From NCBI GenBank assembly GCA_033439255.1, contig CM065879.1:414501-478500 (forward strand): a stretch of DNA of 64,000 bases. Reading direction: 5' to 3'. The translations under genes were made by a program, and so were the position numbers. Below, piece after piece: positions 1-64,000 of this stretch (its first letter is position 1; each line of letters opens with the position of its first letter). Source of the stretch: Hericium rajendrae. Lineage: Eukaryota > Basidiomycota > Agaricomycetes > Russulales > Hericiaceae. The notes under the pieces are model-generated. The model did not search any database. It saw only the letters and a list, made by a program, of their open reading frames with translations, and was not told where the DNA came from.

Positions 1-40
1 GATGCAGCGCGCTGGCGCAACACTGCATAATTGCCCCGAT

Positions 41-93
41 CTCTTTCCGGAGCTTTTTGACAAAGGCCATAACCAGGTGCGATAGGTCGAGCT
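41..93 (-). other. Possible exon fragment sharing a segment with 22.4 kb
   Basis: On the minus strand this stretch closely resembles 22408-22460 (+), including a shared run TGGTTATGGCCTTTGT. The substitutions partly fall at third positions of the frame reading (D/N)LS(H/G)LVMAFV, so both may derive from one coding exon. Anything encoded here would run off the left edge, divergent from JIP5. I see no start codon and no recognisable domain. The product is unknown and a shared non-coding repeat is equally possible. Confidence 0.25.
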
Positions 94-395
94 GTCTGTG
101 TCAGCGATTACGTCGAGGATATGGGAGGCCAGGCTAGCAACTAGCAAAGGCTCGGACACTAGAGGACAAAAAACGAGCAAAAAGCGTCGACGCGTTCAAT
201 TGCAACGACTATTCGTCGGAGTCGTAAGACAGGCGGACATGAAGTGAATGATCTAATGATTTTCCGATCACGTTTCGCACGCAGCCTTTCTGCGTATCTG
301 TCCACCGTTGTCCAGTGTCTCCGAGATAATTTCTCAGCCCTTCATCTTCGCAGTTACTCTCCCGGTGCTACCAGCACATCCAACAACGTGCAGGG

Positions 396-1982
396 ATGCC
401 TGACATTCCTGTCGGATCGCAAATATTTGATGTTGTCTTTCATCCTACCTCTTCTATCGTCTACACCGGCCTCCTGACCGGCGAAGTCAAGGCTTTCGGA
501 TATGACGAGCAAGGACAACACGACGCGAAGTTCTCAGTCAAGCCTGGGAAGGGATCATGTAGAGGTTTAGCCCTCAGTGAGGATGGAAGTCAGTTATGGG
601 CAGTGGGCAAGGGGAAAGGTCTCCAGTGAGTCTTCCGTCTTCGCATCGCGTTACTCGCGCTCAGGCGATACGCCCCACAGCACTGTGGACACAGCGACTG
701 GGGAAGTCACCAATAGCCGCATCGGCGCACATGAGTGAGTAGGTCTCGTCCGATTCTCTGGCTGGGTATATTGAAGACGATAGGTGATGAATAGCACGGC
801 GATCAATCGAGTGAAACCCGCTATGTCTCATCTCATTGCGACGGGTGACGATGACGGCGTGATCAAGGTACGTCTTTTCTTGATTTCAAGCATCGGTTTC
901 CCGACAAAGTAACCCTGTAGTTGTGGGATCCAAGAAAAAAGGATTCTGTTCGAACATATACCCAGCACTTCGATTTCATCTCCGATTTTCTATGGCTAGA
1001 GGACAAGAAGCAACTTGTCGCGACAAGGTACGGATCGTCTTCACTGTTACATCGCGCCTTAAATGGAACCCATATTATCAGTGGCGATGGGACACTGTCC
1101 GTGATGGACGTTCGCTCGAAGAAGACAGAGCCATTCGCCCATTCCGAGGACCAGGAGGACGAGCTGCTCTCCATCGTCACCATCAAAGGGTGAGCACTCC
1201 GCACGTATGCTCTATCTCGTCTAACCAAATCACGCAGAGGCACTAAAGCCGTAGTCGGGACACAGCTCGGCATCCTCTCCATCTTCAACCGCAAAAAAGG
1301 CTGGGGCGACTGCGTAGACCGCGTAACCGGGTACGCACCTCCCCCTTCTCCCACACCCGCCCTAAATGACATTCCCATCAGACACCCGCACTCGATAGAC
1401 GCGCTCTGCGCGCTCCCGTCGTACTACCCCTCGTCCCAGAGCACGATCCTCACGGGCTCGTCGGACGGCCTGCTGCGCGCTGTGCAGCTCCTCCCGACGA
1501 AGCTCCTCGGCGTCGTCGCGGATCACGGCGACTTCCCGATCGAGCGCATCACGGTGGACCGCGCGGGCGAGGGCCGCTGGGTCGGGAGTGTCGGGCATGA
1601 TGAGGTGTTGCGGCTTACGGACCTGCGGGAGGTGTTCGAGGATGAGGACGGGGAGGGCGATGCGGTGGCGGAGAGCAAGGCGGACGAGCGGGACTCGAGC
1701 GAAGAGGAAGAGGGAGAGGGGGATGAAGAAGAGGCGGAGGACGCGGACGAGGTGCCGGAGCTGCAGCCTAGCAAGGGCGTGCTGAAGCGGGCGAAGGATG
1801 AGGACAGCGATGCGCAGGAGGATGAGAATGCTGAGAAGGGGGACGACTCGGATGCGGAAGATTCGGACGAGCCGAAACCGAAGAAGAAGAGAAAGAAGGA
1901 GAAGGACCCACTCAAGACGGAAAGGAAAAAGAAAGGGAAAAATGAGATGGCCGCTGATGCATCATTTTTCTCTTGTCTGTAG
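396..1982 (+). CDS. JIP5: JIP5/WDR55-type nucleolar WD40 protein, ribosome biogenesis
   Basis: Seven exons read cleanly: 396-625, 681-734, 795-867, 921-1027, 1082-1189, 1238-1330 and 1382-1982. The protein starts MPDIPVGSQIFDVVFHP and carries WD40-type repeat signatures: TGLLTGEVKAF, ATGDDDGVIKLWDPR, TSGDGTLSVMDVRSKK and ILTGSSDGLLRAVQ. After the propeller comes a long acidic Asp/Glu/Ser tail (about 1640-1860) and a Lys-rich end (KPKKKRKKEKDPLK) typical of nucleolar proteins. The JIP5/WDR55 family acts in 60S subunit maturation. The intron at 1028-1081 is supported because removing it restores ATSGDGTLSV. The start was chosen as the first ATG leading into the family N-terminus. The order and the tail are those of fungal JIP5, and no lesion is seen. 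Confidence 0.93.
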
Positions 1983-2260
1983 GATGATAGGATGATCTGT
2001 ATTTGATTGGTCGCCGTACTTATGTATCAAATCTTTACCCCACGACACAAGGACTAGACTGTGCTATGTTGCTCAGCTGTCCTTCAGAATGTATCATCGC
2101 ACGGAAAGTTGGTCTCGTCGTTATTGGCCGTTCTATTCTACATACAGGAAACATATCGTGTGTCATCTACATCGTTGCAGAATCTAGGAAAGGTAAACTA
2201 ATCATCTATGATATAACTGCAGATGGTGATTGCTTTTGGGAATGCTGATATCTAGGCCAA

Positions 2261-4729
2261 CTACACCTTGCGATGGAATACCAGGCGAGTTATTCTCCAG
2301 AGCGCCTCGCGCGACTCCCAGACAGGCAAGACGACCACGAGGAACGCTGCGAAGAACAACCAGATCTGTTAAAAAACCATGTCAGCTACTCTACGCCTCC
2401 CAGACTGCATGCTTTTGAAGTGAGTACTCACGAACATAACGGCCACGACGCCGACGAGGAAATGCTTGGAGAAAATATAGGGCGCAGCTCCGAGTGGGAC
2501 CGGGATCACCTAGACTACGGTCAGGAAATAATGCGAGATATAGCGCGCTGCAGAGCACTCACGAAGGTGATGATAACGGCGACGCCCAAGAACAGGCTCC
2601 CATAAATCTTATGCATCTTATTCAGCTCCGCATAGTCCAGCCCATCATCCACCAGCACCTCCACACTCTCCGCATCAGCCGACGAGCGCGACTTCTCGAT
2701 ATCCTTCACGTCCGTCAGGTCCCCATCCTCGCTCTTCTCCGCCTCCTCCCCTGGCTCGTCCTCGTGCACCACCGCCATATTCCGCGTCTTCTCCCAGTCG
2801 AAGTTCGCCGGGCGCCAGAGCGAGAGCCCGATGGACAGTATGCCGCCCGAGCAGATCGCAGCGGCGTTCCCGGCGAAGGAGACCCACTGGTACGAAAGCG
2901 TCTCGATGGTGATTGCGCCGCCGAGGCCTTTGGCAGTCGCGAGCCAGACGATGAGCGCGATGGCCATGCCGCCTATGGAGCCTGCGACGGCGCCGGCGCG
3001 CGTGAGGTCTTTCCAGCTGGAGTGGGACTCAATATGTAGTCACGGGCGGCATGCGGAAGACGGTGCTCACAGAAATGTCAGGGCGATTGGGAAGACGCCC
3101 GAGGCCGTGGCCACGCCGAGGAAGTAGAAGAGCCATCCCAGAGACTGGCCGGAGCAGGATTAGGGAAGGGGGTGTAATGACATAACGAAACACTCACAAT
3201 TCCAACTGCCTTGAAGATTGATGCGAGCCCACCCGAGAAGATCGCCCAGAAGAAGATCGCGTAGCGCGATACCTTCACGATCTCCTGGCTGGTAGCCTGC
3301 GGACGGAAGTACTGCCTGTACACATCATAGGAAAGCAGCGTCGACACCGCAATCATCTCCGCGCTGAGGGACTAACAAATTCAATCACAGTGAATAGGCA
3401 TTCAATACACGGAGGAGAGAGCTGACATACCGATGTGACGCTGAGGAAGACGAGGATGAGCATGAGGACCGAGCCCGCCTTGCCGAGCAGGAAGCTGACG
3501 GTCGCGACTCCCGCGAGGCCGGCGCCCACGTCCTCTGCGGTCAGCGCGGGGAACCCAGGGTAGTTCTGCAACGCGCGGGCACCGAGGCCAAGGACAGTTC
3601 CGCAGGCGAAAGGGATGGAGAACCATGCGAAGCCGCCGAGGAAGTACGCCTTGGCTGTCGTAGACGGATTCGACGCGATCGCTCGCGACCAGTAGCCTGT
3701 TAACTGAATTCTAGTTGGCTGCAGAGATGTGCACAGGTGGAAGCGCACCTTGGTCGCAGTTCACGAGACCGAAACCGGTGATGACGGACTGAACTCCAAA
3801 AATGGCGCCGGGTCGCGACCGGAAGGTGAGGTAGGAGCCGTGGTAGTTGCCTTCCACGGGTTCTGTCTTCGCCAACTCGGTGAGTAGTTCCCACATGCGT
3901 GCTGGGCTGCCGATGATACTGGAATTCGCATAGGTACTAGATATGACGTCAGAGGCTTGAACCGAAGAGAAGCTAGAACTGAAACGTACACGAAGGAGAA
4001 GCAGAGTAATATCCCGAGCAGGAAAAACGTATGTGTTGCGTCACTGATAAACGTAGCTCGAAGGCCGCTGGGGTCCCACTCAGCAGTCTGGATTAGAATA
4101 TGAAAGAAGGTACGCACCCAGTCGCAACATATACAGATACGCCGATGGGAATGAGGAACAGCGCAGCATACGAGTTCATGTTCGTCAAAGCCGTTACCAC
4201 GGCCCCTCCACCGAGCAAAATACACGCGCTGACGATCGCGTTGCAGACGAGGCCGCACCAAAGGAACGATAAATGGCCGAGGGTGCCGAAACGAATATAG
4301 GCGATCTCGGGGAACGTCGTCGCGCGATTCGCGTTCATCTTGACTTTGCTCGCGATGACGCTGAAAATGGCAACTTGCACCATGCCACCAACCGCGTACC
4401 AGTATCCGCCCGATATCCCCATGTTGTACGACTGGGTCGCACTCTGGAGGAGCGTGAGACTCCATGTCCCTATGCAAGATCCTCGGTGACTCGGCCAATT
4501 GAGAGGAGGAAAATGCGGACTCACAGGAACTGAGGATGCCCGCGATGACGATACCAGTCTTGAGAGAGCGACTTGCTGCCGTGAACTCAGATGCCGAATT
4601 CGGTGAGTAGCGCGAGTATTTTGTCTGGATCCAGGTGATACCGTTCATCATGACAGCAAAGACGACGCCCAAGCCAAGGACAACGCCATACCCGACGCCC
4701 TGCGGCAGAGGTGATGCGACGGCCACCAT
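2261..4729 (-). CDS. DUR3: Urea active transporter (DUR3, sodium:solute symporter family)
   Basis: The ATG at 4729 opens MVAVASPLPQGVGYGVV, followed by VFAVMMNGITWIQTKYSRYS and SEFTAASRSLKTGIVIAGI, which is the DUR3 N-terminus. Further exons give SLTLLQSATQSYNMGISGGYW, ATTFPEIAYIRFGTLGH and ISDATHTFFLLGILLCFSFVY. The last coding exons give IPVPLGAAPYIFSKHFLVGV and an end at LVFHRKV with the stop at 2261-2263. The exons encode many hydrophobic helices of the SSS fold. DUR3 takes up urea (and polyamines in yeast) across the plasma membrane by cation symport. The hydrophilic loop at about 2640-2790 is acidic. Introns are short and in frame, and I see no lesion. Three GATAAG sites lie about 180-215 bp upstream. 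Confidence 0.93.
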
Positions 4730-4910
4730 GATAGTCTGCGATGTGGAAGAGCGAAAAGGGTAGGCGCTACGGGCGTTTTGGGCGGTAAGTCGACGCCTCG
4801 AGGAAGCTCGCCGAGCGTCTGGTGTTCTGGATATAAAGACATTCGTCTCCCAAATCCAGTTACTTCTGCTTCTCGAAATGTTGCAATTGCTTCTCCCAAT
4901 GGCGCCTGAG

Positions 4911-4945
4911 GATAAGATAAGAAACTCCGTCATAATCACGATAAG
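4911..4945. promoter_or_regulatory. Cluster of three GATAAG sites upstream of DUR3
   Basis: GATAAG occurs at 4911-4916, 4916-4921 (overlapping) and 4940-4945, about 180-215 bp before the DUR3 ATG, in the 815-bp gap to the divergent oxygenase gene. HGATAR sites bind AreA/NIT2-type GATA factors that activate nitrogen-scavenging genes in fungi, and urea transporters are classical targets. The sites are seen directly. Their use here is inferred. Confidence 0.5.
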
Positions 4946-5544
4946 ATTCTGGCCCGTTGCTGAACTATTGTTGAGGAAATTTCATTGGAGAACCAGGAAC
5001 GACAGACGGAATGCACGGCGCCTGATCCGGTGGTCTCATACGAAGAACCACATTCTCGGCCCCAAAAGAGGGTGGACGACCCTACACGATCCTACATGGA
5101 TTGAAATTCAGTCGATCCAGGGTCCCATGATCATTCGAACTCGCGGTGGTCGCGCAGTGGAGCCCAACTCGGCCGCGAGGGCAGGAAACGGAGTTGAGCG
5201 CGCGCACAAACTCCACAAGTCATTAATTATTGAAGCCCACGAATTCGAGTAGACAATTCGTGTGGACTGCATTGATAAATTGAAGCCTGTAAGGGCGATT
5301 ATGCTTGAAAGAATGGGTAGTAGAGAGATGAAGCCTACAGCGTATAAAGGTTCCTTGAATCCTGCGCGATTACGCATTGCGTGCTTTCGCGCAACTAACT
5401 TCGAATATGGAGCAACGAGTAGCGTCACCTTTTCGGCCGCTCCTGAGTCCGACTGTCGGTGTGCCGAGACAACTCTATCGAATTTCCCAGACATGATAAA
5501 GGGGGAACGCACTCACTACTTCGTCGTCCTGCACATCCACTACC

Positions 5545-6881
5545 ATGTCGACGACGACAACGACTACTACTGAAGCGCCCGCGCCGGTTACCCAATTGAA
5601 CTTGAATACCCTCCCGAAATGGGTGCCGCCACCAAACACGACCCAAACAGACCTCGACTGGGCGGACATCCTCACCGTCGACCTCTCGCTCTACGACACC
5701 GACCGTGATGCGCTCGTCAAAACCGTCTCGACTGCCTTGTCGAGAGATGGGTTTTTCTATGTTGTTGGGCACGGTGTTGACCCCGAGAAGGTGAGTTGCG
5801 CTTCGCTCATTACATGGATAGCATGCTCAATACGTCATTAGCTGAACCGCCAGTTCTCCCTCGGGCAACTCACCTTCGACGGCGTTTCGCGCGAGGAGAA
5901 GGAGGAGCATAGAGCGCCCATCGCAGAAGAGGGCTCTTTCATTGGCTACAAGCTCCAGAACTACTGGGAAATCAAGGACGGCGTCCGAGATCGCATCGAG
6001 CACTATAATTATTACCTTCAGCAGCTCGATCCAATCACGCGGCACCCGAAAGCAATTCGGCCGTACTTGAACGAGACGAAGGACTTCATTCAAGTGCGCT
6101 TTTTCACGTTTAGTTCGATCGTCTTCTAACAAAGGTACAGGAATTGCGCCAAAATGTCCTTCGCCGCGTTCTCTCCCTGATCGACGCCGTCTTGGGCTTG
6201 GAAGAGGGCTACCTCTTTTCCCTTCATGAAGATGCGAAGGGGAACAAAGGAAACGACGTGAGGGAATTCTGTCGCCTGACTTGGTTTATTTCTCACCGTA
6301 CACCCCGCAGCTCTTCCGGTACATGCTCTACGATCCCCTCCCCGCCGCTGAGGCCGCCAAGACGAACAACGTCATGCTGAACGGCCACACCGACTTCAAC
6401 TCCATCAGCACGCTTATCTCGCAGCCTATCACAGCGCTGCAGATCCTCATGCCCGACGGCAAATGGCGCTACGTTAGGGTCAGTCCTTTCACTCTCCTTC
6501 ATATCTTCATACTCATGGGCCTGCGCACTGTAGCACCAAGAGAACACATTCGTCATCAACATCGGCGATCAGCTACCGTTCATGTCCGGCGGCATCCTCA
6601 AGGGCACGATCCACCGCGTCGTGCTCCCGCCGGAGGACCAGCGCGCGTACCGCCGCCTCGGCGTCTTCCACTTCGCACACTTCATCGACGACGTCCCGCT
6701 GGACCTGCTGCCGTCGAAGCGCGTGCAGGAGGAGGGCAGGCAGGTCTTCGACGGAAAAGTCCCGACGTGCCACGAATGGGAGTCGGCGCGGATAAAGAGC
6801 TACGGAACGGCGGAGTTGATCAAGGGTGAGGAGTATGATGTCGAGTACATTGCTGGGTTGCAGGTCCGGCACTGGCATTGA
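5545..6881 (+). CDS. 2-oxoglutarate/Fe(II)-dependent dioxygenase (isopenicillin-N-synthase-like)
   Basis: Exons join as MSTTTTTTTEAPAP...DGFFYVVGHGVD, then FSLGQLTFDGVSREEKEEH, GSFIGYKLQNYWEIKDGV, LFRYMLYDPLPAAE, GHTDFNSISTLISQP, FVINIGDQLPFMSGGI, GTIHRVVLPPEDQ and RRLGVFHFAH. It ends GLQVRHWH. The family's N-terminal DIOX_N region (DGFFYVVGHG) and C-terminal jelly roll are both present. Iron ligands visible are His and Asp of GHTDF and the distal His of GTIHRV. The Arg of RRLGVFHF is the likely 2-oxoglutarate contact. The length of about 365 residues is normal. Substrate is unknown, as such enzymes hydroxylate or desaturate small molecules. The ATG context TACCATGTC is good. It is divergent from DUR3, and no lesion is seen. 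Confidence 0.88.
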
Positions 6882-7722
6882 GGCATAGACGTTCTTGATG
6901 TTACGTTGGTGTATCAGAAAAAAGAGAATAGTGTAGGCTTGATATCTGTATGTATGATTATATATTAGCCCAGCTCAATACCATTTTATTGGCCCATTTT
7001 ATCTCGTCAGAGACGTCCCCAAAGGTGAGCTGGATTGATACGCGAAAATAGGCCGATCTTCAGATCCGACATAGATGTTGCTCTTGTCTTTGGATAAGCT
7101 TGGATGACGCCACGACGTCCATCCCAAATGTCCTATACAACTCTTATGTTGGAATGGCGGCAAAGGCTCGAAAATAGGAGGAGATACGGTCTCGATTTCG
7201 TCAGAGAGAGCGTGCAGCAATTTTGATCTCCGCCTGCATAAGCGACTCGCTTCGTCGCCTTGCACAGTTGCACCGCTCAGCGTCAGGGAGGGCAAACAAA
7301 ATGGGCGAATTAAATGCTACTGAGTCGGGCTATCGTATCTTGAATGAGTATACGAAGTTGAGGTTTTCTGTCCAGGGACTAAGTACACCGTTGGCGCCCA
7401 TATTTTGGCCTGAACCGGGTTCGATCCGCGGACTCCAAGCGCAACCGAAGTGGTCACGCATTCACGTGCACGACGCGTCTTTATTTGGCACGTGTTTGTT
7501 GGCCGACGCGACCTGCGGCGGGCAGGGCTTTCCGTGCTCAACGTGCCCTTGTTCAGCGCGCCCACGTCGTTCTGCAGTGTCACCCTCTCAGACACCGACA
7601 AGCACATTCCTGCGTCGCGCGTCTTCCTGGTTTCGCGTTCCCAGTCCTAGTTACCTACGTCTATCCACGCCCACACGGCACAACCTAGCCACCAGCCCTT
7701 CTTTTGAGTTCACGACTTTACG
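6882..7722. other. Intergenic, no gene recognised
   Basis: This is the 3' flank of the oxygenase and the promoter side of the membrane-protein gene. A minus-strand reading frame at 6999-7295 has no domain or splice support. CT-rich stretches near 7560-7700 are compatible with a basidiomycete promoter. Nothing else is supported. Confidence 0.5.
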
Positions 7723-9015
7723 ATGCATCCGTCTTTTCACTTTTTCATTCTCGGTATTCTCTTCGTTCCATCCTTCGGCCTTCCTGCTCCGTATACGGTC
7801 GCACCAGGTGACAGACCCTATGTTGGCATTATCCCCTTCCGACGGGGCCACGATGCAAGGCCCAAAGCAAGCGTCTGGCATCACCTTGGAAGACGTACCG
7901 GAATCAAGCGTCAAGACAAACCCGCCCCTGTGACAGTCAACATGATCCCCATGCACGTTCTGGACGCGGCCACCCCAACGCTCGCCGCTGCTACGAATGT
8001 CGAGGCTGCCCAGGCGATCGTCCCTGCTCCGACCTCTGTTGCTGTGAACACTGTGGACGAATTGCCTCCTGCGCCCGAATCCGCCCATGTCGTCTTCAAC
8101 GCCGGACAAGAACCAACGCCAATCGCGCCTCCGCAGGCGAGCCCAACGGCACATAGCACACATGCCGCCGCACCGCCAGCCGCACCGCCCGCCGCCAGCC
8201 CCAAACACGAACAGATGGAGCCCAACGCCGAGTCTGGCGGACCCGGTCTGCACAAGAAGAAGGTCGCCCTCATCGCCGGCATCTTCGGCGTCATCTTCGG
8301 CCTCCTCGTCTTCGTCGCCCTGGCCAAGCTCTGCAAGGATGCTGTCACCCGCCGCCGCTTCTCCTACGCCGCCGGCGCCGGCAGCAGCCAGGACGGCCTC
8401 ATCCGCTGCCGCGGCCCCTCGAAGGACGAGATGCGCCAGGCCGCGAAGCAGAACATCGTGCTCACGCGCCCCGACGGATCCGAGGTCTCGCACTCGTTCT
8501 CAGACTCCACCGCCGAGACCGTCGACGCCGGGCCTGTGACGCCCTGGGCGTCGCCCAAGGGCCCGCCGCCGAGTGCCGCACCCGCGTACCCGCCGCCGAG
8601 CCCGCCGCCGCCCGCGCCGTACATGTCGCTGCTCTCGCCGACCGCGAACCTCCTGCAACAGAACCTGGCCGCGGCGGAGAAAGACAAGGACAGCCGCGCG
8701 TCGACGGTCTCCGAGGACTTCACGTCCACCGCGTCGACGTCGAACGTGTCCGAGTCGGCGCAGTCGGCGCAGGCGAGCGAGCGCGGGAGCCGCCTGGACA
8801 CGCACCGCCGCATGCACAGCGCGCCCGTGTCGGTCGTCTCTACGTTTGGAGAGCGCATCTCCGTGGGCGACCGCGTCAGTGCGGGCGTGGATGGGTATTG
8901 GGACACGCTGGACACGTACATGCGGCCGCATAGTACGGGCGTTGGGGGCCGGATGTCGCGGACGCGGAGTATGGACGGGGCTGGCGTCAGCGTCAGGTTC
9001 AGCGAGCGCATGTAG
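7723..9015 (+). CDS. Single-pass membrane protein with Pro/Ser-rich cytoplasmic tail, unknown function
   Basis: This intronless frame of 430 residues begins MHPSFHFFILGILFVPSFG, a clear signal peptide. A Pro/Ala/Thr-rich ectodomain follows (about residues 20-180). One membrane helix lies around VALIAGIFGVIFGLLVFVAL (about 186-206) and is followed by basic residues (KLCKDAVTRRR), giving an N-out/C-in topology. The tail (about 210-430) is low-complexity Pro/Ser with runs such as PPPSPPPPAP, and ends RTRSMDGAGVSVRFSERM. Layout resembles fungal wall-sensor or SKG6/Axl2-like proteins, but I recognise no named domain. Third positions are strongly GC-rich, as in a real gene. A gene of similar layout lies at 42995-45303, without obvious sequence kinship. 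Confidence 0.75.
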   Translation: MHPSFHFFILGILFVPSFGLPAPYTVAPGDRPYVGIIPFRRGHDARPKASVWHHLGRRTGIKRQDKPAPVTVNMIPMHVLDAATPTLAAATNVEAAQAIVPAPTSVAVNTVDELPPAPESAHVVFNAGQEPTPIAPPQASPTAHSTHAAAPPAAPPAASPKHEQMEPNAESGGPGLHKKKVALIAGIFGVIFGLLVFVALAKLCKDAVTRRRFSYAAGAGSSQDGLIRCRGPSKDEMRQAAKQNIVLTRPDGSEVSHSFSDSTAETVDAGPVTPWASPKGPPPSAAPAYPPPSPPPPAPYMSLLSPTANLLQQNLAAAEKDKDSRASTVSEDFTSTASTSNVSESAQSAQASERGSRLDTHRRMHSAPVSVVSTFGERISVGDRVSAGVDGYWDTLDTYMRPHSTGVGGRMSRTRSMDGAGVSVRFSERM

Positions 9016-10512
9016 GTTCTGTTGGGATTGCGATTCTTTTGCGATGTTCGTACGCTCCGGTATTTCGCGATTTGTATGGAGACCAGTACTGTATGCGATT
9101 ATGATGCGAGAATAACCACGAGTGCTTGACCTTGGGGAGCATAGCCATATGGCCGCTGTAGATGTAGGCAGCTAGGTAGAAAGATAAGTTCGTATCGCGC
9201 TAGATGAATAACCGTTCTTTGACTCCATTATACCAGCAGTATTGATACGCTTTGAAATTTCCACGACCGGGTCGATATGAATGAGAGGTTCGGCTTGAAA
9301 TTACAGCAGATGGATCCAGATGGACAAATTGAGAGTTACTTTGAGTCGGACGATGACGGCTGCAGAAATGAAGTAGAAATTGACCGAGAGGAAGACAGTA
9401 GGAAGACACCGTGTGAAACGTGATCAATTGATTGGTGAATCGTTTGGGCCGCTCGATCTTCTCGCCAGTACTGGCCTGCCGCAGCCTGCCGCCTCGTCTT
9501 ATAGTAGGCCGGAGAGCCACGGTAGAAATTACTTTTGTCGGATCGTGTACAAGGTCCGGGTTAGGGTCTGTGTTTCCTGCTGTATGCCTTCCTATGCCTT
9601 CATCGGTTCGGCTTCTGGTTCTCCACTAGCTAGTAGCTATTGCCCGATCTATTCTACTACTAGCCAATGCAGGTCAATTGGTCTACAATGCAAGTTGAAG
9701 TTGACGTGTGCTTGACGCACAAGGCTTACTTCGTTGATGTGACAGTGTGACACAAGGTGACATGCCCATACACCTCGCAAACCGCGAAAAGTAGCTTTTG
9801 ACGGTTGGATCATGCAGTGACTAACATACTGGAACTATTCTGTCACTTTTGCATCTTGCTACATGCCGACGGTGGAGATATCGCCATATGTGACACAACC
9901 CTCAAGCTGTGGTAGCGCTGATACAACAAAGACAAACAACACCGACCTGCAACGTGCGAGAACGGCAGTCGTGCGGCGCTGCACGATACAAGCTGCCTGC
10001 AACGTCGATTGATTACAGAAGCTCTTTAACCAGAATCTACTATAATGTTTCTACCATAGTTTGATGAGTTTTGGCTCAAGAATAGTGATGTTGACCTCAA
10101 ATTTCGTGAAGACATCTGGTGAGTCTGTTGGAAGTTACTAACACCCGTTTCTAATGATTTCCTTCCCAAGATTTGGAGCGAGTACTCACAGCGTTCGGTT
10201 AGAACAGGTATTATAGCGCATCTTTGAAAATTTGTTCGCTGGAAATACCAAATCATCGTTTCGAAGACGTTTTTGGACTCGGTGCAACTGGACCGGCACA
10301 AGGAAACGTTTCGTGTCAGCGCCATGCGTGCGCATCAGGAACAGGTGCGCATGTGCAGTAGGCTCTCGATGAACCCGCCCACCGCCGCCAATCTGCGACC
10401 CTTGCTGCTTGCATATCGGTGCCTCACCCATATCAGTTGGCCTCCATCACTCGTACTCCGCCATCTCATTCACTCACAATCCCGCTTCATAATCGTGCAA
10501 TCGCACCCCATG
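9016..10512. other. Gene-free stretch, 1.5 kb
   Basis: Base composition drops towards AT compared with the preceding gene. The short frames here lack domain content, splice support or composition bias. I see no terminal repeats or element. It begins the decayed tract that continues into the reductase relic. Confidence 0.4.
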
Positions 10513-11460
10513 ACCTTCGCCATCGCCAGTGTCCCCTCGTGCTTGTGTATTAGAAACAGACCAGATATCCCTGTTAGAAAGGTCCCAGGGACATACGAGT
10601 TAATGACTGCAGCATATCGGGCAAGGGCGTAGGATATGACTTCGCCGGACTCATCGCAGCCATCGGCGACGGTGTCAGCAACGTAGATTCTTGAAAAGGT
10701 ATGTCCTCGCACATCCCGCACTGCAGAATCATGGTCATTGAAACGGAATGTCGAGGTCGCTGGCTTTTACCCAGGTGCCTTCCGCGAATACGCTCTCATC
10801 CCCCGTCCATCCTGCTCGTACGAATCTCAAAGGGCACCTCCGATGAAGACGACGAAGGAAACCACCACAATCCTGCTCGTGAGCACGCGGCCATCGGCCA
10901 GCGGTGCATCACCAAATTCCTCGAACAGGTGCCGTTGGGTACATGATCCTACCATCGGTGACTCCATGTACGTCTATTCTCCTTATAATGTCGCGACGTT
11001 GTAGCTAATGCCAGTCTCCGCAGGCCTGTACGTGATCCACTCACGCATCTCATGGGCTTCAAGGTCATCATGACTGCATCGCTGAAGAACCAACGAGCTT
11101 GTGAAGAGCCACGGTGCACACTTCGTGTTTGACTCATGCGCTCCGCACATTATCACGCAGATCGTGGAGGCTCGGGCATGGAGACTTTGACTACGTGTAC
11201 AACACTATCTCAAAGCAAGACAAGGCAGATCACGCTGGACCGGGGTCTAATGAGAATCCTGTTTCCGCTGCGCTTCGCAGAGAACCAACATGCGGTGAGG
11301 GTTCAACTTCCAATCTGCTATTTCCTTCATCTGTACGACATCACCGTGGACCTAATCATCAGATCTCAGGCCACAAAAAGGACCACACCATCCTTGCTTT
11401 GGCCACATTGCCTCTCGCTTTGACCCTGCTGCGTCCACATAGTGGTCAATTGAGTCCATG
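10513..11460 (+). pseudogene. Relic of a zinc-type medium-chain dehydrogenase / enoyl reductase
   Basis: Scattered fragments line up in order with the MDR family (trans-enoyl-reductase type). They are IPVRKVPGTYEL (about 10560), YDFAGLIAAIGDGVSNV (about 10640), PGAFREYALIP (about 10770), RISKGTSDEDDE (about 10820), a degraded YVIHS segment (about 11030) and SHGAHFVFDSCAPHIITQI (about 11105). These correspond to the N-terminal GroES-like part, the DFAG...GDGV turn, the GAFxEY segment and the cofactor domain. They lie in different frames with stops between them, for example directly after NVDS near 10690. No intact frame spans the region. It is a host-gene relic, and I saw no functional parent in this window. 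Confidence 0.6.
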
Positions 11461-11520
11461 CTTTAACTATTGTGGCACACAATGCCACTCGATTCTTATG
11501 CATTGATTGTCAGGTCTGCA

Positions 11521-11528
11521 TATATAAA
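11521..11528 (+). promoter_or_regulatory. TATA box of the alpha-kinase gene
   Basis: TATATAAA lies 50 bp before the ATG at 11578, a spacing usual for short-leader fungal promoters. It supports that the downstream gene is, or recently was, transcribed. Confidence 0.5.
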
Positions 11529-11577
11529 GCGCGCTCAAGTCGTCGCGGAATCTCACCAACCCACTTCACTTCCCTTC

Positions 11578-14500
11578 ATGTCCGACAGCGACGATTCCAC
11601 GTTCTGTCCAAGCTGCGGCCAGGTTTTCCCGAGGAAGACTAAGGTCGGGTCTTGCGGGAAATGCACAAAGATAGATGGTTGTACGGAGGGATCAAACGTC
11701 GAAGCGCAGCTGAGAGTATGCTTGTACCTTTTTGCTTCTTACCATTGAATTCTGATCAAATTTTACATCCAGGAAGAGCCACAGTGCTCAGATTGTGGTC
11801 TAGCATTCAAGAACCTCTCTACGGAGTTTTGTGGCTTATGCAGGAAGGCAAGTGGAAGGTCCATTCACATCCATTGTTGACTATGTTTGACGTATGGAAT
11901 GCAGGCTCGTGGAGAAGTTGATACTGTCGAGGAAGCAGCCCGTGCCAGTCGAGCGCATGACCTCCAGAAGCGTCTTACTACCGCCCGGCCACAGAGCAGT
12001 GTTGTCTCGAGCACCCAATCATCAGCATCGTTGGCAGCAGTCGCCACTCCCGCCCAGGCAGCACTCGTTCAAGCAACTGCTCACAATGTTGCCAATGCGA
12101 GTGTACTTTCAGGTCGTACTGCTAGTGCAAGCCGCACAGTGTCTGGACGCCCAATTTTTGTCTCGGTGGTTTTGACATGTAAGGGGATATGGAACAAGGA
12201 ACTCGGTCGCATCCAGCAGCCATTTAGCGAGAACATGCCGATGCTTGGTACGCTATTTTCACTGTCCTCTCAAGTTCACCTAGTTATAACACCATTGCAT
12301 AGACGTTATGCAAGAATGCCTAGAAATCTGGAACCGAAGCTGGCTCGTGAATCACAGCGCAAGCATTACAAAGTTTGTGTCCTTTTCGTTTCAATTTCAT
12401 TTCCTTATCATTGATGCATTGTGATCTCAGAGAGGATATTAAGTTGGAATTCCAAGGTCATCGTGAAATAAGTCTTGATGCGAATCCGGAGATGAACATA
12501 TTGGCCGAATTCTACCGTATCCATACGGCTCATCACCTCAAGGGCATGTATGTTCCTATCCTGACGAAGGCTCAGCTTCACAAGCAATTCCCTGGTGCGG
12601 TCCATGGCGGACAGTACATCTTCTTAGAAGTATCGTTCAACATTGTTCAGGCAAGTCGAATGATTATAGATGTGGTGTTTTCATACAATTACAGCCGTTT
12701 GCGAAATTATGCGGAATCGCCGCGCGTTTTTCAGCCAGCGGTGGCGTTCGGTCCACTCCGGTCCGGAGATTAGTAAACACGACGCGTCGTGTGTCAGACT
12801 CTCATGCGTCAATGTTCATCGTTTGATCTGTTTGACATGTCTATAATCCCTTCGCACAGAGCTGGTTGTCGTTATGCCCTATACCGTACAGGAGCGGACA
12901 AAAGCATGTCAGCCTGGCGCAACGGAAGTTCGCATGGAATTTCGACTTGTGTGGGTGCGACTTGACTTACGCCGTTTGGCTTTGGCGGCAACAGCCGGAT
13001 GTGTCCCAATGGATTCCCATTGTGGCAGGTCACGGCGCTCTGCGCCGAGCGCGCCGCGGTAGATATTGTTTGCGAGCCTCGAGGCATAGCAAAGAATTAT
13101 GCAAGTGCGGAAAGCTCATAGATCGAAAGCCCCGAGCAAGTCAGCACTTTCAAAAGTGCTAATCTTCTTCACCGGTGCAATATCTCGCAACATACGACGG
13201 CCGAGTGTTGAGGGACAGCGCTTATCAAGACACTGTTTGAGGCAACCGAGCCCGGCCGCTCCGGCCGTTTTAAGCCGCAGCCTTGACAAGATATGTTTTT
13301 CGAAGACATACAACACTCATAATATGATACCCTTGGCCAACAGGTTTTCAAAATGTGATTATAATGCCTCTTTAGAAAGTTTGAGTCCCAAGCACTCTAC
13401 AAAAGACAGAGTACATAGAACTTTGCAGCGAAGAGTTGTGGATGTGTCACAGCTCGAACGCACTTACTAATCTCCGGACCGGTGTGGACCGGATGCCACC
13501 GCTGCTGAAAAACGCGCGGCGATTCCGCATAATTTCGCAAATGGCTGTAACACGTAATTTTCTCTAGTATAATAACCGAATTGAACAGGCCGAGTCTTTT
13601 GGCACTCAGAGTGTTTTGATAAAGAAAGGTAAACAGCGAAAGCGTGCTGGTTCCAGCAGTCTCATGCCTCCTCCGAGCGCCATTCCAGCTGTGAAGCGGC
13701 CCCGCATTGGTCTCAGCAATAATGGCAGTTCCATGCCACCCGTTTCGTCATATTCTCGTGCTAGTACTCACCGTGCTGTGCATGAGATCACTAAGGCGAT
13801 CAAGCTCGTGTTCGCCGATGCCACCGTTTCGCTCGATGAACAGGCTGACATTCAATGGCCTGCAAATAGCAAAGTGGTATCTGCACAGATTGGTGACGAG
13901 GTTTGGCAGAGGGGAAAGACGAAGCATGTCTTCAAGGTCAGTAATGAGATATTTGCTTATCTATCGTCATGCTAACAATGCTGTAGCTCAATATCGAAGG
14001 AAATCAATTCGTCGCGAAGCGCTTTTATGACGTAGGACGAGGCCCGTCACAGCTCACCGCAGTCGACAATCATCAGAATCTCCATGCAGAGTTGCAGCGT
14101 GCTATCGAAGGCACCCACTTCCTCAAGAAATTCTATGAGCATGCTGAACAACTAGACCAGGAAGTTAGCAAACGTTGGTGCTTATTTCTTGCATTTAGAA
14201 TGGCGCCAACACTAAGCATCACTTCTTTTTGTTTCTATAGGGTTTCGCTTCGTGGAAGCTCGTCTAGGAAAGGAGGTCCACAACATTGATGTTGACGAAT
14301 ACCCATCCAAGGCATCCGGTCTAGGACCAGATGACATTGACGATGATGCACATAACCGTGGTGCCTATTGGCTTATTGAACCGCGCCGCAACATCGCTGT
14401 GAAGAAATGGACTGGAACGATGTCGCATCGTCTCAATGGCTTTGGCCAGGAGGACGAGACGCTTTCTGCATTCACACACTTTGTCTGGCATTATACAAAT

Positions 14501-14911
14501 GCAAGCATAGTCTTAGCCGATTTACAGAGTATGTCTAGATATGTACTTATCGGGCATCATCGCTGATGACAAGCATGTTTGTAGGCACTCTGGTTGTTGA
14601 CGAACGGTCAGGACGTACTGTTCATGAGCTCTTCGACCACATGACTCATATGTATGAAGGGTAAGTCGCCGCATCAGTCAAATCGAGTACCTTTTCTAAG
14701 CATGTCATACTTCAGCGACTCGGGTGTTGGTGATCACGGCAAAGAAGGAGTCAATGCCTTTGTTCAGCAACATGAATGCGATTCAATTTGTCGACGGCTT
14801 CAGCTTCCCAGTGTCAAGCATAAGAATCTCCAACTGGTGGGAGTTCCGTCAAATGAGTCCGAAGAAGAGGAAGAGGAAGGTGAGATTACCGGTGGAGTGG
14901 ACAATGTCTGA
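11578..14911 (+). CDS. Atypical alpha-type protein kinase with N-terminal CxxC zinc-binding motifs
   Basis: The start MSDSDDSTFCPSCGQVFP follows a TATA box. Two zinc-ribbon-like units come first (CPSCGQVF..CGKC, then CSDCGLAF..CGLC), next an Ala/Ser/Thr-rich linker and a middle domain (IKLEFQGHREISLD). Then comes an alpha-kinase domain: FVAKRFYDVGRGPSQL, FRFVEARLGKEV, GAYWLIEPRR, VKKWTGT, FTHFVWHYTNASIVLADLQ, GVGDHGKEGVNAF and the zinc site HECDSICRRLQL. The end is acidic. The VAKRF lysine, the ADLQ aspartate and HxCxxxC are present, so the kinase looks competent. Two introns begin with GC rather than GT (after CRK near 11850, and at 12651). The latter carries an 862-bp inverted-repeat element. 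This family is expanded in Agaricomycetes and its substrates are mostly unknown. No stop or frameshift is seen. Confidence 0.85.
12651..13588 (+). other. GC-AG intron enlarged by element insertion
   Basis: Joining ..EVSFNIVQ directly to AESFGTQSVLIKKG keeps the alpha-kinase frame in phase 0. The donor is CAG|GCAAGT and the acceptor TTGAACAG. Without the element (12689-13550) the intron would be about 76 nt, ordinary for this genome. The intron now measures 938 nt. Confidence 0.7.
12689..13550. mobile_element. Non-autonomous inverted-repeat DNA element (862 bp) in an alpha-kinase intron
   Basis: Long terminal inverted repeats are visible. The left one (12689-12776) starts TTACAGCCGTTTGCGAAATT and the right one (13464-13550) is its reverse complement with a few mismatches and one indel. 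Both include CGCCGCGCGTTTTTCAG and end at CCGGAGATTAGTAA. The internal ~690 bp shows no transposase-like protein, so this is a MITE-like deletion derivative. I could not fix a target duplication: the outer flanks (..CATACAA and CACGTAAT..) do not match, so the superfamily stays open. The repeats are about 90% alike, suggesting modest age. Confidence 0.85.
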
Positions 14912-15569
14912 GATAAGAATTGTTTGTACGCTACGACTGTTTCAAGTTCTTGTAGATAGATATATGATGTCAAAGTGTTTGCTTTACTGTGAGCTGTACT
15001 GTAGTCTTTTAAATCCGTCCCCAGAACGGTCTTAGTGATCATGCTTACTTAGTTACTTCTCGAAAAAAGGAATTACAGAGTTGTTGCTATCCTTACAATC
15101 ACACTCGAAACTGCTCAAATATTGAGTTATATGTTCTAGCCTCAAAGAAAAATCATCATTTGCATTGAAACTCGACACCATGCCTGTGTTTTCGAGGAAT
15201 CAGCCAACGCACGTCGAGTACACTAATGAGCGCCTGGTGGTCCAAATATGGCAACCACTGTATCAGCTCAAGTACCCCTTCGATGTTCAGCTGTAGAGAG
15301 CTCAGATCTTGTGAGCAACGTTAGATTTTTGGTAAGCAGGACCTTTATATCATACTCTAATCGAATATCACATGGATTTTCCTTAGAAAACTTCTGCAGT
15401 GCATGGTTTCGAAGGGTTTTGTCAGGCTACTGGACGGGCGATCTGCTTATATAATCCATTTTTCGTCGCTGGAGAGTGGTTCTCCAAATATCTTTTTGCC
15501 CACCTAATTCTAAGCAAAAGGAACATTTTTCCGAGCATTACCAACCCTCAAAACGCACATTGAAGTTGT
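14912..15569. other. Intergenic, no gene recognised
   Basis: This is the 3' flank of the alpha-kinase gene, rather AT-rich, with short frames only. No domain, repeat or element ends are seen. Confidence 0.4.
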
Positions 15570-18024
15570 AAAAACGGGTTCCGGACAAAAAGGGCGAAGG
15601 TATTGGAGGAAGCAGCTACGACTTGCGGCTACAAGGTGCTGCGGCGATGTGTGCCTACAAACCTACAAACAAGCCCGGACACTTGGGCCTGGTAACATGG
15701 ATGTAAGTCACCCTCCCTTTACGATCAGTTTTGTCTGACTTACACCTAGTTCATAAATTCAGCAACTCGCTCACACCCCTGACCTCTCTGAGTACTTTCT
15801 GAGTATGTCCTCTCACAGCCCTCGCAGATCCTCCTCACACCCCAGCAGCTGGCATGTTCCAAAGAAGAACTGAACTGTGACCGTTCGCTTGGCATGAAAG
15901 ACACCATTGGTGAGTCCTTCGGTGCGCTGCTGCACCATATCTGATCCTCAACGTCCACCAGGAGCTCGTACCCCCGCATGACTTCAAATCTGCACTGCAG
16001 CACTTCACGCCCTACTTCTCCGGGTACTAGTAGCAGGACCCGCAGGAGCTTGTCACATTCTTGTTCGATGGGCTGCATGAAGGCCTCAACCACATGCTCA
16101 AGAAGCTGTATGTCGAGAAGCCGGACGGGGACGGCAGAGGCGACGTCAAGCTCCTCAAGCTCGCACAGGATAGTGGGAGGGATATAAGAAGCAGAATGCC
16201 AATGTCATCGTGGACCTGTTCCAGGAGCAGCATCAGAGCACGTCATTTGCACGGAGTGTCAGACGGTATGCGGCTTCGTGTTTCTGTTGGCGATGGGTAT
16301 TGAATATTGACGTATCTGCTTTCTGCAGGTCTCGATCACTTTTGACCTGTTCATGTACCTCACGCTCCCGCTTCCGGTGCAGAAGAAGTGGAGGCATACC
16401 ATCCTCTATATTCCATGGGATCTCGACAAGCCGGCTATCAAGGTCCCAGTCGAGATCAACCGCGATGCGTCGTTCAAAGATCTCCGCAATCTGCTCGCCC
16501 GCTGGATGGGCACGGAATCTGATAACGTATGTTTGTTTTTCCTGCCGTCGATCTGCGTCTCACTCCATCACAGCTCCTTACCCTCGAACTCTTCTCCAAC
16601 CGTGTCTATAAGAACTTAGACGACACCTTGCTATGCGGCGAGATGGCCGACAGCGACGTCTTCGCTTGCTACGAATGCGCAACAGGCGCGCTCGTACGCA
16701 GCGAAGAAGACAGAAAACGACCCCTTCATCGTCCCTGTCTTCATGAATGAGGCCTCGCTGACGATGCGGCACTCCTTCGCGCACAACCCGTCGCCCTTCG
16801 GCCAGCCGTTCTTCATCGCCGTCAGCCGCGAGGACGCACGCAGCCTCGAGCGCATCCAGACGATCGTCGTCGAGCACCTGCAGCGCTGGACCGCGCACGC
16901 GCGCAACCTGTGGTCGTGGGAGGCAGGCGACGTGTCCATGGAGGAGGTGCAGATCCCGCTCGCGACATCATCTGTCTTCGAGTCCATCACGGAGATCCAG
17001 GAGAACGGGGACGTCATCACCGTCGAGGAGGGTGACATCTCTGACATGAAGAGCGCCGTGCTCATGGAGGAGTCGCCTGAGCGCGCCAAGCATGAGCCGC
17101 GGTGCGTCGGGCTCAAGCTGGGCGTCTTCGTGCTGCGGCTGCAGAGCAACGCGAAGGACTTTGGCGTGGGCTTCGGCGGGTATGGCGCGCACGGGCAGAA
17201 GTACGAGACGTGGGAGAGCCGGCAGGACGCCGCAGGAGCGGGCGCGGACAGCGCGCTGCTGTGGCCGCACGACGCGCTGTTCCTCGAGTTCGACGAGAAC
17301 ACCAAGGCGTACTACTTTGGCGACAACGCGTCACGGCGCACCCGGAGTACGAGGCCGCGCTGCGTGCGGGCACGGCGAAGCGCGAGGCGGGGATCACACT
17401 GCGCAACTGCCTCGACGAGTTCACGTGCGAGGAGTAGCTCGGCGAGGACGACCTGTGGTACTGCCCACGCTGCAAGAAGCACCAGCAGGCGATGAAGAAG
17501 TTCGACGTGTGGAGCATGCCGGACGTGCTTGTCGTGCACCTCAAGCGCTTCTCGAGCTCGCGCGCGCTGCGGGACAAGATTGAGACATTCGTCGACTTTC
17601 CCGTGCAGGGCCTGGATCTGATTGACATGGCGCAGGAGTGCCTCGTCACGAAGGCGCTGCAGGAGCAGGGCATGGATGTGTCAGCGATGGGCCTGGATGA
17701 TCTCGATGAGTCACTGGTGTACGATCTGTATGCAGTTGACGAGTATCTTGGCGGGCTGGGCGGTGGTTATCGCGCATATGCGTACAACCATGTCACCGAC
17801 CAGTGGTATCATTTCGACGTTTCGTTTGTGACGCAACCGAGACGCCGGTCTCCATCAACATCAGCAACCAGATACCTACCCTACCCGAAGACCCAGGGCC
17901 CTTAAATTCATTGCAGCTCGGCTTGCTAGAGGATCTCACATCCATCATCTCGAATAACAAGCTGGGCCGCTCGGCGATGCTGCTGTCCGAATCAGCCTTG
18001 CAGTCGTCGCCCTTGCACGAGTGA
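15570..18024 (+). pseudogene. Decayed copy of a ubiquitin-specific protease (UBP12/USP15-like)
   Basis: The catalytic core is followed through many fragments: FINSA then LAHTPDLSEYFL (about 15750), DFKSALQHFTPYFSGY (15980), ELVTFLFDGLHEGLN (16050), FMYLTLPLPVQKKWRHTI (16350) and DASFKDLRNLLARWMGT. The long frame 16743-17340 follows, then WYCPRCKKHQQAMKKFDVW (17458), DVLVVHLKRFSSS (17523) and the His box GGGYRAYAYNHVTDQWYHFD (17758). The Cys box just before FINSA is destroyed and the N-terminal DUSP/Ubl part is missing. Visible lesions include tandem stops after PYFSGY near 16027, a frame change near 17330 and TAG at 17435-17437. After the His box the sequence leaves the family. No function as a protease is expected. 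Confidence 0.85.
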
Positions 18025-18307
18025 CCCTTCATCGGTCCAGCATTCATGAATCAGGTCGTCCGAGATTCGGACATGGAGAGCATGGACACGAAGACCATGC
18101 CATGGGCACGACAGGCTACATCGTCATTGAAATGTTTAAGGACTTGTCATGCCGGATGGTGGCAGGTTGTGGCAAAAGTCATCAGACACATGGACAAAGC
18201 ACACTACATGGCGAATGAGACATTGGGTCCACGCTTTGTGTCGCCACCTTGCCACAAAAGACATTGTGCTTTGTCCTTTTTTTTTGTACTGAAATTATCT
18301 AAAGCAC

Positions 18308-18316
18308 TATATAATA
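18308..18316 (+). promoter_or_regulatory. TATA box of the integrase-like gene
   Basis: TATATAATA lies 48 bp before the ATG at 18364, matching the spacing at the alpha-kinase gene. Confidence 0.4.
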
Positions 18317-18363
18317 CCTGGGCCCTACATCCGGCTGCTTTACTACCCTGTCTGGCTGTCGTG

Positions 18364-20015
18364 ATGTCTCCATTTATGGCACGCAGCCCTCTACTTCGCG
18401 AGGAGTCGACGAGCAACAACAAGGCAGGCCGGAACGGCACTGACAATGGCACATGTATGAGCTTCGAGCTCTTTATTTGACTATGGACTATCACTGACAC
18501 AGATAGCAGGGCCTTCAAATGACATCCTTCGAGTTGCTTTACATCAATATGCTAAGGAGCGTCTGCCACTTGATAGACGTCTTGGGCGTCTCCAGGACCA
18601 GTATGGATTGAGAATTGGGTATGCATTTTCAGGAATCTGTGATCCTGATCGCTGATGGACTTTTCTGAACAGAAAGTCAACTTTGAAGAAATTGAACGAC
18701 CGTTTCATGGTCCCTTCATCACGGAAAGCTGATAAATCTGAGGCATCTGTGCAGCTCGTGTGTGATGAACTCACGAAAGATCGAAATCGGCGTCGAGGCC
18801 CCGGGACAATCTTGACGAATCTGGCGATTCGAGGGATACCTCTTCCGTGGTGCGTTACTTTCAGTCTGGAGATTTTTTGTTATTTATAATCTCAAATGGC
18901 ATAGTGCATTTGTACGTGAGGTAGTGCATGCAAATGACCCGGGTGGTGCCGATATACGCTACCCAGGAAAGAAGAAACCTAGCATACAACGCGGCCACCT
19001 CACCGCTGATGGACCTTGGCATCAGGTTCACTGCGATGGCCATGAGAAGATGGGTGCGCAGGCATTAGACATGGGCGGAGTGGCTCTGGACATCTACGCT
19101 TACCGTGATAAATGGAGCGGGTGCTTGCTGTATGCCCGTGTGGTCCCGAATGCTCGATTGGCCAATACAATCGGTCACCTTTACTTGGATTTCATCTCTC
19201 AACTGGGAGGTATGCCAAGATCTTTGAGGACCGATCCCTGCCTTTCTAATTGTTGACGGCATTCCAGTCATTCCAACGACGCTGGTCTTTGACAAAGGTT
19301 CTGAGACGGGGAAACAAGCCTACTTTCAAGAGCATCTCAAGTATGTTTTCTATCCTTAATGATGTTTCGTTACAGGCTGAATAATATGTTGTATATTAGA
19401 GACATCTATTGCACTGATCCGGCATCGAGAGAGCTTTCAGCGCATGTCGCGCTTCCCAGTACCCGGAATATTGTGATTGAGGGACTGTGGCACTGGTTTC
19501 GAGACAACTCTGGCCGCAATCTAGTCGACTGCATCAAGGACGGTGAAGCCGATCACACCTTCATTCCCAATGATCCACTGCATGCGTACGTTTTCCACTT
19601 GATTATATGTATATCAATCTGAAGACTAAGGAGAAAATTTGCTAGTCTTCTATTCAAATGGATATGGCCACCCATTATCCAGAGGCAGCTGAATGAATTC
19701 CAAGAGTTTTGGAATAGCCATCGTGTTCGTTATCAGGAAGCGAAGAAGATGCCATCCGGCAGCACACCATTAGACATTTACACATCCCCTCACGCTTACG
19801 GAGGTGTGCAGAAAGCAATCCCAGTGTCGATCGAGACGGTGGAAGCTCTCCGGACAGAGTTAGAGGGTTCTTATGACGCCTTTCGATGGGTAGACGATGA
19901 TTTTGCCTTGCAAGCAAATGCTGCATATGCTCAGATAGGATCACCCATGCTTACACCATTGTCTGTCTGGTATGTGTTCCGACAGATGGATGATCTCCTT
20001 CGTGGCAACACTTAA
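18364..20015 (+). CDS. Integrase-core-like (DDE fold) protein, fungal family
   Basis: Exons read from MSPFMARSPLLREESTSNN through LRVALHQYAKERLPLDRRL, a helix-turn-helix-like region (YGLRIGKSTLKKLNDRF), and then the core: WHQVHCDGHEKMGAQALDMG, IYAYRDKWSGCLLYARVV, TIGHLYLDFISQLG, TTLVFDKGSETGKQA, NIVIEGLWHWFRDNSGRNL, FKWIWPPIIQRQLNEF and WNSHRVRYQEAKKMPSGSTP. It ends DDLLRGNT. Acidic residues placed like a DDE triad are visible: D in HCDGHEK, D in VFDKGSE and E in VIEGLW. The family is widespread in Agaricomycetes as single genes annotated integrase-core proteins. No gag, reverse transcriptase or terminal repeats are visible nearby, so this looks like a stand-alone or possibly domesticated gene, though a DNA-element origin is possible. 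It looks whole. Confidence 0.7.
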
Positions 20016-20399
20016 TTCACTCTGCATATCATGACTGGTTTCGCAACGTATTCTACGATATAGTACTGTTTTGTAGCCTCCGGATTTCTGTAGCATGTGA
20101 AGAATGAAATAGTCAATTTGAAGCTCGAATGAACTGCAATTAAATAAAGTTCAATGTTCAAGTTCGACATGGTGAACAAGAGGCTAGAAGATGGTGGCAC
20201 GGAAAAGGACGAGAGCAATGCGACATGCCATGGACCATCAACCAGTCAGCAATGGCGAATGCGCATGGATGCCAAGGATGCCATGATGGGCGGTGAGGAG
20301 GGCTGCAGCTCGGAGGATGATGACTCCACAGCTCCGCAATCTGTTCCGAGAACAGCATAATCCAAAAATTGTAGCGGCCTAGCAATGGTTGGGCACACA
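20016..20399. other. Intergenic, no gene recognised
   Basis: This is the 3' flank of the integrase-like gene. Short frames on both strands lack support. Confidence 0.35.
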
Positions 20400-20419
20400 T
20401 CTGAGGACCCGCGGAGCCC

Positions 20420-21585
20420 CTGCGTCGTCGAACTTGACGATGACGCCCCGTGGTGTCAGGCAGGATGCGAGATCGGCGCGCTCATGGGCCGTGGAAATCA
20501 GAATGTGCAGTGCAGGAAGGGACCTGCGAGAAGGTAAGTGATATTGCTATGTAGGAAGGAAATGCAAGGCTCACTGTGTCCCATCCATCCACACCAGTTT
20601 GAACTAACGCTGGGAACAGCATCATAGAACCGTGTCGCAATCTCGCGATGTGTGCGCGGATGTCCGAAGGTCCGAAGGAGATTATTGCAAAGGATCCGCC
20701 TGCCTTCGCGTTGCCTAATTTGATGATGACGCCCAGAGCACGCGCTGTCAAGCGATCCGAACGCCCCGCATTGCTTGTCCCACTTGGAGACAGCACGAGG
20801 CATACACCACGTACTTGACGATGACGCTCTTGTCGTGTCGCATGGGCATGTTATGGAGGAGGTTTCAAGTCCGCGGGGATGCTGCCGGAGGGACATAGAG
20901 TCCAACAGATCGACATCAGGTGCTGCAGTTACGCGGGGCATTAGAGTCAGATCAGTAACTTTGCGTGTCGGAAGAGTAAGATGCTCAACTCATAAACCTC
21001 GTCTGGAAGGCTACAACTCACCAGAAACAGGTGCCAATGACACCATGCAGATACCATGTTCAATCGCCACGCGCCATAACTTGACGACGACGTCGGTACC
21101 ACGCGAAATCTCGAATGGCGAACCGGCGCCAGGCAGCGATGTCCTTGTCCATGCCATGTAACTTGATGATGACGCTCTCGGCGCGTCACGCCGGCGCATC
21201 GTCGGGAACATGCAAATTCGGCAGGAGCGAATCGCAAGTGACCAGAAGTTGACGATGACAACTGTGAAGGCACGTGGCAGGGACCCAGCTCCAAGCAGTT
21301 CAGCCCTCGCCACGTACTTGACGATGACGCCCTGCACGCATCATACGAGCGCGAGGCTGGGAGGATCGTGTGGTCCATACATGGGTTCGTGAGAGAGAAG
21401 ATGGGTGGAATGGGACAGGCAGGAGCATGACCCTATGCCGCAGACCCGTTGCAAGGTAATAACTTCAATAAGTAGCTGCTCGTGTTCGAAAGAGTATATT
21501 CAGTACTGACCTTTGGGAAGATGCCGATATCTCCGACTCCAAGGCCCGATCCCCAACGCTGCGAGGTAAGTTGACGATGACGCCC
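20420..21585 (-). repeat. Eight spaced copies of a GCGTCATCGTCAAG-like motif
   Basis: On the minus strand near-copies of GCGTCATCGTCAAG (plus-strand CTTGACGATGACGC) centre near 21568, 21315, 21249, 21166, 21080, 20816, 20720 and 20433. Most read G-V-I-V-K in one frame (GVIVK, GVIIK, SVIIK, DVVVK, VVIVN). Spacings are 253, 66, 83, 86, 264, 96 and 287 nt, so short gaps cluster around 65-95 and long gaps are near three times that. Several copies are followed by GTACGTGG, which resembles a splice donor. No intact long protein is seen, and flanks outside the motif are little alike. It could be a decayed repeat-domain gene with one repeat per exon, or a non-coding array. I do not recognise it. Confidence 0.6.
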
Positions 21586-21619
21586 ATGCCGTCCATTCGC
21601 AGGCGTGGTCGCATCCGGA

Positions 21620-22797
21620 AAGCGACGATCCGGAGATGGCGAGGATGGGTGTGGGCGTCAGCGCACTCCCTTACACATCCTGCACACACGCACGCACCGG
21701 ATATGCATGTTCTCAAGCTTGAGCCCGTTGTCGGACAGGCTGTGTTCCAGTAGCTGTGGGTCGCGCGGCTTCTGCGGGTAGTACGCTGCAGCGGGGTTGA
21801 CGCCCCAGCCGGCGTGCACAGTCCAGCCGTAATGTTGCCATAATCGTGACTTCGAACCTGCTCAATCTGGTCACCAACTGCCTACTTCTACAGTAGACAG
21901 TACTCACAGTTTCGTAGCAACAGACGGCGCAGCCCAGTAGAAAGTGAATCCACGGGGTTCGAATCGATACAGGAGGTGAATATGCATGCTCGCACTGACA
22001 GCTAATTGAGTGCGTATACTGATGAGACACTGAGAGAACGTACACACAAAATCATTCGAGCCGAATACTCAGTCGACCGTCTGCGGCGCAACATGTTCAC
22101 ACAGTCAGACAACAAGTTAAGAGCATAGATCAGTCGAAAAGGACCTTTTCTCAACAATTTCCGATGGATAAGTATCAAATCTTCTAATTTTTTGAGTTCT
22201 AGAGATTAGACCACGCCGACGAACGAGGTACATAAAGTGTAGGGGACGCTATGGAGATGCAGGACACCCCGGGATGACCGGCCCGCGCAGCCACGCAAGG
22301 CGCGACTTGGCGGACAAAAATGAAATCGAACCGTGGCTCTCCGGCCAACCTCACTCGTCTCCTGATTCATTGACATGACCGGTGACCGGTGATCAGTGGC
22401 ACAAACGATTCAACCTGTCGGGTCTGGTTATGGCCTTTGTTGAAGAAAGCTCCGGAGAAGCTGCGGAAGTCCTGTGAGTCGTTACATATCTTGGTATTCG
22501 AAGCCATTACATATGCTTGCCATGCGGCCACAGCGACTCACGTTGGCATTCAAAAACATCGGTATGCAATCTATGAAATTTGGTATGCGACGCTATGTTC
22601 TTTTCTCGAATTGCCAAATGTCGGGTGAGCTTTATTTTACCCTACACGTGTGGCGCACGTGAGATTCGGCTGAAGGTACCGGGTGCCTGTTGGTTTCCTC
22701 GTTGCGAGCTTTAAGGAGCTGCAGATACTATAGTCTGTAAACTCTGTTCCGACTCCATTCGACCAAGTCAGAAACACAGACATCGCTTTTACTCGCT
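21620..22797. other. Gene-poor stretch with a segment shared with the left edge
   Basis: No gene is recognised. 22408-22460 (+) resembles 41-93 (-) and in one frame reads NLSGLVMAFVEESSGEAAEVL, followed by a possible donor GTGAGT at about 22471. GACCGGTGACCGGTGATC near 22377 is a short direct repeat. From about 22700 this is the promoter side of the F-box-like gene. Confidence 0.35.
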
Positions 22798-24640
22798 ATG
22801 GAGATGGCCACTTCCGCAGAGCAAGGAGCTCGGTGCGTTGTCACTTCTTCATGGTCAACGTAGGCTCTGAACAGCGTCATTCCGTGTTTGCGTTTGCAGG
22901 GACTACTGGACGAAATGTCTACAGGCAAGACTTGTCCTCGTCAACAGCATATCTACTTCTGCCAGCTCCAAGGAGACCTTGGATCACACTCGCAACGCGC
23001 TTTTCGTTGAGCTCAAAGCAATCAAGGATCTCATCACGCTCACAATGATACATGTCAATGATCTCTCTGTCACCGTGCGACTTCCTGCTGAGGTCCTATC
23101 GCACGTGTTCGCTCTCCTCTCGGACTGCAACCCGCCTTCGAAGCCCGGCGACGGACAGGGCAGGAGACGGCGCCTTGGGTGGATTACCGTGACCCACGTG
23201 TGTCGACATTGGCGGCAGGTGGCGCTTTCCATGCCCGTTCTTTGGACCAATATTGGAGCCCCACAAACGGGCCCATGGATGGACGAGATGCTCATGAGGT
23301 CCAAGCAGGCTCCGTTCACGCTTTCGGCATACATTGCGCACAATATAGGAGTCTGCAATGCCGTCCTGAAGGCGCTCAGTGCCGATCATGTATGGAGAAT
23401 GAAGGGCCTCTGTCTTTCAGACAAAGTCCATGGTTATAAGCGTGGACATTTTAAGCAATGTAGGACTGAAGTGCTGGCGGGTCTCAAATACCCTGCGCCG
23501 ATGCTAGAATCATTGGTTCTAGAGAGTGTCACCGAATCGGACACACTGCCGCCGGACATTTTCGCGGGGAATCTGCCTTCTCTGCGCCGCTTTACCGCTC
23601 AGAATCTTTATGGGAAAGGGTGGGACGCATCTCGCATCTGTAACCTTACGGATCTCGAGCTGGATTTCCAGGTCGACGCTTCGCTTGCAACATTGTTGAT
23701 TCTACTCAAGAATTCCCCTGCATTGGAGAATGTGAAGATCGTCATCAGTAAAGATGGAACTCCATGCGAGTCGGAGGAGCACCTTCCTGAAGGGAAAATA
23801 TTCTTGTTTTCTCTCAAAATGTTATACTTCAGCAGTCAAGCGGATACAAGGTGCATCCGATTCCTGGCTAGTCTGATCATTCCGTCGACTGCGCGAATGG
23901 AGTTCAAATTTTTGGGCAGTGACGTGGAGAAAATGCTCCGCATCATCTCTCTTATACCCGCTTTCATTGGCATGGAGGATTCCTCTGCCCTTGCATCCCC
24001 GTCCTGGATGCGACTCGCCTGCAGTCAATATTATGCTGGTACACAAGTTTCAATCGACACATGGCTCGAAGAAGTTAGCAAAATATCCGGAAAGCCACCG
24101 TTTTCCATGCAGTGGAACATATTATCGCCGGCAGAACGCATTCCCGTAGTGCAGCGGCTACTCGCATCTTTCGACTTGCGCAGAGTCACGTACCTTATCT
24201 TGGATTCAGCAGAATTTGACGAAACCATCCATGATACATTCAAGGAGTTGTTCAGCCGTATGTCTGGGGTGAGGGAGGTCATGCTGAGGGGGCTTGGAAT
24301 CGGCCCTCTTCTTGCTTTGTTGGAGACTATGCGCATCCGAATTCCTCCGTACCCACAGACTTCAAGCATCAGCGAACAGGAAACGATTGAGGATTCTCCG
24401 TTATTCCCAAATCTCACGCGCCTAAAGATTGCGACAGCACCATTTGGCAAGTCGACTCAAGACGACCGAGGCGGGGACCAATTTGGTAACTTGCTGCTCA
24501 GCGTGGTTCAGAAGCGTTCTGCGCTGGGGGCACGCATCCATACGCTGGAGCTGTTGATAAAGAAACGGCCCCGCGGTAGCAAGGCCATGTTGGACGGTCT
24601 TCGTAAGCACGTCGAAGTTCTGTGCTATTCGTCGCAGTGA
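22798..24640 (+). CDS. F-box-like protein with divergent leucine-rich C-terminal part (paralog 1)
   Basis: Exon 1 is tiny (22798-22832, MEMATSAEQGAR) and joins exon 2 at 22900 to give GARDYWTKCLQARLVLV. The F-box-like segment is VTVRLPAEVLSHVFALLSDC, followed by LGWITVTHVCRHWRQVALSM and PVLWTNIGAPQTGPWMDEM, the usual basidiomycete F-box arrangement. The remaining ~400 residues contain irregular leucine-rich elements (MLESLVLESV, LPSLRRF). It probably acts as an SCF substrate adaptor, with an unknown target. Length is about 600 residues. The short first exon and phase-2 intron are shared with the paralogs at 25381 and 45770. No lesion is seen. Confidence 0.85.
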
Positions 24641-25380
24641 AGACGCAGACTGGTACTGATACGCGTACATACGGACACGTAGACGGAAGCGCGCCACGGG
24701 CGAGAGTCAGGTCTACTAGAGATGGGTCGACTCCAGGTTCAGCCAGCAGATATATGGAATGAATAAAAGATACTTTCTGTTAATAGATCGAAGACGAGTT
24801 AGTCTTTGCATGCAGATCGGCGGAGATCTAAGAAACATTGAGCTCGAGGTTGTATTCAAGACGCGCGAGTTGGAACTGCATCTACCTTCCTCGTACTGCC
24901 GATCTTCTTCCTCTCCGTATAGCTAGAGCGACATATTCATAAGTGAAAAGAGCTGGGGAACCCACAACAAATGAGGCGAGAAAACTTCCACTGTCCAGAT
25001 CGCAGTCGTGATTCGCGAGCTTCACGCCGAGCGTCAATGTCGTGAGAAAGTCTACAACCGGGTGGATGGATAAATCATTAAGGTATGAAATTCGCTTATG
25101 AACGCGCTGACGTCCTAAGACCTACATGATGTGGACTTTCCATTGTCTAACTCTCAATCTCATTGTCGGAGTCTATTCTTCAAGTCCTATTGTTCAATAG
25201 CACTTAAAGCTATCGTTTTCCCCTCATTCCGTATTCCTCGCTGCCACTCACGACGAGCGACCACCCTACGCTCGAACTACTGCTGGCGGCTCGCAATATT
25301 CGAGCTGCAATTGCGTTTCCAGTCACAGCCAATAGTGTTGAATTACCTATCTTCTTATAACTTTCAGCATTCTCTCCGCA
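24641..25380. other. Spacer between tandem F-box-like genes
   Basis: This 740-bp stretch contains the 3' flank of the first F-box-like gene and the promoter of the second. Pyrimidine-rich sequence lies at 25130-25260. No gene or repeat was identified. Confidence 0.4.
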
Positions 25381-27199
25381 ATGCCGCGTGGAGTCGTCAC
25401 CGACGAAAGTGCTCGGTGCGTACGATCCATCGTTCGATTGTCTTCCCAACTAAACTTCATGTTGGTGTTTTAGCGACCACTGGACGAAGGCCTTAAAGAA
25501 GCGACTTGTCTCCACAGATGGCGTTACCGCGTTCAGCTCAATGGACCTGGTCGATCGGACCCGCAATCGACTCCAGGCCGAGCTCAAGGCACTACAACAC
25601 CTCGTAACACTCACATTCGCTCGCGTCAACAGCCTCTCCATCACAGCGCGACTGCCAGCGGAGGTGCTCATGCACGTCTTCAGCATGCTCTCGGAATGCG
25701 ATCCGCCGGGCTCGAAGCCCTTCTCATGCATCAGGTCCGGCGAGAAACAGCCCCTCGGGTGGATCACCGCGACACACGTCTGCCGCCGCTGGCGAGAGGT
25801 GGCACTTTCTGCGCCAGGTCTGTGGACGAACGTCGGTGCCCCGCAGACCGTGCGTTGGATGGAGGAAATGCTCGTCAGATCCAAGCAGGTTCCCTTCACC
25901 CTTTCGGCATGCCTTACCCTCGACGCCAGAATCTGCAAATTCATCGTCAAGGCATTAGGTCCCGCCTACATTTGCCGGATGAAGGGCTTTCATCTTTCCG
26001 AGAAAGACGCCAGGAGCGAGCGTGGAAACGATCTCGAGCTCGAAATGGACGGACTACGGACACGCGTGTTCGAACACCTCAACCTCCCTGCACCGATGCT
26101 AGAATCTTTGGCCTTCAAGGATGTGAAGGAATGTTACGAGTGGCAACCCCATACCCTTTTCGCGAGCACACTGCCTCGTTTGCGCCGATTTGCCGATGAT
26201 GAAGGTGACAGAAACTTCTGGGACGCGCCCTACCTGCGCAATCTCACGGGCTTGGATCTAAAGTCCGGATACGAGTTCTCGTCTAGCAAATTGCTAGCAC
26301 TGCTCAAGGAGTCTCCGATGTTGGAGGACTTGAGAGTCACCAGGAGGTTCTCTCGCGAAAAAACCCGTTATGACGGGAATACCCTCTCTTTGCCCGCACT
26401 CAAGACATTCTACTTTGATAGCAAGGCAGACGCTACCTGCAACGAATTTCTGTCCAGAATAATTATCCCACCATCTGCACGGCAGGAGTACAAACTCTGG
26501 GGTGTGTTTCCCGAGCAACAATATCTCGTCCTTCCTATTTCTACCAGTCCAGTGGACACCAGCGACGTTCCGACCCGCCCATGCGCTTCCATCATACGAC
26601 TTAATTGCAGCAGCAGAGATGCAAGGAATTGCAATGAAATAAGCCTGCGGGGATGGGCCCCCGGCGAGAACGAGAACGCCCCGCCGCACTTCTCCATGCG
26701 ATACTTCCTTCACAATTCCGACCCTGCCGCAAAACATGCAGTAGCAGTACAACAGCTACTCGGCGCCTTTGATATCAGCAAGGTCGGGTATCTCTTGCTG
26801 TACTCAAAACGCCTCGATGGCGGCTTCCGCGACGTGCTCGGCGACGCGTTCAGCCGCATGTCGGTACTGTCATGGCTCACGCTGAGGGGATGTGGCGTCG
26901 GGTCTCTGCTTGGCTATCTGGAGAAGACGCATATTGTCCCACCAGACCCCGAGAACGAAGAGCAGGACGAGGAACATTCACAGGAGTCGCTTTTCTTCCC
27001 GAGGCTGGAACGCTTCAGCGTTACGTCGATGCCTTTTGATCAGGCCCTGTCAGATGTGCTGGTCGAGGCGATCAGAAAACGGAACAAGTGTAAGCGGCGG
27101 CTTCCTAGGCTGGTGTTGTCGGGCTGCGAAGGGAGCAAACCTTTGGTTCGCAGGCTCTCCCGACTTGTCGGTAGCCTGAGTCACGACGGTACTAAATAA
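25381..27199 (+). CDS. F-box-like protein (paralog 2, tandem to paralog 1)
   Basis: Exon 1 (25381-25415, MPRGVVTDESAR) joins exon 2 at 25474 to give ARDHWTKALKKRLVSTDG. The F-box segment is ITARLPAEVLMHVFSMLSEC, followed by LGWITATHVCRRWREVALSA and LWTNVGAPQTVRWMEEMLV. It is clearly paralogous to the gene at 22798 throughout the N-terminal 200 residues, while the C-terminal recognition part has diverged strongly. Exon 1 has exactly the same length (35 nt) and intron phase as in paralog 1, supporting tandem duplication. Likely role is an SCF adaptor. The protein looks intact, about 585 residues. Confidence 0.85.
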
Positions 27200-27863
27200 T
27201 CATGAAAATTTCCTCTTACGCGATGCAGTGGAGCCTACGTATTAGTGCCAGAAATTCTGAGGGCATCGATACTAGCGACAAAAAGGCTAGCAACTCCTTG
27301 GGACCCTCCCCATAGAACCCTTTTCGGGAAGTGCCTGGTTTTTTTGTTCTTGTACAGGATCCAGTGCCTGCGACCACCTGAGTACAGTTGTACTCGAACA
27401 TTATGTCGAAGGTCCTGCTCGACGAGGCAATCAAAGGGTACGACAGGGCACGACAGGACGTAGTGCGCGACGAGGAGCGACAAGCGGCCAATTACAAGGC
27501 CCACACGGCCCACGACAGTGACATGCGACGCGGGTCCAAGCCTGGGACGAGGGGCTATTTTGAACAGTAGCGAAGCGTTCCAAATGAGATGTACTTACTG
27601 GCTGCGGAAAGTCATGAACTTTGTACTAACAGATTTTTTCCCTAGGCTCACCAGAAGTTTCTCGCACTAATAGGCTCTGATCATCTGCAACTCATGTCCG
27701 AATTCAATGACGATAATTTACACATTGCAATTGCAAGAACCAGCGACTCTACCAGTTTACAGTAATGGTACACCACCAGGGGAAATGTCCACCGCGAAGA
27801 TGCAATAGACAGATATAAATTACAGCTTTTGATATTCTGATGCATCCAAGATCGCGACACGCG
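27200..27863. other. Intergenic between convergent genes
   Basis: This lies between the 3' ends of the F-box-like gene (+) and RCD1 (-). A 60-codon charged frame at 27388-27570 (+) has no homology I recognise. Nothing else is supported. Confidence 0.4.
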
Positions 27864-29102
27864 TTACTGTTCGTTCAGGTTGTTAAGGAGTGTGGTGAGG
27901 CAGCGCTTCGTGACCATATCGCCCTGTTTCATAGATAATTAGTGAGGTATAGATTGAAGCTGCATCGTCAGACTGACCTTGAGAAGAGCGGCGAAGGTGT
28001 TGTCGCGGAGGGGTTCAGGGAGACAGGCGCGCAAGGCTTCGCGGGCCCTAGAGTAACATCGCTGAGATCTTGGACATACAAACAAAAAAGGAAGGACTTA
28101 CCTTGGGTTATCACTGAGGCGCAGGTAACACCGAACGACGTGCTTCAACAGCCGGACGGCCTGAGTATCCACAAGCTGGTTGACCATGTTGCTGAGGACA
28201 GTGCCGACGGCGAAGAACCGCTCGTACGTATGGCAGATGTACGTGAGGCCGGTCTCGTCAAGCAGGATCTTCTGAACGATGAAAATGGCGACTGTCTTGG
28301 ACAGCTCCGATCCAGTCTCCATGATGCGAAGGCACAAGGGTATAATTTCGGTGGAAAGAAGGAAGTGGATCACGGTGTTGTTGTCGTTTTGCTGGGATAT
28401 TGCTCAGTAAGGATGCCGATGCAATTGAGGTATGGAATCTTACTTTGACCAGAGCGCCGATCACACCTAGCGAAGTGAGACGCAAGTACTCAAATGGTCG
28501 CGTTTTCGATGTCGTGTTCAGAAAAGGGTAAAGGAAGAGAGGGATATGGGCTGCAAATTGAACGTCAGTCTGTATCGAGAGTAGTGATTATTGGCAAGAC
28601 TCACCATTGAGGAAGAGTTGTCTTGTCTCAGGGTGCGAGGCGACGCACTGCAGTAGCGCGAGGGCGTTGCAAACTCGGTTGGAGACATGCGCAGTCAGGT
28701 TTGGCGGTGACAGAAGGGGGTAAACGGCGATGATCTCCTGAAGCAGTGCAGGCATGATGCCTGACGAGTTTACGGAATTGAACAGGCGTCGGAGCGGGGT
28801 AAGACTGTACAGAACGCACCGAACGAGTGCCAAAGCACCAAAGCGAGATCATCATACTGCTCCCGCTTCTTGCTCAGCTCCAGCAAAGCAGCCTCTCTCG
28901 TCTCGGGATCCATCAAATCAATAACAAGTTGAAATATTTTGTTTTCCTCTGCGGCGCTGAGAGTCGCTGCAAGCTGGTTGTTTACGAACTGGGGAGGTCC
29001 GGGCTGATGAGGAGTGGGCTGCGCGAGCGAGGCAGCATTAACGGAAATTTCGGCGTATCCCAGGCTCCGTTGATATACATTATAGGGTAAATTGTGGTCC
29101 AT
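27864..29102 (-). CDS. RCD1: CNOT9/Rcd1/Caf40, CCR4-NOT complex subunit
   Basis: The ATG at 29102 gives [20 protein letters not shown]. The conserved armadillo-like core follows over several exons: [152 protein letters not shown] and YLRLSDNPR. The C-terminus is [16 protein letters not shown]9 scaffolds the CCR4-NOT deadenylase and binds nucleic acids and tryptophan motifs of recruited silencers. It is one of the most conserved proteins in eukaryotes, and here the core is essentially unaltered. It shares a short promoter with the gene at 29571. Confidence 0.95.
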
Positions 29103-29570
29103 GATGCAAACTGCTACGATCGCAGAGCATGTCAGAGTCGATGCCGAGGAGTTGCACAGAGGCGTTACTCACGGGACAGAAGCTCGATCAGTGCACTGTC
29201 TTCAGGCTCGACAGTGCACCGTTGGAGCCGTGTGAGATATAAGAGAGTGGAGGTAGGAGGAGAAGATGCAGACACGCGCAAGTCGGATGTTTAGGTGATG
29301 GTGGTTTGTGGACAAGTCGCGCGGCGCGCTTGACGGCGCTTGACGAGCAGCGCAAGCCCTTCGCCACCTCAATATATGCCTGACCACCGGCGTCCATTCA
29401 GCGCCCTAACGCGCTCCTTACATTCACCATTCTATTGCTCTGAATCGTCTTGTTTGCGTTGAGGATCTATTTCCTGTAGAGGAAACCGTCGCAGAAGTCA
29501 AGGAGTGGCAGGCAAGACGGAGCCTTTACGACACGCAGCCTATTCAGCCAGTATTCAGCGCCAGCCCGCA
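29103..29570. promoter_or_regulatory. 468-bp divergent promoter between RCD1 and the ATPase gene
   Basis: Both start codons face away from this stretch, so it must hold both promoters. No clear TATA box is visible on either side. Upstream of RCD1 there is a short inverted-repeat-like pair (GCACTGTC..GACAGTGC at about 29190-29218). It may also carry non-coding leader exons. Confidence 0.5.
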
Positions 29571-32500
29571 ATGGTTGACGCTCGAGCAAGTTTGGTATGT
29601 ACGCTGCACCGTCAGATGTCATCTTCACTAAATACGTCCGTCTCCTTGATATGATAGTGGGAAAGCGGTCATGATGAGACGGTGGAAGTGAATCAAAGAG
29701 CTCTCATTGATAAGGTTCTGGCTCGATACTCGGGAGAGTTCACAGGTGAGGAGTTATGCATGGTTTCTGGAATTCCACCTTCATATAGTCCACAGTGTTT
29801 CGTGAACTGTTACAGAACTCGGACGATGCGGGTGCTCGTTCTGTAGAGATTCGTTTTGAGACGAATGCGCACTTGGAACGCCAGAAGGGCGAAGGTCATA
29901 CTCAGCCTGACACTGGCGTCGACAAGGAGAAGCTCCCAGATTTGAAGACAGCTCTTGTACGTGTCTGTGACTCCTTTTATCTTGTCGAGATTAACGCTTC
30001 TGTTGTTGCGTAGGTGCATCAATGGTCGTTTAGGAACAATGGTATACCCTTTAGAGATGAGGACTGGAGCCGTCTTAAGAAGATAGGTCAGTTGCAGATC
30101 GTCTCCCATTGGTTCCTTCACTAACTTTGCTCGCAGCCGAGGGTAATCCTGACGAAGAGAAGATTGGGGCGTTCGGAGTTGGTGAGAATGCGTCTCTCTG
30201 CGACGAAGCGTGGGGCTAATGCTCTCGGCCAGGCTTTTACAGTCTCTTTTCGGTGACTGAAGAACCATGGGTCACATCCGGAGGTAGGCAAATTCTCCTC
30301 TAACTCTGTTCATTGCTCAACCCTTCTCTAGACCAGTGGATGAATTTCTATTGGAAAGATAAGAAAGATCAGGTAAGGATATCGCTCTTGCCAACTTAAC
30401 CAATGCCCACATCTTTGCAGCTATTCGCCCGTCGCGGAAAGATGCCATCCACCGAAGGCTCCTCCCCTGATCCGTGGACAGCGTTCCAAATGACGCTCCG
30501 CGAACCAGCACCCATCCCGCCAGCCTTCGACTTCGCGCGCTTCCTAGCGTCCTCGATCACCTTCATGGTCCACCTTTCGGAGGTCAGCGTATACTTCGAC
30601 GACAAGCGGCTGGTGCGCTTGTCGAAGGACGCTAGTGCACCCCAGGACGTGCCGATGTTGCGAGGACTGAAGAGTAAGAGTCCGAGCGGGATCATGACGG
30701 TGAAGAGCATACAGTCCACACGTGAGATCAGAAATTTCAAAAGCTGCGCTCATTTGCTAATCCGATGTCTACGTAGCGCTGCACATACAAGCAGAGGTCG
30801 TACGGTGGGTGTACTCTGTCGGGACGGAGAAGCCGACGCTTGCGCCCAAGGCAGCGAAGCCCGCAACAAGCGGGTTCTTCTCATCACTCTTCGGCTTGGG
30901 AGGCTTGCAGGCGCCGCAGCGGGCACTTACACCTGTACCTGTTGCGCCCAAGGAAGAAACCAACTTGCTTGAGGTCCACGAGACAAGCGTCGTCTTGTCG
31001 ATCTTCACCGCAAATGTTGACGTCCAGCTTGACAAGAAGATGACAGCAGAGCTCCAGCGATCGACGAAGAAGAATCCTCCGAGCAAGGTCCAGTACGGGC
31101 TGATTTATGTGAGTTTTCTTGTTTGCACTGTGGGAGGGCTCTATTTATGTTATGGTATCATCAGACGGGCAAAGACGAATACGATGCTAGCGTCAAGGCT
31201 GAGGAGAAGATGCCTTTTGCCACTGGCAGCGTTTTCCAGGGCCTCCGAGCCGATCTCGAAGGGTCTGTTCTCATTCCATTCCAGTAATGCATAATTCTCA
31301 ACTGACTGTTATACAGTACCGGATCCGCACGGATATTTATCGTGAGCGCTACATCCTTTGGATAATTGTCGATTCTATGCTCATGATTGTTAACCGGTAG
31401 GGTCATGCCACGGGTCAAACGACGGGCATTGGCGGCCACATGGCAGCTCGTTTCATTCCCACAGTAGAACGCGAATCGGTGGATTTGGTGTATGTTTTCA
31501 ACTTCCCTGATTTGTGCAATGCTCAAAGTGCTTAAGTGATCGCAATGTGGCAGGTAAGTGACTAGTCCGTTGCCTTGTGCCGGTATTGAGCTTCGGCTGC
31601 ATCAGTCTGGAACAAGGAGCTCCTCTACGTCGGTGGGTTCCTGGCGAGATCCGCGTATGAAACCGAGCTTGGGAAAATCAAGGACATGTGGACCGGCGTG
31701 GTGGCTTCGAGCAAACCCGATACACCCCTCGATCCCGAATTCAGCTCCTGGCTCACGAAGCGCGCTCTTCATGCGCTCAAGTTCTTCACCTTCCACCAAT
31801 CCACGCCGTCATCGGTCGTATCCAGCCTGATGGAGACCGCTTTCTTCACCTGCGCGACTTACCAACCTTTCTCGATAATATCGTCCGAAGGAATCCTCAG
31901 CGCCGCCGACGTCCGCATGCCAGACGCGACCTTCACCGCATTCCTACGTCGTCTTCCGGTCGTCCCGCAGGAGGTCTCTGATAGTGCAAAGACTATGATA
32001 TCGGCGCTGCGGGGGCGAGGCATGATCAAGGATATCACATTCGCTGACGTTATCCAGGAGCTGGACAGAAGGCCGCTTTCGGAGGCGGAGTGCGTTGCGT
32101 GCCTGAAATGGTGGGTAGAGATCAACAAGCAGAAGAACGACCCCGCTACCGTGCAAGCACGGAGGAAATTGCTGGACAATACTATGCTCAGCGTTGCGGG
32201 AGCTGACGGAACTCAGGGAAAGATCATCCCTCTTTCAAGTATCCAATCGTTCTTGAATCCAAGGAAAATGGGCTCGATGATACCGACAGATGGCCCGTTG
32301 CCCGACCATCTCCTCCCCCTCACCATAAGCAGAGCGTTCGATCCCGATGTTCTGTCCGCCGTCTTCCCATGGCACCAGTTCACCATTCCCGACTGGATTC
32401 GGCACGTCGTCGATCCTTCTGTGGCCTCGGCAAATAAGGACTTCGACCTCACGGTGTCTGCAACTTGGGCGGAGCGCATCATCGTCGTGGTCTCTCGGGC

Positions 32501-35500
32501 GTGGCCGTCCCTGCCGAAGCGGCCGCAAGACGAGATTGTGGCCCTTCTGAAGGACAAGGCGTTCATCCCGACGTCTGTCGGCATGAAGGCACCGGGCGAT
32601 GCGTACTTCGCGAATGTGAATTTGTTCAAGGATCTCCCTGTTGTCACTTTACCTTCCGGGACGGCTGTGAAGGGGCCGATGGAGAAGGTCTTGCAGTCAT
32701 TAGGTGTGCGCAAGCACGTCGAGCTGCAACTCGTTTTTGACAGGTACTTGCTTAATCTCGCTGTCTTTTCGACGACGCTGACGATGGCGTTAGGATGATC
32801 AAGACTGGAGACTGGACTATCATCGACCTGGTCAAATACCTTGTGTCAGCGCAGTCGACCTTGACGGAATTGGAGATAGAGCGCTTGACTTATACAGCCG
32901 CGTTCCCGAGACAAGCTACGCCCTCAGACCAGTCCTCCAAAGGTCAGGAGCCAGTCAAGGTTGCGCGGTACAAAGCCAGCGATTTGTATGAACCCTTGGA
33001 CGTTTTCCGCGAACTCGGTCTTCCCGTAATCGATTGGGGAACAGAGAACAAATGGAAACCATCGTCAGAGGAAGGTCCGTATTTGCGATTCGTTATAAAT
33101 TGCCGGATTGTTGATCGATATTGCAGCCAAGTTCTTGTACTCACTTGGTCTGAAACGCTCGCCTCCCCTCTGGACCATTATCCAATTGGCCGCAGGCACA
33201 GATCCAGTGTTACGTTCCAAGGCTTTGAAGTACTTCTTGGACAACTTCACTACCAAATATTCCGACTATGATCCCTACCCCTTCCGAGAACTAGCTTTCA
33301 TTCCTGCTATCAATGGGCCGGAAAAGCTTATGGCAAAACCTTTGGAGGTATGGGTTCACTGAGCGGTTCGACACGGGCCTCTAATCACAGACTATTTTCA
33401 GGTCTTTGCGAATCACGAATGGGCTGTCCTTGGATTCACCGTCATCGATCCCGAGTTACATGCCGACGTGACCAAATTGAAGATCAACGAGCATCCTCCA
33501 ACGTCTCGATTGGTGACTCTCCTCGAGAAAACACCGCCGCTGACTGAAAAGGACGCCCGGCAATGGTTTGAGGTACTAGCAACTCGCATCACAGGTGTGT
33601 ACTTATTCTCGTTGGGCAACTTATCGAATCCTTAGTGACCTGTCAGACTTCACTCCGAGTCAATTGCAGTCGCTATCGGTCATCCCGTTCGTGCCTACAA
33701 AGCCGATAGCGCCGGTGCAAGGCTCTTCGGTCCCGCCTTCTGCAGTTCAGAGACTGCCTCCGAGTCGGTGCTACTTTGCAGGCGCGTCTGGAGACGAGTT
33801 CCATTCCAAACTCTTCGTGTTTGTCGATTTCGGCTCCCGGGCCAACGCTTTCCTCAGCGCCTGCGGTACAAAGCATGAGCCCTCTGTCGAAGAGATCGTA
33901 CAAATTTTGCTGGCGAATCCACGACAGTTTTATGAGCTGGCAGACGGACGCGAGAAGTACGACATCTTGTCTTCGATGCTGCTGGACATTTGCTAACGTC
34001 TGATTTTAGTTACCTGTCAGAACTTCGGAATATAGCTGTTAATCGGAAGTTACTTTCGTCGAGCACTATTGCGCGCATGAAACGAACAAATATCCTTCTG
34101 GGATCACGCCGGATCAAGAAGAAGCAAACAGCAAAATCCGTGACGGACGTTGATGAGGATGAGTGGGACTCACAGGACGATCTGCTCAAGCCTGACAGCG
34201 TCGTTGTTGCTGACGACACGAATGCCTATCAGCTTTTCGGAGATTCCATTTTCTCTGCTCCCCAAGAAGACCTTCTCGAAGGTGAGAAATGTTCACACAT
34301 GATCGTAGATCAATGCTGAAATAGGTGGAAGAGTTCTACATTTATCTTGGTTCACCTCGTCTCAGCGTATTGATGCGAGAAGAATATAAAGTCAGTAGTG
34401 AAGTGTCTGGGACCAGACTTGGGCAAGAAATGAAGGCCCTAATCCTTCAACGCCTGCCTTTGTTCTTACACGAGCACTCCCACGCTCGCACTCGTATATC
34501 CTACAACTGGCTCAACACCGACAAGAACTTTGTAGTCAGGGTGTTTGGAAAGCTGAAAGTGAACAAGTCGCTGCACCACGGCACCATCCGGCTGTCTCAA
34601 GAGCAGGATGCGTCTGCTGCTGCGAAGCGGGATGGTAAGGGGCCCATCGAGCTCTGGCTTGCCAATAATACGCAACCTGACATGTACGAGTACGTCGCTT
34701 TCCATCTGCCCTGCATCTGTCAGTCAATCTCACGCCGTTATCCAGGGTCTCAATCTCCCTCTGTCGTTTACTCTTTGATTCCCCGAAAGTCAACGACGCG
34801 CTTTTGTTCATGACAATCCTATCGACGGACCTACGTGCTTTGCAACGACGGGGATACAACGGTGAGTTCAAGGACAATCGTTCAGCATCCAGGTGCCAAT
34901 TATTCCTATTTCCAGTTGCCCGGATTTTACGACAGCAGAATGCAGACCGTGAAGCCGCCCAGAAGGCTGCTCGTGAGTTGGTCGAGGGGCAGAGGCGGCC
35001 ACTTGCTTCTGATGCGACCCAAAACGAGAAACAACCGCTCTTGCCTGCTGCGGTCCAGGACCAGCAGCAACGACCCATACCTAACGCGGCCGAGAACCAG
35101 AAACGACCGCTCGCGTCCGACGCGACGCTGTCCGAGGGAAGTGGTGCTTTGCAGAAGCGGCCTTTATCCATGGTCCAGAATCTTCGAAAGTTTGTCACCA
35201 GGGGCGACGGCGGACGCGACGGTGGGCCTGTCGGTAATGGCAGTGCGGAAGCAGGACCATCTGCACTGCCAGAAAGCAAGCCAATCCTTCCCGGGGGAAG
35301 ACCAGGAGGGTTCGGAAGTCCGGCCCCGGCAAATGGCGTCACCCCACTAAGCAATATTGGTGAGCCATTTAGACGAGATCGCACTTTGCCGTTGCATTCT
35401 AACAGCGGATGTAGAGTCGAACATCAACATGGCTATCAAGGCGTGTGCACCTGAGATGGGTAGCCTGATTCGGAATCGAAAGCAGATGGAAGTCGTGAAG

Positions 35501-36135
35501 GAGTCGCTGAATGAAGGCTACTGCGACATTTCAGGCCACCAAGATATGGATCTTGTCGGTACAATCCCGACCTCTATGGGTCCGGTCAAATTCTTTGCTG
35601 CGCATGGTAGGCACTCTCTTTCGTTCTTCTCATTCGTGTTCTGATGTTTTGCAGATGTGCCCAATCGGGACTCCGTTGTGCACAGCGAACGAGAGTGCGT
35701 CGATCGATTTATCCGCATCCTCGAGGTGTTGGCCGGAGTATATAAGCTTCCGATGACAAGTCTACATATATTTATGGACACATCCGGACCGACAATTGCC
35801 TTCAACCGCAACGGGAGTTTATTTATGAATCTGCGGTATTACCAGGCATGGCGTACGTCGTTTGGTTTCCTTTCGTCCACACGCGTCTAACATAAAGCTG
35901 CGAACTCAGACGACCACGATGTTCAAGAAGGGGAGTTTTCCAAAGCTCTCATTTCTTGGTGAGATCAGTCTACGCACAAAGTATGATCATCCTGATCCTC
36001 GGCTATAGGTACTTTACTCTTGCCCATGAGATTGCGCATAATCTCGTCCAGCAACACAACTCGGAGCACGAGTTCTACTTCTCTTCCGTCTGCGAACAAT
36101 ATTTGTCGTCTTTGACAGGATTCATTGCTCGTTGA
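29571..36135 (+). CDS. Giant sacsin-like HSP90-type ATPase with C-terminal HExxH region
   Basis: A 24-nt first exon (29571-29594, MVDARASL) joins at the TGG after ..GATATGATAG (about 29657), giving LWESGHDETVEVNQRALI and YSGEFTVFRELLQNSDDAGA. This is the Bergerat (GHKL) ATP site: FRELLQNSDDAGA and IGAFGVGFYSLFSVTEEPW. Over 20 short introns follow. Later landmarks are GIGGHMAARFIPTVERES, FFTFHQSTPSSVVSSLME, LLGSRRIKKKQTAK and a disordered Gln/Pro-rich insert (about 34950-35340). The end reads WYFTLAHEIAHNLVQQH then SEHEFYFSSVCEQYL, a gluzincin-like HEIAH with a downstream His/Glu cluster. I estimate about 1,700 residues. I recall this fungal family under a DUF3684 label, not checked. Role is unknown, possibly a chaperone. 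It looks intact. Confidence 0.85.
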
Positions 36136-36219
36136 CCCGGTTCCTTTCTCAAACATCGCTGTAACGACTATATTATCATTGGATATCACGCGCACGTTCC
36201 ACGACGCTCTGTAACTTAT

Positions 36220-37040
36220 CACAGGATACAGACATCTTGACGAATCTTCATGATTTCGGGGATACCCTCGCTAAGCGCTAAGCGCCAGTGACCGCATTTG
36301 TGTATTGGTTTAACCTTCTGCTTTTTCAGCATTACAACCTCGATCTCACATCATTGCCGTCCTCCTTTGATAAGATTTCCCGTAGGAAGTGAGTGATTCC
36401 CGTGATCCTACTACAGTATCATCTCAGGCTTGGAGATTGCAGGACCTTGTGGATACCACAATATTGCCTCCTGTCATATCGAGAACATCTCGGCCTCCGG
36501 AGTCAGACAGCCAGGTGAGTCATTCATGATTCCTTAATTCATTTCGAGAATGGACCGCTGGCAGGACGCATGGCGGTGGGCTTTTCATGAGTACACTGAC
36601 CCGTTGGTCCTGCATTCGCCCCATTGTAGTCTTTAGACTCCGCCTACTCAAAGACTCTCGAGGTGAATCCAAGCGGAATGTGGAATTCAAAAGGCCGGGC
36701 CAACCAGTATTTCATCGCCGCTTGCAAATGTGTTCGAGTTGGCGCTGCGACACCCCGCGGCTGATCGATTTTTGATTACCCGGCCAAAGTCCGCCAGTAG
36801 GCGCTTCGCACCAGTCGAACGCCCCGGGGCCCGACTCTCTCCAGACAAAGATAATGGACCGTAGTGGGCCAGCATGTCCGATGGATCGACGACGGCAAGT
36901 ATGTGTCGCGTCTTAATGGTCCTCGGCACAGAGGACGCCTTGCTAAGCTTTCTTTGCAACGGGATAACTTCTCGAAGTACATTCTTGGGTTCAAAAGCAG
37001 ATAGAGTCGCTTTTCCCTGACAACAGAATCACCTAGCAAT
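36220..37040 (+). repeat. 5' module of SDR copy 1 (duplicated upstream region)
   Basis: Blocks recur in order upstream of SDR copies 1, 2 and 3 and in part of copy 4. They include TTAGCG near GCGCTTA (about 36280), AGCATTACAACCTCGATCTC (about 36331), CTCCTGTCATATCGAGAACA (about 36470), GAGTCATTCATGATTCC and TAGACTCCGCCTACTC (about 36640). Just before the ATG are a TCAAAAGCAG block (36991-37000) in the TATA position and ACAGAATCACCTAGCA. Confidence 0.6.
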
Positions 37041-38181
37041 ATGGGTCTTACTCACGAAGAAATCAAAGAAACCAACGAGCGTCCTCTGCCTCCGCTCGAA
37101 GACCACGATATCGCAGGTCAGACGGTCGTCGTCACCGGGGCCAACGCAGGTTCGTCATTGCCCTCTCGTCGTCAAGTCGAGTTGACTTATCTTTCTCGAC
37201 AGGCATCGGCTATGAGATCACGAAGTACATGGCGAAGTATGGCGCCTCGAAGATAATTCTGGCATGTCGCAACGAAGCGAAGGGCCAGGACGCCATCGCC
37301 AAAATCGCCAATGACACTGGCAGAGATGTGGGCGTCTTCCAGTGTTGGCCGCTCGATCTCGCGTCGATGGCCTCCGTGCGAAGCTTCGCCAAGCGCTACA
37401 ATGACAGTGGCCTGCGCCTGCACATCTTTATTCACAATGCTGCGATGGCCGTGATGGGGCAGGGGAAGCTTATGAGCGAGGACGGGTTTGACTTGACGTG
37501 AGTCCTCGCCTACTTCTATAATTCCTTCGTTCCAATCAACACTGGCGCAGTCTGCAGGTCAATTACATCGCTCCGGCACTGCTGTCGATGCTGCTCTATC
37601 CAGTTCTCGAGCGAACAGGTGCCCTGGACAAGGCCAATCCTGCCCGCTTCATCTGGGTCATAAGCGGGCTGCCTTCCTTGCCCTACAACGAGTCGGCCGA
37701 CGCCCATCCAATCGAGGCTATGAACAAGCAGGCCTACGATCTGCCTGGCACCGAGCCGCACTGGCCGTACCTTACGGCGAAGCTCACCTGCCTTTTGACA
37801 TGCCACGAGTATGCGCGCCGCCCCTCGTCCGCTAATATCGCAGTCGCGGCCGCGACTCCGGGCGTGGTAGCGAGCGAGCTTGGGCAGAAGGACGCCAATG
37901 GTAACACCTTCCAGGCGATGGACATCGAGAAATTCACGCATGTGCGGCCGAGGACATGCGAAGAGGGGGCGAGGACGATCGTTCTGCCGGCAACATACCC
38001 CGTCGAGGCGGTGTGGAAGGCGGGGACGCACAATGTCCCGCTTTTTTTTAGTATGCAGGAGATGGCCACAAGCTATTTCCACGAGAAGGCAGGGGACGAA
38101 GAGCTGCAGGGGAAGGTTTGGGCGGACACCGTTCGTCTTCTGAAGTTGACCGATGCTGAAGTCGACAGCTGCTTCCTCTGA
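37041..38181 (+). CDS. Short-chain dehydrogenase/reductase, SDR copy 1
   Basis: Three exons (37041-37149, 37203-37497, 37551-38181) encode about 344 residues starting MGLTHEEIKETNERPLPP. The Rossmann motif reads TGANAGIG, split by intron 1. Then come KIILACRNEAKGQDAIAKIA, the adenine-site-like CWPLDLASMASV, IHNAA in place of the usual NNAG, and the catalytic YLTAK (YxxxK). The end is LLKLTDAEVDSCFL. It fits classical NAD(P)-dependent oxidoreductases of the retinol-dehydrogenase/WW-oxidase type. Substrate is unknown. It belongs to a family of four in this window, all with the same intron positions. The active-site Tyr and Lys are kept, so it is likely functional. Confidence 0.88.
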
Positions 38182-38233
38182 ATATAGGATGACATTATCC
38201 CGTATGTCCTACTTATTACTGGATGCAGACATA

Positions 38234-38625
38234 CTGTACCATTTCGAACGGTTCACCACCCACCTGTGACTGTGACCAGCCCGGCGAATATTTTCGTTCG
38301 CCAGCCTCGGGGTGTGACCATGACAGGCCGAAAATTTCGCCGAAAGGTGGATTTCGCCAAGCCAAGAACACATATCTAGGCCGCCATCTGAAAGGGTCAG
38401 TCAACCCATTGAATGCTGAAATGCAGACACCGTGGCCAATATCCTCTGTCAGACATACATCAAGCACTAGGGCGGAGGGGGTGACCGAAAATTCTCAAAT
38501 CGGACCAATTGTCACACGTCAAACCATTTCGCCGGCGACCCTTGTGACGCGCGACATGGGTCGGATTTCACCTCACCAGGGACCCCCTGTGACGCGTGAC
38601 CGGCGAACCGTTCGAAATGGTACAG
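38234..38625. mobile_element. 392-bp MITE with 21-bp inverted ends and TA target duplication
   Basis: The left end CTGTACCATTTCGAACGGTTC (38234-38254) is an exact inverted copy of the right end (38605-38625), and TA flanks both sides (38232-38233 and 38626-38627). The interior has no coding capacity. The TA duplication fits a Tc1/mariner-type donor. Perfect ends suggest recent activity. It lies directly between SDR copy 1 and the 5' module of SDR copy 2. Confidence 0.85.
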
Positions 38626-38627
38626 TA

Positions 38628-39313
38628 TTATGGCGAATTATCGTGATTTTAGGGATACTTTCCTGCCGGTGACCGCACCTATGCATTTATTCGAGTTATC
38701 CTTTCTCAGCACTATGATCCGACGTATTTACAACATTGCCCTCTTTTTTTCCGGCTGTAGAGAGCGGTGCGTGCGATCCTAATACACAACTGCGCACCTC
38801 ACCCGGTCTGCTCAAGCTTCCACCTCCTGTCACATCGAAACCCTCTCGACCTCCGTGATCAGGCAGCTAGTCGAGTCATTCATGATCCATTTTTGGACCA
38901 CAATACATGGCGCCAGAAGCCTCATGAACCTGCTGACCAGTACTCAGTATTCGCCCATTTTAGTTCCTAGACTCCGCCTCTATAGAGACTCGCGGGGTGA
39001 GTCCAAACGGAGTGTGTAATTCGGAGCTGTCTTTGCCCCTGCTCACGACCCCGACTTGACTCCGACGAAAAGCGGCTGGGCATTTCGAGCTCAGCTGAAC
39101 CGACGGCCTGGATTCGACTCTTCGAGGCTACAATTTACAAGTCGAAAGGCCAACTCCCTCGTCAGAGACGCTCCTACAACGATGATGGGCCCAATAGTGC
39201 TCAAACATTGTCGGCACCGCAGAGCGCCTTGCCAGGATGGTGAAAAACCCCTGAGCTTCAATATCGTATAAAAGCAGATGCAGTCGCATCGTCAAACCAC
39301 AGAATCACCTAGC
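38628..39313 (+). repeat. 5' module of SDR copy 2
   Basis: This is a diverged copy of the block upstream of SDR copy 1. Shared pieces are ATCGTGATTTTAGGGATAC (about 38639), a CTCAGCACTATGATCCGACG block, CTCCTGTCACATCGAAACCC (about 38824), GAGTCATTCATGATCC and TAGACTCCGCCTCTATAG (about 38970). A good TATA box, TATAAAA at 39267-39273, is followed by ACAGAATCACCTAGC right before the ATG. Confidence 0.6.
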
Positions 39314-40374
39314 ATGTGTCTCACTTGGGAAGAACTCAAAGCGGCCAGCGAGCGGCCTCTGCCTCAGCTCGAAAATCATGACATCGCAGGTCGGACGGTC
39401 ATCGTCACCGGGGCCAGCGCAGGTTTGTTACTACCGTTTCGTTCTTTCAAGTGAACTGACTCTTTCTGGACAGGCATCGGCTATGAGGTTACGAAATATA
39501 TGGCAAAATACGGCGCCTCGAAGATAATTCTGGCGTGTCGCAATGAAGCCAAGGGCCAGGATTCCATCGCCAGAATTGGGAAAGAGACCGGCAGAGACGT
39601 TGGCGACTTCGAGTGCTGGCCGCTCGATTTCGCGTCAATGGCATCAGTACAACGCTTCGCCGAGCGCTACAACGAGAGCGGCCTTCCTCTACACATTCTT
39701 ATTCACAATCCAAGATTCGTTATGACCGGGCAGTGGCAGCCCATAAGCGACGACGGGTTTGACTTGATGTGCGTCCTAGTCTCCTCTTATAATTTACTCG
39801 TTCCGATAATCACTGATGCAGCCTGCAGGTGAATTACCTGGCCCCAGCACTGCTGTCGGTCCTGCTGTATCCCGTTCTCGCGCGGACAGGCGCCCAGGAC
39901 AAGGCCCCACCTGCCCGCTTCATCTGGGTCATAAGTGAAGGGTCCCCGTTCGTGCCCTTCAACCAGTCCGCCGACTTCATCTCCCTTTTGGCTTGCCACG
40001 AGTACGCGCGCCGCATCCCGCCGCGCGCCAACATCGCGGTTGCGACCGCGGGTCCGGGTGTAGTAGCGACCGAGCTCGGGCAGGACATCGACGGCGACGA
40101 TTTTGAAGCGATGGACATTGAGAAATGCACACATGTACGGCCGAGGACGGCCGAGGAGGGGGCGTGGACAATCGTTCTGGCGGCGACATACCCCGTCGAG
40201 GCGGTGTGGAAGGCGGGGACGCACAGTGTTCCCCTTTTCACGAGCATGCTGGAGATGGACTTGCAGTATTTCTGCGAGACGGCAGGAGACGAGGTGCTGC
40301 AAGGGAAGGTTTGGGCAGATACCATTAGTGTTCTGAAGTTGACTGATACTGAAATGGATAGCTGCTTCTTTTAA
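39314..40374 (+). CDS. SDR copy 2, active-site deleted
   Basis: The start MCLTWEELKAASERPLPQLE lies 41 bp after a TATA box. Exons are 39314-39422 and 39474 to about 39768, then a last exon beginning just before CTGCAGGTGAATTACCTGGC (about 39828). TGASAGIG and KIILACRNEAKGQDSIARIG are intact. Compared with the three sister copies, however, the stretch between FNQSAD and LLACHEYARR keeps only 3 residues where copies 1 and 3 have 30. This net 27-codon in-frame deletion removes YxxxK. The NNAG-type motif is also altered (IHNPR). The rest stays open to the end ..TEMDSCFF. It cannot be a normal SDR enzyme. It may be a young pseudogene or a cofactor-binding protein without catalysis. Confidence 0.85.
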
Positions 40375-40384
40375 ACGTATACAT

Positions 40385-42097
40385 ACATCATCCCGTGTTT
40401 CCGTCGCTGGCGTGCCATGATTGTCGCAATCCGTGATTGTGACGACATGAAGAGGTGCTCTCAGCGCCGCCTGCGTCCGAACAACTCCCAGCAGCAAATC
40501 ACCGAGCGGTATATCCGTGCATTCATCGTTTGCAAGTACGACCCTTGTCAGATTCTCTTGCAAAATCCTGAGTGCTGTTAAATGCGGAAAGAAATCCTGC
40601 TGCATATTTGATCCACTCTCATTCTCTAGCTTCTTGGAACCTGGAGTTGTGACGCCGGTCTGCAGAAGGCGAAGCAGCGGCCGAATCGAAAGCCCCCGCG
40701 GGGCCATCTCCCTCACCGCAGGCATGCGCCTAAATGCGTCCCCCAGCGCACCGCACGCGCTCCCGTCAAAGTCAGCCAAGCTGAACGGATCATCGTCGAC
40801 CCACGCCTTGAACGAAAAGAGCAGGTTGCCGTACGCGTGGCCGGAGACATCGCAATCAAACTAGATCGCAGAAGGCGATATGCGGGCGGCAGGATCGCCC
40901 GTATCGCCAAAGACAGTAGCAGGAGGGACGACTTCGCGCAGGGTCACGAACATGGACACAGTTTTGAAACCTTTTGCCTGCCTTTCGTACAGCTCGAATT
41001 CTCTGCGTGCCGTGGGCGGTATGCGTAATTGATCCAGAAAAGCGATGGTCTCATTGCTATGCAGCATATTGCCTTCTTTGAGAAAAAGCGACTTCAGGCA
41101 AGGCAGGGGAATTGGGTCGAACATATGTTCGTCTGGAACACGGCCCCACCAAGTTGTCTCCTTAACGACTAATTTCTCGAGCTGCGGCATTCTCTTTAAA
41201 AGTAGCGGAAGTTCTTCCAGATACATGGAAGAACGGGCTGTGATAGTGACCTTGAAATTCACAACGTTCCGAAGGCCGGGCAGATCCACGGCCGAAATTC
41301 CGCTGCAATAATGGAGGCCAAAGCGCCGAACTCGAGGTAGGTTGGTCCAAAGATGTTGCGCAGATCGTATGAGGGTAGGTCCAAATGGCTGAATACCAGG
41401 GATTCCAGAACAGAGCGGGAGGGTGAGGGCCGCCAGCACTTGAGACGTATGCGACTCGACATTCTGTAGACAATTTAAGTTCATATGCGCTTCAAATGCA
41501 AGATGCAGGCCTTTCATCTGCCGCACAGTCAGGACTGAGTGCCTCCAGAACCACGTCGCATAATTGAGCATCTCTGGCTTCAACGCGCGCAGAAAGAGCG
41601 AACGGATGCTGCTTGGATCGGATAAGCATCTCGTTCATCCAAGGCACAGTGAAGGGGCTCCGACTTTGCTCCAGAACTGCGGTGTCGAAAGGGCCAGGTA
41701 TTTTGACCGCCGACAAACGTGCGCAGCGACGATCCAGCCGAGATGGGTGTGATCCATCTCGCGTTAAAGTCGTCGCTTCCTTCCAATGCTCTCGATGGGG
41801 CTGAATCGCACTCAGAGAGTCAGGTAAACACATGCAGGAGTCAGAGAGTGAACGCGAGCATGCACCGTAGCGAGGACGTGCTGTATGGCCGCGAGGTCTT
41901 CTGATGGGCTTCGACAACAGTTTCATAGAGATCAGAGTCCGATACGTCGTCGATTTCTAGGAGCCTTGACCACAGACATGACACCCAGAAATTTCTGCAT
42001 GGTGGCACATCCCATAGATATGCGACAATGCCATAAACAACAGTAGAACTTACTGTGCCTCTGCCACCTCCACAATGGCAGCTGTTAGGAGCTACCA
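40385..42097 (-). pseudogene. F-box-like pseudogene, inverted relative of the gene at 45770
   Basis: The minus strand reproduces the 45770 gene almost end to end. It has a short first exon ending in the same ..CA|GTAAGTTCTA donor, then NFWVSCLWSRLLEIDDVSDS, PWMNEMLIRSKQHPFALSA, MKGLHLAFEAH, FGLHYCSGISAVDLPGL, VVPPATVFGDTGDPAARISP and ADFDGSACGALGDAFRRMPA. Several lesions break it: a stop soon after RCMLAFTL (about 41841), frame changes between 41500 and 41840, and a stop after ISPSAI at about 40861. It lies tail-to-tail with SDR copy 2, mirroring the functional pair at 45.8-49.0 kb. Confidence 0.9.
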
Positions 42098-42994
42098 TTT
42101 GGGTGTAGGATCTGTCCAAGTCTGAAGTGCTCGACTTCAAAGCCTCAGTAGCAACAGGTCGTTGGATTGGTTCGTTTACCAGTGGGGGCTTATGAGCTGC
42201 GTTGTCCTCTACGCACCTTCTCCCGTTCCGGTTGTCATTTCTCCTGTTCTGGATAGACTCCTGAAGGACGCTGCTTTATTATGATGTCATGTTGTGTCGT
42301 CCCACCAGCTCTGTTTGCTTAAAAACTGGACATTCGGATTCTCCTCCCTCAATCGTTCTTCTCCTTCTACGACTGAGGTGAGCTTTTTCATGGCGTTATC
42401 GTTCGACTCACGCACCTTTCCCGTAGTATCTATCAAGTTTCCAATACAGCATGGGGACACTTGTACTCACCTTATCTACTGCTAGAGGAACTGAGGAATC
42501 AGAAGGCATAGCTCATCGCGGATGCGTAGGTACCAATTCCGCTACTTTTTCTGCATCAGCTTTTCCTGGCAATGCCTTCTCGATGCCTTCGGTGGATATA
42601 GCCTGGTCGCGTGCGCAGATCCACGAGCTGTCACGTAGCAGCCGAGCGATAACCTGACCTTCTATCGATTCTAGAGCTATTGCGTCCACGACACGCTACT
42701 TTTCGTACAATGACGCGGCTGCGAATCAGAAAGTGTCATGTCTGAAGATTTGACGAGGAGCTCTGAGGATAAGCCGGGCGCTGGTTGGAAGGTCCGGCGG
42801 GTTGAGTACAAAGACCGCCTTACTCCAGATTCGGCGCCACCGCAATTCAGGAGGTTGCTGTGCTCGCTCTTCCCGATCCCCGTCTACCTCCCCCTCCCCC
42901 TCCCTCTCTCTGTATCCTTCCGTGAATAGTGCGTCCAGCCTCGTGTACTAAGACGTGCAGTTGCTGCTGTGTCTCAGCTTTTCCAAGAACTCCC
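42098..42994. other. Intergenic, no gene recognised
   Basis: This lies between the first exon of the F-box pseudogene (-) and the membrane-protein gene (+), so it is a divergent promoter stretch. CT-rich runs (CTCCCCCTCCCCCTCCCTCT, about 42890) just before the start are typical of basidiomycete promoters and transcription starts. No repeat or coding evidence was seen. Confidence 0.4.
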
Positions 42995-45303
42995 ATGTTG
43001 CGTCACTATGGTCGCCAATCACGGCCACAGCCCGCAGCGCAGCTGGTCGCATGCATCGCAACTGTCCACCTTCTTGCCATGTCATCTGCGTTCTTCGCTC
43101 ATGCGGCCCCACATCCTTCTCTGGGGCGCAGGCAGACACTTGTAGCCAGAGGTGGAGGCGGCGCGAAGACCGTAGAGATCGTGGTACGACTCCCTCTCTC
43201 CATCACCCCCTTATCCCCGCTCAATGTCAGATGCTGCTAGGTCCCCGTCGTGGTCGTGGTCGTGTTTATCGCAGGTATAGGCGCGACAATCATGTTCAGA
43301 AAGGGCATTTTTAGCAAGTTCGGAGGCTTCATGTCCTCCGTCTCGAACACGCTCGCTCCACCCCGCCGGCAGCCGGTCGCGACAGGCGACGTACGAGAAC
43401 TGACTGCAGAGACGCTTGCTGGGCCTGCGGCTACGGCTGCTGCTCGTCCTGGACGTACCCGGCGCAACCGACGTACTCCAAGCCAGATATCCACCAGATC
43501 TTTGCCTGTATACATGAAGGAGCCGGGCGAGCATGAGCTTGTCATCATTCAGTAAGCATCGGCTCTCTTACGCTCGTGGAGTAATGGTCTGATCAAAAGT
43601 ATTTCCTCGTGTTCAGAGGATCCCAAGACTTGGAAGATGCGCCTCTGGAATCGCAGACAATTGTCATGCCTTCCGTGCCTGAAAGCGACACTGAAAGCAC
43701 GACCCACTCCCGCAATATCTCTCAAACGTCCTCTTCCGTGTATGTTGTTGTACACAATAACGCCCGCGTTGACACGCCCCTCCTCGGACATCACGAAAGT
43801 CATGATAACGATACCTCTTCCTCCGAAATACCCACGCCCGATCTTTCTAACGACAACAGCCCCGAGCTTCAACAATCAGGTGCGCGCCCAAGTCAAGACG
43901 CAGGCGACAGCCGAGCAGCCCTTCTCCAGGATGCGTCGCCCGGGCCCGACGCGCGGGGCGAAGCACCGCCGTACTTCGAAGTCATCCCCAGCGACACCCT
44001 CATGCACAGCTCAAATGATCTGAGCCGCATACAGACGGGTCGCAGCGAAATGGAATCTCCCATTTCGCTTTCCACGATGCCCAGCCGGAACATCGAGAGC
44101 CCCGGTCCCGAAGATCCCGCAGCGGCCGGTCCCGACACGCACCACCGCTCAGTCTTCCGCGGACTGTTCCACGCCGCGCAGCACGTCCTCACGCCCCATG
44201 GCCAGCGCAGCGCGCAATCCCCGCCGCCCGGCGCTGGCTACGCCATCCGCCCGTCCATGGACTCCGTCACCTCCCTCAACAGCGAAGGCCCCGTCCGCGC
44301 CACCTCGCCGCTCGGCCCCGGCCACCGCCCGTCGACATCCGGCTCCGCGTCTGGCTTCAGTCTCACGTCGACGCCCTTCCGCACGCGCACGCGCTCCACC
44401 TCGAACTTCCACGCGGGGCACCTCACGTCGCCGTCGCTCCTTTCCGTGAACTCGATCTCCGCGCCGCTCACGCACACGCTCGTGCGCACGGATTTTGTAT
44501 ACCCGAAGAGCGGGCCCACCGCCGAGCAGCTCAAGTTTATCTCGTCGCGTGAGGCCGTCGGCAAGTTCGGCGTGCCGTATGGCCGCGATGCGCGCGCATA
44601 TGCTGCGTCGTCGTCGCGCGTCGATCTGAGCTCGCCGCTGCCGGATTATGCGGAGCACGTCGAGCACCGGTCGTCGATCGACGGGCTGCCGGTGGCGGGG
44701 CCGTCGGGTCTTGGCGGGCATAGTCGGACGCCGTCGTCCCTGGACCAGGTCGCCCGGAATGAGGGTGACGGAGCTGGGGATGAACGGGCTTCTGAGCCCG
44801 TCGTGGCTGCGAGTGCCCAATTGCCTCCGCCGGACGGCGAGGCGTCCCACGACGCAGATGCGCAGGAGTTGCATGCAGAGCCGCCTCCCCCTACGTCGGC
44901 CGATGACGACAAGAAGGCCGCTGAGGACACGAAACCTGACGCGCCTGTAGAGGAATCCTCAAATTCCTCTTCTCCCGCCGCCCCTACAAACGACGCAGGA
45001 CCAAAACCTGTTTTGACTTCCGACAGCTCATCCAGCGACATACCCCCGCCCGGCCTCCCCACCGACGCGGACGTGCCAACACCCACCGTCTCCCACGCGC
45101 CGACGGCGTTTCGCATGCCCCCGGGCGCGCCGCGCTCCGAGTCGCGCGCGAGCTCGCTCTCGTACGCGACCGCCGAGTCTTCTTTCTCTGACCCGCCCGC
45201 GAGCCCTGCACTGCACATTGCTTTGCCGGAGGGCGCGTCGCCCTCGACGAGCGGCCCGCCGACACCCCGGGCTGAGCACCCTGCGGAGGAGCTCGCGGCG
45301 TGA
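42995..45303 (+). CDS. Single-pass membrane protein with long Ser/Pro-rich tail, unknown function
   Basis: Exons are 42995-43183, 43241-43551 and 43617-45303. The N-terminus MLRHYGRQSRPQPAAQLVAC leads to a hydrophobic signal-like stretch (TVHLLAMSSAFFAHAAPHP). One membrane helix, VPVVVVVVFIAGIGATIMF, is encoded across intron 1, followed by basic residues. The tail holds VYMKEPGEHELVIIQGSQDL, an acidic segment, and about 560 residues of Ser/Pro-rich disordered sequence with clustered SP/TP sites. Topology is probably N-out, C-in. The helix is restored only when intron 1 is removed, which supports the model. I recall similar proteins as unnamed in other polypores and recognise no catalytic domain. 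The gene sits between the two inverted SDR/F-box pairs. Confidence 0.75.
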
Positions 45304-45769
45304 GGTGCGTTGCGTTTCCTCTCCCGCTACGTGCATCGGATAGTCTCCATCTCTGTTTTACCCATCTCTGTCCTGCTCATGGCGATTTGATACACCCGGG
45401 ACTCTGCTTGATTGACTGACTGTCGCGCTGACATGATACACCTGACTTTGTGCTTGGTTCCACTGAATATCTGACGATTTGGTTATGGCTACATATTTCC
45501 CTGGTTACCCTGGTTACCCATCTACTTACCATAGAGCTGTACGACATCTCACATGCAATACTACTGAAGAAGAAAGGATTCGACCTGCATGGCCTGCGCG
45601 TTCTATGCTTAGTCATGGCCTACTGGACACGCCGAGTCTGGCAGTCAAGTTGAAGTTACAGGATGTCCGCATGTTCTTGGGCACTGAAGTACTCACGGTC
45701 AAGTCTCACTTTCAACCGTCAACGTTCAACCGCGGGTTCTTATAGTTTGCACACGGTTTCCATCTCTCA
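45304..45769. other. Intergenic, no gene recognised
   Basis: This is the 3' flank of the membrane-protein gene and the promoter of the F-box-like gene. A small direct repeat (CCTGGTTACCCTGGTTACCC, about 45502) is the only structure seen. Confidence 0.35.
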
Positions 45770-47665
45770 ATGGCTGACACTACGGAGATTGAGGCCCATG
45801 AGGCCCAGTAAGTTCTATTATCATTCACGGACATGATTCGCGGATTCATGATCATGTTTTGCAGAAATTTCTGGGTGTCATGTCTGCGTGCAAGGCTCCT
45901 AGAGATATCCGGCATATCCGGCTCTGATCCCTACGAAACTGTTGCCGAGCTCCTCCCAGAGCTCAAGGGAATACAGCACGCACTCGCTCTGGCGCAGAAC
46001 GCACTCGTTCTGGCGCATGCCCGCGTCCACAGCCTCACCATAACCGGGCACTTGCCTTCGGAGGTGCTCCTGCATGTATTCACCTGCCTCTCCGAGTGCG
46101 ATCCGGCCTCGTCTAGGATACAGGAAGGCACCAGCATCTTCTACTGCAAGGCTCATGATTCCCATCTCGGCTGGATCGTCGCCACGCACGTCTGCCGACG
46201 GTGGAGATACCTAGCCCTTTCGACGCCACGGCTTTGGAGCGACGTCGGGGCCCCATTCGCGGTCCCATGGGTGAACGAGATGCTCGTCCGATCCGAGCAG
46301 CATCCGTTCACTCTTTCTGCATACGTTGAGGCAGAAGACGATGAATTATACGATCTGGTTCTGAAGGCACTCAGCCCGGACCACGTATGGCGGATGAAAG
46401 GCCTGCATCTTGCATTTGAAGTGCAGTCTAGCTACATGGACAAGTTCTGGTTACGGAATGTCGAGCCGCGCACGTCGCAAGTGGTGGAGGCCCTCATGCA
46501 CCCCGCTCCTGCTCTAGAGTCCTTGGCGTTCAGCCATTTGGCCCTACGCACATACGATCTGCGCAACATCTTTGGATCCAACTTACCCCGACTCCGACGC
46601 CTCTGCCTCCACTATTGCAGCGGATCCTTGGATGTGGATCTGCCCGGCCTGGAGAACATCGTGGATTTCGAGATCACCGTGAACATCAGCGCCGTTTCCC
46701 TCATGGGACTGGAAGAACTCCCGTTACTTTTAAAGAAAATGCCGCGGCTCGAGAAGCTGGTCATCAATGATGTAAATCATTCCCCCCATACGACCAACGG
46801 AGCGACCTTCGACCCGGTTCCCCTGCCTTGCCTGAAGTCGTTTTACGTCAAAAGAGCCGCCAATGTGTGGTTCCACCACGATCTTGTTGCTCTGCTGGGC
46901 AAGTTACGTCTGCCGCCAAAGGCACGGAGAGAATATGAGCTGTACGAACGAAAGGATTTTGAGCTAAATTCCATGGCCTCGGCATTGGAGCAGGTTGTCC
47001 CTCCTGCTACTGCCTTTGGCGATGCAGGCGATCCTGCAGCCCGCCTGTCACCTTCTGCAATCGAGCTTGTTTGCAATGTCTCCAATCACGCATACGACGA
47101 CCCGCTCTTTTCATTCAAGGCTAGGGTCGACGACGATCAGCCATGGTCGAAACCCCGTTTTGCCATAAATTGGACCGACTACGCCCTAGACGCTCCCTCA
47201 GTCGAAGGCTTATTCGGCGCTTTCGAGTTGCATGCCGTTACGCGTCTCGCGTTCAGCTTGGCCGACTTTGACGAGAGCATGTGCGGCGCGCTGAGGGATG
47301 CGTTTGGACGCATGCCTGCGGTCAGGGAGATTGTTATGCAGGGGGCTTCAATTCGGCCGTTGCTTCGCCTTCTTGCAAACCTGGGTCCTACGAGTCCAGA
47401 AGCAGAGGATGGACAGGACGTACAGCAGGTTTTCTTTCCAGACCTAACACTACTCTCAATCGCGGAGGGAGATTTCGCGGGGGCTGCGGCGGACGACAAG
47501 GGCACGGATATGGTGCTCAGTGATCTGCTGTTGAAATTTATTCAGAAGCGGGCGGCGATGGATGTGCCCCTCCATTTCCTCAAAATCGCAGGTTGCGAGG
47601 GTGCTGAGCCTCTTTTGGCACAGCTACGCTGTCATGTAAAGGATGTTCGTTCCGTGGATTATTGA
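45770..47665 (+). CDS. F-box-like protein (paralog 3, partner of SDR copy 3)
   Basis: Exon 1 (45770-45807, MADTTEIEAHEA) joins exon 2 at 45865 to give EAQNFWVSCLRARLLEISGI. The F-box segment is ITGHLPSEVLLHVFTCLSEC, followed by LGWIVATHVCRRWRYLALST and PRLWSDVGAPFAVPWVNEML. The leucine-rich C-terminal part includes LPRLRRLCLHYCSGSLDVDL and LEELPLLLKKMPRLEKLVI. Length is about 610 residues with no lesion. Gene structure (tiny exon 1, phase-2 intron) matches the genes at 22798 and 25381. Probable role is substrate recognition in an SCF ubiquitin ligase. It faces SDR copy 3, tail-to-tail, with 208 bp between. Confidence 0.87.
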
Positions 47666-47873
47666 CAGCATCGACTCGTTAATGTCGGACATGGGGCCAA
47701 TGACACGTAGCACATCAACAATGTGGGTTGAAATAGAAACAACTTTTGCTGCCAGTTGTAGCATGCCATCTCTGTTGTTTAAACTGATCTGGTCAGGGCC
47801 CAGCCGTCTGGCATGCTCATTATATGTGAAGCAACAATATCAACAACAGGAATACAAGAGGCGATGCATACAT

Positions 47874-49021
47874 TTAAAGGAAGCAGCCGTTCACTTCTGC
47901 GTCGGTTAATTTCAGAAGACTAACGGTGTCAGCCCACACTTTCCTCTGCAGCGCCTCGTCCGCTGCCGTCTCGCAGAAATACTTCAGATCCATCTCCTTC
48001 ATGCCGCTCAAAAGCGGGACACTCCGCGTCCCCGCCTTCCACACAGCCTCCACGGGGTATGTCGCTGCGAGAACGACCGTCCTCGCCCCCTGGTCCGCTG
48101 TCCTCGGCCGAACATGCGTGAACTTCTCAACGTCCATCGCCTCGAAGTTGTCGCCGTTGACGTCCTTCTGCCCCAGTTCCGTCTGAACAACCCCCGGACC
48201 TGCAGTCGCGACTGCGATATTGGCCGACGAAGGGATGCGGCGCGCGTACTCATGACAGGCCAGCAAGCAGAGGAGCTTCGCCGTAAGGTACGGCCAGTGC
48301 GGCTGGGTACCGGGCAGACCGTAGGCCTGCGTGTTCAGAGTCTGTACCGGATTGGCGTCGGCGGCTTCGTTGAAGGGCACGAACGGAGACCCCTCGCTGA
48401 TGACCCAGATGAAGCGGGCAGGCTGGGCCTTGTCGAGAGTGCCCGTACGTTCGAGAACAGGATAGAGCAGCACGGACAGAAGTGCCGGGGCGAGGTAATT
48501 GACCTGGAGGCTGCGCCAATGTTTATTGGAACGAATGGATCAAAGAAGAAGACGAGGACGTACATCAAGTCAAAACCGTCGACGCTAATGAGCTTCCCTT
48601 GGCCTATCACAACGAACCCAGCATTATGGATCAAGATGTGCAGGGACAGGCCGCTGTCATTGTAGCGCTTGGCGAAGTTTCGCACGGAGGCCATCGACGC
48701 GAGATCGAGAGGCCAACACTCGAAGGCGCCGACGTCTCTACCAGTGTCATTACCGATCCTGGCGATGGCGTCCTGGCCCTTCGCTTCATTGCGACAGGCC
48801 AAAATTATCTTCGAGGCGCCGTACTTCGCCATGTACTTCGTAACCTCGTAGCCGATGCCTATCGAGAAAGATAAGCCAATATGACTTGAAGAGGCGAGAT
48901 GGTAATACGAACCTGCGTTGGCCCCGGTGACGACGACCGTCCGACCTGCGATGTCGTGGTCTTCGAGCTGAGGCAGAGGCCGCTCGTTGGCTTCTTTGAG
49001 TTCTTCCCGAGTAACACCCAT
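47874..49021 (-). CDS. Short-chain dehydrogenase/reductase, SDR copy 3
   Basis: The ATG at 49021 gives MGVTREELKEANERPLPQLE. Two introns sit at the family positions (within TGANAG|IG and after DGFDLM). Motifs are TGANAGIG, KIILACRNEAKGQDAIARIG, CWPLDLASMASV, IHNAG, the catalytic YLTAK, and the end LLKLTDAEVNGCFL. All catalytic features are intact. A TATA-type box (TATAAAG on the minus strand, 49073-49079) lies about 51 bp upstream. Its 5' region is interrupted by the DNA transposon from 49407, about 385 bp upstream of the ATG, which may have cut distal control elements away from the gene. Confidence 0.9.
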
Positions 49022-49406
49022 ATTGCTAGATGGTAGGTAATTCTGTGTTCAGACAATGCGACCACATCTGCCTTTATAGTACCTTCGGTTGACATTTGGA
49101 AGGTTTATCCCGTTGCAGGCTGAGGGTGAGGCTTAGCAAGGCGCTCTGCGATGCCGTCGTCGACTCATCGGCCAGGTTTGAGCACTATCCAGTCCATCTT
49201 GGATTTGCATAGAGAGTCAGGGCTTTCGACTTGGCGAAGTGATGCAGTGTGTGAAGCGCCTACAGAAGGACTTGGACGGGGTATGTAAATCTATCGGCCG
49301 CGGAGTGCCGCAGCGCGAACTCGAAGGCGTGTGCAAGCGGCGATGGAATTTTGGCTGGCCCTCCCTCTGAACTCCACACTCCGCTTGGTTTCACCTCCCG
49401 AGTTTT
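49022..49406 (-). repeat. 5' module of SDR copy 3, proximal part
   Basis: Reading away from the ATG, this matches the copy 1 and 2 upstream blocks: ACAGAATTACCTACC, the TATA block, a CGCCTTGCTAAGC-like block and CCACACTCCGCTTGG. It is cut by the transposon at 49407. The rest continues at 55347. Confidence 0.65.
49399..49406. repeat. 8-bp target-site duplication, left copy
   Basis: CGAGTTTT directly precedes the transposon end. It matches 55347-55354 exactly, and 55332-55339 in seven of eight bases. Confidence 0.75.
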
Positions 49407-52400
49407 GGCACGCTGACCATGTCTGTGTCGCTATTATAAATAACTCGAAAACTAATAATAAAAAAATTTGGCCAATAAGAAGCCACTATAGTATAGTACT
49501 CTAATAGTGATACGCCGCGAGCACGGGGGGTCGTATTCACACCGCGGCCATCCGAGATGCGGCGAAAGACATCAGGTATGACCTCCGTTGTTGTTCCGCC
49601 TTCCTGTTTGACGTTTCGAGCTGTCCACGCCGTCCCATGCATCCCAGCATGGCCTTGACGGTCGATTCTTGTTACGGCCCATGCAATCCACATTACTGCA
49701 ATCCTTGCAAGGATTTTTACACCGGTACACTCCATTCTTGCCCACACAGCTTTCGCTCTGCACGCACTTCCGGCAGCTTCGTGTGCCCGTGGATTTCTTG
49801 AGGTCTGGCATTGGTGCCGAGCGCGTCAAGGCTCGCTTTCGTGAGAGGCATGATTTGATGGTCTCGGCATTTGTCGTGTCGGGACTTTGATTCATCGTGT
49901 GCTCGGGCTGCGGTGGCAGCAGGGGATCCATGAAAATCTCGGGGGATGATCCAGATGGTGTAGAGGACTGTGATACGAGGCTCAGTGGTAAGTCAATCCC
50001 TCCCACTGATCCTGGTGTTGATGATCCTTGGGGGTTCGTGTTGCTGAAGGTTTCCGGCTCTACAGGCAGTGAAAGCGGGCGCCGATGGAATTCAGACGAT
50101 GTTGATGGCGATGAATAAGGGGAAAATGGACGTGTGCTGGTGATAGTCGACACCGGTGCGCTATCGTCTGATTTGGCAGAGGCGTCAACGGGTTCCGAGC
50201 TGACGGGAAGATCACATGGTTCAACAGGGAGAAGGCCGCGAGGGACGACAAGAGGCCGCAGTGGCATCGCCTGAGCGGGCAATGCCCTCGCTGATCGTTG
50301 GTGATCTCGTATGGCAGCATCGGTGGTTTTGCGTGCCTCAGATGTTTGAGTCACAGTCTGTCGTGTATTCATGTTCGTTTTCCACGTGTTGTAATGTGCA
50401 CGTATGTGTTCTGGAACCTGACCACGCACATGAGGACTGTATCACTATAAGGACTTAAGGATGATCTTACCTTGTAGAAGACATTAATCTCGTATTCTGC
50501 ATATTGATTCCATACTTTTGCTGCTTCGTTGAAGTTCAGGCCACGGCCGCTGTCACGGAATGTGGGATGGTCTCGCATGAGCGTACAAAAGAGCTTGTTT
50601 TCATCATCCGTGTGAATTGGCATGACAGCTTTCCGAGTTCCTTGACGCAACGCCAGGTATGGATGCCGCAGCTTCACTCCGCGAATGTCCTCGAAGCTCT
50701 TCATTTCAGTCAAGTGGCGTATGTCGTCAGGGATGGGGAGGATACCAATGACCTCTTTGGTTTGAACGTATAGATTGCCGTTGACCCACCCGCTCAATGG
50801 CTTGGACTCAGGCACCGCAGGTTGAGTAAGCACGATCATCTCTTGTAGACGATTCGTGAGCCAGATGTCGAAGTGCCCATTGTAGGCCTGTCCGGTGCTG
50901 TTGAAGGTTCCGACCTGCGGCAGACAATTAATGCCAATGGCGCAGATCGTGAAATTTTGGAGCACCCACCTTGAGGTTATGATGTAGTACGAAGTCCATC
51001 AATGACGCAGATAAGAACCGTACAGATACCCCATCCTGAGGCAAATGATGCCGTATATGTTTGTGTACGCCGCCTTCGGTCATTGTTGTTCCTCGAATGC
51101 AGCGATAGACGGGTAAGTTGCCAGCATTCTTATCGACCCCGAGCTGAAAATAGAGCGGGACATCCGGTGGATCTGTTACCGAAGCATCGTCAATTAGCCC
51201 CAAAACACTCTTCGCCGTCAGCCAAGCGGCCTTGTTGAAGAGCGGCTGCCGAGTCTTGGCATCTTCCAGAGGGCCGTAAGTGCGAAAGACATCATGCACG
51301 AGTGTGTACAGTTCTTTAGGTTCAGGAATGACACGTTTGCAATGCCGCCAGAGCCAGCGTGGTCACTTTTGAAGGAGATCCGCCCAAGTCTGGGGAGGAT
51401 CCTGTAAAGCTGCCCATTGGACGATGCGGCGCTTGTCTTCAGCATCTGGAACGAAAAGGGCATCACGCAGAGCGCGTGCGAACGTGATCCGTAAACCGTG
51501 AGTGCGAGAAATATAAAACATGTTGAAGAGGTGGAAGGGATCCTTGAGAACTCGGGAACGTACAACCCTTCTTGAATCAGGATTGCTTGCTGCAGTACTG
51601 TTCACGTTTGGTAATATCTGCGCGCCTTCCGTTTCACTTTCAAAATTGCGATTGAAACCTGACAGCGAGAATGACGCCGTCTCGTCAGATTCAGAGGTGC
51701 CTTGATCATGCATCAGGTCTCCAATTCCAGGAGCTTGCTCATGATCATCAGAGGCTGACGCGACTGCCAAATCATGCTCGTTGACCACAACGGTTGCCGG
51801 CGATGGAGCGTCAGGATCGGGGGCCACCAAGTTGGATGACTCGGAGCTCCCAGAGTTCTGTTGATTGGTCATAGACAGAGAGCATGACGGTGACGAGGCA
51901 AGAGGCTGTATTAATTGTGTTGATCTCAAGTCCGGCATTGCTCCATCGGACACAGTTCGAAGCCGCGAACGGAGGCAAACAAGATGGAAAGGGGAAAAAG
52001 GGTCTGACATGAAGCTGGATAATGCACGCTTGTGATGGGTTGACATGATCGCCCCAGGTACCAATACATCTTGAACAAGAATGACTGTCCGTGTTGGTGT
52101 AATGCGAATGCTATCATGGGTGTCGTCAAATGCGTGTGGAGAAATAGATCCACGGGCAATAGGGCGAGTGTGATCAGCTGAATAGAGGATGACAGGTTGA
52201 TTGGGTGGAATAATTGATGGCAGTACTTGCGGTGCGGAAAGCTTGCTCAACTCGTCATAGATCCAGAGAGAAGCCAGTGCATCTAGAGCTGCATACTTGA
52301 TTTGGGCATCGCTCAATGCAGCATTCTCCCATTGGGTGCTCACGCGTACTGGTAGGTTCTTGTTCAATCGCCTGCATAATATGATTGCACAGAGGTCAGC

Positions 52401-55331
52401 CAGGCTGGCGGTGGCGTTCTGAATAAGGTGTCGTTCTTTTGCGAGCTGCGCCAAGTCAATCGCACCAACAAACGGTTGACGAGAATTGCACTCCTGTTCT
52501 AGCATTCGAAGGTCAACCTGAACTTGACGTCCGACCTTCTGCACCTGCGGATTTGCCAGGAATGAAACCAATTGAGTCGGTAGAGAACCTTTTGCAAGCA
52601 GGCTTCCAATCTGAAATGATGGTATAAATTTCATGTTTATCTGCAGGAATATGAGATACACACCTGGAAGATGTAGATCTGCTTTCCAAGTGCAATCTGA
52701 ATGATCACCGTCAGACCACGCTTCTGTCCTGCTCCTGCCGAGAGGTCAACGTTCCACTCCGTATCAAATCCCACTGTGAGCTTCCCGCCGTCAGACGGGA
52801 TTTGATCAACCAGCCTCAGAATATCGTCGTCAATTGCTGATGCTGTGCTTCGCACAACGGGCGCACCCCAGTCTTCAGGAATTTCCAGAGTAGACAGATG
52901 CGAGTGCTTTTCGACAGGCGTGACATTGTCCCGAAGAGCAGGAAAGGCAGCCTCAAGAAACTGCTTGTCAAGCATATTGTCCGTGTAGAACACGCGTGGT
53001 TGTATGTGCCCGTAGATTTGCAAGGATTCACGTGCATGTCGTAGAGCAAGTTCGAACTGCGAATGTGATTTTGTAGCAACGAGGCAACAGCATCGGATTT
53101 CGCCTTTCTCATTTGTAACTGTCAGAAGGCCAACAAATATCTCAACACCATTGATCTTCATTGCTTGCTTCGTGATCTGCAAAGATGACTGTAATTAGCC
53201 TTCAAGATGCACGGTAGTGAAGTTCACCACTGACCTTATGACTGTGATCTAGAGCGCAAACCTCGGCAGTGCGAAGAGATGTGTCCTGGAATATTTCAAG
53301 CTCATGTTCGTGGATCATGTTGACGTAGACATCTTGCAGCCAGCGAGCACTCGGAGTCCAACCGCAGGGACCATCATCCGATCTATCATCGTACGGAAGC
53401 CAAGGCTTGAACGTCGTCGTCGTCGTCCACGTTGCCAGTCCCTGACGGGTCGCTATCTCATCCAGATACTGCAGACCCTGCGTGTCATGACGAAGCAAAT
53501 GCTGGACACGGAGCGCATCACAAAACTGCTGTGTTGGCATTCCTGATTGTGTACAGGAGCGTAGAAGCCGAGCGAGAGAAGTCGAGAGGCCGCTGCGGTG
53601 CGTGAAGCGAACGGGGAACTCAGCGCGCAAAGCAGGGGGAAGAACGTCGAGGATCCGGGAGTCCCAGCTTAAAAAGGTGACCATCGTGGTTTTGCGATTT
53701 GAGCCTGGCGGTATCAAGCAGTCCTTGCACTTATATCGATATCCGATAATCCAAAATGGCTCATCGAGGTCGAAGCACCGTCGTGGATATGGAATACGAC
53801 CCTGGCGAGAAAGCTTGGACTTGCAGATCGGGCATGCAATACCGCCTTGAACGAGACACTCGGGATCCCAGAGCATGAAGCGAGGATTGAAGAGTTGCTG
53901 AGGGGATGGTGTTGTTGCTTGTAGAATAAAATAAGAGGAAGGGCGGGGAACCAGAATGTCTTGTTTTTCGTATACAGTAAGGGCACACCGTCAACTCGTA
54001 CACTGGCTTCCTCGACTTTTGCCCTGAAGGCTGCCATTAGCCATGATGGCTGAGGCGGGCGTGCGCGAGTCGACGACTGCCCGGCTCCATCTCCGTCCTC
54101 TCCGTCACTCTCTGTGTCCTCCTCGTCCTCATCTTCCCCGATGCCCACGCCAAGCCCGCGGTCAAGAATGTCGTCAATCTCGAGGTCGCCGTCAATCGGG
54201 CGGAATGGGTCCAACTGGGGACGTAGGTACTGCGACGATTGATCTGTCGCTGGCTGGTTGGGGATGGGGAGTGCGCGAGGTGAAGCTGGTTGGACAGGCG
54301 GGCGCGTTAGCTGAGGTTGGAAGACGGGTGCGATGGAAGTGGAAGACGACAAGCCGGTGCCGGGGCCCGAACCAGGGAGATGCAGCTGTCAAGATAGATC
54401 AGCAAACCGAGGGAGGAGAAACAGAATCGACCTCACCGACGTGATGAGTTGACTAGCATCAACGGGTGGAGGCTCTTTGCGAGGGCGTCCTGGGCCGCGC
54501 TTCGCGATCGCGGGCTCCCCGTTCGCGTTCTCAGCGTGGGCTTGCTGCTTCCTGCCTGAGCCCTTAGGACGACCAGGGCGCCGCTTTTCGGTGTTGACGA
54601 GTTCATCGGGAGACTTGTTCTTGCTGCCCTTAGGTCGTCCGCGCGCCCTAGGCAGTTGTAGAACTGCAACCTGAGCCGTCGAGTGAGGAGAAACAGACAA
54701 AGGAGCCCGAGACGCCGAGACGCCGAGCGCTAGGCTATCGCGGGCGCCCGTTGCTGATAGTACGGCGTTCCCAGCTTCGGCGTTAGAAGTATTTCTCCTC
54801 GCCGTGGGACCAGGCGCAGTCGTGGACCTACAGAAAGGCACGAGAAGTCAGAAGTCTCCTTCGTATTGATCTTCTTGATATGAGATAGCAGGACTTACCC
54901 CTCGGGTGCAGCAGCAGCAGCGGCAGCATCTTCTGAGTCCCACATTGAAGGACCAATGTCCTCCACAGCATCCCACAGTTCCTGATCATCATCGTCACTG
55001 ACGCGGGCAACAGCTGGCGCTCCGGCAGCAGGTGGATGGCGCTCGTCTGCTTGATGAGCTTCATTTTGATGTATGTCGTCACCGAACCTCATTATTATGA
55101 ATATGATGGCCGGCGCTCGGGGCTTTTTGTGGCTTTGTCGAGTAACTGTAACTGTGATGCTGCGATATGTTCGCGTTGTCGCCTGGACACATGTACAACG
55201 CGACGCGACACGCGTGCCCCAGCCCTCTAGCAGCAGCAGTATCCTGCGCAATTCTCCGCTAGCGGTGCCGGCACATTCCGCTGGTGGTTTTATTACATAA
55301 CGCTAGCGGACACAGACATCGTCAGCGTGCC
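49407..55331. mobile_element. DNA transposon (5.9 kb) carrying a transposase-exonuclease fusion gene
   Basis: The terminal inverted repeats are GGCACGCTGACCATGTCTGT at the left (49407 onward) and GGCACGCTGACGATGTCTGT as the reverse complement of the right end (about 55309-55331). They match over about 23 bp with one mismatch. An 8-bp duplication CGAGTTTT flanks it. The insertion site is confirmed by the empty equivalent upstream of SDR copy 1 (36630-36690), where the sequences left and right of the element are continuous. One minus-strand gene fills the element. The superfamily is not assigned: 8-bp duplications occur in hAT and some other groups, but the transposase does not look like standard hAT. 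Confidence 0.88.
49572..55092 (-). CDS. DDE-like transposase with embedded DEDDy 3'-5' exonuclease and AT-hooks
   Basis: In order from the ATG at 55092: an acidic start (MRFGDDIHQNEAHQADERHP); three AT-hook-like motifs (GRPKGSKNK, RPGRPKGSGRK, GPGRPRKEP; 54470-54660); CPICKSKL plus KCKDC zinc-type motifs (about 53740-53830); ALDHSHK (53235) and VFYTDN (52980), taken as transposase D1 and D2. Then comes a RNase D/WRN-type exonuclease with FDTEW (52760), a second Asp in VDLRML, and YAALDA (52290). After a Ser-rich linker comes GTTMTEGGVHKHIRHHL (51080), the likely E, then YNGHFDIWLTNRLQEM and a Cys-rich tail (CRKC..CKNPCKDC). Introns are short and mostly clear. One in-frame TGA follows ADLLQK (51363-51365), so this copy may be inactive. 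Confidence 0.75.
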
Positions 55332-55354
55332 CGAGTTTGGCACGCTCGAGTTTT
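55332..55354. repeat. Double target-site copy with an 8-bp transposon-end remnant
   Basis: After the right end the order is CGAGTTT, GGCACGCT, CGAGTTTT. The middle 8 bp equal the first 8 bp of the transposon end. The two outer pieces match the left target duplication. This looks like a footprint of a second insertion or excision at the same site. Confidence 0.65.
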
Positions 55355-55780
55355 GGAGTAGGCAGAGCCTGAAAGACTAAAATGGGAAGAACGCTGGACC
55401 AACAGGTCAGTGTACTCGTGAGAGGCCCACCGCTATGCGTCCTGGTCCATTCTCAAAATGAATGATGAACGGCTCAGCTCGCTGCCTAATCTCGGAGGCC
55501 GAGAGGTTCTCGATATGACAAGTGGCAATGCGGTTGTAATCGTACTCGACGCGGATACTTTAAACACTGCTTCTATATTCGGGTGAGGTGGGCAATCATG
55601 CAATCATGTATTAGGATCACGGACTTAACTACAAATAGTTTCGTCTAAGGAAGATGGTAATGGTATAGAGATGTCGAGGTGGTAGTGCTGAGAAAGGAAC
55701 AAACACCGTGTCGCGTACGCAGCAAGTGCGCTCACCGGCGCTTAGTCCTTAGCGAGCCAGAAGGAAGGAATCCCTGAAAT
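55355..55780 (-). repeat. 5' module of SDR copy 3, distal part
   Basis: This continues the upstream region split by the transposon. GGAGTAGGCAGAGCCTGAAA, GGACCAACAGGTCAGTGTAC, a GGAGGCCGAGAGGTTCTCG block and TCGAGGTGGTAGTGCTGAGA correspond to the reverse complement of 36330-36680 upstream of SDR copy 1. Confidence 0.65.
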
Positions 55781-56448
55781 CGGAGAATCCAGCAAGATAT
55801 GCAGGTATCCAGTGATTACGATGATGTTCGGGAATGGAAACCGGGTCGATGACAATGACTTGTATTATTCGCAGAAGGAAGATAACAGCTTGGAAAAATC
55901 CCCTTCCGAAAGTCACGGACATCTGTGTTTACAGCTTCCTGTTAGAACCGTGCGGTAAGAAGCAAAGCAACCAATGTATGCCATGACCGGTACTACTGCA
56001 AGTTCAAAAGTAAGCTCCCGTCGCAGTTGATTGAAGGGAGTCGTCGGTCCTGATGTCAGTCTACAAATATATGCAGACTTGTCATCGGAAGCTCATACGC
56101 CCCAATGACAACCTCCTGGATATAGATAAATAGGTTAATGCACGTTCGTTCTCTATAAGCGAAAGTATCCCAACTGGGCACATGTGCGAGACGTCAGAAC
56201 ACGAATGGGAGAAACAAAAGAGAAAGTCTATCATGCGGCGGGGATCTCGGTGGACGATGAAGGGACGAATCGGGTCACATATGGCCCTCGGTGACTTGTT
56301 GTTCGGAGTTACTCAGAGACAGCCCGTGGTGGATGCGCATCCCCACGCTCTCATACATGTCCTAACCCAGCCATCTAACACGGTCATTATATGCCAAGGG
56401 TCAATCGTTTGAACAAAGGGACATACGATACTATATGACGTCGTACAT
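55781..56448. other. Intergenic, no gene recognised
   Basis: This is the 3' side of SDR copy 4. Composition is AT-leaning and no coding or element evidence was seen. Confidence 0.35.
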
Positions 56449-57579
56449 TCAGAGGAAGCAGCTATTGACTTCAGCGTCGGTCAACTCCAAGAGACGGACG
56501 GTATCTGTCCAAATCTTCTTCTGCAGCTCCTCGTCCCCAGCCTTTTTCCAGAAATATTCCAACGCCATCTCCTGCATGCTAGTCAAAAACGAAACGCGGC
56601 GCGTTCCCGCCTTCCACACCGCCTCGACGGGGTATGCCGCCGCAAGAACGATCGTCCTAGCCCCCTCCTCGCGCTTCCTCGGCCGCACGGATATGCGTGC
56701 TTCCAGGTCAACCGGCTGGAAGTCGTTTCCATCAATGTCCTTCTGTCCGAGCTCCGTCGCTACCAGCCCCGGAGCCACAGCTGCGACGGCGATATTGGCG
56801 GAAGACGGGACGCGGCGCGCATACTCGTGGCAAGCCATCAGGCAGATGAGCTTCGCCGTAAAATACTGCTGCCGGGAATCTGTCAACTCGTAAGCCTTCT
56901 TGTTCAAAGCCTCGATCGGTTGAGTGTCGGCGGACTCGTCGAAGGGCACAAAGGCGGACCCCTCGCTCATGACCCAGAGAAAGCGTGCAGGGTATGCTTT
57001 ATCGACTGTGCCCGTCCGCTCGAGAGCCGGATACAGCAGCATCGACAAAAGTGCCGGAGCGATATAATTGACTTGCAGACTGTACCCATGTTAGAACGAA
57101 CAGATGAACGAAGGTAGCCAGGGCTTACATCAAATCAAAGCCATCCTCGCTGATGACTTTCCCAATCCCGTTCATACCAGCGTTATGTATGAAGATATGC
57201 AAGGCTAAGCCACTCTCGTTGTACCGCTTGGCGAAGCGTCGCACCGACGCCAGCGACGCGAAATCAAGCGGCCAACACTCGAAGTCGCCAACGTCTCTCC
57301 CGGTCTCCTGAGCAAGTCTGGCGATGGCGTTCTGACCCTTGACTTCGTTGCGACACGCGGCGATTATCTTCGAGGCGCCATACTTTGCCATGTATTTCGC
57401 AACCTCATAGCCGATCCCTGTCAGAAAAGTCAACTCATCAACTGGAAGAGATGAGATGGTATAGACGAACCTGTATTGGCTCCAGTGACGATCACTGTCC
57501 GACCTACGATGTTGTGATCTTCGAGCAGAGGCAAGGGCCGCTCGTTGGCCTCTTTGAATTCTGCCCAAGTGACACCCAT
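56449..57579 (-). CDS. Short-chain dehydrogenase/reductase, SDR copy 4
   Basis: The ATG at 57579 gives MGVTWAEFKEANERPLPLLE. Two introns are at the family positions. Motifs are TGANTGIG, KIIAACRNEVKGQNAIARLA, CWPLDFASLASV, IHNAG and the catalytic YFTAK, with the end LLELTDAEVNSCFL. It is the most diverged of the four, with ELTDSRQQYFTAK where the others have GTxPHWPYLTAK, but it keeps all catalytic features. The upstream TATA equivalent is TACAAAAGCAG (reverse strand, about 57623). It is probably functional, with unknown substrate. Confidence 0.88.
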
Positions 57580-58170
57580 GTCGCTAGATGAGTTTGTCCT
57601 TAGACAAAGGGACCGCAATCCTGCTTTTGTACACGAGCCCGAAGGTCAGGTGCGGTACCGCCGTTGAGTTGTCCGCCATGTTTGAAGTGGACCCGCGTAG
57701 CATCAGCAATGAGGCACAGCCTGACCCACCTTCTCCGCGCCTCAAATCCGCCCATTATCGTCATACACCGCCGTGACTAGGAAGTGTCCGGATAGCACTC
57801 AATGCAGCATATAGCCAGTCCACACTTCTAGTTCGTGAGGTGATGCAGATGTGCGGAGCCTGGAGACGCCAGATAGACTTAGTAAGCATACCCGGGAGTG
57901 AATGGACCAATGTACCAGACCAATGGGTCGATGGGTCGATGGGTCGATGGGTCGATGGGCTCGTGAGGCACTTCGGTCCATGAGGCTCTGGATACCACCG
58001 AAGACGATGGCAGCTTGATCGCGAGCATCATTGACTTCCTACAAGTGGCTCTGTGACTGCAAAGAAAGATGACAACGGCGTAGAGATGTAGACAAGTAAG
58101 ACGTTGGGAGTGTTGAGAAAGAACAAACACAAAGCGCCTTGGAATTAGACGCGGCCCTGGCCACCGGCGC
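57580..58170 (-). repeat. 5' module of SDR copy 4 (partial)
   Basis: Only parts resemble the other SDR upstream regions. They are a proximal CATCTAGCGAC/TATA-type block, and a distal block at 58070-58170 (GTAGAGATGTAGACAAG, GTTGAGAAAGAACAAACAC, ACCGGCGCTTA) matching 55665-55745. Confidence 0.5.
57923..57960. repeat. Short tandem repeat, 8-bp unit GGGTCGAT
   Basis: Four perfect units and a partial fifth follow CCAAT. This is a small satellite within the SDR copy 4 upstream region, with no function suggested. Confidence 0.9.
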
Positions 58171-58404
58171 TTAACGATCCTCCCTTGGCTTCATCGTCAC
58201 CAACAGCTCTTGTTTTGGATTTTTTCTGTCGAATTCGCATGGCATACGGGAAGGCGAGGTGGGAAAGCTCCTGGAGAATCGGACATGTGGACGCGATAAA
58301 ACCGCTCTGCAAAAGTTTAACAACTTTATGAATGAGATGAGTGTAATGAATCCTATTGAGCTGTGGTACATGCGTCACGAAACACGTTCGATGATGAAAT
58401 GATC

Positions 58405-60901
58405 CTACGTCTTCACCGGCCTCACGATCATAGGCAAAGAAAGCCCGCTTCCCTTCTGACTCGTCACGGTCGGCCGTGCTACCAAGTACATCTTCAATCC
58501 AATGTCCTCCTTCGGTACGGCCAGTTCGAACTTAAACGAACGGATAAGAGCAAACAGCAATGCTTTCAATCTGGAGATACATGTCATTAACTCAAACAGC
58601 AAAAGTAAGAGAATCGTGGCATGAACTCAGTGACGGCAAATCGATAGCCAATGCATGCATGAGCGCCAGCAAAGAAGGTCAATGTATTGCCGAAGATGCT
58701 GGGTATTTGGTGGATCGCCTCAGGCAGACTTGCTAGCCAGCGTTCCGGCCTTGAGACATACGCGATGAGATCCGAACGTTCGAGGAAAACAGACGAGTAA
58801 GTACGTACTTGAACTCCATGCCATCATCACCCCATAGCTCCTTCGATGTATTGAGTCGGCGAATGGGTATGATAATCCAGTTACCTTTGCTGATCCTACG
58901 GACAGTGAGAATGAGATACCATTCTAAGCCTGCACGACGCGCAACCCATACCTGATCTCCTGCCTCTTGATCCCGTCCCGTCCAATGACCGCCTCCTCGA
59001 GCGGGATTACACTATCCTGCGCTGCGACGCGCACGTTCGAGGGCACAGGCGGATAGCACCGCAGGGTCTCACGCACGACGGCGTCGAGGTACGGAAGCGA
59101 ATTGAGTTCATCCATTGTTGGGTTTTCAGTGGGATGCTCCAGTAGCTCCGCACGCAGCTTGGCCTGGACGATGAGGTGCGTCGCGAGGCCGTACAATGCC
59201 CAGCTCGCAGCCGTGCTATGCAAAAGCTCAGCAGGGGGAACGCGACGCGAGTGGCAGACCTCACCTAGTCGATTCATGTCCAGCGACGAGGAACGTCGGC
59301 ACCTCTAATCAAGCAAATCAGCACCTACCAGCACACCGCGACCCACAGAATCTGGAAGGCTTACGCGACAGGACATCCTGGTCAGCCATCCTAGCGCTCT
59401 CCGGGAGGTCCTTCGCCATGTTCGCTTTGATGAGCAGGCTGAGTAGGTCGCGGCCAGAACCCGCGGGCTGCATGTCGGCGGCCACGGCGGCCTTCTTCTG
59501 CGCAATAAGCTCGTTCCCGATGCGGTTCATGGTGGCCATGGCGCGATTGGTGGCGCGTTGACTCGCGGTGGGCTGTCGCACGGCGCTGGCGTGAGTGGTC
59601 TTCCTGGTATCCGTGACGAGAACAGGTAGGAAGGGACGTACGAGGTGCCGGAATATAGGCGCAATAAATCTGAGGTTGTCTATGAGACTGGCATCCGGAT
59701 CAAGGGCAAGGGCGGTGCTGATGGCTGCATGCAATTCATTCGGGTTGTCATCCGTGGCATGGAGCGCATCGAACGAGTAGCCAAACCCTGATGTATGTAT
59801 TTACATATAAATTTCACAGCTGAGATGTGGTAAGGCGCACCTGCAAGGCCTATTATATCGAGCGCGGCTTTATTCAGCCACGGAAAGATGTCCGTCTCCC
59901 GTTGTGTTTTACCCTTGTCTCCGGATTCGGAGTCCTCGGATTGAGGAAACTGAGCACGCAAGACGTCGCAGAGCTGACAAAGGTAACCGTCAGCCTCTTC
60001 CGCATGAAAGGATACATATTGTTCCATACCTCGTTGGACTTCTCCACCATGATGGAGGTGAGCTCGCGAATTTGGGCAGGACCAAAAGCTGGGTTCTATA
60101 AACCAGTCTAATTTCAGATCGCCGTTTCATGCAAGATGCCTGACTCACCATCACTTTCCGCTGCAGTTCCCCAAACTGAGTACGATTCCGTCCCGGGAAA
60201 TGGTAACCCTTACCTGTTGCTTGTGCTTCGGGCCTGAAAACGGTATCTTACAGACGGTCAAGTTGTGATTAGAAATACGTACCTTCTACAACGAGGAGCC
60301 CTGCGGAAGCATGCCTACTTGTCAGTGCCAGGAAAGAATAATTATACATCAGACATACCGTCGCCGACAAGACTACGCAATATCCACTGCAGCTCGCTTG
60401 GTTTGGGAAACTCGTTGGAGTGGGACAGCACATGTGACAAGGCTTTCGTATCTTCGGTGTATAGATGATACTGTTGTGAGGACAATGCAGGGTACGGCAC
60501 GTCAGTCCATGGTTGAGTCATGGGGCACAAAACGTCATTGCATAGGTTTTGGGTATGCACTCCTCCGACGCAAGTTGAGAAGAACTTACGCTAAACAATG
60601 ACTGGAACGCATACGTCGGACCGTGCACCTCGGACCATTTCTCGAATAGTTCGAGAGGGTCCGGGTTCTCCTTTATGTCAACGCTTCCAGACAGCCAACC
60701 GACGGCTTTGGGCCCCGGCAACACATGCAGAGCGGATCTGTGACTGTGGATGTAGTCTTGAATGACCTTCCTACAGGATCTGTATAGCGCGCGCGTGAGG
60801 ATGGCAACTGCGGCCGAGGTTAGCACAGTTCCAACGAGGAGTCGAGGTGTTGAGCTGAAGGAGACGTGGAGCGGCATGTCGTGCACGCGGGGTTGAGCCA
60901 A
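58405..60901 (-). CDS. Cytochrome P450 monooxygenase
   Basis: The ATG at 60901 (MAQPRVHDMPLHVSFSSTPR) precedes a membrane anchor (LLVGTVLTSAAVAILTRALY) and LPGPKAVGWLSGSVDIKENP. Further exons give HVLSHSNEFPKPSELQWILR, RKVM then NPAFGPAQIRELTSIM, DIFPWLNKAALDIIGLAG, the I-helix VPTFLVAGHESTR, the ExxR motif in VVRETLRCYPPVP, PERW, and the haem loop TFFAGAHACIGYRFAVTE with the Cys ligand. It ends GSGLSLPMIVRPVKT. About a dozen short introns split the gene. It is ER-bound and uses NADPH-P450 reductase. The substrate and CYP family are not assigned. All signature residues are present, with no lesion. Confidence 0.93.
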
Positions 60902-61383
60902 ATGAGACCGTTTGCTTCGTGTATATATTGGATTGCGGGAAGCGCTGGTACTGCGGAAAGATACAGTGACTCACGTCGAAGCGCCCTGAGCTTGTCCAAG
61001 ATTTCCTGTCCCTATCGCGGTAGATGGCGGCCGTTGGCAGGAGAGCCAAAGGAATAGAAAACCTTGTGGCAGAATGTAAAATTGGCAATGTTGGGGACTT
61101 TGGGGACAATGCAGCCTGCTCGGGTAATATCTGCAAAATCGCTCCTTGTGACATGTGTGCGCCAATTCGCTGGTACCGCATGTCGTCCACGGGCCCGACA
61201 TACAGTAGCACAGGGTAAGATCCCAAAACCAGACAGATCGAACCCGAGAGCGGCGTTATTGACCGCGCCGACCGCGTGAGAAGCAAAACATCAGAGAATA
61301 AGTTGACCACAAACAATTAGGAAAAAATTAGAGGTACTGCGGTGATAGGACCGTGGCAAGAGCCACAATCGTGACAACGACAC
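60902..61383. other. P450 promoter side, no gene recognised
   Basis: This is the upstream region of the P450 gene. A TATATATT stretch at about 60920 may serve as its TATA box. No coding evidence was seen. Confidence 0.4.
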
Positions 61384-62310
61384 CTACTTCTCGATGTCCT
61401 CTACTGATAAGTGCTCTCTTGGAGCCGCAGGACATCTCATATTCTCGATCGCCTTCGACCAATGAAGCAGTGTTCCGGCGTGGAACACGTTGAGCGTAAA
61501 GAATGCTAGGTGATCGGGCCCTCATCCAAGATATCTGCATTCACTCCACCGATCATTCAGTGGCTTGCCTTTTCTCATATGGAGAGCCACTTACTGAAGT
61601 ATACCTACGCCAAGGTATTCATACGCCCGTCTCGACCGTTCGATAGTTCAATCGGTGCGGTAGACCGACCTGCGAAGCTCAGCGTCACCGAGTACATGCA
61701 AGCGATGCAGCAGACCCGCTCACCGGGCGAAAACCATAAAGGAGAGAAGTTCAGTGCACCGACCATCAGCTCCATACGTGGCGCCATCGGCCCTTGAGCC
61801 TGCGGCGTGGAGTTCTGCACTTCCGGCAGCGGCCTGTCTAGCCAGTCATGAATTATCAACTCCGTCGCGCGCGCAAGGTACCCCACAATCGCTGCTGTAG
61901 ATGTTCAGTACAAGTTGTAAGGGCGGGATATCCAGACGCACCTAGTCGGAAGACGATACCACCGAGTGTAACTTTATCACCCTACAGTGCGTCAGAATGC
62001 GATGGAAGGGGTGAATTAGTCCGAGCTCGCGCCTGGGCAGGAGGACATTGACAGGCGCGAAGGCTTTCCGACGGATGTTCCGTCAGGCCACCTTCGTGGA
62101 ACATGAGATTCATCTTCTGCAAGACGAATTGCTCTAGAAAAAAGATGGCGCATTTGGAAACGTACCGTATAAGCTCACGAAGCGGAAGTATTCGATACTC
62201 CATATAACTGTCTCTGGAAAATCACCTTTACAGTATCAAAAATCTGCAAACTTACGGTGGCATAGGTGAGCGAATATTCCATCGTCTTGACAGCTTAGGG
62301 CCTTCCTGGG
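61384..62310 (-). pseudogene. Decayed RTA1-like membrane protein gene
   Basis: The C-terminal half is recognisable on the minus strand: GDKVTLGGIVFRL then AIVGYLARATELIIHDWLDR (RTA1 reads GGI.FQL.AI..Y..LA.E), RMELMVGALNFS, RSVYRT, IELSNGRDGRMNT, AFFTLNVFHAGTLLHW and a hydrophilic end EHLSVEDIEK. RTA1 proteins are seven-helix lipid-translocating or stress-response proteins. RSVYRT and IELSNG are one base out of frame, a second frame break lies near 61525, and the N-terminal helices cannot be found. Sequencing error or unusual splicing could explain a single break, but not the missing N-terminus. Confidence 0.65.
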
Positions 62311-62397
62311 CAATATACGAAATTCATGGTACATGCTGTGTTGTCGACGTCATTGTCATCTTACCACCGATTTCATTCAATGATCCATGAGATGGTA

Positions 62398-63571
62398 TCA
62401 AACATGGGTATCCTCTTCCAGTTGCGCCCACAGCCGCCGGCCGATCTCGGGGTCGTTGGTCTCCCTGCGACACTCGGCAACCCGTGTCCAGGGGACAATA
62501 AACTGTAAGCCATCAGCACAAGTAATACAAGCAACATTGAGTTCCACACACCTTGCCGTTGAAATCTGCTGTCTCGGGCGACGTGCCTGCCCACAGCTGG
62601 TTGAGAGCGCCGTACGGCGTCGGATATATGAACCTGTGCTGTGAAGAGATAGTTTGTCAGCTCGCGCGAGCGAAGGGACAATTCAGCGGCCGCGATGCCG
62701 CGACACGTACTGCGATCCAGCGCAGCACGGGATTCATGTACCGCTGCAGCTCCGAGACGATGTTCCCTGGATTGACGGACGTCGACACAATGCCTTTATC
62801 GCCGTATCTGCGCCCCAGCTCACGCGCGAAGACGACATTCGCCTGATACATGGCCATGAACAGAAACAGCGCGCGAAATGCATGGAAAGACAAACATGCT
62901 TGCTCTGCTCGTACAGTGCATATTTGGTGAGCTTGTCGCGTCCCGGACCCGCGCGGAAGGTGTCCCAGTGGATCGTATTCAGGTATGCAGCCATCGAAGA
63001 GGTCGTCACGACGCGCGTTTTGCCGTCCGGTGAGGCCTGTGCGGCGGCGAGAAGCGCGGGGAGAAGGCGCTTCGTGAGCGCGTAGTGCCCAACGACATTC
63101 GTACCCCACTGCAGATCGAAGCCGTCTTTTGTGAGCTGATTGTGTGGGGGAGACATCACGCCGCTGCCAAGCGTCGAAATATCAGTACGGACAATCCCGA
63201 GATATGGAACTGCACACGCACGCATTATTGAACAGAACATGCAACTCCTTTTCCTTCTCCAGAAACTCTTCCGCTGCCCGCTTCACGCTCGCTAGGTCAG
63301 CCAAGTCCAGCTCTAAGAAGATCGCATCCCGTCCCGTGCGCTCCTTCAATTCGCGAATGGCCGCATGCACTTTCGCTGGGGATCGCGCGGCGAGGTAGAC
63401 TGTAGCGTTGTGCGCGAGCAGCGCCGCGACAGTCTCCTTTCCAATGCCTGCTGATCCGCCCGTCACCAAAACAACTTTGCCCGTGAGATCGGGGATGTCA
63501 TTCACGGTGAAGTGAGAAGCGTGGAGAGGGTATAGTTGGCTGAGGAGAGACAGGGAGAGGGCTTGACCCAT
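62398..63571 (-). CDS. Retinol-dehydrogenase-type short-chain dehydrogenase
   Basis: The ATG at 63571 gives [20 protein letters not shown], then [20 protein letters not shown] (NAD(P) motif TGGSAGIG), [39 protein letters not shown] and LHVLFNNA joined over an intron to [47 protein letters not shown], the catalytic [22 protein letters not shown] and a C-terminal exon ending AQLEEDTHV follow. Length is about 325 residues. It fits the fungal light-induced or WW-oxidase-like SDR group, substrate unknown. It is not closely related to the four SDR copies at 37-58 kb. No lesion is seen. Confidence 0.9.
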
Positions 63572-63770
63572 GGCAGCTTGGACGAGTTTGAAGACACAAG
63601 ATTGCCTGTGGGAGGATCGTGGTCGTTACTGGACAGAGTGAGAAAGTGCATGTCGACGTCGGTGTCTGTCGGTGTCAGAGAAGTAAGAATCGCATCAAGG
63701 TACGAGCGACGAAGATAAAATCCCACGTACACATTTCTATCCACGAGTGCACCCTCCGACATGTTTCATT

Positions 63771-63968
63771 CTATACTAAGGAATCGTAAATGGATCTACC
63801 ACTGATGTTAAGTTGGCCGAAGAGGTTCGGAACCACAATGACGTCGACTTGAAGTTCAAGTTGGCGCTCAGACTCACGCGATGAGCTCGAGGGACGCGTC
63901 GGGCCGCCATCATGCATCGAAGTCCGACTAACTGGCAATTTCGTCCTCTTGTGAACTGGACAAACCAA
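63771..63968 (-). pseudogene. Possible fragment of an isocitrate/isopropylmalate dehydrogenase
   Basis: The minus strand reads VDVIVVPNLFGQLNIS, resembling the D-x-x-V-x-PNLYG segment of the decarboxylating dehydrogenase family. It follows a possible small intron (GTGAGT..CAAG). A stop follows soon after, at 63771, and the rest of the enzyme is not found between here and the SDR at 63571. It may be a relic, or the match may be chance. Confidence 0.25.
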
Positions 63969-64000
63969 GGAGATATATGTACATCGAGAAAGGTGTGGAT

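Follow-up and report, generated by a model that had tools for sequence, protein, structure and literature searches.

The systems closest to the locus described here are the Dada transposons treated by Kojima and Jurka in 2013. In the part of that paper that was available (PMC3706591), Dada elements of the mushroom Laccaria bicolor (Dada-1_LB and Dada-2_LB) and the brown alga Ectocarpus (Dada-1_ES) are described as encoding an exonuclease of the DEDDy kind, placed after the second D and before the DxxH motif, with all four acidic exonuclease residues kept, and it is proposed that the Dada exonucleases likely process cleaved 3' ends. Introns are recorded in the same part for all Dada elements except those of Perkinsus, insertion in snRNA or tRNA genes is stated for elements with clearly definable ends, and an 8-bp target duplication is not ruled out for Dada-U1 (PMC3706591). 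Beyond that paper, a literature search by title and abstract found nothing on exonuclease-bearing Dada transposases, no paper on Dada elements of Basidiomycota with terminal inverted repeats (Repbase was outside its scope, and newer fungal entries may exist there) and no paper naming DUF6729. The word 'exonuclease' is absent from the available text of a 2022 paper on fish Dada elements (PMC8869645); the accessible text on the Marasmius oreades genome reports that Dada was sought, with no multiple well-supported hits (PMC8290104), and that on Ectocarpus from 2025 reports one Dada family with 15 copies (PMC12477816). ISL2EU elements (PHIS superfamily) also encode an exonuclease, which according to the part of the source available is of the YqaJ kind and is carried by a separate ORF, outside the transposase (PMC4482050). 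Both the architecture considered below and the idea of end processing have thus been in print since 2013, and the present element is a further example, not a discovery.

The element is probably (about 0.85) a Dada-type DNA transposon of the cut-and-paste kind, probably decayed, with a WRN-type exonuclease inside the catalytic region of its transposase. In the window (the whole stretch of DNA that was analysed, 64,000 nt) it occupies positions 49407 to 55331 (5,925 bp, with its single gene encoded on the minus strand), as delimited by inverted ends and a natural empty site. The terminal inverted repeats, of 23 nt each, lie at 49407-49429 (plus strand) and 55309-55331 (minus strand), read GGCACGCTGAC(C/G)ATGTCTGTGTC and are complementary at 22 of 23 positions (96% over 23 nt). 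With up to 3 mismatches allowed, the end pattern was found at two sites in the window, both of them the ends of the element, and at none in 100 shuffles. Elsewhere in the window, neither the ends nor the protein were found again. The 8-bp target site duplication CGAGTTTT has its left copy at 49399-49406, adjoining the left end, and its outer right copy at 55347-55354; this 8-mer occurs just twice in the window (both strands considered), at these two sites.

The insertion lies beside one copy of a gene region that is present in four diverged copies (36463-38209, 39267-40402, 47799-49406 and 56366-57632), with pairwise identities of approximately 74-80% in a self-comparison of the window. The genes of this region are putatively SDR-like by motif; a Pfam scan of two pieces of it gave no match. 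Other features of the window include a long reading frame at 31593-32798 with a strong match to DUF3684 (Pfam, E 6.7e-131), three F-box-like reading frames (22874-24640, 25457-27199 and 45815-47665) and a diverged stretch at 40788-41999 that resembles the third of these frames (71% over approximately 1.3 kb). The host genome looks fungal, judging from the short introns, these F-box genes and the occurrence of DUF6729.

Another copy of the gene region provides the natural empty site, a duplicate without the element at 36450-36850 (minus strand), in which the junction falls at approximately 36651-36657. In the self-comparison, a match of 78.0% identity runs from 47869 to 49406 and halts there, opposite 36651, and the next match (78.1%) begins at 55348, opposite 36657, which leaves 16 unmatched bases after the right end of the element. 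When the insertion and one target copy were removed in silico, the joined flanks aligned with the duplicate free of gaps across the junction, the nearest gap being some 20 bases away, so that the right limit of the stretch missing in the duplicate is 55346 or 55347. The longest repeat bounding that stretch is the 8-bp CGAGTTTT, and six of the eight target bases are alike in the duplicate locus. That this DNA is a transposon, as the first-pass annotation had held, is borne out by the 23-nt inverted ends, the 8-bp target duplication and the natural empty site.

The gene, read from the minus strand, starts with an ATG at 55092, closes with a stop codon at 49572-49574 and contains six GT-AG introns of 51-71 nt; introns were placed by eye, and boundaries and reading were then produced by script. 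Exon 1 (54899-55092) begins with the first ATG. Exon 2 (54437-54827) holds three AT-hook-like motifs at approximately 54478-54655 (coordinates by eye), and exon 3 (53235-54385) an acidic linker, DUF6729 and the first presumed catalytic Asp (D1), with a break in frame near 53950. Exon 4 (52664-53176) would encode strands 2-4 of the presumed transposase fold, followed by the second presumed Asp (D2) and the first part of the exonuclease, the remainder of which lies in exon 5 (50970-52610) together with a linker, the DxxH motif and the presumed catalytic Glu (E). Exon 6 (50471-50914) is followed by exon 7 (49572-50417), which ends in a Cys-rich tail and includes the stop codon; all seven exons are on the minus strand.

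Two probable lesions mark this copy. An in-frame TGA is found at 51363-51365 (minus strand), in exon 5. In a scan for introns of 40-160 nt within 120 nt on either side, six in-frame GT/GC-AG options of 114-159 nt would remove it, one of which begins with GT (153 nt); a true stop is preferred over an intron, a sequencing error being possible. The second probable lesion is the break of the reading frame near 53.95 kb, between NKTFWFP and PSSYFILQ, for which a 71-nt GT-AG intron at 53918-53988 would be an alternative that also keeps the frame. The DUF6729 score is 72.3 bits when the break is bridged by an X vs 68.4 bits with the intron, and the start of the match moves from profile position 46 to 31. 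Since the X bridge raises this score and lengthens the match, a frameshift is mildly preferred as the reading of the sequence here. Because of the in-frame TGA and the probable frameshift, this copy is unlikely to be an intact gene, and probably no working transposase is made from it.

The translated protein begins with three AT-hooks and the acidic linker. DUF6729, in which a CCCC zinc motif lies, is followed by D1, D2 and the exonuclease, after which come a long linker, DxxH and E, and the Cys-rich tail forms the C-terminal part. The AT-hook-like motifs (n=3) are presumed to be such by their sequence; they and the Cys-rich tail (49647-49775, minus strand) had been listed in the first-pass annotation and are visible in the translation. 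Introns, TGA, probable frameshift, DUF6729, DxxH, the 8-bp target duplication and the empty site go beyond it. DUF6729 (PF20499) matches at 53316-53921 (minus strand) with a Pfam E-value of 9.4e-19, and the CCCC zinc motif (CPIC ... CKDC; C53, C56, C88 and C91, with residues numbered here and below along the reading whose start is at 53990) is encoded at 53718-53834 (minus strand).

The exonuclease, a DEDDy 3'-5' enzyme of the WRN type, is encoded at 52233-52777 (minus strand) and is split by the intron at 52611-52663. All five DEDDy positions are kept (D390, E392, D456, Y529 and D533); the first-pass annotation had likewise read the nuclease motifs as kept. The spliced piece matched the Pfam family DNA_pol_A_exo1 with an E-value of 6.2e-14, and the closest solved structures by sequence were those of the WRN exonuclease (PDB 2e6l and 2fbt; E-values of 3.6e-10 and 1.7e-07). 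The exonuclease domain is shared with WRN, where it is linked to a helicase, whereas here it is joined to a transposase-like protein. It is followed by a linker of approximately 230 residues (51545-52232), which has an ordered-looking start (VILYSADHTRPIARG ... VILVQDVLVPGAI) and is then disordered-looking; in exon 5, which holds this linker, the exonuclease was the sole Pfam family at E up to 1.

The residues presumed to be catalytic for transposition are D1 in ALDHSHK (residue 248, 53247-53249), D2 in VFYTDN (residue 318, 52979-52981) and E in TEGGVH (residue 935, 51075-51077), with the DxxH motif, DPFH, at residues 780-783 (51531-51542); all are on the minus strand. D1 and D2 are 70 residues apart and the last zinc Cys precedes D1 by 157; the distance from D2 to DxxH is 462 residues, taken up by the exonuclease (390-533) and the linker, and from DxxH to E it is 155. 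The earlier placement of the exonuclease between the presumed D2 (318) and E (935) therefore holds.

D1, D2 and E are assigned from motif order and spacing and by comparison with the published family; homology searches bear on this assignment as follows. Pfam gave no family at E up to 10 for the D1-D2 and DxxH-E parts, in a search in which the HMMER filters drop many weak matches, and no solved relative was found for the D1-D2 part at E up to 10. KDZ, Plavaka, MULE and other transposase families represented by Pfam profiles were set aside because there was no profile match of any kind. AlphaFold2 run without relatives produced poor models (mean pLDDT of 45.3 for the D1-D2 piece and of 47.0 for the DxxH-E piece). 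In the low-confidence D1-D2 model (pLDDT 45.3) a helix is followed by four strands and two helices, with no strand at D2, where the RNase H fold needs one; at this confidence the model carries no weight in either direction. A Foldseek search with that model (pLDDT 45.3) returned 1,365 matches at E up to 10, none of them at 0.001 or better, and the best 50 of the 1,365 were a mixture without a transposase. NurA, presumably an RNase H-like nuclease, was within these best 50 (E-value of 0.04, TM score of 0.25) and was given no weight.

Searches for relatives elsewhere relied in part on three degenerate patterns that were partly shaped by family motifs. The DUF6729-D1 part yielded no records in tblastn against phages and three weak records against plasmids (best E-value of 0.08, 34% of the query), which were taken as chance. 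A related-locus search of viral contigs gave none for the exonuclease exon and none for D1-D2, for which two stretches matched a pattern. The degenerate pattern RGTxxxEGGxH found 12 viral loci, for which tblastn with three pieces gave nothing better than an E-value of 0.06 and the translations of which look unrelated, and the DUF6729-motif pattern found one locus (best E-value of 0.20). Among genome contigs the third degenerate pattern had no match, and the 70 stretches found for D1-D2 included no relative.

The DDE-like transposase proposed in the first-pass annotation, with the exonuclease between D2 and the final E, is the best reading: motif order, spacing and agreement with published Dada speak for it, whereas neither D1-D2 nor DxxH-E matched a Pfam family, and the profile searches recovered the exonuclease and DUF6729 but no transposase.

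Compared by published description, not by alignment, the element shares with the Laccaria and Ectocarpus Dada elements, as far as the available part of the paper describes them, the kind of exonuclease, its position between D2 and DxxH, the kept acidic residues and the introns (PMC3706591). At the level of sequence motifs, a DxxH stands after the second D and before the E of its presumed DDE triad; it has an N-terminal CCCC zinc finger, and its DEDDy domain, with acidic residues kept, lies between D2 (318) and DxxH (780). With Dada-U6 and Dada-U1 of fish and invertebrates, the same part of the paper indicates that it shares the CCCC zinc motif, the D1-D2 spacing, DxxH and E (PMC3706591). Regarding the spacings given there for Dada-U6_DR, D1 and D2 are 68 residues apart (70 here), the second and third gaps between the zinc cysteines are 35 and 3 (32 and 3 here), the first is Cx4C (CxxC here), and the last zinc Cys precedes D1 by 135 residues (157 here). 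The D2-E total of 176 residues in Dada-U6_DR (PMC3706591) would offer hardly any space for an exonuclease, and in the available text Dada-U6 and Dada-U1 are described without mention of one, whereas the present element has one.

Further differences concern ends, target and tail. Dada-U6 and Dada-U1 are described, in the part available, as without terminal inverted repeats, whereas the element has the 23-nt pair; the target duplication of Dada is given there as 6-7 bp (PMC3706591), and the outer copies here are of 8 bp and an inner copy is of 7 bp. No tRNA was found in the window (under bacterial settings) and no Rfam family at gathering score; at E up to 5, Rfam gave two sub-threshold matches for 48900-55900, both within the element. 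Inspection by eye of the Cys cluster in the tail (with its CRKC start) found no His at the spacing of the Dada-U6_DR C-terminal CCHC zinc finger. The element is named Dada-like only, because neither the RNA-gene targeting nor the CCHC tail was found, Dada-U6 and Dada-U1 are without inverted ends and the comparison with Dada is by motif. Dada-like describes its architecture; it would work as an exonuclease-bearing Dada does, and full membership in Dada is likely.

Among the other explanations, the least improbable takes the element to be as described, with an exonuclease that is retained in a non-catalytic role, either to bind DNA or as an inserted structural domain, which we consider unlikely. 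The hAT transposases have a non-enzymatic insertion domain at the equivalent place, which lends this explanation precedent. It is opposed by the five DEDDy positions, all of which are kept here, and by the four acidic ones that are kept in Dada according to the available part of the 2013 paper (PMC3706591). A separate, unnamed superfamily with a MuDR/hAT/P/Kolobok/Dada-type transposase, which would have gained its exonuclease independently, appears improbable: the true 23-nt inverted ends, the 8-bp duplication and the missing RNA-gene target, unlike the described Dada-U6 and Dada-U1, would fit it, as would the C-terminal Cys cluster without CCHC spacing, but the kind and position of the exonuclease, DxxH, the CCCC zinc motif and the D1-D2 spacing fit published Dada. 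That a host DUF6729-exonuclease gene lies by chance between inverted repeats, with no transposase involved, is very improbable, since the DNA bounded by the inverted ends is missing at the duplicate locus and has a target duplication next to it, and the motif order is DDE-like, even though the element is single-copy in the window and no transposase profile was matched.

Under the preferred reading of a decayed Dada-type transposon, the AT-hooks and zinc motifs would bind the ends of the element, and D1, D2 and E would together make up a single active site of the RNase H-like type. By ordinary DDE chemistry, this site would cleave the ends and link them to target strands at points 8 bp apart. 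The exonuclease would occupy the insertion region that separates strand 5 from the E helix, and it may trim 3' ends made during excision. The most likely substrates proposed for it are ends of the flank or donor site, or extra bases past the exact end of the element; flank and donor ends are favoured because digestion of the transferred 3' ends of the transposon would spoil joining.

Fifteen extra bases (55332-55346; CGAGTTT followed by GGCACGCT) separate the right inverted repeat from the outer target duplication and are not in the duplicate locus. They consist of a copy of the target duplication minus one T (7 bp) and of 8 bases identical to the beginning of the element's end, and were likely left by a further insertion or excision at the same site. 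The simplest account, drawn from this single locus, is that of two insertions at one site, one of which was later excised and left 8 bases behind. As a single remnant, the 15 bases are compatible with exonuclease trimming but are no proof of it.

We suggest tentatively, and with the odds against it, that the exonuclease-bearing Dada elements of fungi form a lineage of their own, marked by true inverted ends, an 8-bp duplication and no aim at small-RNA genes, in which the exonuclease shapes the leftovers at the donor site. If this were true, the 15-bp remnant would be a one-sided, trimmed excision footprint. For a transposon of the exonuclease-bearing Dada type, the ends and the target duplication are now defined and a natural empty site is available, so that the end-processing idea of 2013 becomes testable on real ends. 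The element also suggests that proteins labelled as DUF6729 with a 3'-5' exonuclease may be Dada-like transposases.
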